A DNA stretch of 64,000 nucleotides from positions 19,818,806 to 19,882,805 of the forward strand of contig CM048848.1 in assembly GCA_026545225.1 (NCBI GenBank). The letters run 5' to 3'. This stretch comes from Cornus controversa (Eukaryota; Streptophyta; Magnoliopsida; Cornales; Cornaceae). The translations under genes were made by a program, and so were the position numbers. Every line of letters begins with the position of its first letter. Position 1 is the first letter of the stretch. Below the pieces are notes generated by a model. It had not been told where the DNA came from. It did no database searches and saw only the letters and a list, made by a program, of their open reading frames with translations. Positions 1 to 64,000 of the stretch are shown piece by piece.

Positions 1-43
1 GTCTTTCATTTGCTCTTGTAGAACTGGTTGTCATCACTCCTTC

Positions 44-1000
44 CTATACCATAAAAAGATGGTTCACCATTTCCTTCGACCTCTTGCACATGCAACACCA
101 ATTCACCATAATTTGACCCCTTCTCCTGAGGTTATCTATGGTAAGAATCTTGCCTAAGGTAGCTGTCCAAGTAAAGAAGGCCACCTTTAAGGGGGCCTTT
201 GCTCTCCAAATTGCCTTCCAAGGGAAGATGGGACCCGTGAAATCCGTGAGGATTCTATAGAAGGAACGAATCAAAGGTTCCCCTCTTGGAGTCCATCCAT
301 GCCATCTCATCCATCCCCTCCCCCTCAACCATCTAACTATACAAAAGGGCCATAAACTCCGCAATCTCTGTAAGCTCCGAATGCCCTATGAAAGCGCACA
401 TCCCAAGTCAATCTTCCATTATCAAGCTGATAACAGTAGGCAACTAAGGCTTGCCTGTTTGTTGCAATCCTGAATAGTCTAGGGAACTTATGGGCCAAAG
501 ATATTTCCCCACACCAAATGTCCTCCCAAAAATTGATGTCTCCCATTTCTCACCCTAAATCGAATGTGTTTGGAGAACTCATCCCAACCTTTCCGAATAC
601 ATTTCCAAACCCCCACCCCGACAAGAAAGTTCATCTCCGTAGATTGCCAACCACCAACTCCTTCCCCACTCCGACTAACAACAACCCTCCTCCACAATCT
701 GGATCTCTCAACTCCGAAACACCAAAGCCATTTGCCCAATAACGCCTTATTGAACAAATCCAACCTCCTTATTCCCAATCCCCCTTTCTGAATTGGGGTA
801 CACACCTTCCCTCAGCTCACCAAGTGGAATTTGAACTCATCCCCTAAACCTCCCCACAAAAACTTACTTTGAATCCTCTCTAGCCTCCTTGTAACTGACA
901 TTGGCATAAAAAATAAGTACATGAAATATGTTGGAAGATTCGAAAGAGTGCTCTTCATAGAGTAATTCGCCCTCCTTTCGATAGATACTGTTTCTTTCAA
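44..1000 (-). pseudogene. LINE ORF2 C-terminal region with zf-RVT segment, broken
   Basis: Segment 1000-812 reads [14 protein letters not shown], 805-488 reads PIQKGGLGIRRLDLFNKALLGKWLW, and 364-44 reads FPWKAIWRAKAPLKVAFFTW with CCMCKRSKEMVNHLF. These are the conserved post-RT and zf-RVT blocks of plant non-LTR ORF2. They lie in different frames, with frameshifts between segments. + strand ORFs over the same interval are shadows. Confidence 0.88.
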
Positions 1001-1130
1001 CCGGCAAGCCTCCTCTCAAACTGCTCTATCACTGGATCCCAAACGGAAACCATCCTCGATGAAGCTCCCAACGGCATCCCCAAATAAGAGGTCGGAAATG
1101 ACCAACTCCGCAACCAAGAATGTTATCAAA

Positions 1131-2232
1131 CTAGTGAATGTCCTCTATTGTCCCGACTAGCATCAACTCGCTCTTGCCGATATTAATTTTCAAGCCAGAC
1201 ACTGCCTGAAAGCATATCAAAATGTATTTTAAATGCCTCAACTGATTTCGCATCACATAAGACAATGGTATCATCTGCATAGAGAAATGTGACACCACTA
1301 GATGATTAGGCTCTCTCCCTACTAGAAAACCTTTGATAATCCCTAAATCCTCCGCCCTCTTCATCATCCTACTAAAAGCTTCCATGCAGATGATAAACAG
1401 GAAAGAAGAGATTGGATCACCCTACCTCAGGCCCAAGAACTAGGAAAGAAACCAGCTAGGGATCCATTATCCTCTCTAATAAATACGGCAAAAAAAATCC
1501 CAGCTCACATGATTATATGACTTTTCAATGTCCAACTTGCATACAATTCTGGGCATGCCACTTCTAATCCTAGTCTCCACACACTCACTAGCAATCAGTA
1601 CTAAATACAAAATTTGTCTACCTCCCACAAAAGAATTCTGAGTGTCTAAGATCACCACATCCAAAACCTTCCTTAACTGATTAGTTAGAATTTTAGCAAA
1701 AAGCTTGTAGATAACACCCACCAAGCTAATTGGCTTAAAATCCTTAGCATCAATAGCTCTACCCTTCTTTGGGATAAAGGCGATAAAGGATGCATATAGA
1801 CTCCTCTCGACATACCCTGATGAGTAGAACTCGCTAAGGGCCTCCATCACTTCAGCCTTAATTACTTCCCTGATGCATGAAAGCTATTGTGAAGCCATCA
1901 AGCTCGGGAGCTTTGTCCCCGGCACAACTCCTCAAAGCCTCCACCACCTCCTCCTCCTCAAAGGGCCTCCCCACCCAAACCCTGTCCTCCTTTGATATAC
2001 CTGTGAACTCAAGACCACCAAGCAGAGGCCTGTGCCTAGTGGTTTCTGAATAAAGCTGCTGATAATAAGTCACAATCCCTCTTTGAATATCTTTTGCTTT
2101 AGTTAGCAAGTTCCCATCAATGCGGATCCTATCTATATGGTTTCCCCTTCTGTGAGCATTCGCAAGTCTACGGAAGAATTTAAACCACAGAGCTCTGGAC
2201 TTCTGTCTCCAGAAAATTTTCTCCATCACCAT
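1131..2232 (-). pseudogene. LINE ORF2 reverse transcriptase domain, broken
   Basis: Segment 2232-1858 carries the pre-RT region and ends in DKAPELDGFTIAF, a degraded form of the family KAPGPDGF block. Segment 1850-1476 carries SFIAFIPKKG, DFKPISLVGVIYKLFAKIL, QNSFVGGRQI and CKLDIEKSYNHVSW, the fingers and palm-A region; the usual KAYD motif is altered to KSYN. The catalytic YADD box is readable at about 1267-1290 but in another frame from the flanking ORF (1385-1131), so a frameshift sits beside it. 1131-1385 holds the thumb start with VSGLKINIGKSELM. In an active element this copies the LINE RNA into DNA at the target site. Confidence 0.9.
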
Positions 2233-2390
2233 AATCTCCCCAAACTCGCCCTTGCACTCCTCCCTCCTGCATAGCTTTACGCCAATTCAGGTTACCGAAG
2301 ACCTCCTTGTTCCACTTTTTAATATCTTCTTTCAGCCACTTTAGTTTGTGCGCCAAACGAAAGCTTGGGTTACCCTGCAATAATAACTTA

Positions 2391-2606
2391 CTCACCAATT
2401 TTGAACTCTATCATTGAAACCCTCCGCTTTTAACCATATGTTCTCAAACTGGAATAGAGATCGCCCTCTACTCAACCCCCCACAATCCAAAATACTGGCT
2501 CACCAATTTTGAACTCTATCCTTGAAGCCCTTCACTTTTAACCACATGTTCTTAAACTGGAAAGGAGATCGCCCTCTACTCAACCCCCCACAATCCAAAA
2601 TAATGG
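2391..2606. repeat. 108-bp tandem duplication inside the LINE
   Basis: A unit starting CTCACCAATTTTGAACTCTA occurs at 2391 and again at 2499, period 108 bp, with a few substitutions between copies. It lies between endonuclease and reverse transcriptase and is one of the changes that disrupt the ORF. Confidence 0.85.
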
Positions 2607-2760
2607 GAATGTGATCTGACACCGATCTAGCCAAAGCTACTTGCGCCACCTTCGGAAACTTCTCCTCCAAATCACCGGAGATTAAAAATTTGCCAGCCGA
2701 GAGAGTGTAGGATGACCTCTGCTACTAGACCAAGTATATTGAGCACCTTCCATCAGGAGG

Positions 2761-3255
2761 TCAATGAATTATCTCGTTAAAGTCTCCTCCCACACACCAC
2801 GGGCCCGACCAACTCAATTTGACAGACTCCAACTCCCCGCACAACCCTCTCCTCTCCACATCCCCTACTGGTCCATACATCCCTGAGAAAATCAAGTAGG
2901 ACCCATCCTCCTCTAAAGAAAACATAAGAGAGATTGAAGACCTCCCTTTCCACATATCAACTTTTGATACCCATCTCTTATCCCAAAGAACCACCATACC
3001 CCCCAACGTCCTTACTGCTTAAAGAGCCTCCCATTTAATGAATCTACCTCCCCATAGACTCCTCATCAACCCATCCGTCACAACTGCCATCTTAGATTTT
3101 TGCAAGTAGACAACATATGCCTTCCACCTACGGATCAAGGACTTCACCACTCTCCTTTTGTCCAGGTCATTCTTCTTAAACACACCAATTCTTCCCCCCC
3201 CCCTCCCTCCTACCTCCACTACTCCTCTTGATCCTCCCACCATTCCTCCCATCAT
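2761..3255 (-). pseudogene. LINE ORF2 endonuclease domain (APE-type), broken
   Basis: The first part (3255-3019) reads RRVVKSLIRRWKAYVVYLQK and then LMRSLWGGRFIKWEA, which matches the start of plant L1 ORF2, where the family usually has a CLQET-type catalytic motif. The second part (3006-2761) reads GGMVVLWDKRW, FSGMYGPV and WCVGGDFNEI, the central and GDFN blocks of APE-type endonucleases. The two parts are in different frames, so at least one frameshift lies near 3010. In the LQET-type motif the catalytic Glu position reads Lys (LQKSK). In a live element this domain nicks target DNA to prime reverse transcription. Confidence 0.85.
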
Positions 3256-3320
3256 AGTTCACATAGGAAATCAAGTTCCTGAGTTCTCTTTCCCCCTTCC
3301 AAGATGAACTCTTCTTGTGA

Positions 3321-3807
3321 TTAGTTTGATCCCACCCGTGCTTGAGAGAACGTAAGGTTACGTTTCAAAGGTCTAGCCCGTCCTCCGTCCTCCCTAGGAA
3401 CAGTGAGACCCATCAACTCTCCCATTTCCTCAACACTTATCACAATTCTGGCCCATTCTTCAGTCCTTTCTAAGTTTCCAAACTCTCTGTCAAACCTTCC
3501 AACCAAACAGGCATGTAGCATTGCTCTCCTCCTCTCGGTATTCCTTTCAGCCACTCGGAACACATGTACTCTCTCTATTACCACGCCTTCCACTTCGTCG
3601 GAGATGGAAAGGCTGGGAAGCCTCACCACATCGAATGGATCTCCTCTCTCCCTCAAAGAATCGATTCATGGCAGTATCGATTAATGATTCACGTACTAGA
3701 ACATTCAGCTGCCAAGGAACCAATATCAATGGCTGGTTGAGCCTAAAACGGAAGGCACGGCGGAAGAGCAACAAGGAGTAACCTATCACACAGCTCAAAC
3801 TAAGCAC
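3321..3807 (-). pseudogene. Probable LINE ORF1 remnant
   Basis: Two overlapping minus-strand frames carry protein-like sequence just upstream of ORF2: 3807-3547 (RFRLNQPLILVPWQLNVLV) and 3656-3321 (MLHACLVGRFDREFGNLE). The second resembles the CLVGRF/W block of the DUF4283 nucleic-acid-binding domain found in plant L1 ORF1 proteins. The position 5' of ORF2 supports this. The frame changes between the two, so it is broken. An ORF1 assignment is inferred mainly from position; a captured host fragment is the alternative. Confidence 0.5.
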
Positions 3808-5040
3808 TCAAAGGGAAAGGCCATATGATCAAATAAAATATGGTCTAAGGGCCAGTTCGGCGGTCTTTTCTGTATACCCATCACCATCTTCGGAGTGTGA
3901 AAGGGCAGTTAATAGAAGGTGTCTCGATGCAAAATGGAATGGATCTCGCTGCTCCCGGCATGAAGAAAATATCTCATTTGAACATCTCAGACAGCCACCG
4001 AGTCCGGAAAACTAAGCGTGAGTGGATAAGGTGCTTCACCCTTTTAGTCTTAACTCTTCGTCAGTTCCGCTTCGAAGGAAAGTAGGGCTACAATAATGTG
4101 GCACGTTTAAATAACTATACTTTTCCTTGTGATAGTTTACATCATAGTAGATAAGTTCTCTTTAGATTATTTAAGTCTACACTTCATCACTAGTAGATAA
4201 GTATTCTCCCTGATCCTTAAATAAACTATAGTAAGATTTTCTACACTTCGATTTGCCGGTTATTGATGATTCGGAAAAGAGAGAATTGAATCTAGAAAAG
4301 ACTTGTCTGCTGCTTAGCTGGTCTTTTCTCTTTAAAGTCGGAAACTTTCTTCTTTCTTTTGACGGGCCTGGGATTCACTTTTTTGCTTCCCACTCCTTTA
4401 GGGCGGGAGTGAGAACCTAGCACAAACTTCCTAAACTACTTCACTTGTTTGCTGCTCCACTAGGAGAGCCTGTTGTTACTTGCCTTCGAAACTGTAGATG
4501 CCTGTTTGTACTCTTTCCCTTTGCTTGATCGTCGTTTTTGATGGAGAACAGTTTGAGTTTGATATTGCTTATGGTATTGGTGTTATTGCTTTATCAGGCG
4601 ATTTGCCCTCAGTTATAATAATAGCTTTAGTTGAGTGCGGCACGTAGCATATGCTTTTCTGGACAAATAATCTCTCTCTCTTTATCTTTATAAAGGTATT
4701 TCAAGGAGAGCTCTTCTTTTGTCCTCTCTTGTTTCTAGTAGGAGGATACCTTCTTTGCTGTATTTCCTGAAGGAAGGCTAACTATATGCTTAACTTGCCC
4801 ACCCACGTTGTTTTAGTTGATTCCCCCCTCTTTTGATTCTCGGTGTGTTTGATGGATCCAGCTCCATTGTTGAAGACCGGCCGATTGTTGAATTGGTTTC
4901 TGAATTACTTAAGAAAATGATTTCTATGCTTGGAAGGTCAATTCTAAGGGGAGGAACTTGCACTTTCAGTTCCCCCATTATTCTTAGTCCTATGTAGCCA
5001 CCTTTATGAAGCATCACGAAAGTCGGTTCATTAAAACTAG
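3808..5040. other. Unassigned interval; composition unlike the surrounding AT-rich DNA
   Basis: No gene, tRNA or rRNA was recognised. Base composition is higher in GC than the nearby array, and short inverted motifs occur (for example CCCACTCCTTTAGGGCGGGAGTGAG near 4388). This style of sequence is common in plant mitochondrial non-coding DNA, and a mitovirus fossil follows directly, so nuclear mitochondrial DNA is possible but unproven. Small ORFs at 3897-4085 and 4790-5017 have no recognisable features. Confidence 0.35.
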
Positions 5041-7110
5041 AGTAACAGTGTTCAATCTGGCCTTTCTTTTAGACCGCTTTTTTTTTATTATTCATTCAGC
5101 TGAGCCTTCAGTCTTCTACTCTATGATTCCTTTGGAAGCCCTTGGTTGTGTTAGACCATAGGGCTCTACTAAGAAGTTTGTAGCTTTCGGTGCACCAGGT
5201 TGCCCAAAGAGCCTTCCACCAGAGGAGACCACCCAGGCACTTGAGACTTTGTCATAGACTTTCAACATTAAACTGAACCTAATCAGTTCCTATGACCAAT
5301 TAGGCCGTCGTTTTCCAGTCTACCTCTACAACAGGGGCATCAAAGAAATCTTCTAGTTTCACGTCCACAGAAAGTGCAGTAAAATACCACCTGCAATATT
5401 GGAGCAACTGTTCCATCCATTCCAAGAAATAAGACAGACCTGAAGATCTTTTTCACTCTGCAGGCACTCCTTAGGTTTCATATCACGCTGCATCCAGTCT
5501 ATGAGATGTCCCAACCACCACTCGAATGGATAACCACTATCTTGATTGGGCTTTTGAGATATGGCTTTTAGACGTCATAACCGACGAGGACCATTTTGTT
5601 ATTGCCTTATAGCCTGAACCACTGATCCTGGCTAACGTAGTAAACTGAAAGGGTACTTACTTTGAATGGCCATGACACCAAATGGATGTGCATACGCAGA
5701 TAATGTCTTCACATACACAGGACTAATGTACACCGTTCCGAACACAGAAGCGCTTAACAAACCAAAAGGCACCTATAGTGACAGCTATTTCTGTCAGCGA
5801 AATATAAACTTTCAGTTCTCCCAGTTTACTCTCATAGAGTTCAGCTACCTTCTAATCCCCGATGACTACGTCATCACCTAATATCGCATACCTAGTAAAC
5901 CGCTTTCCGGGATACGCTAATTCAGCACAATACCACGCCAACATGTGGTGTGATAACGCAAAGAGGGGCCAGCCAGGATGAGTAAGATCCTAGCGGTTGC
6001 CCAGCAGTCAATGTAAGCTGTGACGACCTCGTAAAACAACGTCATACACATTGGAGCCAAGACATAACCAGACCTGCATTAGACTAAATAAGAAGTCGGT
6101 GGCAGACTTCAAATCAAAACTCAATTCTGGCACCCAACCAGATTAGTCAGAGGTGCAATCTGATCAAATGTACCATCATTAGGGATGATGGCCGATAGAG
6201 CCCCAGTCATGATATGGTTTTAATAGATGCTGTTTGACATAGTTTCCTATGGCACCTCCTTTGACCTCCCCCTTCTAACGGCATACCTAGTTTCCTGCAA
6301 TAGTACACGCACCTCTCAAACCAGTGAGAATTTGTCCACTCTCTATTGGCTGGATCAAGGGCAAACCTTGTAAACTTATTCCATGGAACTCTAGTGCTGA
6401 ACTGCTCACCATAAGAATGTTCATGCAGTAGGAGAGCGAGCGGTATAAGCAGGCGAACATCTCTAGAACCAAGGATGTAAACACACTTGATTCCTAACAA
6501 TAGGCCTGTAGTTTAGGCTGGTCAGGGACACTCTCCGACCACATCTCCCGCATTAACCTATCACTAGGTAGGGATTTCCAGGTAGGTACCCACTGCATCC
6601 CTTGATGCACAGGAATCTTACAGGGAAAGTCTCGAAAATTGCACTTTCTTATCTTTGGACAAAAGACGACCAAGGTCTGTTGTGTTGGCTTTAACATACT
6701 CTTAGGCTTTACAGCCACAATCATTTAGAGAAACCAAAGAGATAGAAGTCAAACCTCACCAATTAATTAATCTGCCTTCTCATCCCGTCTCCGGATCATC
6801 TGTCAATGAAAACAGGGACACTCTCCGACCACATCTCCCGCATTAACCTATCACTAGGTAGGGATTTCCAGGTAGGTACCCACTGCATCCCTTGATGCAC
6901 AGGAATCTTACAGGGAAAGTCTCGAAAAGTGCACTTTCTTATCTTTGGACAAAAGACGACCAAGGTCTGTTGTGTTGGCTTTAACATACTCTTAGGCTTT
7001 ACAGCCACAATCATTTTAGAGAAACCAAAGAGATGGAAGTCAAACCTCACCAATTAATTAATCTGCCTTCTCATCCCGTCTCCGGATCATCTGTCAATGA
7101 AAGGCCTTGG
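5040..7110 (-). other. Endogenous mitovirus RNA-dependent RNA polymerase fossil (Mitoviridae)
   Basis: The minus strand retains recognisable palm motifs A, B and C of a mitovirus RdRp, in the right order, between about 6170 and 5800, including a GDD core at motif C. Flanking segments (N-terminal side about 6200-7100, C-terminal side about 5450-5750) look like the rest of the same protein. It is an old, broken copy with several interruptions and an internal duplication. Mitoviruses replicate in mitochondria and encode only this polymerase; fossils of them are known in plant mitochondrial and nuclear genomes. Outer limits are approximate. Confidence 0.75.
6523..7103. repeat. 290-bp tandem duplication within the mitovirus-like region
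   Basis: The block starting CAGGGACACTCTCCGACCAC at 6523 recurs at 6813, nearly identical for its whole 290 bp. The two copies differ by only a few bases, so the duplication is much younger than the fossil around it. Confidence 0.9.
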
Positions 7111-7530
7111 ATACCCAGTTTTCGTTAGAGAGAGAAAGACTGGTAAACGTGACGGCGGAGAGAGCTCCCCTGCACCATGGGCCACTTAAAGTGACATAGT
7201 GCAATGCTTCAAATATAGCGAAGCAAAGGGGAACCCTGACATCTGACTAAACCAATCATTGACTTACTGAAGAGGTACGCTGCCACACAACACTCCTATG
7301 ACAAACCATCAAAGATAACCATAGAAAGTTGATTGCAAAGCCCCCTGCCACCGCAACTGAATTTTGACATATGCTTCCCTCCTTAATAATTAATCCATTG
7401 CCAACAACAGCCTTTTCGGGAGTTGGAGAAGAGTAAGCAGCAATTGCAAACTTCTCTAGACGGAACCCCTCAAGGGGACCGGGGAATGGCACTTGATGAC
7501 AAATCTAGCAGTGTAGAGACATGCAATTTA
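7111..7530. other. Unassigned interval between mitovirus fossil and AT-rich array
   Basis: The minus strand has a 78-residue open frame (7492-7256) with no family I recognise. It could be the outer edge of the mitovirus insertion or of an organellar fragment. The AT-rich array begins just after it. Confidence 0.3.
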
Positions 7531-8040
7531 GGATTTATTATTAGTTACATAGTATGTTAATTACATAGTTTGTTTGGGGTTTGGAGATTTGAGTTTTCGT
7601 GTTTCGGGTTCTAGGTTTGATGTTTAGGAGTCGGAGTTTCGGTTCGGCTTTAGTTTAGTTTATTATTTATGTTAAATATTTTTTAATTCATAATAAATTA
7701 CTATTTATGATACATATTGATTATTAATTATATAGATTATATAGTTTGTTAAATAAATTATTATTTAAGCTACATGGTTCCTTATTAGTTAGATAGTTAG
7801 TTTAATAATTTATTATTTATGCTTCATAGTTCTTTATTAGTTATTTAGTCTATTAAATAAGTTATTATTTATGCTACATATTTTATTATTAGTTACATAG
7901 TTTGTTTAATAAATTATTATTTATTATTAGTTGCATAGTCTTTTAATTACATAGTTTGTTTGGGTTTGGGGATTTGGGTTTTTCTCTTACGGGTTTTAGA
8001 TTACGGGTCTCGGATTCGGAGTTCCGGTTCAACTTTAGGA
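7531..8040. repeat. Detached block of the AT-rich array
   Basis: This block has the same building blocks as the main array: AAATTATTATTTATGCTACAT-type AT modules and two G-rich boxes ending in GTTCGGCTTTAG or GTTCAACTTTAG. It is separated from the main array by about 4.7 kb of unrelated sequence. Confidence 0.85.
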
Positions 8041-8574
8041 TGATGTTGTTCAATATGAAATTCTATTTCCACTGATGGTTTTTACTATTTCCACAATTTC
8101 GTCCCTTCTGGAAGAATCAAAATTCTGGTAATAGTATCTCAATAGATCCTTGGGACCACACCATGATTAGGTGTTTAGGGTAGTAAATAGAACTCTCGTA
8201 ATGAATATATGTGTGTATGCATGTGAATGTGACTAAATAAGCACAAGTTTTTCTTGAATGTGTTTAAAATGCAAGATTTTTTAGTAAGATGAGGAAAGTA
8301 TGGTTTGTACCTTCCACTGGTTGTTCATGTTGTCCCACAATTTATCACACATTGAGACTGGTCCAATTCTCTATCTACTAGTCGTGTTTATTCGTGTGCA
8401 CATTTATGAAATATGGTCCCTTTCACAAAGAGGTGGGTGGGTGGGTGGGTGCTTTCTAATCAAACACGCCTATTTTAGAATTGTTGTGCTTCTCCCATTA
8501 AATTACACTACTGATGTCAAATGGGTGCATACCTACACCATGTATTAGTGAATTCTGGAAACTAACACTGGTTT
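8041..8574. other. No gene seen; probably non-coding flank of the FORKED-like pseudogene
   Basis: The sequence is AT-rich, with no repeat of the array and a short GGGTGGGTGGGTGGGTG run near 8434. It ends in TTTGTGTTGCAG just before the coding-like part of the next pseudogene, as expected of an intron with a 3' splice site. Confidence 0.4.
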
Positions 8575-9533
8575 GTGTTGCAGTTTTGTCGATTGAACAA
8601 CCAATTGAACACCGAGTACAGAAGTGGAGCCACTGGTGGTGGAGAGAAGACTGTTGGGAGGTGGTTGAAGGATAGGAAGGAGAAGAAGAAAGAGGAGACA
8701 AGAGCTCAAAATGCCCAGCTCCAAGCTGCCGTTTCAGTTGCTGGGGTTGCTGCCGCAGTGGCTGCCATTGCTGCTGCTACTGCTGCCTCGGGTCAGGGAA
8801 GGATGAATAGATGGCTAAAACTAATATGGCTGTTGCTCTGCAGCTACGTTGGTCGCAGCTCAGTGTGTGGAAGCTGCCGAGACCATGGGGGCTGAGCGTG
8901 ATCACCTTGCTTCTGTAGTTAGTTCTGCAGTTAATGTACGTTCAGCTGGGGATATCATGACATTGACAGCTGCAGCTGCAACATGTATGCCAATTATTGC
9001 AAATGTAGCTCTCAATTGCTCCCTTCAAATGTAGTTTAGTAAGATTGAACACTTTACCAATGTTTTGATTCATAGGTCTTGTATTGTTGTTTGTGTTAGT
9101 TGACAACTTTATCTGGTATTCATGAAATGTACCTAATGAAACGGTTCAGTGGGGTGGTTGGGTTGTAGCACTGTGTGGGCAGTAACATTGAAAGCAAGAG
9201 CATTAAAAGAGGTATGGAATATAGCAGCGGTGATTCCAGTGGAGAAAGGAATGGGTGTTGGTAGCAATGGTAGTTCAAATGGGAGTCACAGTGGTGAGCT
9301 TGTTCCAGAAGAGAATTTCCTAGGCATATGCAGTCGAGAACTACTTGCCCGAGGTTGTGAGCTCTTTAAGCGGACTCGCAAAGGTATACATTTAATTTTT
9401 AATCCATTTCAGAGTATCTAAGCATAGCTATTACTTGAACAAATTTGTTTACATACTATTGATTTGATTAAATGCCATTTGGTTTATGCAGGTGATCTTC
9501 ATTCAATAGTAGTTTCTGTTTCTATCAACAGGA
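8575..9533 (+). pseudogene. FORKED-like / VAN3-binding protein (DUF828) fragment, copy 1
   Basis: The translation reads [20 protein letters not shown], then an Ala-rich helix [20 protein letters not shown], then (frame-shifted) [10 protein letters not shown] and [20 protein letters not shown]. This is the auxin-canalisation domain of the FORKED1-like/VAN3-binding family, which acts with ARF-GAPs in vesicle traffic and PIN localisation in leaf veins. Later exon pieces hold [20 protein letters not shown] (9183 onward) and [19 protein letters not shown], with a donor-like GGTATAC and an acceptor-like TTTATGCAG around the intron at 9385-9491. Both the N-terminus and the C-terminal PH domain are absent. 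There is a frameshift after AATAASG. It is a dead partial gene, the first of two tandem copies. Confidence 0.85.
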
Positions 9534-10415
9534 TGGTTTAAGGTTAGGAAGGGAAGAAGAAAGAGGAGACAAGAGCTCAAAATGCCCAGCTCCATGCTGC
9601 CGTTTCAGTTGCTGGGGTTGCTGCTGCTGTGGCTGCCATTGCTGCTGCTACTGTTGCCTCATCTGGGTCAGGGAAGGACGAGCAGATGGCTAAAACTGAT
9701 ATGGCTGTTGCTTCTGCTGCTATGTTGGTCGCAGCTCAGTGTGTGGAAGCTGCCGAGGCCATGGGGGCTGAGCGTGATCACCTTGCTTCTGTAGTTAGTT
9801 CTGCAGTTAATGTACATTCAGCTGGGGATATCATGGCATTGACAGTAGCAGCCGCAACAGGTATGCCAATTATCGCCAATGTAGCTCTCAAATTTCATTC
9901 TTCAAATGTAGTTTAGTAAGATTGAACACTTTACCGATGTTTTGATTCATAGGTCTTGTATTGTTGTTTATGTTAGTTGACAATTTATCTGGTATTCATG
10001 AAATGTACCTAATCAAACGGTTCGGTGGGGTGGTTGGGTTGTAGCATTGGGTGGGGCAGCAACATTGAAAGCAAGAGCATTAAAAGAGGTATGGAATATA
10101 GCAGCGGTGATTCTGGTGGAGAAAGGAATGGGTGCTGGTGGTGGTAGCAATGGTAGTTCAAATGGGAGTTAGTGGTGAGCTTGTACCAGAAGAGAATTTC
10201 CTTGGCATATGCAGTCGAGAACTACTTGCCCGAGGTTGTGAGCTCCTTAAGCGGACTTGCAAAGGTATACATTAAATTTTTAATCCATGTCAGAGTATCT
10301 AAGCATAGCTATTACTTGAAAAAATTTGTTTACATACTATTGATTTGATTAAATGTCATTTGGTTTATGAAGGTGATCTTCATTGGAAAGTAGTTTCTGT
10401 TGACAGGATGGGTTA
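9534..10415 (+). pseudogene. FORKED-like / VAN3-binding protein (DUF828) fragment, copy 2
   Basis: This copy starts directly where copy 1 ends, offset 871 bp from it, and includes the same exon-intron arrangement. 9629-9916 reads [60 protein letters not shown]; the next exon (about 10047) reads [20 protein letters not shown] and then [16 protein letters not shown]. It keeps the Ser-Gly-Lys-Asp segment that copy 1 has lost. Small indels in the Gly/Ser-rich stretch near 10160 break the frame. It ends abruptly after GDLHWKVVSV-like sequence at about 10400, with no PH domain. Confidence 0.85.
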
Positions 10416-11786
10416 GGTGTCTTTTACTTCAGTTCAACCCAACATTTTATAGTTGAGAAAACAGAGGGAAAGAAAAGAGCATTATATTTAACTCTTTTGT
10501 TGCTTTAGTTTTCCCAAGAAAATGAAGAACTATGTTTAATAAATTTTAGCTTGCTAATTTCAGCAGAGTATTTTATTTGATCCTGATTCCTGACAATGAA
10601 TTACTAATATCCCGAATTTTCTTCTCTACGATACCTTTTTCAAAGCTGTTACAAATGGGAATGAAATTTAGAGCTCAATTTTGAAATACATTTTTGGTTT
10701 CATTACGTGGGATTGTGTTTTGGTTAAAATTTTAAAGGTAATGTGATGATGCGTCATAGTTAGGGATCTCAACTGCCCTTTTCTGGCTGAAATTGTTAAG
10801 TAATAAACTAACAGTTAGTTTAGCACGTTATAAATATTTTTCTTAATTCTTTTTCATACATTCATACACAAACTACTGTCACTCTCTAGCTCACACATAC
10901 TAACTTAAATGTATGTGTCCATGTGATTGTCAGGCACTTATTTGACTTGTAGTTTGTCTTACATGTTTTTTTAACTTAATTTCAAAATATTTTGAATGCG
11001 ATTTGAAATGATTTTGTGAGATATATCTATTTTTAGAATTTATACCAAAGCATTATGACAAAAATAATAATAATTGGGAAGATGGAATGAGTAATACATT
11101 ATCCTTTCCCAAATAGTTGGGAATGGAAATTGTGCTTAGCCATTTTTTATGCCCTTATTTTTTGTGTTATAAATAATTGAGATATATGTTCTTACTATAA
11201 AGTTTTATTTTTTTCAGGTTTTCTGAGGGTGAAAAAAGATTGAAAAGGAAACAGAATTAACACGTGGGTGAAAAAAAAACGTGTGTTTTGAGTTCAGTTG
11301 CAAAAAACAAGAGGAAAAAAAAAAGGTTGAGAAGAAATATGAAAGAGTGGAGATGAGATGGAAAAAATTAAAAGAAGGGTTAAAACATCAATTAGAAAAA
11401 ATGTGGAAGAGAGAGAGTTTATGAAAAAAAGAGAGGAAAAGAAGTGTGATGCTATTGGTGAAAATCTACAATGCATCGATCTTGCTCATTGTTATCCTAT
11501 TAGGTATGATGTCATGGTATCTTATTCTCTCTTGCACACCTACAATCCAGTTACCTTCTTTAATATAATGTGTTATTTTATTTATAAAATTTTATTTTTC
11601 TTAATATTATGTGTTATATTATTTATGAAAATTTATTTTATATATTAACTAATTATACATGTTTAATTATATTTATTATCATAATCATTATTCTTTTTGT
11701 TTTCTCATATGAATTGAATCTCATATATAAACTATGTTGTTTTGAATCAATTGATTACGTTACAATCATACATGGGCCATAATTTT
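10416..11786. other. No gene recognised
   Basis: AT-rich, low-complexity sequence with A-rich runs at 11230-11440. The open frames at 11294-11476 (minus) and 11358-11648 (plus) are Lys/Ser/Phe-rich products of that composition and show no domain. The interval may be intron or 3' flank of the FORKED-like copies. Confidence 0.4.
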
Positions 11787-11908
11787 TTTTTCCTAGTTGA
11801 TACACACACCCCCAAAGAATTGTTTGCACCTAAGAGGATTTGAACCATGGACCTAATGATTGCTAGACACTAGGCCCAAGTTCTTTATCCACTTGAGCCA
11901 ACCCCTTG
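11787..11908 (-). mobile_element. tRNA-derived SINE
   Basis: On the minus strand the element begins GGGGTTGGCTCAAGTGG, which contains a pol III A box, and has a B box GGTTCAAATCC about 60 bp downstream. It ends in a poly-A/T run (T-run on the + strand near 11789). The 9-bp repeat CATAATTTT flanks it at about 11777 and 11920 and fits a target-site duplication. Length about 120 bp is usual for short plant SINEs. Confidence 0.8.
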
Positions 11909-12720
11909 AGGTCATGGATCATAATTTTAATCATTATAGCATTTTTATGATATATGTATGATTATGTTTATGATTGTGGATGAATGGTTTTATATGGTTT
12001 GTGGTGTGGTGTTTATACATGGATGAAGCTCTAGGGTTTATGTTTTTGCTGTAGTCTATGGCAATTGTAAAGGGCAAAATGATTGTTGTCCTAGGCCAAT
12101 TTATATTTATTGCAAATTATTATGTATCTCTCACAAAGCCATGTAATAGTTTGTAGAGAATTCATCTCCAAGAAGATTTTTCAAGCCTCTTGCCATGGAG
12201 CATGTGCCAAAGGTTTCTTGTGCATGAAAAAGTTTGAGATTTCTTGAAGTCCAAGCACATGAGGAGAATTGCTCGTGAAGAACTACGTGGAGATTAAGTT
12301 TTTTAGTTGGTTAGAGATATAGGTTAGATGAGCTTCATTTATGGTTTTATCTTTTATCTTTTATATTTAATGCATGTATAGATGTTTAACCATTATGTTA
12401 TGTTGATGCATAATGATTCATGAAATATCATGTTTTAATTTGGTAATTATTAAATTATGAGAGAGTAACTTGAAGTTTTGACTTAATATTTTAATTGGAC
12501 TTGATTTATCTAGATACTTTCTATTTATTGTAGTTTTCAAAAAATATTTATTTTTAAATTAATTAAATATTTCTTTTGAAATTATGAAAACAATAGAAAG
12601 TAGATATTTTTGAAAATTTTCTTATTTAAAGGTCTCCAATTTAAATTTGAAAAGTCATATGGATCTAGCTCTCTCTAAATTTAATAACTATTAAATTAAA
12701 ATATGGGTAAACATATATGG
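11909..12720. other. No gene recognised
   Basis: AT-rich single-copy-like sequence between the SINE and the main array. There is a slightly GC-richer stretch at 12140-12300, without an open frame of note. Confidence 0.4.
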
Positions 12721-14784
12721 ATAATTTATTGTGTAGTATATTGTATTAATATGGTTTAATAGTTAGTTAAATAAATTATTATTTATGTTACATTGTTTAT
12801 AATTTAAATAAATAATCATTTGTGTTACAAAGTTTATTAGTAATTATATTGTTTATTAAATATACATAGTTCATTATTAGTTACATAGTTAAATAAATTA
12901 TTATTTAAGTTACATAGTTCATTATTAGTTAGTTAGATAGTTAAATAATTTATTATTTATGCTTCATAGTTTATTATTAGTTATATAGTTTGATAAATAA
13001 ATTATTGTTTATACTACATTATTTATTATATATTTATTAAATAAACTATTATTTATGTTGCATATTATTAGTTCCATAGTTAATTAAATAAATTTTTATT
13101 TATGTTACAGAATTTATTATTAATTATATATTTGTTAAATAAATGTTTAATAATGCTACAGAATATTAATTACTATGGTTAAATAAATTATTATTTTATT
13201 ATTTATGGATTCGGGTTCAGTTCGGCTTTAGCCTCGTTTATTATTTATGTTCATTAGTTTTTAATAAATTATTATTCATGTTACATAATTTGTATTTTTA
13301 ATAATATATTATTATTTATGGTGCATAGGGATTCGGGTTTTCGTGTTTGGGGTTTTCGGTTCGGCTTTAGTTTAGTTTATTATTTATGTTAAATAATTTT
13401 TAATTCATAATAAATTTTTATTTATGCTACATAATTTATTATTAATTATATAGTTTGTTAAATAAATTATTATTTAAGCTAGCTGTTCATTATTAATTAG
13501 ATAGTTAACTAATTTATTATTTATGCTTTATAGTTCATTATTAATATATAGTCTGTTAAATAATTTATTATTTATGCTACATAGTTTATTAGATATTTAT
13601 TCAATAAATTATTATTTATGTTACATACTTTTTATTATTAGTTACATAGTCTTTTAATTACATTGTTTGTTAAATAAATTATTATTTATGCTAAATAGTT
13701 TATTATTAATTAAATAGTTTGTTTGGGTTTGAGAATTTGGGTTTTCATGTTCTAAGTTTGAGGTTTAGGATTCGAGGTTCAAGTTTGGCTTTATTAATTA
13801 TATAGTTTGTTTAATAAATTATTATTTAAGCTACATAGTTTATTATTAGTTACATAGTTAAATAATTTGTTATTTATGCTTCATAGTTCATAATTGGTTA
13901 TGTAGTCTGCTAATTAAATTATTATTTATAATACATAGTTTATGTAGAGATATTTATTTAAAAAATTATTTATGTTACATAGTTTGTTAATTAAATTGTT
14001 ATTAATCCTACATACTTAATTATTAATAATTAGAAGTTTGTTAAATAAGTTATTATTTATGCTTCATAGTTTATTATTAGTTGTATAGTTTGTTTGGTTT
14101 TGGAGATTCGAGTTTTCGTGTTTCGGGTTTTAGTTGGGGTTACGGATTCGGGGTTCTGGTTTGACTTTAGTTTAATTTATTATTTATGTTAATTAGTTTT
14201 TAATTCATAATAAAATTATTATTTACGCTACATAATTTGTATTTAATAATATACTATTATTTATGGTTCATAGGGTTTAGGGATTGGGGTTCCGGGGTTT
14301 AGGAGTTAAGATTTATTATTAGTTAAATAATCTTTTAATTATATAGTTTGTTTGGGGTTTGGGGATTCGAGTTTTCGTTTTTTGGATTTTAGGTTTGGGG
14401 TTTCGGATTCAGGATTCTGGTTCGGCTTTAGGTTAGTTTATTTTTTATGTTAAAAAGTTTTTAGTTAATAATAAATTATTATTTATGCTTCATAGTTATA
14501 CAGTTTGTTAAACAACTTATTATTTAAGCTACGTAGTCAATAGTTAATTAGATAGTTAGTTAAGTAATTTATTATTTATGTTTCATAGTTCATTATTATA
14601 TAGTTTGTTAAATAAATTATTATTTATGCTACATAATTTATCAGATATTTATTTAATATATTATTATTTATACTTCATAAGTGTTAGGGATTGGGTTTTG
14701 AGATTTGGGATTCAAAATTTAGATTTTATTATTAGTTACATAGTCTGCTAACTACATATTTTGTTTGGGGTTTATGAATTTGGG

Positions 14785-15297
14785 TCACTACTGGGTTATA
14801 CCCTAACCCAGTAGTGTAACTAATGGTGCCATTTTACATTCTCTTCCTTCGAGGAGCTAGAAGCCCCACATCTTTTCATAGAGCTTGTACGAGGATAATG
14901 GAACCCTTACCTTAAGTCGGAGCTGATCTTGTGCAATATGTTTCGGGCCTTCTTACTAAAATAGCGAGTTCTTACTTTGACCCGTATCCTGCATCCGAAT
15001 CGATTTCATCTCCTGGAGGTCTGAGGATTGGTAAAAATTTCTTTCCTTTTGCCCCTTGTGGGTGGGCTTAACGGAGAATGTATTCAATTCCTCAACCACT
15101 GCTACGTCCAGCCGGGTGAGGATCTGGTAATTGTGAGACATTCGACTCATTGACCCAAACGAGCAACTCTTCGTGCTCATCATCATCTTTTTGGAAAGTT
15201 TCATCTATCTCATTTGGGAATGAGACGAGTGGATCATCATCACTGTCATCTCCCAAGAGCAATGGATGACTTTCACACTTCGGAATCTCATGTTGTT
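14785..15297. other. Unidentified insert in the AT-rich array
   Basis: About 510 bp of mixed-composition sequence interrupts the array. The minus strand has open stretches: one contains DDDPLVSFPNEIDETFQKDD and VWVNESNVSQLPDPHPAG (about 15297-15090), another contains MKSIRMQDTGQSKNSLF (ORF 15204-14956). The coding look and the neighbouring organelle fragment suggest organellar or captured gene DNA, but I do not recognise the protein. Confidence 0.5.
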
Positions 15298-18200
15298 TCG
15301 GGTTCTAAGTTTGTGGTTTAGGATTCAAAGTTTTGGTTCGACTTTAGTTTAGTTTTATTTTTGTTAAATATTTTTTAATGCATAATAAATTAATATTTAT
15401 GATACATATTTATTATTAATTATATAGTTTGTAAGCTAGATAGTTAGTTTAATTATTTATTATTTATGCTTCATAGTTCATAATTAGTTATTTAGTCTGT
15501 CAAATAAGTTATTATTTATGCTACACAGTTTATTATTAGTTACATAGTTTGGGGTTTCGAGGTTTGAAGTTTGTGAATTCGGGGTTTGGGGTTTAAGAGT
15601 TATTTCGTGTTTTCGTGTTTCTGGTTTTAGGTTTAGGGTTTTGGATTCGTGGTTCTGGTTCGGCGTTAGTTTAGTTTATTATTTATGTTAAAAAATCTTA
15701 GTTAATAATAAATTATTATTTATGCTATATAGTTTATTATTAATTACATAGTTTGTTAAAAAATATTGTTATTTAAGTTACGTAGTCAATTATTAGTTAG
15801 TTAAGTAATTTATTATTTATGTTTCATAATTCATTATTATTTATATAGTCTGTTAAATAAATTATTATTTATGCTACAAAGTTTATTAGATATTTATTTA
15901 ATATATTATTATTTAGACTGCATAAGGTTTAGCGATTGGGGTTTCGGGCTTTTGAGTTTGGGGATTCGGGGTTTGGGGTTAGAATTTTGGCTTTATTATT
16001 AGTTACATAGTTTGTTAATTGTATAGTTTGTTTGGAGTTTGGAGATTTGGTTTTCGTGTTTGAGGTTTAAGAATCGGGGTTCCGGTTCGGCTATAGTTTA
16101 ATTTATTATTTATGTTAAATATGTTTTAATTTATAACAAATTACTATATATAACACATATGTATTATTAATTATATAGTTTGTTTAAAAAGTTTTTAGTT
16201 AATAACAAAATATTATTTATGCTATATAATTTGTATTTAATAATATATTATTATTTATGGTTCATAGGGTTTAGGGATTGGGTTTAGGGGTTTGGAGTTT
16301 GTTGATTCGAGGTTTTGGGTTTGGGGTTTAGGAGTTAGGATTTATTATTAGTTAAATAGTCTTTTAATTGTATAGTTTGTTTGTGGTTTGGGGATTCGAG
16401 TTTTCGTGTTTCGGGTTTTAGGTTTCGGGTGTCGAAATCGGGGTTCTTGTTCGGCTTTTGTTTGGCTTATTATTTATGTTAAAAAGTTTTAGTTAATAAG
16501 AAATTATTCTTTATGCTACATAGTTTATTATTAGTTATACAGATTGTTAAACAAATTATTATTTAAGTTACGTAGTCAATTATTAATTAGATAGTTAGTT
16601 AAGTAATTTATTATTTATGTTTTATAGTTTATTATTAATTATATAGTCTGTTAAATAAATTATTGTTTACGCTGAAAAGTTTATCAGATATTTATTTAAT
16701 ATATTATTATTTATACTATATAAGGGTTATGGATTGGGGTTTCGGGGTTTTGAATTTGGGAATTCGTGGTTTGGGGTTCAAAATTTAGGATTTATTATTA
16801 GTTATATAGTCTGTTAATTACATAGTTTGTTGGGGGTTTGTGAATTTGAATTTTCGTATTTCGAGTTCTTGGTTTGTGGTTTAGGATTCAGAATTTCAAT
16901 TCGGCTTTAATTGAATTTAATTTATGTTAAATATTTTTTAATTCTTAATAAACTACTATTTATGATACATATTTATTGTTAATTTTATAGTTTGTTAAAT
17001 ATATTATTATTTAAGTTCCATGGTTCCTTATTAGTTAGATAGTTAGTTTAATAATTTATTATTTATGTTTCATAGTTCATAATTAGTTATTTAGTCTATT
17101 AAATAAATTATTATTTATGCTACAAATTTTATTATTAGTTACATAGTTTGTTAACTAAATTATTATTTATTATTAGTTAAATAGTCTTTTAATTAAATAG
17201 TTTGTTTGGGTTTGGGGATTCGAGTTTTAGTTCTGGGGTTTTGGATTCAGGGTTCTGGTTCAGCTTTAGTTTAGTTTATTATTTTTGTTAATTAGTTTTC
17301 AATTCATAATAAATTATTATTTATGCTAAATAATTTTTATTTAAAAATATATTATTCTTTATGGTGCATAAGATTTAGGGTTCGGGGTTTGTGTTTAGGA
17401 GTTAGGATTTATTATTAGTGAAATAGTTTATTAATTGTATAGTGTGTTTGGGGTTTGGGGATTCAAGTTTTCGTTTTACAGATTTTAGGTTTGGGGTTTC
17501 AGATTCGGGGTTCTGATTCGGCTTTATTTTAGTTTATTATTTATGTTAAAAAAAATTTAGTTAATAATAAATTATTATTTATACTACATAGTTTATTATT
17601 AGTTATGTAGTTTGTTAAACAAATTATTATTTAAGCTACGTAGTCAATTATTAGTTAAATAGTTAGTTAAGTAATTTATTATTTATGCTTCATAGTTCAT
17701 TATTATTTATATAGTCTCTTAAATAAATTATTATTTATGCTACGTTGTTTATGAGATATTTATTTAATATGTTATTATTTATACTGCATAAGGGTTAGGG
17801 ATTGGTGTTTCAGAGTTTTGAGTATGTGGATTCGGAGTTTGGGGTTTAGAATTTAAGTTTTATTATTAGTTACATAATCTGTTAATTACAAAGTTTGTTT
17901 GGGGTTTGAAGATTTGGGTTTTTTTGTTTCGGGTTCTAGGTTTGTTGTTTAGAATTCGGAGTTTCGGTTCGGCTTTAGTTTAATTTATTATTTATATTAA
18001 ATATTTTTTAATTCATAACAAATTGCTATTTATGGTACATATTTATTATTAATTATGTCATGTGTTAAATAAATTATTATTTAAGCTACATGGTTCTTTA
18101 TTAGTTAGATAGTTAGTTTAATAATTTATTATTTAAGCTTCATAATTCATAATTAGTTGTTTAGTCTGTTAAATAAGTTATTATTTATGTTACATAGTTT

Positions 18201-18639
18201 ATTATTTGTTACATAATTTGTTAAATAAATGATTATTTATTATTAGTTACATAGTCTTTTAATTACATAGTTTGTTTGAGTTTCGAAATTTGGCTTTTCG
18301 TGTTTCGGATTTTTAAGTTTTGGGGTTTTGGATCTGGGTTCCAGTTCAACTTTAGTTTAGTTTATTATTTATGTTAATTAGTTTTTAATTCATAATTAAT
18401 TATTATTTATGCTACATAATTTGTAGTTAATAATATATTATTATTTATGGTTCATAGGGTTTAGGGATTGAGGTTTTGGGGTTTGGAGTTTGTGGATTCG
18501 AGGCTTGAGGTTTAAGAGTTAAGATTTACTATTAGTTAAATAGTCTTTTAATTATATAGTTTGTTTGGGGTTTGGAAATTCGAGTTTTCGTGTTTCGGGG
18601 GTTTTAGGTTTGGGGCTTCGGATTTGAGGTTCTGCTTTG

Positions 18640-18900
18640 TCCTCGTTGGCACACTTCCTGCTGGGTCCGACACTGATATCATCTGTAACAGCCCACTCCA
18701 TCACATGATATTATATTTTCCGCTTTTGGCCCAACCCACACGGTTTTGTTCTTCGGTTTGATCCCAAAAGGCCTCATACCATTTAGAGAGAGCACATCAC
18801 ATATATAGCATATTCTCTTTTCACACCCAGGCGATGTGAGATTGAACACCCTTGGGGACAAGAGGGGACAAACACACCTCTTCCACACAACCAAGGTCTT
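18640..18900. mobile_element. TRIM/solo-LTR-like dispersed repeat in the array
   Basis: Starting TGTAACAGCCCACTCC (18684), it contains CACGGTTTTGTTCTTCGG, CCCAAAAGGCCTCATACCAT and CACACCCAGGCGATGTGAGA. The same blocks occur at 60685-60934 inside the Copia fossil. A short piece upstream (CTGGGTCCGACACTGATATC) accompanies it. Such blocks are common dispersed repeats in dicots and have an LTR-like start; class assignment is tentative. Confidence 0.6.
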
Positions 18901-21900
18901 TACAATTAATTAAATAGTCTTTTAGTTAAATAGTTTGTTTGGGTTTGGGGATTCGGATTTTCGTATTTCAGATTTTAGTTATGGGGTTTTGGATTCGGGG
19001 TTCCGGTTCGGCTTTAATTTAGTTTATTATTTATGTTAATTAGTTTTTAATTAATAATAATTTTTTATTTATGCTACATAATTTGTATTTAGTAATATAT
19101 TATTATTTATGGTTCATATGGTTTAGGGATTGGGGTTTGGAGTTTAGAAGTTAAGATTTATTATTAGTTAAATAATCTTTTAATTACATAGTTTTTCTAG
19201 GGTTTGGGGATTTGAATTTTTGTGTTTTGGATTTTAGGTTTCGAGTTTCAGATTCGGGTTCTGGTTTGTCTTAAGTTTTGTTTATTATTTATGTTAAAAA
19301 GTTTTTAGTTAATAATAAATTATTATTTATGCTACATAGCTTATTAGTAATTATATAGTTTGTCAAATAAATTATTATTTATGCTACGTAGTCAATTATT
19401 TGTTAGATATTTAGTTAAGTAATTTATTATTTATGATTCATAGTTCATTATTAGTTATATAGTCTGTTAAATAAATTATTATTTATGCTACATAGTCTAT
19501 CAGATATTTATTTAATATATTATTATTTATACTACATAAGGGTTAGGGATTAGAGTTTCGGAGTTTTAGTTTGGGGATTCGGGGTTTGCGGTTTAGAATT
19601 TAGGCATTATTATTAGTTACATAGTCTGTTAATTGGATGGTTTGGGTTTTCATGTTTCAGGTTCTAGGTTTGTAGTTTAGGATTCGGAGTTTCAGTTCGG
19701 CTTTAGTTTAGTTTATTATTTATGTTAAATATTTTTTAATTCATAATAAATTATTATTCAATATAAATATTTATTATTAATTATATTGTTTGTTAAATAA
19801 ATTATTATTTAATCTACCACTCCTTAGTAATTAGATAGTTAGTTTAATAACTTATTATTTATGCTTCAAAGTTCATAATTAGTTATTTAGTCTGTTAAAT
19901 AAGCTATTATTTATGTTAAATGATTTATTATTAGTTACATAGTTTGTTAAATAAATTATTATTTATTATTAATTAAATAGTTTGTTTGGGTTTTGGGATT
20001 CGAGTTTTCGTATTTCGGGTTTTAGTTTTGGGGTTTTGGATTCAGATTTAGTTTAGTTTATTATTTGCGTTAATTAGTTTTTAATTCATAATAAATTATT
20101 ATTTATTAGCATAATTTGTATTTATTAATTTTTTATTATTTATGTTTCTTAGGGTTTAAGAATTGGGGTTTCGGAGTTTGGACTTTGTGAATTCCGGGTT
20201 TGGAGTTTAGGAGTTAAGATTTATTATTTGTTAAATAGTTTTAATTATATAGTTTGTTTGGGGTTTGGGTATTCGAGTTTTTGTGTTTCGGGTTTTAAGT
20301 TTGGGGTTCCAGATTTGGGGTTCTGGTTTGGCTTTAGTTTACTTTATTATTTATGTTAAAAAGATTTTAGTTAATTATAATTATTATTTATGCTACATAA
20401 TTTATTTTTAATTATATAGTTTATTAAATAAATTATTATTTAAGCTACCTAGTTAATTATTAGTTAGATAGTTAGTTAAGTAATTTATTATTTATGTTTC
20501 ATATCTCGTTATTATTATATAGTCTATTAACTAAATTATTATTTATATTACATAGTTTATCAGATATTTATCAGATAAATTATTATTCATACTGCATAAG
20601 GGATAGGAATTGGGGTTTCTAGAATTTAAACTTTATTATTTGTTACATAGTCTTTTAATTACATAGTTTGTTTGGGGTTTGGGGATTTGGGATTTCGTAT
20701 TTCGGATTTTAGGTTTGAGGTTTAGGATTCGGGGTTACGGTTCCGCTTAAGTTTAGTTTATTATTTATGTTAAATATTTTTTAATTCATAATTAATTACT
20801 ATTTATGATATATATTTATTATTAATTATATAATTTGTTAAATAAATTATTATTTAAGTTATATAGTTCCTTATTAGTTAGATAGTTCGTTTAACAATTT
20901 ATTATTTATGCTTCATAGTTCATAATTAGTTATTTAGTCTCTTAAATAAGTTATTGTTTATGCTACATAGTTTATTTTTAGTTACATAGTTTGTTAAATA
21001 AATTTTTATTTATTCTTAATTAAATAGTCTTTTAATTAAATAGTTTGTTTGGGTTTGGGGATTCGGGGTTTTAGTTTTGGGGTTTTGGATACGGATTTAG
21101 TTTAGTTTATTAGTTATGTTAATTAGTAATTATTATTTATTAGCATAATTTGTATTTAATAATCTATTATTATTTATGCTTCAAAGGGTTTATGGATTGG
21201 GGTTTCGGGATTTCGAGTTTGTGAATTCGGGGTTTGGGGTTTTGGACTTAGAATTTATTATTAGTTAAGTAGTCTTTTAATTATATAGTTTGTTTGGGGT
21301 TTGGAAATTCGAGTTTTTGTATTACGGGTTTTACGTTAGGGGTTTCAGATTCAGAGTTCTGGTTCGGCCTCAGTTTAGTTTATTATTTCAGTTAAAAAGT
21401 TTTTAGTTAATAATAAAGTATTATTTTGCTACATAGTTTATTATTAATTGTATAGTTTGTTAACTAAATTATTTTTTAAGCTACGTAGTCAATTATTAGT
21501 TAGATAGTTAGTTAACTAATTTATTATGTTTCATAGTTCATTATTAGTTAGATAGTCTGTTAAATAAATTATTATTTAATACTACATATTTTATCTAATA
21601 TTTCTTTAATATATTTTTACTTATACTGCATAAAGGTTGGGGATTGGGGTTTCGGGGTTTGTGGTTTAGAATTTAGGCTTTATTATTAATTACATAGTCT
21701 ATTAATTACATAGTTTGTTTGGGGTTAGGGATATGGGTTTTCGTGTTTTGGGTTCTAGGTTTGTGGTCTAGGATTCAGAGTTTCGGTTTGGCTTTAGTTT
21801 AGTTTATTATTAATGTTAAATATTTTTAATTCATAATAAATCACTATTAATGATACATATTTATTGTTAATTATATAGTTTATTAAATAAATTATTATTT

Positions 21901-24206
21901 AAGTTATATGGTTCCTTATTAGTTAGATAGTTAGTTTAATAATTTATTATTTATGCTTCAGAGTTCATAATTAGTTATTTAGTCTGTTAAATAAATTATC
22001 ATTTATGCTACATAGTATATTATTAGTTACATAATTTGTTAAATAAATTATTATTTATTATTAATTAAATAGTCTTTTAGTTAAATAGTTTGTTGGGGTT
22101 TGGGAATTCAGCTTTTTGTATTTCGGATTTTAGTTATGGGGTTTCAGATTTGGGTTACGGTTCGACTTTAGTTTAGTATATTATTTATGTTAATTAGTTT
22201 TTAATTAATAATAAGTTATTATGTATGCTACATAATTTGTATTTAATAATATATTATTACTTATCATTCATTGGGTTTAGGGATTGGGGTTTAGCGTTTG
22301 TGAACTCAGGATTTGGGGTTTAGGAGTTAGAATTTATTATTAGTTAAAAAGTCTTTTAATTATATAGTCTTTTTCGGGTTTGGGAATTTGAGTTTTCGGG
22401 TTTTAGGTTTTAGGTTTGGGGTTTCAGATTCGGGGTTCTGGTTCGGCTTTAGTTTAGTTTATTATTTATGTTAAAACATTTTTAGTTAATAATAAATTAT
22501 TATTTATGCTACATAGCTTATTATTAATTATATAGTTTGTTAAATAAATTATTATTTAAGCTACGTAGTCAATTATTGTTTGATAGTTAATTAAGTAATT
22601 TATTATTTATGCTCCATAGTTCATTGTTAGTTATAAAGTCTGTAAAATAAATTATTATTTATGTTACATAGTTTGTTAGATATTTATTTAATATATTATT
22701 ATCTATACTGAATAAGGGTTAGGAATTGGGGTTTCGGTGTTTTGAGTTTGGGGATTCGGGGTTTGCGGTTTAGAATTTAGGCTTTATTATGAGTTACATG
22801 GTCTGTTAATTACATGGTTTGTTTGAGGTTTGGGATTTGGGTTTTCGTGTTTCGAGTTCGAGATTTGTGGTTTAGGATTCGGAGTTTCGGTTCGGCTTTA
22901 GTTTTGTTTATTATTTATGTTAAATATTTTTTAATTCATAATAAATTATTTTTCAATATGCATATTTATTATTAATTATATCGTTTGTTAAATAAATTGT
23001 TATTCAAACTACCACTCTGTAGTAATTAGATAGTTAGCTTAATAACTTATTATTTATACTTCATAGTTCATAATTAGTTATTTAGACTGTTAAATAAGTT
23101 ATTATTTATGTTACATAATTTATTATTAGTTACATAGTTTGTTAAATAAATTATTATTTATTAATAACTTAATAGTTTTTTTTATTACATAGTTTGTTTG
23201 GGTTTGGAGATCCGGGCTTTCGTGTTTTGGGTTTTAGTATTGGGGTTATGGATTCGGGGTTCCGGTTCGGCTTTAGTTAGTTTATTATTTATGTTAATTT
23301 GTTTTTAATTCATAATAAATTATTATTTATGTTACATAATTTGTATTTAATAATATATTATTTTTTATGCTTCATAGGGTTTAGAGATTGGGTTTCAGGG
23401 TTTGGAGTTTGTGAATTCCGGGTTTGGGGTTCAAGTATTAGGATTTATTATTAGTTAAATAGTCTTTTAATTATATAGTTTGTTTAGGGTTTGGGAGTTT
23501 GAGTTTTCGTGTTTCGGATATTAGGTTTGGGGTTTTAGATTCGTCTGGTTTGATTTTAGTTTATTTATTATTAATGTTAAAAAGTTTTTAGTTAATAATA
23601 AATTATTATTTTTGCTACATTGTTTTTTTAATTATATAGTTTATTAAATAAATTATTATTAAAGCCACCTACTTAATTATTAGTTAGATAGTTAGTTAAG
23701 TAATTTATTGTTTATGTTTCATAGCTCATTATTAGTATAGTCTGTTAACTAAATTATTATTTATATTACATAGTTTATCTGATATTTATTCAATAAATTA
23801 TTATTCATACTGCATAAGTGTTAGGGATTAGAGTTTCTTGGGTTTTGAGTGTCGGGATTCTGGGTGTGGAGTTTAGAATCTAAGCTTTATTATTAGTTAC
23901 ATAGTCTGTTAATTACATAGTTTGTTTGGGGTTTGGGAATTTTTGTTTTCGTGTTTCGGGTTCTAGGTTTGAGGTTTAGGATTCGGGGTTCCAGTTCGGC
24001 TTAAGTTTAGTTTATTATTTATGTTAAATATTTTTTAATTCCTAATAAATTACTATCTATGATACATATTAATTATTAATTATATAATTTGTTAAATAAA
24101 TTATTATTTAAGTTATTTGGTTCCTTATTAGTTAAATAGTTCATTTAATAATTTATTATTTGTGCTTCATAGTTCATAATTAGTTATTTAGTCCGGTAAA
24201 TAAGTT

Positions 24207-24477
24207 GCTTTTACAAAAAATCTTTATATCTTTTCTAAATGTAATGACTAGAAGCGCTACTGATAATAATGATACACATAAAAGAGCTGCATAGCCCACT
24301 ACCATCATACTTACGTGCATTATTAACCACTCCGATTGGAGAGCGGGTACTAATATTTCGGATTGATGTATTTCAGTTAAAAGACCTGAAGTAGCAAAGC
24401 CTTGGGTAAAAATAGCACTGGGTGTGGTTATTGCACTTAAATGATTTTTATTTTTTGAAATACGGAACTATATGAAT
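24207..24477 (-). pseudogene. ccsA: Plastid ccsA fragment in nuclear DNA (NUPT)
   Basis: The minus strand reads [56 protein letters not shown] and [11 protein letters not shown], a close match to the middle of plastid CcsA, the membrane protein that attaches haem to c-type cytochromes. Upstream VPYFKK is also present but in another frame, consistent with one base lost in an A-run. Only about 90 codons remain; plastid CcsA is over 300 residues. It sits in the AT-rich array with no promoter or other plastid gene. Similarity is high, so the transfer is probably fairly recent. Confidence 0.9.
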
Positions 24478-25395
24478 AGTTTATTATTAGTTACATAATT
24501 TGTTAAATAAATTATTATTTATTATTAATTAAATAGTCTTTTAATTAAATAGTTTGTTTGGGTTTGGGGATTCGGGTTTTTGTATTTCGGGTTTAGTTTT
24601 GGGGTTTTGGATTCGGATTTAGTTTAGTTTATTATTTGTGTTAATTAGTTTTTAATTCGTAATAAATTATTATTTATTAGCATAATTTGTATTTAATAAT
24701 ATATTATTATTTCTGTTTCATAGGGTTTAGGGATTGGAGTTTCGGGGTTTGGAGTTTGTGAATTCGAGTTTTGGGATTTTGGATTTAGGTTTTATTATTA
24801 GTTAAATAGTTTTTAGTTATATAGTTTGTTTGGGGTTTGGGAATTCGAGTTTCGTGTTACAGGTTTTATGTTAGGGTTTCAAATTCGGGGTTCTAGTTCG
24901 GCTTTATTTTAGTTTATTATTTATGTTAAAAAGTTTTTAGTTAATAATAAATTATTATTTATGCTACGTAGTGTATTATTAATTATATAGTTTGTTAAAT
25001 AAATTATTATTTAAGATATGTAGTAAATTATTAGGCAGATACTTAGTTAACTAATTTATTATTTACATTTCATAGTTCATTATTAGTTATATAGTCTGTT
25101 AAATAAATTATTATTTAATGTTACATAGTTTATCAGATATTTTTTTTTAATATATTGTTATTTATACTGCATAAGGGGATTGGTGTTTCGGGATTTTGAG
25201 TTTGGAGATTCGAGGCTTGGGGTTTAGAATTTAGGGTTTATTATTAGTTATATATTCTGTTAATTACATAATTTGTTTGAGGTTTGGGATTTGGATTTTC
25301 ATGTTTCGGGCTCTAGGTTTGTGGTTTAGGATTCGGAGTTTCGGTTCAACTTTAATTTAGTTTATTATTTATGTTAAATATTTTTTAATTCATAA

Positions 25396-26996
25396 TAAAT
25401 TACTATTTTGAGAAATTGCTAAATAAAACCATATTCTTAGTTTAGGTGAGGAGGAAAATGTTAGAGATGCTATATTTTACTGTAGGATCAAGGAGTGTGA
25501 GGTTAGGAATGTCTTAAGGAAGATGAAATCGAGAAGGGTTTTAGGACCCGATGGCATTCCTGTTGAGGTGTGGAAGTGTCTAGGAGAAGTTAGCTTGTCT
25601 TGGCTAACAAAGTTGATTAATAAAATTTTAAAAACTAAGAGAAGACTAGATGAGTGGCGTCAAAGTTTTCTTGTACATATATATACAAATAAAGGAGACG
25701 TACAAAGTTGTAATAATTTTCGTGGTATTAAATTAATGAGTCACACTATGAAACTCTAAGAGAGATTGATTAAACAACGCCTAAGATGAGAGACGAAAGT
25801 GTCGGAGAATCAATTTGGATTCATACCGAGTAGGTCAACGACGAAGGCTATTCACTTGTTGAGGAGACTAATGGAAAGATATAGAGAGAAGAAGAGAGAC
25901 CTCCATATTATTATTTTTGATTTGGAGAAAGCCTATGATAGGGTACCTAGAGAGCCAATATGGAGGGTTTCAGAAAAGAAAGGAGTCACAAAGGGATATA
26001 TCGACACAATTAAGGATATGTATGATGGGTATGTAATTATGTGAGAACGGCTGTAGGGGAAACAAGCGAATTTCCAATCACTGTAGGCTTACACCAAGGG
26101 TCAGCATTAAATCCATACCCTTTGCTTTAGTGATGAATGAGCTGACAAGACACATCCAAGATGATATTTCGTGATGTATGTTTTTTGCTGATGATATTGT
26201 TTTAGTTGATGAGACTAGAGAAGGAGTTTAATGCCAAATTGGAGGTTTGGAGAGAAGCTTTAGAACTAAAAGGGTTTAAGATGAGTCGAAATAAAACTGA
26301 ATACATGGAGTGTAACTTTAGTAAATCTAAAAGGACAAATGAGGATGTAGTGCGGATTGAGAATCAAGAGGTACAAAAAAGTGAACATTTTCGCTGTTTA
26401 TGCTCAATTATTCAAAAATGAGGGAGAAATTAGATATGACGTTATCATAGAATCAAGACAGGATGGGTTAAATGGAGGGGTGCATCTAGTATATTGTGTG
26501 ATAGGCATATCTCCTTACGATTGAAAGGGGAGTTTTATCGAACAGCTATTACACCAGCCATATTTTATGGTACCGAATGTTGGGAAGCTAGGCAACAACA
26601 TTTGCATAAAGTGAATGTTGCAGAAATACGAATGTTAAGATGGATGTGCGGGAAGACTTGAAAGGATATAATTAGAAATGAACACATTCGAGAGATGGTT
26701 GGTGTAGCACGAATTGAAGATAAAGTGAGAAAAAATCGGTTAAAATGGTTTGGACATGTGCAAAAAAGACCTTTAACTATGCCGGTCAGGAAAAGTGACA
26801 TGGTCCAAATTGAGGGCAATGCTAGGGGAAGAGGAAGACCGAAGCTAACATGGGTAGAGGTAGTAAAAAAAGATATGATAGCATGTGGATTAACTGAGAA
26901 GATGACCTTAAATAGAGCGGAATGGAAACATCGAATTCATGTAGCCGACACCAAGTAATTGAAAAAAGGCCTAGTTGTTGTTGTTGTTGTTGTTGT
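25396..26996 (+). mobile_element. RTE-clade LINE, 5'-truncated, with TTG-repeat tail
   Basis: RTE-type reverse transcriptase blocks follow in order: GPDGIPVEVWKCLGE (25547), NNFRGIKLMSHTMKL (25715), [20 protein letters not shown] (25800), [14 protein letters not shown] (25917), FFADDIVLVDE (about 26183), then EYMECNFSKSK, WFGHVQKRP and ARGRGRPKLTW. The FADD catalytic box is kept. Frame breaks include a stop after SHTMKL, one after YVIM and others around 26150 and 26420, so it is dead. The endonuclease half is missing. It ends in (GTT)n after GGCCTAG, the typical RTE 3' tail. It interrupts the tandem array; array sequence resumes at TAGTTCATAATTAG. Confidence 0.92.
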
Positions 26997-29230
26997 GGTA
27001 GTTCATAATTAGTTATTTAGTGTGTTAAATAAATTATTATTTATGTTACATAGTTTATTATTATTTACATAGTTTGTTAAATAAATTATTATTTATTATT
27101 AATTAAATACACTTTTAGCTAAATAGTTTGTTTGGGTTTGGGGTTTTGGGTTTTCATATTTCGAATTTTAGTTATGAGCTTTTAGATTCGGGGTTCCGGT
27201 TCGGCTTTAGTTTAGTATATTATTTATGTTAATTAGTTTTTAATTATTAATAAGTTATTATTTATGCTACATAATTTGTATTTAATAATATATTATTATT
27301 TATGGTTCATAGGGTTTAGGGATTGGGGTTTGGAGTTGTGAACTCGGGGTTTGGGGTTTAGGATTTAGAATTTATTATTAGTTAAAAAGTCTTTTAATTA
27401 TATAGTTTTTTTGGGGTTTGGGAATTTGAGTTTTCGTGTTTCAGGTTTTAGGTTTGGGGTTTCAGATTCGGGGTTCTGGTTCAGATTTAGTTTAGTTTAT
27501 TATTTATGTTAAAATGTTTTTTTGTTAATAATAAATTATTATTTATGCTACATAGCTTATTATTAATTATATAGTTTGTTAAATAAATTATTATTTAAGC
27601 TACATAGTCAATTATTTGTTTGATAGTTAGTTAAGTAATTTATTATTTATGCTTCATAGTTCATTATTAGTTATGTAGTCTAATAAATAAATTATTATTT
27701 ACGCTACATAGTTTATCAGATATTTATTTAATATATTATTATTTATACTACACAAGGGTTAGGGATTGGGTTTCGAAGTTTTGAGTTTGGGGATTCGAGG
27801 CTTGGGGTTTAGAATTTAGGCTTTATTATTAGTTACATAATCTGTTAATTACATAGTTTGTTAGGGGTTTGGGAAATTCATTTCTCTCCCATGCTTTGAA
27901 CCTGAAGTGGTGAGGGATGAGGAGGAGAAGACGTGGAGGTTTTTCAATGGCCTTCACGATTCCATCAAGCCAATGGTGTACATGTCGATATTGGGCATAA
28001 AGGTGTATGCCGAAGCGGTAGAGAAAGCTTTGATGGCTGAGGCTGAGGCTAAGGATAAGTAGGAGAAAACAGAGGCTTGGAAGCAGAGCAAGACTTTGAT
28101 AGTTGCTTCAGAGGGACACACAAAGAAGAAGTTCAAGGGTGGTCATTCTCATTCAGCAGGGTCAGTGGGACAGCCTATGACACGTTCTACACTAATCATT
28201 CCTATATTTTCGAGATCTGCGAGGACAGAAGTGGTGTGCTATAATTGTAGGCAACCAGGGCACTACAAATTGAATTGTCCTACAAGGCTATCTACGACTT
28301 AGCCTAGTGTAGTGACCTACTTTGGGTGTGGCCAACAAGGGCATATGGTGAGGAATTGTCCACAGCAGAGTGGAGGTGCTAAGAGTGGTAAGAGTAAATA
28401 GAAGAGGCCAACATAGACTATGACCGTGCAGTCACAATCAGCTTTATCAGTTCAAAGTGCTCAACTAGTGAGAGGGTCTATCCCTAGAGCGTCTATATAG
28501 CAGTCTGGTTTCTAGGGTAGTGAAGCACTGGAGTAGAGGACTCACGGCAGAGTGTACACTGTGACACTTGTAGACTCTTTAGCAGGACCTTCAGTGGTCA
28601 GAGGTGTATTTCTGGTGTATAGTTTTTGGGCTCGTGTATTAGTTGATTCGGGTGCATCATACTCATTCATTGCTACATCATTTGCATGGGGATTGGGGCT
28701 AGAGGTTAGTCCATTGAGTAGAACTATTTGTGTTGATACGCCAGTGGGTGGCACAATGATTCTTGATGAGGTATATTGGGAGATATGCTTTGTGCTTGTA
28801 TTTTGGATTTTGGCGGTGATTGGGAAGACCATTTAACACTTGTGGAGTTTGCTTACAACAATAGTTACCAGTTTGTTAGACTAAGGTGGGCAAAACGGCA
28901 GCCTTAAGGCCAGACATTGTGCATGAGACTCCTGAAAAGATCAAGTTGATTAGATAGCTCAGAGTTGACAAAATAGCTATGTAAATAGGAGGAGACGAAC
29001 ATTATCCTTTGAGGTAGGAGATCATGTGTTTCTTAAGGTTTCACCACAGTTGATGCATTTTAGGCGGAGTGGAAAGTTATCACCTAGATACATTGCACCT
29101 TTTGAGATCCTTGAGTGTATCGGTGAGGTAACTCACAGTTGGAAAAGGTTTATAATGTGTTCCACATTTCTCTGTTGAGGAAGTATGAACTTGATCTATC
29201 ACATGTTTGGGGACGAAATCCTTTTAAGTT

Positions 29231-31507
29231 GGGTAAGTTGTAAGAAACACGATCATTTTTGGTCGGTTTTCTTTTATTTTCTTTTATTGTCATATACATG
29301 CTTTAAATGATTATACATGTGTTTTAAATGTAAAATACACATTTGGGGACTTGTATAAGGGTCCACGGAAGTTTTGGGAGCGTTTGGCAAAAAATGAGTT
29401 TTTCGGGTCGGGTGGGCCCGAAAAATTTGAAAAATTCGAAAGTGTTGGAATGACACCAAATTTTGAGGGTAGATTAGATAAAATATTTGATGCGTTATAG
29501 AGTCAATTTCGAGTCCGTAGGAGATACCGAAATTGAAAACGAAGCCCGTGAAGGTTTTGTAAGTGACTAGTGACGTTTTGATAAATTGGAGAGGCTAGGG
29601 CAATAAATAAAATAGAAAATAATTTAGCACATTGATTCTTGCATTGTAGTAGCCGATTGAGAGAGTTCTATATCCCTATATTCTTCTTATTCATTCTCTC
29701 TTGCAATTGAGGAGCTTGGAGCGTGAATTGGACAAAACCGAAGAAGAAAGGATTGATCTACGCGACGAGGGCTTGAGTTTGATACGTTCGAAGTCAAATT
29801 CGGACAAAGTTGATTTCAGTGAGATTTGGAAATTTGGGAATTTTTATTTAGAAGCTCTTCAAAATTTAGGTAGGGATGTCTAACCCATGAAATTCGTGAT
29901 TTGCGTGAGTATATTGGTTGTCTATGGCAACCAATTGGTTATATGGGCATAATTAGAAGTTTTTCTTTGGTTAAAACATGCTAGATTATACAATTGAATA
30001 AGTTCTCAATGTGAATTAATATGATTACATGTTTATGGTTATTTTAAATGATTATATAATATGATGAAGGTGTTATGTGAGAGAATTACATATGTTTCAT
30101 ATATATATATGTGAATGTGGAACTTAAGTGTTTGTTAAATTGCCTTAAAGAGCATGATTATGTTATAAAGCATGTTTAAAATATTTATATAAATACTTGG
30201 TGATTAGGTGATGTGGATATAAGCATGAGAATTATAAAATTGATCATGCATTGCACATAAATTGATATGAGGGTGTATGTGGAGAAAGAGAGGAATATCG
30301 TATGAACTGACAAAGGAGTCCGATAGCAACATCATCGGGTGGGCCGACAAAGGAGTTCAGATGTTTAAAAAGAGAAAGGGAAACAAATATCGAGTGGGTC
30401 ATCACTGGAACTCGTATTCTAGGTCGTGTGTGTATAGGACACTAGTGGGGAACATGGCATTGTGCATATCAATACATGATGCATGGCATGGATATTTGTA
30501 TATAAAAATTTCTTAACATGATGGTGTGATAATATGTTATGTGTTATTCACAAAACTTGTAGAATCATGTTTTAGACATTTCTACTAAGCATGTTGGATC
30601 TCATCCAATGAGTATTAACTATTTTCAGGAAATGACAAGGATGTGGTGGAGTCTCCCCAACCATGAGTTGGCATGGGCTATAGTAAGCTTTCGTTGAGAA
30701 CGCTTTATGTTTTGCAATTGAAATGCATGTCCGACATGTGTACTATATGCGAAACTTTCATCATGTATATGTTCTTTAATATTTCAAAACATGCTTATGA
30801 TTGTGTTTTATGATTTTGGTTTTATGTACGGTATTGGAGAACGAATCAATGTTAAAGTTTTGAATTTATGATTTCAAGTTCTGTTTTATGATTCATTTGA
30901 GCATGTGGGATCATTGTAGGAATAATTGAGTTGATGAACTGAATAATTGAGAATATGGCATGAAAATGGACACTTAGAAAATTCTGCAGGAAACTTGTCC
31001 AAGGGCTTTTAATTAATAGAAACCTCTGTTTCGATTAATCAAAGAGTTTCGATGAATTGGTTAGGAATCAAAAAATTGTTAGATGGAAAGGTGACCAATT
31101 CTAGTAGGGTTTCGATGGAACTTCGATACAACTTCAATGAAGCGTAGTATTTCGATTGATCGAAACCTCCCTTTTGCTTAATCGAAATGTGGGGATGCAG
31201 TTCGATTAATCGAAAGGGGCATAAACCGAGTAATTACAAAGGAACCTAGGCTCATGTATTGTTCAATTAGGGAACCACTTGTAGGAATTAGCTCACATAT
31301 GGGTATATAAACACATGGTAGGTATGTAATGGTTAAGCTTTCGCGAAATTAACCTCGGTGATCCATCACGGAGTCGAGGGTGTGTATTTGTTTTACCATG
31401 GTTGTTCGGGTCATGGGATGACGATCGAGTGATCATGACACCTCACAACCCGGTGTTCAGGCTCGGACCGGGGGAGTCCCGGAGGTCTGAATTTTCGGGC
31501 GTGACAT
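29231..31507 (+). repeat. Long 3' LTR of the Gypsy fossil
   Basis: It begins TGTAAGAAACACG just after the internal region and appears to end ...CGGGCGTGACA near 31507, giving about 2.28 kb, typical of long-LTR Gypsy lineages such as Tekay. No second LTR is in the window for age estimation. Confidence 0.65.
31010..31225. repeat. Cluster of TTTCGATTAATCGAAA-like palindromes in the LTR
   Basis: Five to six variants of the palindrome (TTTCGATTAATCAAA, TTTCGATTGATCGAAA, TTCGATTAATCGAAA and half-sites) lie within about 200 bp. They could be regulatory or short-repeat structure in the LTR. Confidence 0.6.
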
Positions 31508-31529
31508 ACATTGGGATGAATAATTTATG

Positions 31530-32000
31530 CAACCCCATGTTATTTCATAACCTTTACTAACTAGTTGCAATGGGGTTCCCAAAATGCTTGGATAAGTTCA
31601 TCAAATTAGCAATCGGTTCTATTTGGTATGAAGAATTTTTTGAACTGGTTGTAAAATATCATATAATAGTAATGAATAAATTGGTTGCAAAAACTATGAA
31701 AAAGATTAGCAACCGGTTGCTTTTGTAATCTGTCCAAAGCAACATTGATAGAATGATCATATCCATCGAGTTGCATAAATTATGCAACCCCATGATATTT
31801 AATAACCTTTACTAACTACTTGCAATGGTGTTCTTGAAAATACTAGGATATGTTCATAAAATTAGTAATCGATTGGATTTGGTTGATTGTACATGAAAGT
31901 TGTAACTGGTTAGGCATTAATTTTATACTTTATACTTAAAATCGGCTGGAAAAGTTGTTTATAAAATATACAACCGGCTACAGATACATTTTGTACCTCC
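31530..32000. repeat. Degenerate tandem repeat, period about 240 bp
   Basis: A block starting GCAACCCCATGTTATTTCAT at about 31530 recurs diverged at about 31774 (GCAACCCCATGATATTTAAT), each followed by an AACCTTTACTAACTA segment and a GCAATGG segment. No ORF is seen. Confidence 0.65.
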
Positions 32001-32149
32001 TTGCATTAGCTTGACTTCATATCCAACTCGTTTGTAAAAGTTATTAAATATCATGGCTATCTATAAATTGTGCATATGAATTTTTTAGTAACTTGCATTT
32101 TAATTCTCAAGATTGTAGAACTGACCTATGAGTTGACCATATGATGCAC

Positions 32150-32580
32150 ATACATCATTGTTTTTAGACGTGATAGTTTTACTTAATACACGTAACAATT
32201 TTACTTCATTTCTGTGACAATTTTACTTCAAAATAATTTGAATTTTTTTTGCACACTTGATTCCATTGTTCATTTATCGCTGGACTACCCCAATAGTATC
32301 ATATACCATGCAAAAAATAACATTTACAATATAGTGACAATTTTCATTAATTTTTTTCATTTTAAAGAGACAGGATACTTTTACTTCATACACGTGACAA
32401 TTTTATTTCATTTATGTGACAATTTTACTTCCATGATTCCATTGTTCATTCATCATTTGGACTATCACAATAGTATCCTATAACATGCAGAAAATAACAA
32501 TAACATAGTGTCAAATTTCATTAATTTTTTTATTTTGAAGAGATGTGATACTTTTACTTCACACACATTACAATTTTATT
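32150..32580. repeat. Degenerate tandem repeats with TGACAATTTTACTTC units
   Basis: The motif TGACAATTTTAYTTCA occurs at least five times, and a larger unit of about 185 bp (GATTCCATTGTTCATT ... TTAAAGAGACAGGATACTTTTACTTC) occurs twice. The 89-residue open frame at 32214-32483 is a by-product of this repeat. Confidence 0.65.
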
Positions 32581-32587
32581 TCCTTTT

Positions 32588-32880
32588 TTACCAGATGAAG
32601 TTAGAATTATCTGAAATCCCTTGAATTAATTGCATTTGAGAAAGTTGAATAATGTTCAATTATGTATACATAATATGAAAAGAGCCTTATTATAGAGCTA
32701 GAAACATCACAATGGCCATGATTGAGTAAAATTTTACCAAATGAAGTTAGAATTATCTGAAATCCCATGAATTAATTGCATTTGAGAAAGTTGAATAATG
32801 TTCAACTATGTATACATAATCTGAAAAGAGCCTTATTATAGAGCTAGAAGCATCAATATGGCCATGATTGAGTAACATAA
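32588..32880. repeat. 146-bp tandem duplication
   Basis: A block containing GAAGTTAGAATTATCTGAAA occurs at 32597 and 32743 with few differences, spanning ACCAGATGAAG to CATGATTGAGTAA. Confidence 0.85.
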
Positions 32881-34315
32881 TTGCATGGGGACATGGTCTT
32901 TAAGCATAGCAGGTTGCATGAAAGTTCCCTTCAAGTCAGCAATGTAGTGATATAGCTCAGCAACCCTGTTGTTGATCCTTAAGTTGGTATTTTTCAATGG
33001 TAGGACAAAATGTTGCGAGTCGTTTATGTTTCTCTATGTATGTGAATGAAGCGTGGCTTTCATACTGTCTAGGCCTATCTTTGTTGCAAACAATATGCTA
33101 TTTTTAGTTATTTTTAAGTTTATCATGTTCCTCTAAATCAATTAGGTGTGTTTGATAATGGTGGAAGATCAAGCAAAGGATTAAATCTTTTTGTTTAAAT
33201 TCTCTAAATTTTAATAAATGGAGGGTAGAGATTTCTTACCAAAAGTGGTAGTACATACCCATTTAAGGAGTGAAAAACAACTAAGCAGCCCATTTGAGGA
33301 GTGAAAAACGAGTAAGCAACACTGACATAGTGAAACTTATTCCTACATGTTAACTTGATCAACTACACCTATGCTTGGTTTTACACTAGCTGATTTCAAC
33401 CTTCTTATTGCCTTCTTAGGCTATCTCCTCTAAAGCATGTTTCTATTGTTTGGGCCTTTATCTCAATGATTGAATCATACAAGTAAAGATAGTGTTTACA
33501 TAACCAGAGGTCTAAACCTTTAAAAAATCATTTCCATGTGAAAAGTAATAACAATAGCCAATTTATGTCTAGGGTATCAATTGAAGAAACGTGGAGAATA
33601 CAACAAACCATATGGAGCTTCTCATGATCTAAATTACAATTCCTTTTATTGTTCATGTATAATGAATAGTTAAAATTTGAGGAAGTTTTATTTAACTTGT
33701 TGCTTATTTAGACACAATTTAAAGAAATCATGCCTCTTTAAAATAAAATAAAATAAAACATTCAAATGTTATTAGTGTTAGTAATTTTGTTTTAAAAATT
33801 ACCAACTTCACTAATGATGTGATTGTAATAAAAAATTACAAACTGATACCATTTCTTACTTTGTCAGGTTAATAAAGGTCAAATTTTGAGGTGGTTTCGG
33901 GTGAGATTTATGTTAAAGTTGATTTCACCAGCTTTATTCCTAATAGTTACTAAGTAAGATAAGTCTTCGCAATCCACTAGTTTTATTCATAATAATAATA
34001 ATTTGATAACCATGTAGATAATTGAATCAATTTCACATTATATGACACAGAGAGCTCAAAGAAAAAGCAACATGTAAATTCAAACCCAAAAAGGATAAAG
34101 CATCAAAAAGTTCTAATTACTCATTTGTTCCTCAATTAGATATAGGGTGACTCGAATTGGCCATTTTTTTTATTTTCAATTTGGCAAATCTAGGGTTTAT
34201 TACAAAAATCAACCCTAATACATTTAGTAAACAACAAATGAGGATGAGAGAGATCTATGATGGACTCGATTTGTCCTAATTTCTAGGGTTTCATTACATA
34301 AAAAATATTCTAGGG

Positions 34316-34318
<3 letters not shown>
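32881..34318. other. No complete gene; one short coding-like patch
   Basis: The minus strand at about 32880-32985 reads NLRINNRVAELYHYIADLKG followed by TFMQPAMLKDHVPMQ without a stop. It looks like an exon piece, but I do not recognise the family. The rest is AT-rich and shows nothing further. Confidence 0.3.

Positions 34319-34357
<39 letters not shown>
34319..34357. repeat. (TA)n microsatellite
   Basis: An uninterrupted TA dinucleotide run of about 18 units. Confidence 0.95.
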
Positions 34358-34435
34358 TTTTTGTGTATTTGAGGACACGATCTTCTAAAATCGACGGTGA
34401 GGACTATTTTGTCTATCGACAAGCTTGCAACTTTC

Positions 34436-34952
34436 GATCGTTGAGCATAAAGCTTTCGTGTTTTGGAATGTTGAGTATAGAGATGAGTGAGTGATGAAAG
34501 AGAGAGAGGGAGAGAGATGAGTGATATGAGAAGTTTTTGTGGTTCGCCGGTGGTCGTCGGAGAAGAGCGTTTCTTCAAAGACGAACTGTATAGAGAAAGA
34601 GAGAGAATGAGTTGACGAACTAGAGATAGAGAATAGGTTGACTATAAAATTGAAAGATGATTTATTGGGGTAATTTGACATTTTGAGGGTAATAAGGCAA
34701 TATTATAAAGAGATGGTGAGGGGTAACTTAGACAATCTATATAAATGAAAAGTGAAAGTTGACGTATTTGTAAATACTTTTGTTAAGTTGATATTTCATG
34801 CAATAGTTTTTGGTATTTGGTTTATTTGTAGTTTTGACTCCCTAACCAGACAAAAATTAAAATTTTTCTTTATTTGGTACTTGATGTATTTGTAGTTTTG
34901 ACTCTCTAACTAGACAAAAATTAAAATTTTCCTTTATTTATAATAGATGAGA
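34436..34952. repeat. About 515-bp dispersed repeat, copy 1
   Basis: This is near-identical to 53760-54270. It includes GAGAGA-rich sequence, AGAGCGTTTCTTCAAAGACG, a GTAATTTGACATTTTGAGGG stretch and an internal direct repeat of GTATTTGTAGTTTTGACTC ... ACTAGACAAAAATTAAAATT. The copy at 53760 lies directly upstream of an F-box copy; this one does not. Confidence 0.9.
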
Positions 34953-34973
34953 ACTAATGTCTCAAGGAACGTG

Positions 34974-35690
34974 TCACACCCCGAATTTTTGAAGAGAAAT
35001 CCGAAATGTGAAAAACAAATTAAATTAAATAAGAGATAAGAGAATTCTAAAATTCCCAAACAGTCTTTTAAATAGATAGAATCCTATACAACATTCTATT
35101 ACATTGGAAGGAAATATTAAATATATTTCTTCCGTACAAATCCTTAAATTAATACAATCTCTCAAATACTGGACAGTAAATAAATTCTAATGGTCCCACT
35201 GCTATCTCTGAAATCGGTGCTATCAAATCTCATATTGTCCCCGTATCAGTGACCTAAATTGCAAAATCTGGTGGGGTGTGAGCTCAAAGCTCAATAAGGA
35301 TACGCTGAACAATCTTTCGTTGCAGCAACAAGTTGACTTTTGCGTCATAATCTCAAAATCTAAAAACTTATATTTCAATAAATAAAACAATCAAATGCAA
35401 CAATTTAATCACATTGCATTTAACATTAATAAATTTAAATGCACAAAACATATAAGCAATTACACATAGACATCCGCACTTCATACACATAAAATGACAA
35501 AATCTAAATACACCAATTATCAACAAGTACACATTTAATTGCACAAAATATTATCAAACACACATGTACACATCAACAAATGGTGCACATCAAATAATAC
35601 AACAATTACACTGCACCATCAATAACACGTAAAAAAAATCCACAACACAACCACATTTAACATTCACAATTTAAATTGCACAACATAAAT
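34974..35690 (-). mobile_element. Gypsy-type LTR fragment (solo or truncated)
   Basis: Reading minus, the sequence contains a GAGCTTTGAGCTCACACCCC block and ends in TTCGGGGTGTGACA at about 34974, a common end of plant Gypsy LTRs. No internal domain accompanies it. The right-hand limit is uncertain. Confidence 0.5.
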
Positions 35691-35792
35691 TTAAATAAAG
35701 CAATTTAAATCATTAAATCCAAAATCATTAATATATATATACAAATTTACTGCATTGAAAACCCACGTATGCACATTTATAATAAAAAATAC

Positions 35793-35882
35793 GTAAGTTA
35801 GCTCTAAAATTCCAATGGTATTTAAGAATGCTTTACCTTGTAGAAATTCCATTGATATATAGTATGCTTGCTTTACATTCAT
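35793..35882 (-). pseudogene. Alpha-1,4-glucan phosphorylase exon fragment
   Basis: The minus strand reads NVKQAYYISMEFLQGKAFLN followed by TIGILELT. This matches the conserved N-terminal block of plant starch phosphorylases (usual form KQAYYLSMEFLQGRALLNAI), an enzyme that releases glucose-1-phosphate from starch. About 30 codons remain, with substitutions such as K for R and F for L. No other phosphorylase exon is seen on either side. It is an isolated gene scrap next to the element at 36271. Confidence 0.85.
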
Positions 35883-35984
35883 CTATTTATTGTAATCATA
35901 TGTAGAATTCCAATTAATGAGAAGTGTATCACGAACACTTTGTGCAGTTGTAAAGAATGCCTTGGGGCACTCAAACCACTATGG

Positions 35985-36270
35985 AGAAAACAATGGTGTG
36001 AACTCTGTATGGTATTTGATACTCGAGGCAATGGATGCAGCATCGGGAGTGGAAGAACTCAGATCGCTTGGAGTCCCTTCATCAGATCCTTTAGTTTATA
36101 CTTTGGTTCACTTGAGATGTGTTCTTCACCGTGCACCACCTATAGCCATCAACCAAGCTGGCCGAACCACCCAATTCACCGCCCTCAACCTCCACCGCAA
36201 ACCACGTTCAGCCTCGCCGGAACCACCACCTCGAGCGTCGTCGGTGATCTCAACACAACCACCACCAGCC
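35985..36270. repeat. Flanking direct repeat R, left copy
   Basis: The segment from AATGGTGTGAACTCTGTATG to CAACCACCACCAGCC ends exactly where the element at 36271 starts. The second copy is at 39565-39787. The + strand frame (35917-36318) reads GENNGVNSVWYLILEAMDAA, then GVPSSDPLVYTLVHLRCVLH and a Pro/Ser-rich tail. It looks like part of a protein gene I do not recognise. Confidence 0.85.
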
Positions 36271-36520
36271 GGGCCGTTGGATGAGTGTTTTGATATTGGT
36301 TTTTGTTTTAGCAAATAACATTACATGTGTTATGTTATATTAGTGTTTTGAATATTAATTGACAATGCGTTTGGTAATATTATTGTGTTTCATGATTTAC
36401 GATAATGCATAACATGTTTGGTAACGTCAATGGGTTTTGAAAAATTCGAAACCAAAACACTGAAAACACGTTTGGTAACTCCAACTATTGCCTAAAAAAA
36501 TATGCTTGGTAAAACCTAAT
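36271..36520 (+). repeat. Beta terminal region, element I
   Basis: It contains GTTTTGATATTGGTTTTTGT, then ATTAATTGACAATGCGTTTG and AACACTGAAAACACGTTTGG. The same blocks occur in reverse complement at 50190-50415. Confidence 0.85.
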
Positions 36521-37445
36521 GAATTTTTTGTTTTAAGTCATTTGTTGAAATCTAAAAAAAAATTTAAAATTGGCAAGTTTTGTTAATATTTTCGTAAAAC
36601 ATTTACATAATATTGTTATGATTTTTTTTAAAAAAATTGGCTAAGTATTATTATGATCAGTTTTCATGGCTAAAGTATATTGGTGACAAATTCTTGTATA
36701 TTTGCACCATCTGGTTTAGTCGTTATATGCCCTTTTGCTACCGTTCAATTAAACTTCTAGACAATTCTATTTATTTCAATACAAAAAATCGACACAAATT
36801 TTGAAAAACATCAAATTTCATTACAAAATAGCATTACAATATTCAATTTCATTACAAAAATGAATCTAACTCTCCAATTGTGTACCACAAATTCAAACTA
36901 ACAAGTAGAGAAAAAAAAACTATCTCTTTAAGTTATTTTTTGCTTTATGCACTTCGTGCTCGAATACAGGATTTGCTAGCCACTTCAGTACCTACAACAA
37001 AACATAGAAAAGAGTTTTGTAAATAAAACAATAGGAGTATGAAAGTCAAAAGTTCATAAACTGTTAGATAACCAAAGATTGCAATAAAGTAGTCTAGGTC
37101 CTAAAATATTTTCTTTATTTCCAAAATTTGTCCTTCTCACTCCAAAATTTACCCTTCACCAATATCTTGCCTTTTGTTACTTACCATTTACTTGAGTTTT
37201 GGTACAATAATTGTGTGACATTGTTTGTATGTCCTTGGAAACCTTATACTTTGACTTTTAAAATTTCGTGTCAATGTGTTTTTCTTTTCTCTCTTTTTAT
37301 TTTATTTTATTCTGTTCACTTTAGTCAAGTAAAAGTTCATTATATTTAATAAGGAAAAAACTCGAATATAAAAGAAGAAAAAAGACAAGTAGGGCATTCA
37401 GGTAGACTCCACAGCCAGCAATCATCTTTGGTTTGGCTGTGTTTA

Positions 37446-37533
37446 ATTTAGGAGTGGAGTAATATAGAGAATCTGTTCCTACTAATTGAATTTAGGAGTG
37501 GAGTAATATAGAGAATCTGTTCCTACTAATTGA
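37446..37533. repeat. 44-bp tandem duplication at the start of the Copia derivative
   Basis: The unit containing TTTAGGAGTGGAGTAATATA appears at about 37447 and 37491, so the flank plus the LTR start is duplicated. Confidence 0.85.
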
Positions 37534-38141
37534 TTTATTCCTTTTCGTAGATATCAGATTGTATTATTCAAATATTCTTAGCTATCTTTCATAGATATAG
37601 GAATATGTTTGTAACAACATCCTATTTTGTAGGACCTTCAACCATTCTCTGTTATTCCTTTGGTGTATATATACGTTTGTTAGTCAATAATAAATAGATC
37701 AATTTTGTTATTTTATCATGGTATTAGAGCAAACTAAGAGATAACAAAATCCTATTTTTCCCCCTTTCTTCTAAAGATCAACTTGCTGATGCTCTTACAA
37801 AGCCTCTTCCACGACAATGTTTTCTTCAACTCAAGTTCAAGATTGGACTTCTCTCCTGAGATCCATCTTGAGGGGGCATAATATAGAGAATCCGTTCCTA
37901 CTAATTGACTTATTCCTCTTCGTTGATATCAGATTTTATTATTCAAATATTCTTAGTTGTCTTTCATAGATATAGGAATTTGTTTGTAACAGCATCCTAG
38001 TTTGCTGTCTTTCATAGAAATAGGAATCTGTATGTAACAACATCCTAGTTTGTAGGAACTTCAACAATTATCTGTTATTCCTTTAGTGTATATATACGTT
38101 TGTTAGTCAATAATAAATAGATCAATTTTGTTATTCTATCA
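37504..38141 (+). mobile_element. Copia deletion derivative with two LTRs and target-site duplication
   Basis: The 5' LTR is 37504-37718 and the 3' LTR 37879-38141; both start TAATATAGAGAATC and end TATCA. A tRNA-Met-type primer site TGGTATTAGAGC follows the 5' LTR, and a polypurine tract GAGGGGGCA precedes the 3' LTR. The only coding remnant between them is the C-terminal RNase H tail, with DQLADALTKPLP. TGGAG flanks the element on both sides, a 5-bp target-site duplication. The two LTRs are similar but carry different small internal duplications. Confidence 0.9.
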
Positions 38142-39249
38142 TGGAGGACCATTGTCCTCAACTCCTCATGTGATTTGATGCTTCTAACACTAAAAATTGT
38201 TCACTATCCAAAAAACAGTTAAAAGGTTGATGCTATAGAATATATATAACTTCAACCATAGGGATCAACAAATAACATCAATGATAATGATCAATTTTTG
38301 GAAAAACAATCATATTCATTATTGTTCTTTAGCATACTTGCTGGCCTCTGTAGTTAAAATTGAAACCAAATAATGCATCACCTAGTTGATTAACAGCCTC
38401 TATAAACACATGGAAACTATTTAGCACAATTAACTAGCACACATGAAAAAGTTTCTTATATGATTCCATAATACCAGGTGGAACTAAAATTAGAATCCAA
38501 GTTTTGTAAGGATAAATAGCTACTTGATGATTTAAAATGGTCTTATCAAGAATGATGTTCCATCCAAGTCAGTAGTGACTTACTTTAACTACAGTACTAA
38601 TTTTTTTTTATATCAAAATCACAAAAATCGAATTTTTATATCTCATTTTCTTTCTCAAATCCTCTGTTTTATACAAAAGAGCAATCTTGATACCTAGTAC
38701 TTCTATAACTTATTATGTATCACCTAAAAATTTCAAATAATCTGTAGATTTGAACAATACAGATTACATATTAGGACTCAAGCACTCAAAATATATTCAC
38801 ACATTTATTTTCTCATATTCAAATTTACTATAATATATGCTCTATTATATAGCAGACCCACATGATGAATGGTTAATTTAATAAGCACTAAGCCAATAAT
38901 AGCTTTTCAAGCCAAAAACAAAGTGAGTGTGTATATATATATAAATGAAATGTGACAGCAACTAAAAGTTTATATCTCACCATTAAAATCAGTTCAAGCC
39001 CTTGTGGCAGAAGATTGAAGCTTTAAGTTCCTAATGGGGCTTTATATTTTTATCACTCATTATTTACAACATGCATAATTCTTGTCTAATGGCTAATCAA
39101 AGGTTTGATGAAAAATCATTAAGATGCACATTAAAAGAACTATCGTTACACACTATGGTTCAGCTTTCCCTCATACTCTTACTGTCAACTCAAAGGTTTT
39201 TTTGTTTCATCTTTCTTTATCTACACACAGAATCCGTGTAGAAACTAGG

Positions 39250-39564
39250 AACGGAATGATTAACAAAATCGCTAGAGTGAGGAGAGAAAAATATCAGACA
39301 AAAATGGACTTGGTGTTTTCAGACGGGTTTTTGTATGTGTTACGCTTTAGGTGTGTTAAGTTGGATTGCGTTTCCTCCGCTACAGTGACTTATATGAAAT
39401 TGGGCAGCTATAGTGATAAAAACATAACAATATCATGAATTTGGTGATACAGATTTTGGGCCAAAATTGATATTATTTTTAGACAACCCAAACATGTTTT
39501 GCGGCAAAAAAAATTGACAACTTAACACAAAATCAATAATAAAACAGGCCAACCAAACAGGACC
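39250..39564 (-). repeat. Alpha terminal region, element I
   Basis: The minus strand from 39564 carries GGTCCTGTTTGGTTGGCCTG, GCAAAACATGTTTGG, CATGATATTGTTATG, CACTGTAGCGG and TTTCTCTCCTCACTCTAGCG, matching 46557-46865 block by block. Confidence 0.85.
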
Positions 39565-39787
39565 AATGGCGTGAACTCTGTATGGTATTCTCCAGGCAAT
39601 GGATGCAGCATCGGGTCCTTTAGTTTATGTTTTGGTTCGCTTGAGATGTGTTCTTCACCGTGCACCACCTATAGCTGGCCGAACCACCCAATTCACCGCT
39701 AGCAAGCTCCACTGCAAACCACATCCAGCCTCGCCGGAACCACCACCTCCGGCGTCGTCGGTGATCTCAACACAACCACCACCAGCC
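39565..39787. repeat. Flanking direct repeat R, right copy
   Basis: It starts AATGGCGTGAACTCTGTATG directly after the right end of element I and runs to CCACCACCAGCC. It lacks about 60 bp present in the left copy. Sequence beyond it (GGGTTCAACAAGCCC...) continues the Pro/Ser-rich coding-like region to about 39865, where the F-box unit begins. Confidence 0.85.
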
Positions 39788-40236
39788 GGGTTCAACAAGC
39801 CCAACAGCCGCCGATACCAACTCTACTGCCGGCGACCCAGCCCACCGTCAGCCACTTCCTTAACTAACAAGAGTCCTAATTGGATCCCAATTCAAGTGTT
39901 AGCGTTGACTCACTTTAGTAATCCTAAGTTGAATTGCACTTAGAATTTAAAGTTGATAAAATTTTGGTACAACTATCTATGTATATTGCTACTATACTAA
40001 TCACAAACGGTATAGGACTTGGGACTCCCGCGAAGGATCAACCACCTTCAAACCGCCTTTATTTGTACCTTATTTAATAATTCATTCTTCTTTCTTCTCT
40101 CTAATTTTCACGTCTCCTGTAAAATTCTCCTTTGATATAGCAAAATTCAGGCTTGAATCAGAGGACATCTCTGTGTTTCAGATTAACAACAATTTATACA
40201 CGCACGAGGTTTGGTTTTATCTTCAAAGCAAATAGG

Positions 40237-41664
40237 ATGGTGGGGAAGATGTGGGCTGTGTCCTTGGAAAGTCTACAGGTGTGTGATTTTTTGCTATTTC
40301 TTTCTTCTTCAAGTGTTATTGCCGGCTTGTTGCTCTTCTTCTTCTTCTGTTCATCACGTAGGTCTCCTTCTCGTGTTTTGCCTTGCAACGTGCAAGAAGA
40401 AGAAACATCATTGTTACAAACAAATCCAAATCCAAATCGGAAAGAAAAGAAGGGGAAATCTAAAAAAATCTATAGATCAAATATAAGAAGAAGAAGAAAA
40501 ATTATATCTTTGCTTCATGATGATTTGTTGATTGAAATTCTATCAAGACTTCCTGTGAAATCTCTCATGAGATTCAAGTGTGTCTGCAAATCATGGCACA
40601 CTCTAATCACAAACCCTAGTTTCATCTCAAAGCACTTGTTCAATTACAATTCTTTTGGCCAACTTGTTGTGGGCCCCATGTACTACAGCAAAGATCTCGT
40701 CTTATCCTTGATCTCCTTTGATAATAGTAATAATACTAATAAGCTCGATGCCTCTGCTGTGATTTCTGTTGATAAATTTGATTTCTCATCGTTGTTAAAC
40801 CGCGAGCTCAACGGTTGCATTCACATGCTCTTTGGTTCATGTCGTGGCATAGTTTGCTTGTATGGTTCTCCACCAGATAACATTGCTCTATGGAACCCTG
40901 CAATTAGAGAGTTGAAGATTCTACCGGTATCTGGCATACCCCGTCCGCCCCATACTCGTAAGTATATCAAAGCTAGTGTTGGATTGGGTTTTGATTCAAG
41001 AACTAACGACTTCAAGGTTGTACAAATCGTGCGTTGTAAATCGTATGGTGCCTACAGCAAGGGTTGCCAAGTTGAGATATACAGCTTAAATACCAATTCT
41101 TGGAGAAAATTAGATATCAGTGTACCAGCTAAAATAAGGTACCAATCCTGGAGCTCAGTATGTACCAACAATAGGATCATCTGCTGGTGGGCCACGCTCA
41201 AAGACGTGGGTGGCGTCATCCTTTCATTTGATGTGTCTGATGAAGTCTTCTTAATCACACCAGTGCCATCATATTATGGAGCTTTTGTGGGAAAGGATAG
41301 GTTTACAAGGGCTATTGTGCCTTTCGATGACTCCATTGCACTGATTGTTTATACTCCACAAGACGAACCACAATCCTTTGAGATGTGGGTGATGAATGAA
41401 TTTGGTGTTGAACAATCCTGGACAAGACTACTATCTTTTGGCCCTTTTCCAGAAATCTATCAGCCGTTGGGATTTTGGAAGAATGGTCAGTTTCTTTTAA
41501 CTAATCACTCTGGAAAGCTGTTCCTCTACGAGCATGGTACCCAAGAAATCAAGTATCTTGGAATTCAAACAAAATCCAATATCTCTTATGTCCTCGGTTA
41601 CAAGGAAAGCTTAGTTTCAGTCAATGGAGGAAGAAATGTGTTAAAAGAACAAACCATGGAGTGA
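40237..41664 (+). CDS. F-box protein with F-box-associated (FBA) domain, copy A, intact
   Basis: This is the only intact protein gene seen. From the first ATG of the frame (40237) the product is 475 residues; the frame is open upstream to 40153, but that codon is TTG. Residues 89-134 are the F-box ([20 protein letters not shown], then [15 protein letters not shown]), which binds SKP1 in SCF ubiquitin ligases. Residues about 193-460 are an FBA type 1 domain (GCIHMLFGSCRGIVCLYG, ALWNPAIRELKILP), the presumed substrate-binding part. An odd hydrophobic segment at residues 17-38 precedes a Lys/Arg-rich linker. Related copies lack it in frame, so it may be an intron or UTR read through, with the true start elsewhere. 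There is no near-F-box ATG. Copies lie at 43568, 54796 and 62090. The substrate is unknown. Confidence 0.85.
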   Translation: MVGKMWAVSLESLQVCDFLLFLSSSSVIAGLLLFFFFCSSRRSPSRVLPCNVQEEETSLLQTNPNPNRKEKKGKSKKIYRSNIRRRRKIISLLHDDLLIEILSRLPVKSLMRFKCVCKSWHTLITNPSFISKHLFNYNSFGQLVVGPMYYSKDLVLSLISFDNSNNTNKLDASAVISVDKFDFSSLLNRELNGCIHMLFGSCRGIVCLYGSPPDNIALWNPAIRELKILPVSGIPRPPHTRKYIKASVGLGFDSRTNDFKVVQIVRCKSYGAYSKGCQVEIYSLNTNSWRKLDISVPAKIRYQSWSSVCTNNRIICWWATLKDVGGVILSFDVSDEVFLITPVPSYYGAFVGKDRFTRAIVPFDDSIALIVYTPQDEPQSFEMWVMNEFGVEQSWTRLLSFGPFPEIYQPLGFWKNGQFLLTNHSGKLFLYEHGTQEIKYLGIQTKSNISYVLGYKESLVSVNGGRNVLKEQTME

Positions 41665-41670
41665 TGTAGT

Positions 41671-41952
41671 TATGGACTGGATTACTTGGTTTTTGGATTT
41701 TTAATTTACCTCCATTCTATACATAGTTCATAGTTGGAACATTGTAATTGTCAGAATAGTGGTAAAGTTTGTAACAAAAATAATTAAGGCCAATATGGTA
41801 CCAATTATTCAGAATACTGTTCTGGACAATAAAAATTAGATAATTAGAGTCATTTGGTCACAAGATGGACAACTTTTTTTAATTGCATAGATGTTCTTTA
41901 ATCTTTGTAGGCTCCATCATTTAATTGCATAGATGTTCTTTAATCTTTGTAG
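41671..41952. repeat. 41-bp tandem duplication ahead of the cyclin exon
   Basis: TTTAATTGCATAGATGTTCT...GGCTCCATCA occurs twice, at about 41878 and 41919, duplicating the 3' splice site TTTGTAG and the first bases of the exon. The rest of this interval is intron-like and holds nothing else. Confidence 0.8.
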
Positions 41953-43227
41953 GCTCCATCATTCCAGCTAGAGTGTTTGGCAAACTACCTTGCAGAGTTA
42001 TCTCTTCCAGAGTACAGTATGCTTTCTTATCCTCCATCACTTATTGCTGCTTCAGCGATTTTCTTGGCCAACCATATGTTTATCCCTTCGAAGAGACCTT
42101 GGGTACGTGTTGCCTAATATTCATAATAGATACAGTTCTAGGGATTTTTATCCCCACTCTATATTGGAAACACTTCTAACATGTTTCAAGCATTTATTTG
42201 ATTTAATACAGAATTCCACTTTGCGGCATGACACACATTACGAGCCCTCTGATTTATGTGGTTGTGTTAAGGTGCTGCATAGTCTTTGTTGTAACAGCCA
42301 CGGTTCTAGTTTACCTGCAATTAGAGAAAAATATGGTCAGCATAAGGTAAGTAAAATTTCTCATGCCAGATTCTCTCTTCCTCTCTAAACAACACACATG
42401 ATCAGATTTAACAATTATTTTGGTTCTTTATTCTTAAAGAATGTTCAACTATAAACTTGCAATAGTCATTAGAACTATTTTTGTGCCCAAGTAATATAAA
42501 GATGTGGGAGACAGAAGTACTTTACAATGACAAATCTTGTTGAGAGGACAAACTGTTACAAAAATCTGTCTACAAGTATGCTTTTGGGGATTAAAAATGT
42601 TTTCTATCATTTGGTGCAGAATAGTTTAAAATCCTGTGGCTTACTGCACTTGATGTTTCCTTGTAATTGATGAAATGTCTTAGACCAAGGCTTGACACCC
42701 GAATAAAGCTGGTCTTATTGATGAGAAGCATGAGAAAAACACTTAAATACTTTTTAAAAATACATTGAAACCGTATACGGTCTGGTACTCTGGAGGGCTG
42801 ATGCTTGTTGATCACCTGATTTTCTTTGCTTAAAGTTTGCCAGATTACTTATGGAACTTCAGTCAGTGTGTTTATATAACAAAAAATTATCAAAACATGT
42901 TCTGGTCAATTATTTTGGAAGGAGCTGATTGAGAAAAACTTTTTAGTGATAAATCATCTCTTAAGTTTTTTTATATCTTCACTTGAAAAAAATTGTCAAT
43001 GAAACAAGTGGACATAACATAATCTATTATTTTTTTAAACTATTTGTCTCTTGGTGCAAGGTTTTTTGAAATAGTCCACCAAAAACAAGATTTTACTGTT
43101 ATGGTTGCTGACATCTACATGTTCTAACCTAAAGTGCTGTGTCTCTATGAATCAGTATAAATTTATTGCAAAGAAGTACTGCCCTCCTTCAATTCCTCCA
43201 GAGTTTTTCCAGAACCTGAGCAGCTGA
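41953..43227 (+). pseudogene. A-type cyclin (CYCA1-like), last three exons only
   Basis: Three exons with good splice sites encode the C-terminal cyclin fold. Exon 41953-42102 reads [20 protein letters not shown] and ends in FIPSKRPW before GTACGT. Exon 42212-42346 reads NSTLRHDTHYEPSDLCGCVK, then LPAIREKYGQHK before GTAAG. Exon 43156-43227 reads YKFIAKKYCPPSIPPEFFQN and ends LSS with a TGA stop. A-type cyclins activate CDKs in S and G2 phase. The exons themselves are open and little changed, but the N-terminal half, with destruction box and first cyclin fold, is absent. The fragment lies between the F-box gene and a repeat of its 3' end. It is a captured or duplicated gene tail with no own promoter. 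Confidence 0.92.
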
Positions 43228-43567
43228 GGCATGGCAGTCGTGTAACTGTTCCGGCGCTCTGTTGGATGGACTTCAGGTGCAAATCATCTCCTAAGGTATT
43301 GGATTCAATTCTTCCCCCTTGACCGGCCTCACCTAAGGTCAGGGGTTCTAGGATTGGTAGACAGAGGGATAAAATATATATATATATGTTTCCTGCCAGG
43401 CAACATGATGAGAGTTCCTCATTTTTCTAATTTACCTGCCAAGATGGTAGAATTTTCAATTACAAAAAGTTATATAAAAGGTAAATGGGGCATTGATTAA
43501 TCCAATTTGTTCTAACTATTCCTTTTATTTCATGGATTAACCAAAATACTAGGAAGGTAAATGGGGC

Positions 43568-43888
43568 ATTGTTTATACTCCACATGTCGAACGACAATCC
43601 TTTGAGATGTGGGTGATGAATGAATTTGGTGTTGAACAATCCTGGACTAGACTCCTATCTTTTGGCCCTTTTCCAGAAATCTATCAGCCGTTGGGATTTT
43701 GGAAGAATGGTCAGTTTCTTTTAACTAATCACTCTAGAAAGCTGTTCCTCTACGAGCATGGTACCCAAGAAATCAAGTATCTTGGAATTCAAACAAAATT
43801 CAATATCTCTTATGTCCTCGGTTACAAGGAAAGCTTAGTTTCAGTCAATGGAGGAAGAAATGTGTTAAAAAAACAAACCATGGAGTGA
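43568..43888 (+). pseudogene. F-box protein C-terminal fragment, copy A'
   Basis: It matches the last about 107 codons of copy A (41344-41664) almost exactly, with IVYTPH then MWVMNEFGVEQSWTRLLSFG and ending KKQTME. No F-box or FBA start precedes it; upstream is unrelated AT-rich sequence. Differences include KSN to KFN and KEQ to KKQ. With copy A it forms a direct repeat bracketing the cyclin fragment. Confidence 0.95.
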
Positions 43889-44752
43889 TGTAGTTATGAA
43901 CAGCTGTTTTATTTGTTTGCCAACTCCATTGGAAGCTAGCTGTATCAAAGGATTCCAACTCCAGTTAAAGAGCATTTCCCCTACTCCACATTTTACAAAA
44001 ATACTCATTTTTTACTTTGACATAGTTCTTATAATTTTGGTCTAATCGACTTTTAAAGATAGACTCTTGTGCACTTTGTCTGTTGCTAATACTCCTCCAA
44101 ACGGAGAAGCCCTTGCATATTCGAATATGCCACTCGATATATCTCTAGATCTTTTCGATATCTTGGCATCTGTGTTGGTGTCTCTTTTGCATTCTCAGTT
44201 GTTCATGATGGGGTCATCCATAGTGAGTGCTCCTTTGTTGGCTATTCTTGCTATTTTGATTTTCATGTTGATCTGCTGTTGTGGGGTATGCCCCAGGTAG
44301 GATGTCTAGATCCTTTTTTTTTTTTCATTGGAAATACAGTCTTATTAAATTAGTAAAAGATAAAAGAATTTTCAGAATTATATTTCATTAATATTTTCGA
44401 AGTGAATTACTGCCAACGATTGACCCAAAGAAAAGCCTAAGCTCACTTTACCGAAAAAAGAAAAGAAAAAGAAAAATAGACTAAGCCGCTTTTATGTCCT
44501 GATGGACATTGGATAGAATGTACAACTCAAGAGCAGATCGAGAACTAGACATTACTCACTCTAGAAGGAAAAGACACTCTGTGTTGGTTGCTTAATTGAC
44601 TGTCTTAATTCTATGTTAGTGATAATAATCCCATAAAAAATTTGTTCATATAGTATATTAGCTACATCCCAGTATCAAAAAACAGTTGTATCTTTACGTT
44701 GAGATCATGTTTAACAGTCTCTAAGTCATGCCTATTCAAATAACAATGAAGG
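43889..44752. repeat. Shared 3' flank of the F-box copies (copy A')
   Basis: This is homologous to 56058-56935 and 62679-63385. Blocks include GCCAACTCCATTGGAAGCTA, TCTAATCGACTTTTAAA and ATGCCACTCGATATATCTCT. A 57-codon ATG frame (44127-44300, MPLDISLDLFDILASVLVSL) is disturbed by indels in the second copy, so it is probably not coding. Copy A itself lacks this flank: cyclin sequence intervenes. Confidence 0.85.
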
Positions 44753-45045
44753 ATATACTTAAACGGGCGGGGTCTGAAATAGTCAGATGTACGCAGCCTT
44801 ACCTCCGCATGGAGATGTTGTTTCCGCTTTCAAACCCATGATCTCTAGGTTACACGGTTGCTCATGGTCCACCTCAAGGATATAATTAACGTTGCACTAA
44901 TATCAGTACTATCCACTGTAGCATATTGTCATAGAGTGTCAAGCAAGATCAGTTTCACTTAATATCCATCAAATGAAGGATAGAGTCTTGAGCATAAAAG
45001 ATTTAGTTTACAGTTTGCTTGGTGATCTTGAGTCCCATTAGTTTA
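44753..45045 (-). mobile_element. SINE-related dispersed repeat, copy 1
   Basis: The minus strand carries GAGCAACCGTGTAACCTAGA (A-box-like), ATCATGGGTTTGAAA (B-box-like) and GGTAAGGCTGCGTACATCTG followed by CAGACCCCGCCCG, the body shared by many plant tRNA-derived SINEs. Homology with 51231-51525 extends about 180 bp beyond the SINE-like core, so the repeat unit is larger than a plain SINE. Confidence 0.7.
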
Positions 45046-46288
45046 CGAGTGTGTTTTGTTGATTTACATTAACAAAGTCAGTTTAAAGATGAATATGAGC
45101 CTCCACGCATTTCTTGGCATTCAAACCTCTATTTTGAGCTGTTAGTTACTGTTAAAATGTTTCTTAGAGGTCTGGTTCATCATTGCGTAATCTGAAATGT
45201 ATTCTTGATGATTACAACATGCTACATCTGATATATTGAGTATTTTCCATCTCATATTCACTGAAATCCATGACTACACCACTGACATGCTTACCTAATG
45301 ATTGCTGAGGTTACTCTAATTAGCTTCTGGGCTAACATGGGTGATTTAGGCAAGTTTCAAACATCATGTATGATCTGTTGAACATTTGCTTGAAGGTAGT
45401 TTAAGGCTGTGATTGAAATTGATATTCTTTCTGCAAAGTTACTGTTCATTGCTGATATAATTTCTTGTTATTGTCAACCATATAAAAAAAGAAGCAAATC
45501 TGTTTCATTTGATTTCTACACTAATATGAGCTATCTTAGCAAGTGTAAAATGTATTTTATGACCAGTTAATTGAAAATCGAGTTCATAAAATGAGTTTTT
45601 CTCTTTTCCCAACAACTGTCCCACCAGGAACAGGAACAGCAGTAACTTATCCCCTTGTTGGTTGTTGCAGTCCAGGCCAAGTTTCCTTATCCCGAAGGCA
45701 TCTTCAAATGTGGATTGAATTGTCTCCAAAAGTAGTTCCCATGATGCTCAAACAGGCCCTCAAAGCTAGCCACGTGGCTAAACCATCAGCGTCAACTAAG
45801 AATCCTAGTAAAAACAAGCCCTCTCCCCTTTTGGATGAATGCGGTGGATGTTTCGAATCAAAGAGTTTGATTACATGTATTATGTTATGTGATGGGGTCT
45901 TGCAATGAATAAAGTATGATTTAAAGGCTGCATTATTTTCTGTTCATCAGCATCACAACCCTTGCACTATATTTGCTGTCCAAAGATTCTGATTTTGTCA
46001 AAAATGATTATGCTAATAGTTGATTTGTCTCTATCAAGTCTAACAAGTGTAATTCTTCATATTTAGTCTGTTTGTGCTTGTTGGAGGATGGTTTTGTAGC
46101 ATCATCGAATTTTGACCTCTTGAAACCTGATTTCGTATATTATAATTGCTTTCATCCATTTTAAGAAAAGGCATATCTTATTATCTTGGTTTCTGACTGC
46201 TATTAGAACACAAGCAAGGATATATGATCTTTATAAGGTGTTTGTGAAGTGTTTAAGGCAGCTCCTATCTCTGCATCTATATACCTCT
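45046..46288. other. No recognised gene; one exon-like patch at 45660-45905
   Basis: After a good 3' splice site (GGTTGTTGCAG, 45670) one frame reads VQAKFPYPEGIFKCGLNCLQ and then stops. Another frame (45591-45908) runs HLQMWIELSPKVVPMMLKQA to a Ser/Lys-rich end. I recognise neither. The remaining sequence is AT-rich and featureless. Confidence 0.3.
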
Positions 46289-46545
46289 GAAAACTGAATT
46301 CCAAATTTTGAATTCCACAATGCTGAATACTGAATTCCAAATTTTGAATTCCACATTGCTGAATACTGAATTGCAAATTTTGAATTCCACATTTCTGAAT
46401 ACTGAATTGCAAATTTGAATTCCACATTGCAGAATACTGAATTCCAAATTTTGAATTCCATATTGCTAAAAACTGAATTCTGAATTCCACATTGCTCAAT
46501 ACTGAATTCTGATTTTTGGATTCCATATTGCTGAGTTCTGATTTT
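46289..46545. repeat. GAATTC-rich minisatellite
   Basis: Five to six copies of a unit of about 43 bp, ACTGAATTCCAAATTTTGAA followed by TTCCACATTGCTGAAT. Open frames of 76-107 codons on the minus strand (IQYSAMWNSKFG repeats) are a by-product. It ends about 10 bp before element II. Confidence 0.9.
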
Positions 46546-46556
46546 ATGAACTCTAT

Positions 46557-46865
46557 GGGCCTGTTTAGTTGGCCAGTTTTGATATTGTTTTTGTGTTATG
46601 ATTTCAATTTTTTAGCCCAAAACATGTTTGGCAAGTCTTGATTTGGTTTGAAAAGTTTAAAAACGGTATCAATTTGGGCCCAAAATCAGTAACAGAAAAT
46701 TGGTGATATTGTTATGTTTTGTAATTTTTCTGGCCCAATTCTATAACAGGCACTGTAGCGGCCGAAACAATATCCTCATAGTCGCATCACATATAAAAAC
46801 CAAAACTGAAAACACTTTGGTCATTTTTGACCTAAATTTCTCTCTCCTCGCTCTGGCGATTTAAG
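46557..46865 (+). repeat. Alpha terminal region, element II
   Basis: Homologous (reverse complement) to 39250-39564. It includes AGCCCAAAACATGTTTGG, GGTGATATTGTTATG, GGCACTGTAGCGGCC and TTTCTCTCCTCGCTCTGGCG. Confidence 0.85.
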
Positions 46866-46927
46866 GGCGATTTGTGTCGGAAGCCCTAGTTCTATTACAT
46901 TTTCAGTAGGAAGACCAAGGTCTTGGG

Positions 46928-47102
46928 TATGGAGAGAACCACTTGCCATATGGTTTCATACGCAAGGTCTACGACATACTCTCCGCCCAGATCCTCCTCA
47001 CCACCATCGTCTCCTCCGACATTGTTCTCTACTCTCCCGTCAACGAACTCCTCAGAGGAAAACCTGGCCTTTTGCTCTTCTTCGCATTCTTACCCATTAC
47101 AT
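46928..47102 (+). pseudogene. LIFEGUARD/BI-1-like (TMBIM) exon fragment
   Basis: The frame from 46928 reads YGENHLPYGFIRKVYDILSA, QILLTTIVSSDIVLYSPVNE and LLRGKPGLLLFFAFLPIT. It matches the first membrane segment of plant LIFEGUARD proteins (family form GFIRKVYGILSAQLLLT), ER/Golgi multi-pass membrane proteins that dampen cell death. A donor-like GTGAGT follows at 47103. The remaining six or so membrane helices are absent. The longer ORF in another frame (46923-47414) is a shadow. It lies just inside the alpha end of element II. Confidence 0.85.
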
Positions 47103-47891
47103 GTGAGTCCTAGATCTCAACAATTATACATTTTGATATTCAAATTTCTTTACATATACGTGTGTATGTGTGACTTTCTTTCCGTCTTTTTCTATTTTCT
47201 ATTGATGATCTACTTAATGGATCATTTTCTTGAGGATTGTGAAGATTTTCTTGAATTTCAATTAGGGTTTGGCTCTGATTTGTGTTTAAGATGTGATCTT
47301 TTGGGTTTTGATTATTCTTTTTATTTATTTATTATTATACGTGTGTATACTGATTATTGGGTATGGGGTTGGTTGAACAAGGTATTACCTTACCCTGGCC
47401 AGTTCTGGTTTTAAAAGACATGGAAGAGAGCCTGTTATACTGTGTGGGGATAGAGATAGATTGCCAGTGCAAACGTGTTAGAGAAGGAAAATTCGAGTAA
47501 GGGAATAAAAACTAAAATTCATGTGTTGCAATGCATATGCTATGTTCCATTTAGTTGAATTGTTCAGACATTTTTATTACTAGCTCTCTATCTTCTTTCA
47601 GCAACTATAATCTTTAATTTGGACTAATTTGGTTGTGTGAATTTTCATTGTTGATCAACTAAGAGGCTGTTATATAATTTATGTTAACGAGACTATATTT
47701 TCCAATCTAAAGTAAATTTCTTTGGTGCTGCATTCTACCACTTTCCTCACTTCTTTGATGGGAATTGTTATTCTCAGTTACCAGTGACTTTTAATTGATG
47801 AAGGGGGCTAGGATGATATGGCTAGCTGCATTGCAGAAGAAACGTGAAAATCATATTTGATAGAAAATTTGATCCTTATTCTTGAAGTAGG
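47103..47891. other. Interior of element II, no exon recognised
   Basis: Intron-like AT-rich sequence joining the LIFEGUARD-like exon to the Pumilio piece. Nothing further is seen. Confidence 0.4.
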
Positions 47892-48446
47892 ATGGCAACT
47901 GAGTATGAGAATGGTGGAAGGCAGTGAAGCCAGAAAATGGTCCTTTTCCAAGGACATTACAACATTTGTATCACCATTGAATAACGCAGCAGAATATGAG
48001 TTGGGATTGCTTCTGAAAAGGCACAGATTTCACGTAGATCAACGAAACATGGTTCCAAATCGAAGCGGTAGTGCACCTTCAAGTATGGAGGGATCCTTTT
48101 CAGCTTTTGGGAACCTTATGGTTCAACAGAACTATAGTTTGAGTTCAAGCTTATCAAGTTTAAACAGTGCTATTGAAAATTGTGAGTCTCAGAAACAACT
48201 GCGCTCTGATCTAGCCTATTTTGCGTACTTCTATGCAAATGTTAACTTGAACCCGAGGCTTTCTCCACCCACTATCTCAAGGGAGAATCAACACCTTGTA
48301 TGCCAACTCATAATGAGGAGCCAGAGGGTGATAAGTCACCTCAGCAAGCTTCAAATGATTTGGAAGAAATTAGTAGTGCACTCATGTTCGGACAAAGTGC
48401 ATCTTCTTTGGCAGGTTGTCATAAAAGTTTGGTTGATCTAATACAG
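47892..48446 (+). pseudogene. Pumilio (APUM) N-terminal exon fragment
   Basis: It starts near ATGGCAACTGAG (47892), as in Pumilio genes; after a frame change it reads MRMVEGSEARKWSFSKDI, ELGLLLKRHRFHVDQRN, VPNRSGSAPSSMEGSFSAFG, NSAIENCESQKQLRSDLAYF and NVNLNPRLSPPTISRENQ. Another frame change leads to EGDKSPQQASNDLEEISSAL and CHKSLVDLIQ, then a donor at 48447 (CAG|GTAC). This is the NABP-type N-terminal region of plant Pumilio RNA-binding proteins, which repress target mRNAs through 3' UTR binding. The Puf repeats are absent. At least two frameshifts make it non-functional. Confidence 0.9.
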
Positions 48447-49177
48447 GTACAAAACTTAAACTGAGTTGTCTATTCATTTTATCTTGAGATAGTGGCATCT
48501 TATTGTACCAAATTTGTGAATGCCATTGATTGTACCATATTGTTCATCAAGGAAAGGTAAAAAGAGATCACTGCACTCTATTCTTGCAATGAATGAAATA
48601 ATAACAAATTTAATCTAAGATCAATGTGTAATTTCATGGATAAAAATATTACTTTTTGTTGAATCTGTTTGGAAACGTCCTACCTCCATAGAAAGGTAAG
48701 TTGGATTATTTTCCCACCGATCAATGTTAATCTTTGGGGAATCGTTATGCATTTAAGTCTTCTATATGGTGCATATAAAAGATGATCCTGATGTATGATA
48801 CAAATTTAGTAAGATTCGGTGTTTAGTTTTTCTTTTTGTGAATACTATATTACATGTACAGAGTCTCATGAACCTAATATTAGGTCTTGCTTCAAGTTCT
48901 ATGGCATTGAGATGTTAGCTTTATAGTGTATGATTCCATGATGCAACCAAATGCAACCCTTTCCTGATTTAAGTTCTCTGGAAATAATGGAGCCCAATGA
49001 AAATTGATTTGATGGGAAAAAAAGTTAGTTTATCTGGGATGTTAAGATGATCCACTATTATTGGTGTGAATGTGCTTGGGAGAATGCACAAGGCGCATAG
49101 CATTACATTGCTCATGAAAACTACTTTTTTATAGCATATTAATTTCTTTCACCTAATGTCTAACTTTCATTGCTCAG
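48447..49177. other. Interior of element II, intron-like sequence
   Basis: No exon is recognised between the Pumilio piece and the inhibitor-3 exon; the sequence is AT-rich and ends in a good 3' splice site (TTTCATTGCTCAG). Confidence 0.4.
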
Positions 49178-49240
49178 AAATGCTGCATTTTCCACAAAGA
49201 AAAGCCCTTTGACGAGGACGACATCGACTATGACGACTGA
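49178..49240 (+). pseudogene. PP1 inhibitor-3 (PPP1R11-like) exon fragment
   Basis: After a 3' splice site (TTGCTCAG, 49170-49177) the frame reads KCCIFHKEKPFDEDDIDYDD and stops. KCCIFHKEKPFDED is the hallmark block of plant protein phosphatase 1 regulatory inhibitor 3, which binds the PP1 catalytic subunit. The first exon, with the RVxW docking motif, is missing, and the usual His/Asp-rich tail is cut short. It is the third gene fragment inside element II, also in + orientation. Confidence 0.85.
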
Positions 49241-50189
49241 AAAGACAAAGATCCGTCCAAGAAGGTTCACAATCATGGTGATTAGTTGCTGTTCGAGGAT
49301 TGATGAAGTTGCCAGCACGAGTCATTCTTGATTTATTGGCTTCATTCTTGTAAAATACTTGGAAATTACTAGAATTGGATTTCTCGGAGCTTGATTTTTC
49401 TGGTGTTGTATATTGTTGGAATTGTTATTGCGTTTTAGATATAAGAAATGAATTGGAAATTTATTATTCAATTGAGAGGATATGTTTTGTGTTCAATTGT
49501 TTATTGGCTATGATTTGAATCTGATTATGGGGTTCTAATTTCATATCTTTACAGAGTTTGTCAATTTGGCTTTTGCTATTAGTTTGGGTATATAGTCCAT
49601 TTCGTTTGATTATGATAATTTCTGAACACATGGTTTTGTTAACAGTTGTAGGATGTTGATGATCTTCACTTATTATTATTATTTTTTTGGATTTGTTGTT
49701 TTGGAAGGTAATGATTTGATTCATAAATTCTCTGTTATTTTGATTGAATTGTCTTGCTTTGCAACTTTGGCGAGAAGGGCGTCTGTTAAAGTTTTATCCC
49801 CTGTTTAAATATTTTCTTTCATTTGATTTCGTGGAGGTACTTTTCTGTGATCAAGATTATCTCCCTAGAATCTTTTAGAACAAAACAAGCTTCTTTCAGT
49901 GAGTTTGATTGGGCTGGCCTTGCTTGTGATTAACGAAGTAGGTAAAATACTCTATATAAAGAAACATTATTTATATCATTCTCGTGGGTTCTTATTGAGA
50001 GACCAATTCACTAGACACTGTTTTTCGGTGAGTTTGATTTTACTAATTTCAAGCATATGATTCTCAAGAAAAAGTTTAGCACAACTATTTCTTTTTTGTA
50101 TGAGAATGATCTTTAAGTTTCGCTTGGGATGTTTGTTATGTTACTTATTCTTTTCAAGCTTCAATTTGTGTTTCAAATTTTTTTGGAAA
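49241..50189. other. Interior of element II, no gene recognised
   Basis: The first part may be the 3' flank of the inhibitor-3 fragment. Open frames (49464-49724 minus, 50100-50294 plus) have no recognisable domain. Confidence 0.4.
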
Positions 50190-50415
50190 CAATTGGAGCT
50201 ACCAAACGTGTTTTCAGTGTTTTGGTTTCAAATTTTTTATAACGCATTGACGTTACCAAACATGTTAGGCATTTTCTGTTTTTGTAAATCATGAAACACA
50301 ACAATGTTACCAAACACGTTGTCAATTAATATTCAAAACATTAAAATAACACAACACATGTTATTTTATTTTCTAAAACAAAAACCAATATCAAAACACC
50401 CATCCAAACGGGCCC
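50190..50415 (-). repeat. Beta terminal region, element II
   Basis: Homologous in reverse complement to 36271-36500, including AAACACAACAATGTTACCAA and AAAACCAATATCAAAACACC. Confidence 0.85.
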
Positions 50416-51230
50416 TATATTTGCTAAAAATGCATGCTGACTTTGGTTTCTTTGAGTGCAAATTGCTTTACTTGCATCCTTTATATTTGTGCTACTAAAA
50501 GTCTACTCTAGCTATATTCTTATCAAGATTAAGAACATGTACAACGCCTAAAATATCATAAGAAGCTTTTACAGAGAATATACAAAGCTAAACGGAAGTC
50601 TAAATGGCTAAAAAGGAGGTTTATTGAAAGAGCGGGCTTCTACAAGTTATTTGTAGCTACACTCAAGGGTGTACATATTGAAGCCTATCACTGCTGGAGT
50701 TTAAGGGTCATTATCTATCAAGAATTCAAGTGGTCGTGTCATCATCAAACAAGATTTTAAAGATTGACAATCAAGGCTTGAAGAGTTGCTCTTTATAACA
50801 TCGAACTGACTCCACATTCACTATGTATAGTCCAAGTATAGGGATACTTTGGATAGGGGGAGTGTGAGTGATTGTGGTGAGAGATAGCTTGGGCTTTGGG
50901 AAGCCTGGGCTGGGTTGAGAGCGGAAAAGCTGTTATGAGGATTGGTGAGAGTGGTTCAGGCCTAGGGAGGCTGTGAACTGGGTTGAGAGCTGGAGTGGCT
51001 ATGTGGTGAGTTAGGTGAGTGAGAGAGTGATTGGAAGATTACTGTACTACCCTTTTAGACATAGTGCAGATGAGTTCGGGCCTGAGGGCCAAGCGGTTTT
51101 TTACCCCACATTAAGGTTTTTCTCAATAAATCACTATGTCAAGTTTTATAGATTGTGTGTGCCATACTTAAAGCATTAAAGACTCAAATTGGACAGAACT
51201 TATTCACCCCCTCCCCCTCTAGGTTCTTCA
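50416..51230. other. No gene recognised
   Basis: Mixed sequence with GTGAGAG-rich patches at 50860-51040. Near 51200 the string TTATTCACCCCCTCCCCCTC resembles the end of some plant LTRs, but no paired LTR or domain is present. Confidence 0.3.
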
Positions 51231-51525
51231 ATATACTTAAAACGGGCGGGGTTTGGAATAGTCAGATGTACACAACCTTACCTCCGTATGGAGATGTTGT
51301 TTTCGCTTTCGAACTTGTGATCTCCAAGTTACACCGTTGCTTCAGGGTCCACCTCAAGGATATTATTAACGTTACACTAATATCAGAACTATCCACTGTA
51401 GCATATTGTCAAAGAGTGTCAAGCAAGATCAGTTTCACTTAATATCAATCAAATGAAGGACAGAGTCTTGAGCATAAAAGATTTAGTTTCGAGTTTGCTT
51501 GGTGATCTGGAGTCCCATTAGTTTA
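51231..51525 (-). mobile_element. SINE-related dispersed repeat, copy 2
   Basis: Full-length match to 44753-45045 with scattered substitutions; both copies begin ATATACTTAAA and end GAGTCCCATTAGTTTA on the + strand. Confidence 0.7.
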
Positions 51526-52059
51526 TAGATTGTTTGGACATTTTAAAATAAGTGTTCCCTTTCATTTTAATCACTTACTAGTAAGAATTTGCTTATTGGC
51601 AAAACGTCTATATTGGAAAATCCCTAGATTGGGTTTTAAAACTACCTTATTGACTACAATTCTCTCTTTATTGATTATTATTTCTTTTTTCAAATAATAT
51701 CCATCAAATAAGATATTTACACCTTTTTTTATTCTTCTTTTTAAATTTTTTTTTTTTTAAAATTCTTGCTATTGCGAACGGGAACAACCCATGAGTTCAC
51801 AAGGATTAAAAAAGAACAACCCATCATGGGAGGAAGGAAGAACATTTATAGTTTGTTTCCTAAAATTTGTAATTAAATGTTTGGTTGAGGAGCTTTCTAG
51901 CTTACTGCTGCAATACCCATTACATAAACTCAGAACTTTTGCAGCTATAGTGGAAGCCATAGGTAATAATTCATAGACTACAACAAATGCATTTTCAGTA
52001 TTAATAAATGAAGAAAGAGTTTCAAACTTAGTTGGTGCTAAAAATTCATGAGTATTAGA
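51526..52059. other. No gene recognised
   Basis: AT-rich; open frames at 51769-51960 (minus) and 51791-51976 (plus) overlap each other and show no domain. Confidence 0.35.
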
Positions 52060-52310
52060 AAAATATTTTCTGTAAAAGCATGTTTTGGATCAATCACCTT
52101 CATGAGCCTTCTATGCTTAATCTTTTGCCACACCCATCCTACAATATGGTTGTACCCATTCTCTTGGGCTTCATTCAGGAGGAACCATATGTACTCTTCC
52201 GTGTCGGTAATTCCGGCTGAACAATCCCATAGTTGTAGACATCCGCCTTTTCATTAATCTCTAGATTCAATAACCATTCTGGGGCTAGACACCCTCTAGT
52301 TGTGAGTTGC
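52060..52310 (-). pseudogene. Receptor-like kinase fragment (kinase subdomains VIII-XI)
   Basis: The minus strand reads GCLAPEWLLNLEINEKADVY and NYGIV, the activation-loop end and F-helix region (family form GYLAPEWVLNLPITAKVDVY SYGVV). Further on, in another frame, it reads NGYNHIVGWVWQKIKHRRLM and KVIDPK, typical of the C-lobe. The pattern best fits lectin-type/S-domain receptor kinases. A frameshift separates the parts and the rest of the kinase is missing, so it is a dead scrap. Confidence 0.65.
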
Positions 52311-52897
52311 ACGTTGCAGAAGCAGATGTGAAAGTTAGATTTAAAACCTAGAGGGGGTGATTAAATTTACTCGCTTTTTGCTTAATCTTTCAAATTATCT
52401 AAATTTAAATCCAATTAAAATCTAAGCAATCTCACAGAGCAAGTAAATAAATAAAGTCCAGTAAAGTAAACGAATGCACCAGACATACGTTAAAAACCCA
52501 GACCGAGAAAAAATCACGGGTGAGGCTGTGTAACCCCGGAGAACCAAATCCACTATCGTCAAAGCAAGGTACAACAGAATTGGTCCCATACTCACACCCA
52601 CTGCACTCTGACAAGAACTTAATGCGGAACACCTTAGGCTTGCTCTTGCGACTCCCTTGTCCAATTGCTGTAGACTCCCGGCTAACGTCTCAATCCTTGC
52701 AGAAGGGTAACCGGAAGAACACGAACACTCAACAAGTATTTTGCCCCCTTCGTAGTGTGATCTTCTTCTCCTTCCTCACCAACGAACATTTGTAGAAGAA
52801 AATAATCCTGTAACTTGATCAAGAATAAATCTCTGAATCAGTCTTTGAACAGTTGATCAAGCAAATAGAGACATCCTAAATCACTCAATGAATATAT
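52311..52897. other. Possible LTR or non-coding repeat fragment; no gene
   Basis: AACCTAGAGGGGGTGATTAA at 52348 and the following non-coding block (AACCCAGACCGAGAAAAAAT, GGTGAGGCTGTGTAACCCCG) resemble dispersed LTR-type sequence in dicots. Overlapping ORFs on both strands have no domain. Confidence 0.3.
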
Positions 52898-53740
52898 GTG
52901 ATAAGCGCCAAATGTTGCACATTTAAGCCTCTTTAATTGCATATGTTAATTCTTTAATTTTGTTTACATTGGTATTTTTATGTTATTTTCTTGCTCTTGT
53001 TGATTTCAATAATTTTTTCGCAAATTCAATCAATTCAGATTATTTAGCACTTCAATAAGAGAGAAGATACATCAAAGATTCATTGGGCAATTTTATATTG
53101 AAGATCCAAGTTAAATGGACTAAAGAAGTGGGCCGGAAATGAGTTTAAATGACGAAAATGAGCATGGGCCTATTCACATTGAAGACTAGGCTAATTCAGG
53201 CCTAGAAAGTTCTGAACCCATTTTGGTATTCTTGTCATAACTTCATATTCGATTGTTAAAATGGCCCAAACTTCAAAAGGGTTGAAGAAAATTCAATTCT
53301 GGAACTTTTCATATTTCACAAACATTTCTAAAACGGACGTTTAATATACCTTTTTACCACAAAGGTGCAGATGTGCCTCTATTTGCACAGATATACATTT
53401 TATGGGCGCATATGCGGCCTCTAAGGGCACAGGTGCGGCCTCCATGGCAGATGCCCCTTTGGGGTGACAGATGCCCCTCTCAACCTAGATCGTGATTAAA
53501 AAGGAGAGAAAGGGCGGATTTTTAAGGGTAGTTTGGAGCAAAGAAAGATATACAAAGGCGATTTTGTGACAATTACAGGATGAGCTAAGGCGTGAAGATG
53601 GCGATATCTTCATCATTCAAGTCTGCACTTCCGATCATTTTAATTTGGGGACGCTCTAATTTATGCATTGATTGTATAACTAGGACATAAATAAAAGTTG
53701 TACCATTGAATGAATATAAGATTGCATTGATTAGGGTTTC
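52898..53740. mobile_element. LTR-like fragment, class uncertain
   Basis: It begins TGATAAGCGCCAAATGTTGC, a start seen in some plant Gypsy LTRs, and carries repeated GCAGATGCCCCT/GGTGCGGCCTCC motifs near 53400-53490. No coding domain is present. The limits are approximate. Confidence 0.35.
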
Positions 53741-53759
53741 TTTTCAACTTCTGTGATTT

Positions 53760-54270
53760 TGTTGAGCGTAGAGCTTTCGTGTTTTGGATCGTTGAGTACA
53801 GAGATGAGTGAGTGATGAGAGAGAGAGAGAGAGATGAGTGATGTGAGAAGTTTTTGTGGTTCGCCAGTGGTAGCCGGAGAAGAGCGTTTCTTCAAAGACG
53901 AACTGGATAGAGAAAGAGAGAGAATGAGTTGACGAACTAGAGATAAAGAATAGGTTGACTGTAAAATTGAAAGTTGATTTATTGGGGTAATTTGACATTT
54001 TGAGGGTAATAAGGTAATATTATAACGAGGTGGTGAAGGGTAACTTAGACAATCTAGATAAATGAAAAGTGAAAGTTGACGTATTTGTAAATACTTTTGT
54101 TATGTAGGTATTTGATGCAATAGTTTTTGGTGTTTGGTGTATTTGTAGTTTTGACTCCCTAACTAGACAAAAATTAAAATTTTTCTTTATTTGGTATTTG
54201 ATGTATTTGTAGTTTTGACTCTCTAACTAGACAAAAATTAAAATTTTCTTTTATTTATAATAGATGACGT
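53760..54270. repeat. About 510-bp dispersed repeat, copy 2
   Basis: Matches 34436-34952. Its right end joins the F-box unit at TCTTAACTAACAAGAGTCCT, sequence also found upstream of copy A at about 39868. So this repeat was attached to copy B but not copy A. Confidence 0.9.
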
Positions 54271-55103
54271 CTCTTAACTAACAAGAGTCCTAGTTGGATC
54301 CCAATTCAAGTGTTAGTGTTGACTCACTTTAGGAATCCTAAGTTGAATTGCACTTGAATTTAAAGTTGATAAAAATTTGGTACAGCTATGTATATTGCTA
54401 CTATACTAATCACAAACTATATAGGACTTGGGACTCCCGCGAAGGATCATCGTCCTTTAAACCGTCTTTATTTTTACCTTATTTAATAATTCATTCTTCT
54501 TTCTTCTCTCTAATTTTCACGTCTCCTGTAAAATTCTCCTTTGATATAGCAAAATTCAGGCTTGAATCAGAGGACACCTCTGTGTTTCACATTAACAATA
54601 ATTTATACACGCACGAAGTTTGGTTTTATCATTAAAGCAAATAGGATGGTGGGGTAGATGTGGGATTTGTCCTTGGGAAGTCTACAGGTGTGTAATTTTT
54701 TGCTATTTCTTTCTTCTTCAAGTGTTATTGCCTGCTTGTTGCTCTTCTTCTTCTGTTCATCACGTTGGTCTCCTTCTCGTGTTTAGCCTCGCAATGTGAA
54801 AGAAGAAGAAACATCATTATTACAAACAAATCTAAATTGGAAAGAAAAGAAGGGGAAATCTAAAAATATCTACAGATCCAATATAAGAAGAAGAAGAAAA
54901 ATTATATCTTTGCTTCATGATGATTTGTTGATTGAAATTCTATCAAGACTTCCTGTGAAATCTCTCAAGAGATTCAAGTGTGTCTGCAAATCATGGCACA
55001 CTCTAATCACAAACCCTAGTTTCATCTAAAAGCACTTGTTCAATTACAATTCTTTTGACCAACTCGTTGTGGGCCCCATGTACAGCAAAGATCTCATCTT
55101 ATG

Positions 55104-55141
<38 letters not shown>

Positions 55142-56057
55142 TAATTATTATTATTATTATTATTATTATAAGCTCAATGCCTCTGCTGTGATTTCTGTTG
55201 ATAAATTTGATTTCTCATCATTGTTAAATTGCGAGCTCTACGGTTGCATTCACATGCTCTTCGGTTCATGTCGTGGCATAGCTTGCTTATATGGTTCTCC
55301 ACCAGATAACATTGCTCTATGGAACCCTGCAATTAGAGAGTTGAAGATTCTACCGGTATCTGGCGTACCCCGTCCGCCCCATACTCGTTGGTATACCAAA
55401 GCTAATGTTAGATTGGGTTTTGATTCAAGAACTAACGACTTTAAGGTTGTACAAATCGTGCGTTGTAAATCATATGGTTCCTATAGGAAGGGTTGCCAAG
55501 TTGAGATATACAGCTTAAATACCAATTCTTGGAGAAAATTAGATATCAGTGTACTACCTAAAATAAGGTACCAATCCTGGAGCTCAGTATGTACCAACAA
55601 TAGGATCATCTGCTGGTGGACCGTGGTCAAAGACATGGGTGGCGTCATCCTTTCATTTGATGTGTCTGATGAAGTCTTCTTAATCACACCAGTGCCATCA
55701 TATTATGGAGCTTTTGTGGGAAAGGATAGGTTTACAAGGGCTATTGTGCCTTTTGATGACTCCATTGCACTGATTGTTTATACTCCACAAGTCGGACGAC
55801 AATCCATTGAGATGTGGGTGATGAACGAATTTGGTGTTGAACAATCCAGGACTAGACTACTATCTTTTGGCCCTTTTCCAGAAATATATCAACCGTTGGG
55901 ATTTTGGAAGAATGGTCAGTTTCCTTTAACCAATCACTTTGGGAAGTTGTTCCTCTACGAGCTTGGAACCCAAGAAATCAAGTATATTTTAACTAAGAAA
56001 AGCTTAGTTTTAGTCAATGGAGGAAGAAATGTGTTCGAAGAACAAACCATGGGGTGA
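54271..56057 (+). pseudogene. F-box protein gene copy B, broken
   Basis: This is a near-identical relative of copy A, including its 5' flank. The frame corresponding to the start of copy A has a stop at the VL(P) position just before EEETSLL, so no ATG leads into the F-box. The F-box itself (54900-55029, [20 protein letters not shown]) is followed by a stop at SFI. A microsatellite has expanded where copy A has a few AAT triplets. The FBA domain then reads on (DKFDFSSLLNCELYGCIHML to 56057) with an internal loss near the end (GTQEIKYI joined to LTKKSL). The product cannot be a full F-box protein. Strong similarity to copy A implies recent duplication. Confidence 0.9.
55104..55169. repeat. Palindromic (AAT)n(ATT)n microsatellite
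   Basis: About 12 AAT units run directly into about 9 ATT units, which could fold as a near-perfect hairpin. Copy A has GATAATAGTAATAATACTAA at this place. Confidence 0.95.
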
Positions 56058-57198
56058 TGTAGTTATGAACAGTTGTTTTATTTGTTTGCCAACTCCATTG
56101 GAAGCTAGCTGTATCAAAGGGATTCCAACTCCAGTTAAAGAGCATTTCCTCTACTCCACATTTTTCAAAAATAGTCATTTTTTACTTTGAAATAATTCTT
56201 ATAATTCTGGTCTAATCGACTTTTAAAAATAGACTCTTGTGCACTTTGTCTGTTGCTAATACTCCTTCAAACGAGAAGCCCTTGGATATTGGAATATGCC
56301 ACTCGATATATCTCTAGATCTTTTCGATATCTTGGCAGTTGTGTTGGTGTCTCTTTTGCATTCTCAGCTGTTCATGGTGGGTTCAGCGGTTATCCATAGT
56401 GAGTGCTCCTTTGTTGGCTGTTCTTGCTATTTTGATTTTCATGTTGCTCTGCTATTGTGGGGTTATGCCCCAGGTAGGATGTCTAGATCCTTTTTTTTTT
56501 TCATTGCAAATACAATCTTTTTAAATTAGTAAAGAATAAAAGAATTTCAGAATTATATTTCATTAAAATTTTCGAAGTGAATTACTACCAACGATTGACA
56601 CAAAGAAAAGCCTAAGCTCACTTTAATTACCGAAAAAAGAAAAGAAAAAGAAAAATAGAGGAAGCCAGTTTTATGCCCAGATGGGCATTGGATAGAATGT
56701 ACAACTCAAGAGCAGATCGAGAAGTAGACATTACTCACTCTAGAGGGAAAAGACACTCTATGTTGGTTGCTTAATTGACTGTCTTAATTCTATGTTAGTG
56801 ATAAGAATCCCATAAAAAATTGGTTCATATAGTATATTAGCTACTTCCCAGTATTGAAAAACCATTGTATCTTTATGTTGAGATCATGTTTAACAGTCTC
56901 TAGGTCGTGCCTATTCAAATAACAAAGAAGGATATACGATGGTCCATGAGGCCTATGAGCTTGTTTGCCCAAGTTTTAATTTCAAAGGAAACCTCTGGGG
57001 ACGTTTTAGTCCATCCTCTATTACAAGGGCATTTTGAGTATTTCTACAGCCATTTAATCATTCCTAAGTATGAATTACATTGTTGTATCACATTCTTATC
57101 ATGACAGCCCCCTCATATTGAGAATTAGCACTAAAACCCCTTCGAGGGTCATTTTTGGAATTTCACTAAGTAAGGCCTTGTTTGGCTGAATGATATTA
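56058..57198. repeat. Shared 3' flank of the F-box copies (copy B)
   Basis: Homologous to 43889-44752 and 62679-63650. The unit ends GAATGATATTATTTA at about 57198, where Copia internal sequence starts. In the third copy the same string (63635-63650) continues into TATGTTCATTACATG, so this copy was cut at the junction. Confidence 0.9.
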
Positions 57199-60100
57199 TT
57201 TAAAGGAAAAGACGACTACCTCACAGGCGCTATTGTAACCCCACAGAAGGAAGACCCAAAATTCCGAACCTGGAGATCTAAAAATAATATGGTAATGTCG
57301 TGGTTGATTAATACCATGGACAATGAAATTGGGCAGAATTTCATGTTCTATGGAACCGCAAAAGAAGTTTGGGATGCAGCGAAGGAGACGTACTCCGACA
57401 ACGACAATACAGCAGAACTGTTAGAGATTATAAGCAGTCTCCATGATTTGCAGCAAGGGGATCTCTCCATCACACAATACTATAACACTCTTACCTGTTT
57501 TTTGCAACAATTGGATGTCTTCGAAGAACTTGATTGGGATTGCCCTGGGGACACAGCTAAATACAGGAAAATAGTCGAGAAGGAGAGAGTCTCAAAATTC
57601 CTACTTGGTCTAAACAAAAACCTTGATGAAGTTAGGGGGAGAGTATTGGGGAAGAGGCCTTTACCCTCAATCCGGGAAGCTTTCTCCAAAGATGTGTCGA
57701 GAAGAAAGCAGGAAGAAGATCATGATGGGAAATCAAAGCACTGCAAATATTCCAGAAAGTTCAGCTCTTGCAACTCGTGGAATGAATCCCACCAGTGACA
57801 ATTGAACTCGCAAAGGCAAGCCTTGGTGTGATCACTATCACAAGCCTGGACATACCAAAGAGACATGCTGGAAAATTCATGGAAAGCTAGCCGACTGGAA
57901 ACCAAATAGACCATCTCAGGATAGAGAAGGTCATGGTCTAGCAGCCACTACAGATGACCAACCAACAACCGAAGCTGTACCCTTCAGCAAAGCACAGATT
58001 GAGATGTTGTAGAAGATGTTCAACCAACTTCAGTCAAGTCCAACAACACCAATCATCAGCACAGGTTCAGTAGCACAAAAAGGTACATTCCTAAGTACTC
58101 TTGGAGCCAAAACCAAGAATCTAACTTCATAGATTATTGACTCTAGAGCATCTGATCACATGACTGGGGATGCCTCCTTATTCCAAAAGTGCAACCCGTG
58201 TTCTGAAAAATACAAAGTGAGAATAGCAGATGGTTCTCTATCCACTGTGGCTGGTATTGGGTCAATTAGCATCTCAAAGACCCTTGTATTAAATTCCGTG
58301 TTATTGGTTCCTTATCTGACCTGTAAACTTTTATCCATTAGCAAAATTACTAGAGATATGAGTTGTGTTGCTAAATTCTTTCCCACTCATTGTGAATTTC
58401 AAGACTTGGATTCGGGGAGGACGATTGGCAATGCTAAGGAAAGTGAAGGGCTCTACCTCCTCAAGAGTGATAATCAGTTTGAAAAACAATCTCGAAGTGC
58501 TCATAGTGCAGAGAGTCAGTCTGTTATAAATTCCAATTCTGTTCCAGTTTCCAATAATGAAAGTGCAATTATGTTGTGGCATTTTCGATTAGGTCACCCA
58601 AGTTTCATGTATCTTGAAAAGTTGTTTCCTTCTTTATTTATTAGAAAAAACTCAAAGTCTTTCCAGTGTGAAATTTGTCAATTGTCCAAACATACTCGAA
58701 ATACTTATCCAATTCAACCATACAAGGAATCACAACCATTCTCAGTTATACATAGTGATATTTGGGGACCCTCTCGAGTCAATAGTATTACAGGAACCCG
58801 ATGGTTTATCTCTTTTGTTGATGATCATTCTAGAGTTACCTGGATATTCCTTATGAAAGAAAAATCTAAGGCAGGACCAATCTTTAAAAAATTTCACTCA
58901 ATGATCCAAACTCAATTCCTTGCCAATGTTTAAATTTTCAGAACAAACAATGCCAAGGAATACTTTCATTCTATTCTTGGGGATTATCTCCTTGATCATG
59001 GGATAATTCATCAGAGTTCTTGCATACACACCCCACGGAAAAATGGGATAGCTGAGAGGAAAAATTGACACCTATTAGAAGTTGCTCGTTCTGTCATGTT
59101 CACAAGTCATGTCCCAAAACATTTATGGGGGGAAGCTATCCTTACCACTGCCTATCTTATAAATCGTATGCCTTTAAGAGTCTTGAATTTCCAAACTCCG
59201 TGCCAGGTACACACTCAAGTCTATCCTCAATCCAGACTCATCTCGTCTTTGCCACTAAAAGTCTTCGGTTGCTCAGCGTTTGTCCACATACCTCTACATC
59301 AAAAAAGTAAACTAGATCCCAAAGCCATAAAATGTCTAGTCCTTCGATACTCTCCTCACCAAAAAGTTTACAAATGTTACTCTCCCACTACTCGGAAGTT
59401 CTATAACTCAATGGATGTCACCTTCTTTGAGAATCAGCCCTTCTACTCCAAAACTCATATTCAGGGGGAGAATTCCATAGTCCAGAAGAATATCAGTTTT
59501 GGCAAGATGTGGATACCCCATTTGTACCTTCCACCGACTCAAGTTAATCTCCTCTGGGTAACTCCACCACTCTTCCACATGTGCCTATTCTAATTTAGTC
59601 AGCACCCGAACCATCCGTTCATTTTGAACCCACTCCACAAAGTCCTCAGGTTCTGACCCAACAAGGAAAATCAAGGATATTTAAAGGGATTGTTTATTCA
59701 AGAAAGCAGACCACCGCTCAAAGGGAGGTAGATCAACTCACTTTTCCTGAACAGAACCAAGCGTCCGCTCTAAATCCAGTCACTCCTACTCAAGGTAACA
59801 CAGATTCTTATCCTTGTAATGATCTTGATATTCCTATTGCTCAAAGGAAAGGTGTTAAGTCATGCACTAGGCACCCAATCTCAAACTTTGTGACATATGA
59901 GAGACCGTCTCCGTCCTACTATGTTTTTACCTCAAATCTGTCCAGCATAGATGTTCCAAGCTGTATACAAGAGGCTCTAAAACACCTTGAATGGAAGGAA
60001 GCAGTTAATGAACAAATTTGGGCTCTTGAGAAGAATGGTACTTGGGAACTCACAGAACTTCCCAAAGACAAACAACTTGTGGGATGCAAGTGGATATTCA

Positions 60101-60684
60101 ATGTTATGTACAAGGCAGATGGAAGTGTTGATCGATATAAGGCGAGACTGGTAGCCAAGGGATTCACTCAAACTTACGGGATTGATTATCAGGAAACTTT
60201 CGCCCCAGTCGCTAAGTTAAATACAGTGCGGGTACTTCTATCCTTGGCAGCCAATTTGGATTAGCCTCTACACCAACTTGATGACAAGAATGCATCCCTT
60301 AATGGAGACTTAGAGGATGAAGTCTATATGGAGATTCCTCCTGGTTTTGAGGACTCAAGCAATATCAACCTTGTCTGCAAACTAAGGAAATCTCTTTATG
60401 GCCTTAAACAGTCACCACGGGCTTGGTTTAAGAGATTTACTATAGCAGTCAAGAAGCATGGATACACTCAAGGCCAATCAAATCACACCTTGTTCATCAA
60501 AAAATCTCCTGAAGGAAAACTTACTATCCTCATTGTATATGTGGATGATATTATCTTGACAGGAGATCATAAAGAAGAGATAAGACTGTTAAAGAGTACT
60601 CTTGCAAAGGAATTTGAAATCAAGGATCTCGGTGCACTGAGATATTTTCTTGGCATGGAAGTGGCTCGTTCCAGCAAAGGCATT

Positions 60685-60934
60685 TGTAATACCCCGCTCC
60701 AACACATGGTATGATATTGTCCGCTTTGGGCCTGAGCCCGCACGGTTTTGTTCTTGGGTTTTACCCCAAAAGGCCTCATACCATTTGAAGAGAACATACT
60801 ACATATAAGCACATCCCCTTTTCCACACCCAGGCGATGTGGGATTGAGCACCCTGTACCCTGTCAGTGTGGTAGCTCAGCCCAGTGTCTGTATTCGCACC
60901 CGCCCACTCTCACCCGTCCACAAGGGTTACTATA
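60685..60934. mobile_element. Solo-LTR/TRIM-like insertion inside the Copia fossil
   Basis: It starts TGTAATACCCCGCTCC and ends ...CAAGGGTTACTATA, with GCATT on both sides (60680-60684 and 60935-60939) as a 5-bp target-site duplication. It contains CACGGTTTTGTTCTTGGG and CCCAAAAGGCCTCATACCAT, shared with 18684-18900. Confidence 0.8.
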
Positions 60935-61754
60935 GCATTTCCGTCTCTCAGCGGAAGTATACACTAGATTTGCTCAAAGAAACAGGTATGCTCGGTTGTA
61001 AGCCTTCAGATACACCTATGGACCCTTCCAACAAACTCGACCTGAAGGGAAGCTCTACCCAGGTTAACAAAGGGAGGTACCAAAGACTAGTAGGTAAACT
61101 GATTTACTTGTCCCACACACGACCAGATATCAGTTTTCCTGTTAGTGTGGTTAGTCAGTTTATGAACAACCCTACTAATGAGCCTTGAAGCAGTTTACAA
61201 AATTATCAGATATCTCAAAAAGACTCTAGGGAAAGGGATTTTCTTTAAAAAGGGGACAAACCGTAGCATGGAAATCTTCTCAGATGCAGACTAGGCTGGA
61301 TCCCTAATTGATCGCAGATCTTCCTCAGGCTACTATTCCTATGTGTGGGGAAACCTCGTTACATGGAGAAGTAAGAAGCAGTCAGTAGTAGCTCGAAGTA
61401 GTGCTGAGGCTGAATTCAGGGCTATGGCTCACGGAATATGTGAAGGAATGTGGCTCAAAAGACTCCTAGATGAACTGACAACTCCTACTGAAAGCCCAAT
61501 AAAAATGTTGTGTGACAATCATACTACTATCAGTATTGCGAAGAATCCGGTTCACCATGACAGAACTAAACATGTTGAAATTGATGATCACTTCATCAAA
61601 GAGAAGATCGATCAGGGAATCATCAAGATGATCTATACTCCTTTAAGTCTCCAAACCGCAGATATCCTCACCAAGGCTCTCAACCAAGATCACTTTGAGG
61701 TTCTTCTTTCCAAGCTGGGAATGATTGACATTTACTGCCCAGGTTGAGGGGGAG

Positions 61755-62089
61755 TGTGGAATTTTTGGTGTGCAATCAGAGGAAATCTCGGATTGCATTT
61801 CCTTATTTATTAGTTTCCAAAATAAAGAGTGGAGGATAATTACTATCCGAATCTCCATGATTTATGGCTTACTCATCTCCTTGATTTATGGCTTAGTCAC
61901 TTCCTAGAATCAAGGAGTTTCTGTTTTTACTTCCTAAAATCAAGGAGTTGAGTTACCTAATTGTGTGGTTATCCTCTCCTATTTATTCTGCTATTCTTGT
62001 CTATCCTAGAACAAGGATGTGAGAAGAATTTTCCCTCATATTTTTTCTATAAAAAATTCTCTTATATTTTTCTATAAAGATTCTACTCA
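61755..62089 (+). repeat. Partial 3' LTR of the Copia fossil
   Basis: It begins TGTGGAATTTTTGGTG right after the purine tract GAGGGGGAG. It runs about 335 bp with TCAAGGAGTT repeats and stops where the F-box copy C sequence (ATCTGGGATACCCCG) starts, with no CA-type end seen. Confidence 0.75.
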
Positions 62090-62678
62090 TATCTGGGATA
62101 CCCCGTCCGCCCCATACTCGTTGGTATATCAAAGCTAGTGTTGGATTGGGATTTGATTCAATAACTAATGACTTCAAGGTTGTACAAATCGTGCGTTGTA
62201 AATCGTATGGTGCCTACAGGAAGGGTTGCCAAGTTGAGATATACAGCTTAAATACCAATTCTTGGAGAAAATTAGATATCAGTGTACCAGCTAAAATAAG
62301 GTACCAATCCTGGAGCTCAGTATGTACCAACAATAGGATCATCTGTTGGTGGGCTGTGCTCAAAGATGTGGGTGGCGTCATCCTTTCATTTGATGTGCCT
62401 GATGAAGTCTTCTTAATCACACTAGTGCCATCATATTATGGAGCTTTTGTGGGAAAGGATAGGTTTACAAGGGCTATTGTGCCTTTCGATGACTCCACTG
62501 CACTGATTGTTTATACTCCACAACTCTGGAAAGTTGTTCCTCTACAAGCATGGTATCCAAGAAATCAAGTATCTTAGAATTCAAACAAAATTCAATATCT
62601 CTTATGTCCTCGGTTACAAGGAAAGCTTAATTTCAGTCAATGGAGGAAGAAATGTGTTACAAGAACAAACCATGGAGT
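62090..62678 (+). pseudogene. F-box protein gene copy C, 5'-truncated with internal deletion
   Basis: It starts within the FBA domain (SGIPRPPHT position, copy A about 40930), so there is no F-box. It follows copy A closely to IVYTPQ, then about 140 bp are missing compared with copy A, shifting the frame (LWKVVPLQAWYPRNQVS, stop). The old 3' end (to QTME-TGA, 62678) is still readable in another frame. It is a dead copy, joined directly to the broken Copia LTR. Confidence 0.93.
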
Positions 62679-63650
62679 GATGTAGTTATGAACAGCTGTT
62701 TTATTTGTTTGCCAACTCCATTTGAAGCTAGCTATATCAAAGGGATTCCAACTCCAGTTACAGAGTATTTCCTATACTCCACATTTTTCAAAAATACTCA
62801 TTTTTTACTTTGAAATAATTCTAATAATTCTGGTCTAATCGACTCTTAAAGATAGACTCTTTTGCACTTTGTCTGTTGCTAATACTCCTCCAAACAGAGA
62901 AGCCCTTGGATATTCGAATATGCCACTCGATATATCTCTAGATCTTTTCGATATCTTGGCATCTGTGTTGGTGTCTCTTTTGCATTCTCAGCTGTTCATG
63001 AAGGGGTCATCCATAGTGAGTGCTCCTTTGTTGGCTATTCTTGCTATTTTGATTTTCATGTTGATCTGCTATTGTGGGGTATGCCCCAGGTAGGATGTCT
63101 AGATACTTTTTTTTTTCATTGCAAATACAACCTTTTTAAATTAGTAAAAGATAAAAGAATTTTCAGAATTATATTTAGACATTACTCACTCTAGGAGGAA
63201 AAGACACTATATGTTGGTTGCTTAATTGACTGTCTTAATTCTATGTTAGTGATAATAATCCCATAAAAAATTGGTTCATATAGTATATTAGCTACATCAG
63301 AGTATTGAAAAACCGTTGTATCTTTATGTTGAGATCATGTTTAACAGTCTCTAGGTCGTGCCTATTCAAATAAGAAAGAAGGATATACGATGGTCCATGA
63401 GCCCATGAGCTTGTTTGCCCAAGTTTTAATGTCAAAAGAAACATCTGGGGACGTTTTAGTCCATCCTCTATTACAAGGGCATTTTGAGTATTTCTACAGC
63501 CATTTAATCATTCCTAAGTATGAATTACATTGTTGTATCACATTCTTATCATGACAGCCCCCTCATATTGAGAATTAGCACTAAAACCTTGAGGGTCATT
63601 TTTGGAATTTCACTAAGTAAGGCCTTGTTTGGCTGAATGATATTATTTAT
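62679..63650. repeat. Shared 3' flank of the F-box copies (copy C)
   Basis: Third copy of the flank, homologous to 43889-44752 and 56058-57198, with about 100 bp missing around 63176 relative to copy B. It ends with AAGGCCTTGTTTGGCTGAAT. Confidence 0.9.
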
Positions 63651-64000
63651 ATGTTCATTACATGAGTATTAATTTAGCTACAATGCATTTTTAAATTTAG
63701 TTCAATACGTATTCGTAATGTACACACTAACAGCCTATTTAAGGCCTTGTTTGGCATTAAGTGTGTGAGCAATTGGATAGGGAGCTCCAGCTGAGTGACA
63801 AGTGTCCTTGTGAGGCTGCAAGTGCTCCAAATGTCTAGAATGATCTACTGATGTAGAAGATACCATAGTGCCCTCAGCTGTCCTTACATTAATATACAAG
63901 AATATGGAATATTCAATGGGGAGCCTTGCCATTTCAAGGAAGAGCCAATGATTGGCCATTTTTGAAATCAGCAAAAGGACAAGTTGGCAGCTGTCAACCT
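63651..64000. other. Window end; no gene recognised
   Basis: AAGGCCTTGTTTGGC recurs at 63742 after the copy at 63613; such strings are common termini of plant miniature transposons, so a MITE end is possible. The 79-codon minus frame 63974-63735 has no recognisable domain. Confidence 0.35.

Follow-up and report, generated by a model that had tools for sequence, protein, structure and literature searches.

Organization of the locus

The window, a 64-kb stretch of DNA, contains a 3,859-bp element (el1) bounded by inverted ends and lying next to a short tandem array. Between its ends, the element carries three pieces that resemble fragments of unrelated host genes. The features are as follows, in order along the plus strand.

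46286–46541, plus strand: 36-bp tandem array with el1 inserted at its end (array search, flank and join alignments)
46554–46556, no strand: TAT, left copy of the putative target duplication (TAT-el1-TAT; the join score peaks on removal of 3 or 4 bases)
46557–50415, plus strand: el1, whole element, 3,859 bp (inverted ends, putative natural empty site, second family member)
46557–46900, plus strand: L module of el1, about 345 bp, common to el2 (contains a pyrimidine-rich stretch and, from 46788, TATA-like CACATATAAAAACC)
46910–47102, plus strand: LIFEGUARD/BI-1-like (Bax1-I) fragment (Pfam PF01027 below cut-off), followed by a GTGAGT donor-like site
47892–48446, plus strand: putative Pumilio-like fragment, frame-shifted and followed by a GTACAA donor-like site
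49178–49240, plus strand: PP1 inhibitor-3-like fragment (Pfam PF07491 below cut-off), preceded by an AG acceptor-like site
50174–50415, plus strand: R module of el1, about 242 bp, common to el2 (three GTTTGGTA sites at 50200, 50254 and 50308, minus strand)
50416–50418, no strand: TAT, right copy of the putative target duplication (flank comparison and join scores)

The element opens with GGGCCTGTTTAGTTGG at 46557, and its opposite end, read inward, is GGGCCCGTTTGGATGG. Alignment of the two ends revealed similarity over about 42 bp at 81%, and the pair of 45-bp ends scored 50, compared with a maximum of 40 among 20,000 random pairs, which bears out the inverted ends described in an earlier note on this DNA. 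The 12-mer GGGCCYGTTTRG, searched with up to two mismatches, has 11 matches in the window against 7.16 expected, which is not significant alone; mismatch-free matches among these 11 are located only at 46557–46568 (plus strand) and 50404–50415 (minus strand). Clear similarity between the L and R modules is restricted to the terminal stretch of about 42 bp. A profile of the R module also gave a weak match, about 264 bp long (E 4.4e-4), to the L module in the opposite orientation; its composition bias of 17.5 exceeds its score of 14.7, and this match was set aside as evidence. Rfam and tRNA scans of the 64-kb window returned nothing. Exact scanning of the R-module patterns against viral contigs and genome contigs, a collection of prokaryotes and viruses in which little was expected, gave no match.

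Gene fragments carried by the element

The LIFEGUARD/BI-1-like piece matched the Bax1-I family with E values of 0.0012 and 0.0014 in two Pfam scans, below the gathering score. This match is weak alone, as a presumed chance match in the same scan reached 0.0031, and it was counted since the name had been given beforehand. The PP1 inhibitor-3-like piece matched PPI_Ypi1 (PF07491) with an E value of 2.9e-4, also below the gathering score. The same family was matched (E 1.1e-4) by one of 60 open reading frames and pieces of el1 and el2, comprising stretches of at least 40 codons plus the inhibitor piece, and the matching member was taken to be 49178–49240. Gene fragments often score below the Pfam gathering cut-off. 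No PDB sequence match was obtained for either the LIFEGUARD-like or the inhibitor piece.

The piece at 47892–48446 is presumably derived from a Pumilio gene. Three versions of it matched no Pfam family at E ≤ 1, and Pumilio peptide strings had no match in open-access full texts. A protein search of genome and viral contigs found no relative, which says little in a collection of prokaryotes and viruses only.

Among the 60 members, no transposase family was matched at E ≤ 0.05 in the Pfam scan. Baculo_VP39 (E 0.0031), AAA_lid_11 (0.024) and DUF7735 (0.046) were each matched by one member and were taken as chance.

All three pieces lie on the plus strand and run from left to right, an arrangement with a chance of 1/8 under random orientation. 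Splice-like dinucleotides occur at their edges, with putative donors starting at 47103 (GTGAGT) and 48447 (GTACAA) and a putative acceptor AG at 49176–49177. The frame of the Pumilio-like piece shifts near 48300 and a stop follows DYDD in the inhibitor piece, indicating that the cargo pieces are broken. The proposal that el1 carries exons of three host genes in one orientation with splice signals is therefore retained in part: the shared orientation stands, as do two of the identities through sub-cut-off matches (Bax1-I, E 0.0014; PP1 inhibitor, E 0.00011), while the Pumilio assignment is putative and found no database match, and the candidate splice signals consist of dinucleotides at the edges.

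The insertion site

The 36-bp array stops 15 bases to the left of el1. The right flank of the element also resembles the array, with an alignment score of 27 that was reached by only 2 of 5,071 systematic control 40-mers and 3 of 4,954 random ones. When the two flanks were joined and one TAT was removed, the joined sequence aligned to one array unit straight through the junction with a score of 34. This score, from a post hoc test conceived after the flank alignment had been inspected, was reached by none of 5,071 control joins (maximum 27) and by none of 4,955 random joins. Scores depended on the number of bases removed: 27 for none, 29–33 for 1, 2, 5 or 6, 34 for 3 or 4, 26 for 7, 22 for 8 and 21 for 9 to 12. 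The length of the duplication is thus not sharp, since removal of 1–6 bases always scores 29–34. The good scores were obtained against the array itself; against its consensus unit, the flank scored 12 and the join 14.

We read the joined flanks as a natural empty site into which the 3,859 bp arrived as one piece, in a manner that fits a 3-bp duplication. That el1 represents a single insertion is indicated by the fact that its joined outer flanks align through the junction to one array unit. Duplications of other lengths were also compared in the flanks, and none of 2, 4, 5, 8, 9, 10 or 11 bases gave a full match; 5 bp matched at 4/5 positions, and the longer lengths matched at 2/8, 3/9, 4/10 and 2/11 positions.

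A second family member

A second element (el2) on the minus strand has the same L and R modules around different cargo. Its features and those of its flanks are as follows.

36271–39564, minus strand: el2, second member, 3,294 bp, with different cargo and an internal direct-repeat pair of 76% (37504–37721 and 37879–38144)
39231–39564, minus strand: L module of el2 (extent from a profile built from the el2 and el1 copies)
36271–36509, minus strand: R module of el2, with three GTTTGGTA sites at 36369, 36416 and 36470, plus strand (extent from a profile built from the el2 and el1 copies)
39565–39790, minus strand: host segment at the L end of el2, direct duplication copy 1 (alignment)
35992–36273, minus strand: host segment at the R end of el2, direct duplication copy 2, with 3 bp in common with the element end (alignment)

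In blastn, the L modules of the two elements show 70% identity across 320 alignment columns (E 1.6e-34); without gaps, 228 of 311 columns agree. The R modules are closer, aligning at 87% over 235 columns (E 4.9e-79) with 209 of 233 ungapped columns identical. Comparison of the interiors of el1 and el2 yielded only short matches (best E 0.026), so the cargo is unrelated. Its ends thus define the family, and the cargo is free to vary, given that the common modules surround interiors that share short matches only. Profiles built from the two copies detected no further L or R module above threshold in the window, except for the one weak R-to-L match described above. A PDB sequence search with a possible last exon of el2 gave a designed helix bundle as the best match (E 0.0021), followed by cytochrome chains (0.11 and 1.2), all taken as chance.

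Together with the joined flanks of el1, the recurrence of both modules around other cargo supports the single-element model put forward in the earlier note.

Probable assignment to the PIF/Harbinger superfamily

The ends of el1 and el2 resemble published PIF/Harbinger ends, namely those of ZmPIFa, PePIF1, Harbinger, MtPH-E and AndroPIF. The L end of el1 is GGGCCTGTTTAG, its R end is GGGCCCGTTTGG, and the L end of el2 is GGTCCTGTTTGG. The corresponding published sequences are GGGCCCGTTTGTTT for ZmPIFa, GGGYCYGTTTGGGGC for PePIF1, GGTCCTGTTTGTTTG for Harbinger, GGGCCTGTTTGRAAC for MtPH-E (PMC2213677) and GGGCCCGTTTG for the AndroPIF TIR (PMC11161486). The end rule G(N)5GTT (PMC2213677) is satisfied by three of the four ends of el1 and el2 and is broken by the R end of el2, GGGCCGTTGG. 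The putative duplication at el1 is TAT, not the usual TTA/TAA, which in one study accounts for 52.4% of the PIF elements in rice and 81.2% of those in maize; OsPIF2 is listed with an ATA target duplication.

The R modules contain further repeats. All six GTTTGGTA sites of the 64-kb window are located inside the R modules, three in each, and these are homologous copies that amount to three independent sites. With up to one mismatch, GTTTGGTAACRT has six matches in the window against 0.78 expected, four of them in the R modules and two outside the modules. GTTTGGTAACGT occurs once per R module (36416 and 50250) and equals part of AGGGCCCGTTTGGTAACGTT, the motif reported to be bound by the melon SANT1 protein (PMC11161486). 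The complete 20-base SANT1 motif had no match with up to three mismatches.

On these grounds, el1 is probably a non-autonomous DNA transposon of the PIF/Harbinger superfamily and of Pack type (Pack-PIF), a reading to which we assign a probability of roughly 0.8. In keeping with the definition of Pack-TYPE elements, host gene sequence is present (two of the three pieces as sub-cut-off Pfam matches and the third as a putative Pumilio piece), no transposase family was found among ORFs of at least 40 codons and no autonomous copy was seen, and there is more than one member, el1 and el2 having common ends and unlike cargo.

An element of another TIR superfamily (MULE, hAT or CACTA) with Pack cargo is a very unlikely alternative. 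The best-known cases of multi-gene capture are Pack-MULEs and Helitrons, the 5-bp duplication matches at four of five positions, and the reverse R-to-L match could mean long TIRs, with the bias above its score as noted. Against this alternative, the flanks lack the 9-bp (8–11) duplication of MULEs and Pack-MULEs and the 8-bp duplication of hAT elements, the ends start with GGGCC or GGTCC rather than CACTA and differ from hAT ends, and the end sequences fit those of PIF elements. Helitrons have TC...CTRR ends and a hairpin, without TIRs or a target duplication. In el1, the inverted ends read GGGCC...GGGCCC and each is flanked by TAT. The earlier view that the ends are of neither Helitron nor MULE type thus holds, whereas the suggestion of an unknown end type is not supported, as the ends match published PIF/Harbinger ones.

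Flanking duplications and the origin of the two insertions

On both sides, el2 is adjoined by copies of one host segment, of 226 and 282 bp, and no 3-bp duplication was found in its flanks. The boundaries of el2 coincide with the TIR ends at both sides. Direct duplications of hundreds of bases are typical of patch-type break repair. Either el2 transposed into a duplication that already existed, or repair placed it there.

Elsewhere in the window, an insert at 41678–43567 containing a Cyclin_C fragment (E 4.6e-9) lies between direct 334-bp copies (97%), and an uninterrupted paralogue is found at 55773–56070.

Double-strand-break repair might have placed whole segments, with the transposon ends as passengers. 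For el2 the possibility is a real one, given the 226/282-bp direct host duplication at both of its sides and the lack of a 3-bp one, and the Cyclin_C insert with its uninterrupted paralogue points the same way; as an account of the elements, it is nonetheless highly improbable, since el1 shows a putative short duplication together with an empty site and since el2 ends at its TIRs on both sides. Least probable of all is that two independent insertions, such as MITEs, surround a normal or repair-patched gene-fragment region that forms no single element, the outcome named beforehand as refuting the model: the surroundings are indeed rich in inserts and duplications, including the Cyclin_C insert, and the flank join fits one array unit but not the array consensus, but the join with 3 or 4 bases removed scores above every control, and the ends are two distinct modules, L and R, placed in inverted order likewise in el2.

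Proposed mechanism

As a Pack-PIF element, el1 would depend on an autonomous PIF relative elsewhere that supplies a transposase and a SANT/Myb protein. These proteins would mobilise the intervening DNA by attaching to the ends and to the GTTTGGTA repeats. The cargo may have been acquired stepwise as genomic DNA with introns, either through adjacent insertions moving together or through donor-site gap repair.

The L modules of both elements contain a pyrimidine-rich stretch as well as a TATA-like sequence. The TATA-like block is conserved between el1 and el2 in 23 of 30 columns, the same as several neighbouring blocks. That the L module is the promoter and leader of the ancestral element is a guess, because only two sequences are available and they show no excess conservation. 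The L module may conceivably retain an ancestral promoter and 5′ leader, and the sense cargo might perhaps be transcribed as a chimeric RNA, probably non-coding or with short ORFs. A wider scenario is speculative and, in our judgement, rather unlikely: a PIF/Harbinger family in which the L module acts as a mobile promoter/leader driving sense, stepwise-captured unrelated exons into copy-specific chimeric transcripts, with members also placed by break repair that gives duplications of hundreds of bases, as at el2. Should the L module prove to be a promoter, this family would offer a test of chimeric-gene assembly by transposons.

Relation to known elements

The mechanism represented by el1 is a known one, and the element is a clear, cargo-rich case of a type that has been recognised before, though described only thinly. 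Like el1, Pack-MULEs and gene-capturing Helitrons carry host-gene pieces, often several. Pack-MULEs differ in the 9-bp MULE duplication, which was not found at el1, and the inverted ends and putative target duplication of el1 argue against Helitrons. Pack-PIF elements are thinly described: in the open-access full texts searched, one paper names them. Added here are the putative natural empty site, the same-direction cargo and an L module, possibly promoter-bearing, that is common to two elements. With this empty site and two members of common ends and unlike cargo, the end modules could be used as genome-wide bait.

AndroPIF of melon encodes a transposase and SANT1 (PMC11161486), neither of which was found as a family in the ORFs of el1 and el2; its PIF TIR GGGCCCGTTTG is alike, and part of its SANT1 motif AGGGCCCGTTTGGTAACGTT recurs in the R modules. 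MtPH-E of Medicago and other PIF/Harbinger families are likewise similar in their GGGCCTGTTTG ends and the G(N)5GTT pattern, and they have a 3-bp duplication, which is putative in el1 (PMC2213677). The main text of that report apparently leaves gene capture aside, as 'captur' and 'host gene' occur in it 0 times.

The closest published counterparts are the Pack-PIF elements of maize and rice, for which multi-locus capture has been reported (Gisby and Catoni, 2022; PMC8903248). The study identified no new Pack superfamily in Arabidopsis. The authors propose that two adjacent copies move as one, taking along the DNA between them (PMC8903248). Like el1, the maize and rice elements are of PIF type and contain host-gene pieces, with cargo that varies within a family, and they have a 3-bp duplication, putative in el1; capture from multiple loci, as proposed for el1, is reported there for maize Pack-TYPE elements (PMC8903248). 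The maize Pack-PIF cluster that is described in detail averages 402–535 bp with pieces of 58–163 bp (PMC8903248). Unlike this cluster, el1 is 3.9 kb long and contains three pieces together with intron-like sequence.

Direct duplications around el1 and el2

The region of el1, the gene-fragment-carrying element with PIF/Harbinger-type ends, is bracketed by a direct repeat of ~295 bp (91.5% identity), whose copies lie 1.5 kb (44753-45045) and 0.8 kb (51231-51525) from the element. Both ends of el2, the second family member, are adjoined by a directly duplicated host segment (35992-36273 and 39565-39790), which occupies the place where a 3-bp target duplication would stand. Another exon-like stretch is present at 45600-45908, left of the 36-bp tandem array, and matched no Pfam family at E≤1.

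Duplicated gene regions

34440-44758, 53761-57202, 62077-63649: F-box gene region, duplicated
41344-43901: F-box gene copy with a Cyclin_C gene fragment (insert 41678-43567)

The Cyclin_C insert is flanked by direct target copies of 334 bp (97% identity) and is missing from the paralogue at 55773-56070; it has the appearance of an insertion made during break repair, in which a long piece of the target was duplicated. Copia-type retrotransposon domains (57190-60264) are located between two copies of the F-box region.

A possible second PIF-type family

57174-57188, 63621-63635, 63743-63754 (all +): GGCCTTGTTTGG ends, TAA before each

The first two ends read GGCCTTGTTTGGCTG and resemble the OsPIF1 end given in PMC6327408. 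An exact inverted 12-mer of the GGCCTTGTTTGG ends was absent from the 11 matches to the el1 end pattern in the window (≤2 mismatches). The TAA-preceded ends possibly represent a second PIF-type family.

Other repeats

Part of an Auxin_canalis-domain gene is tandemly duplicated at 8566-10401 (Pfam, E = 3.5e-26 and 3.5e-49). The long stretch at 11000-28000 is AT-rich, with strong GC skew and mixed repeat periods of 38, 48, 52 and ~450 bp.
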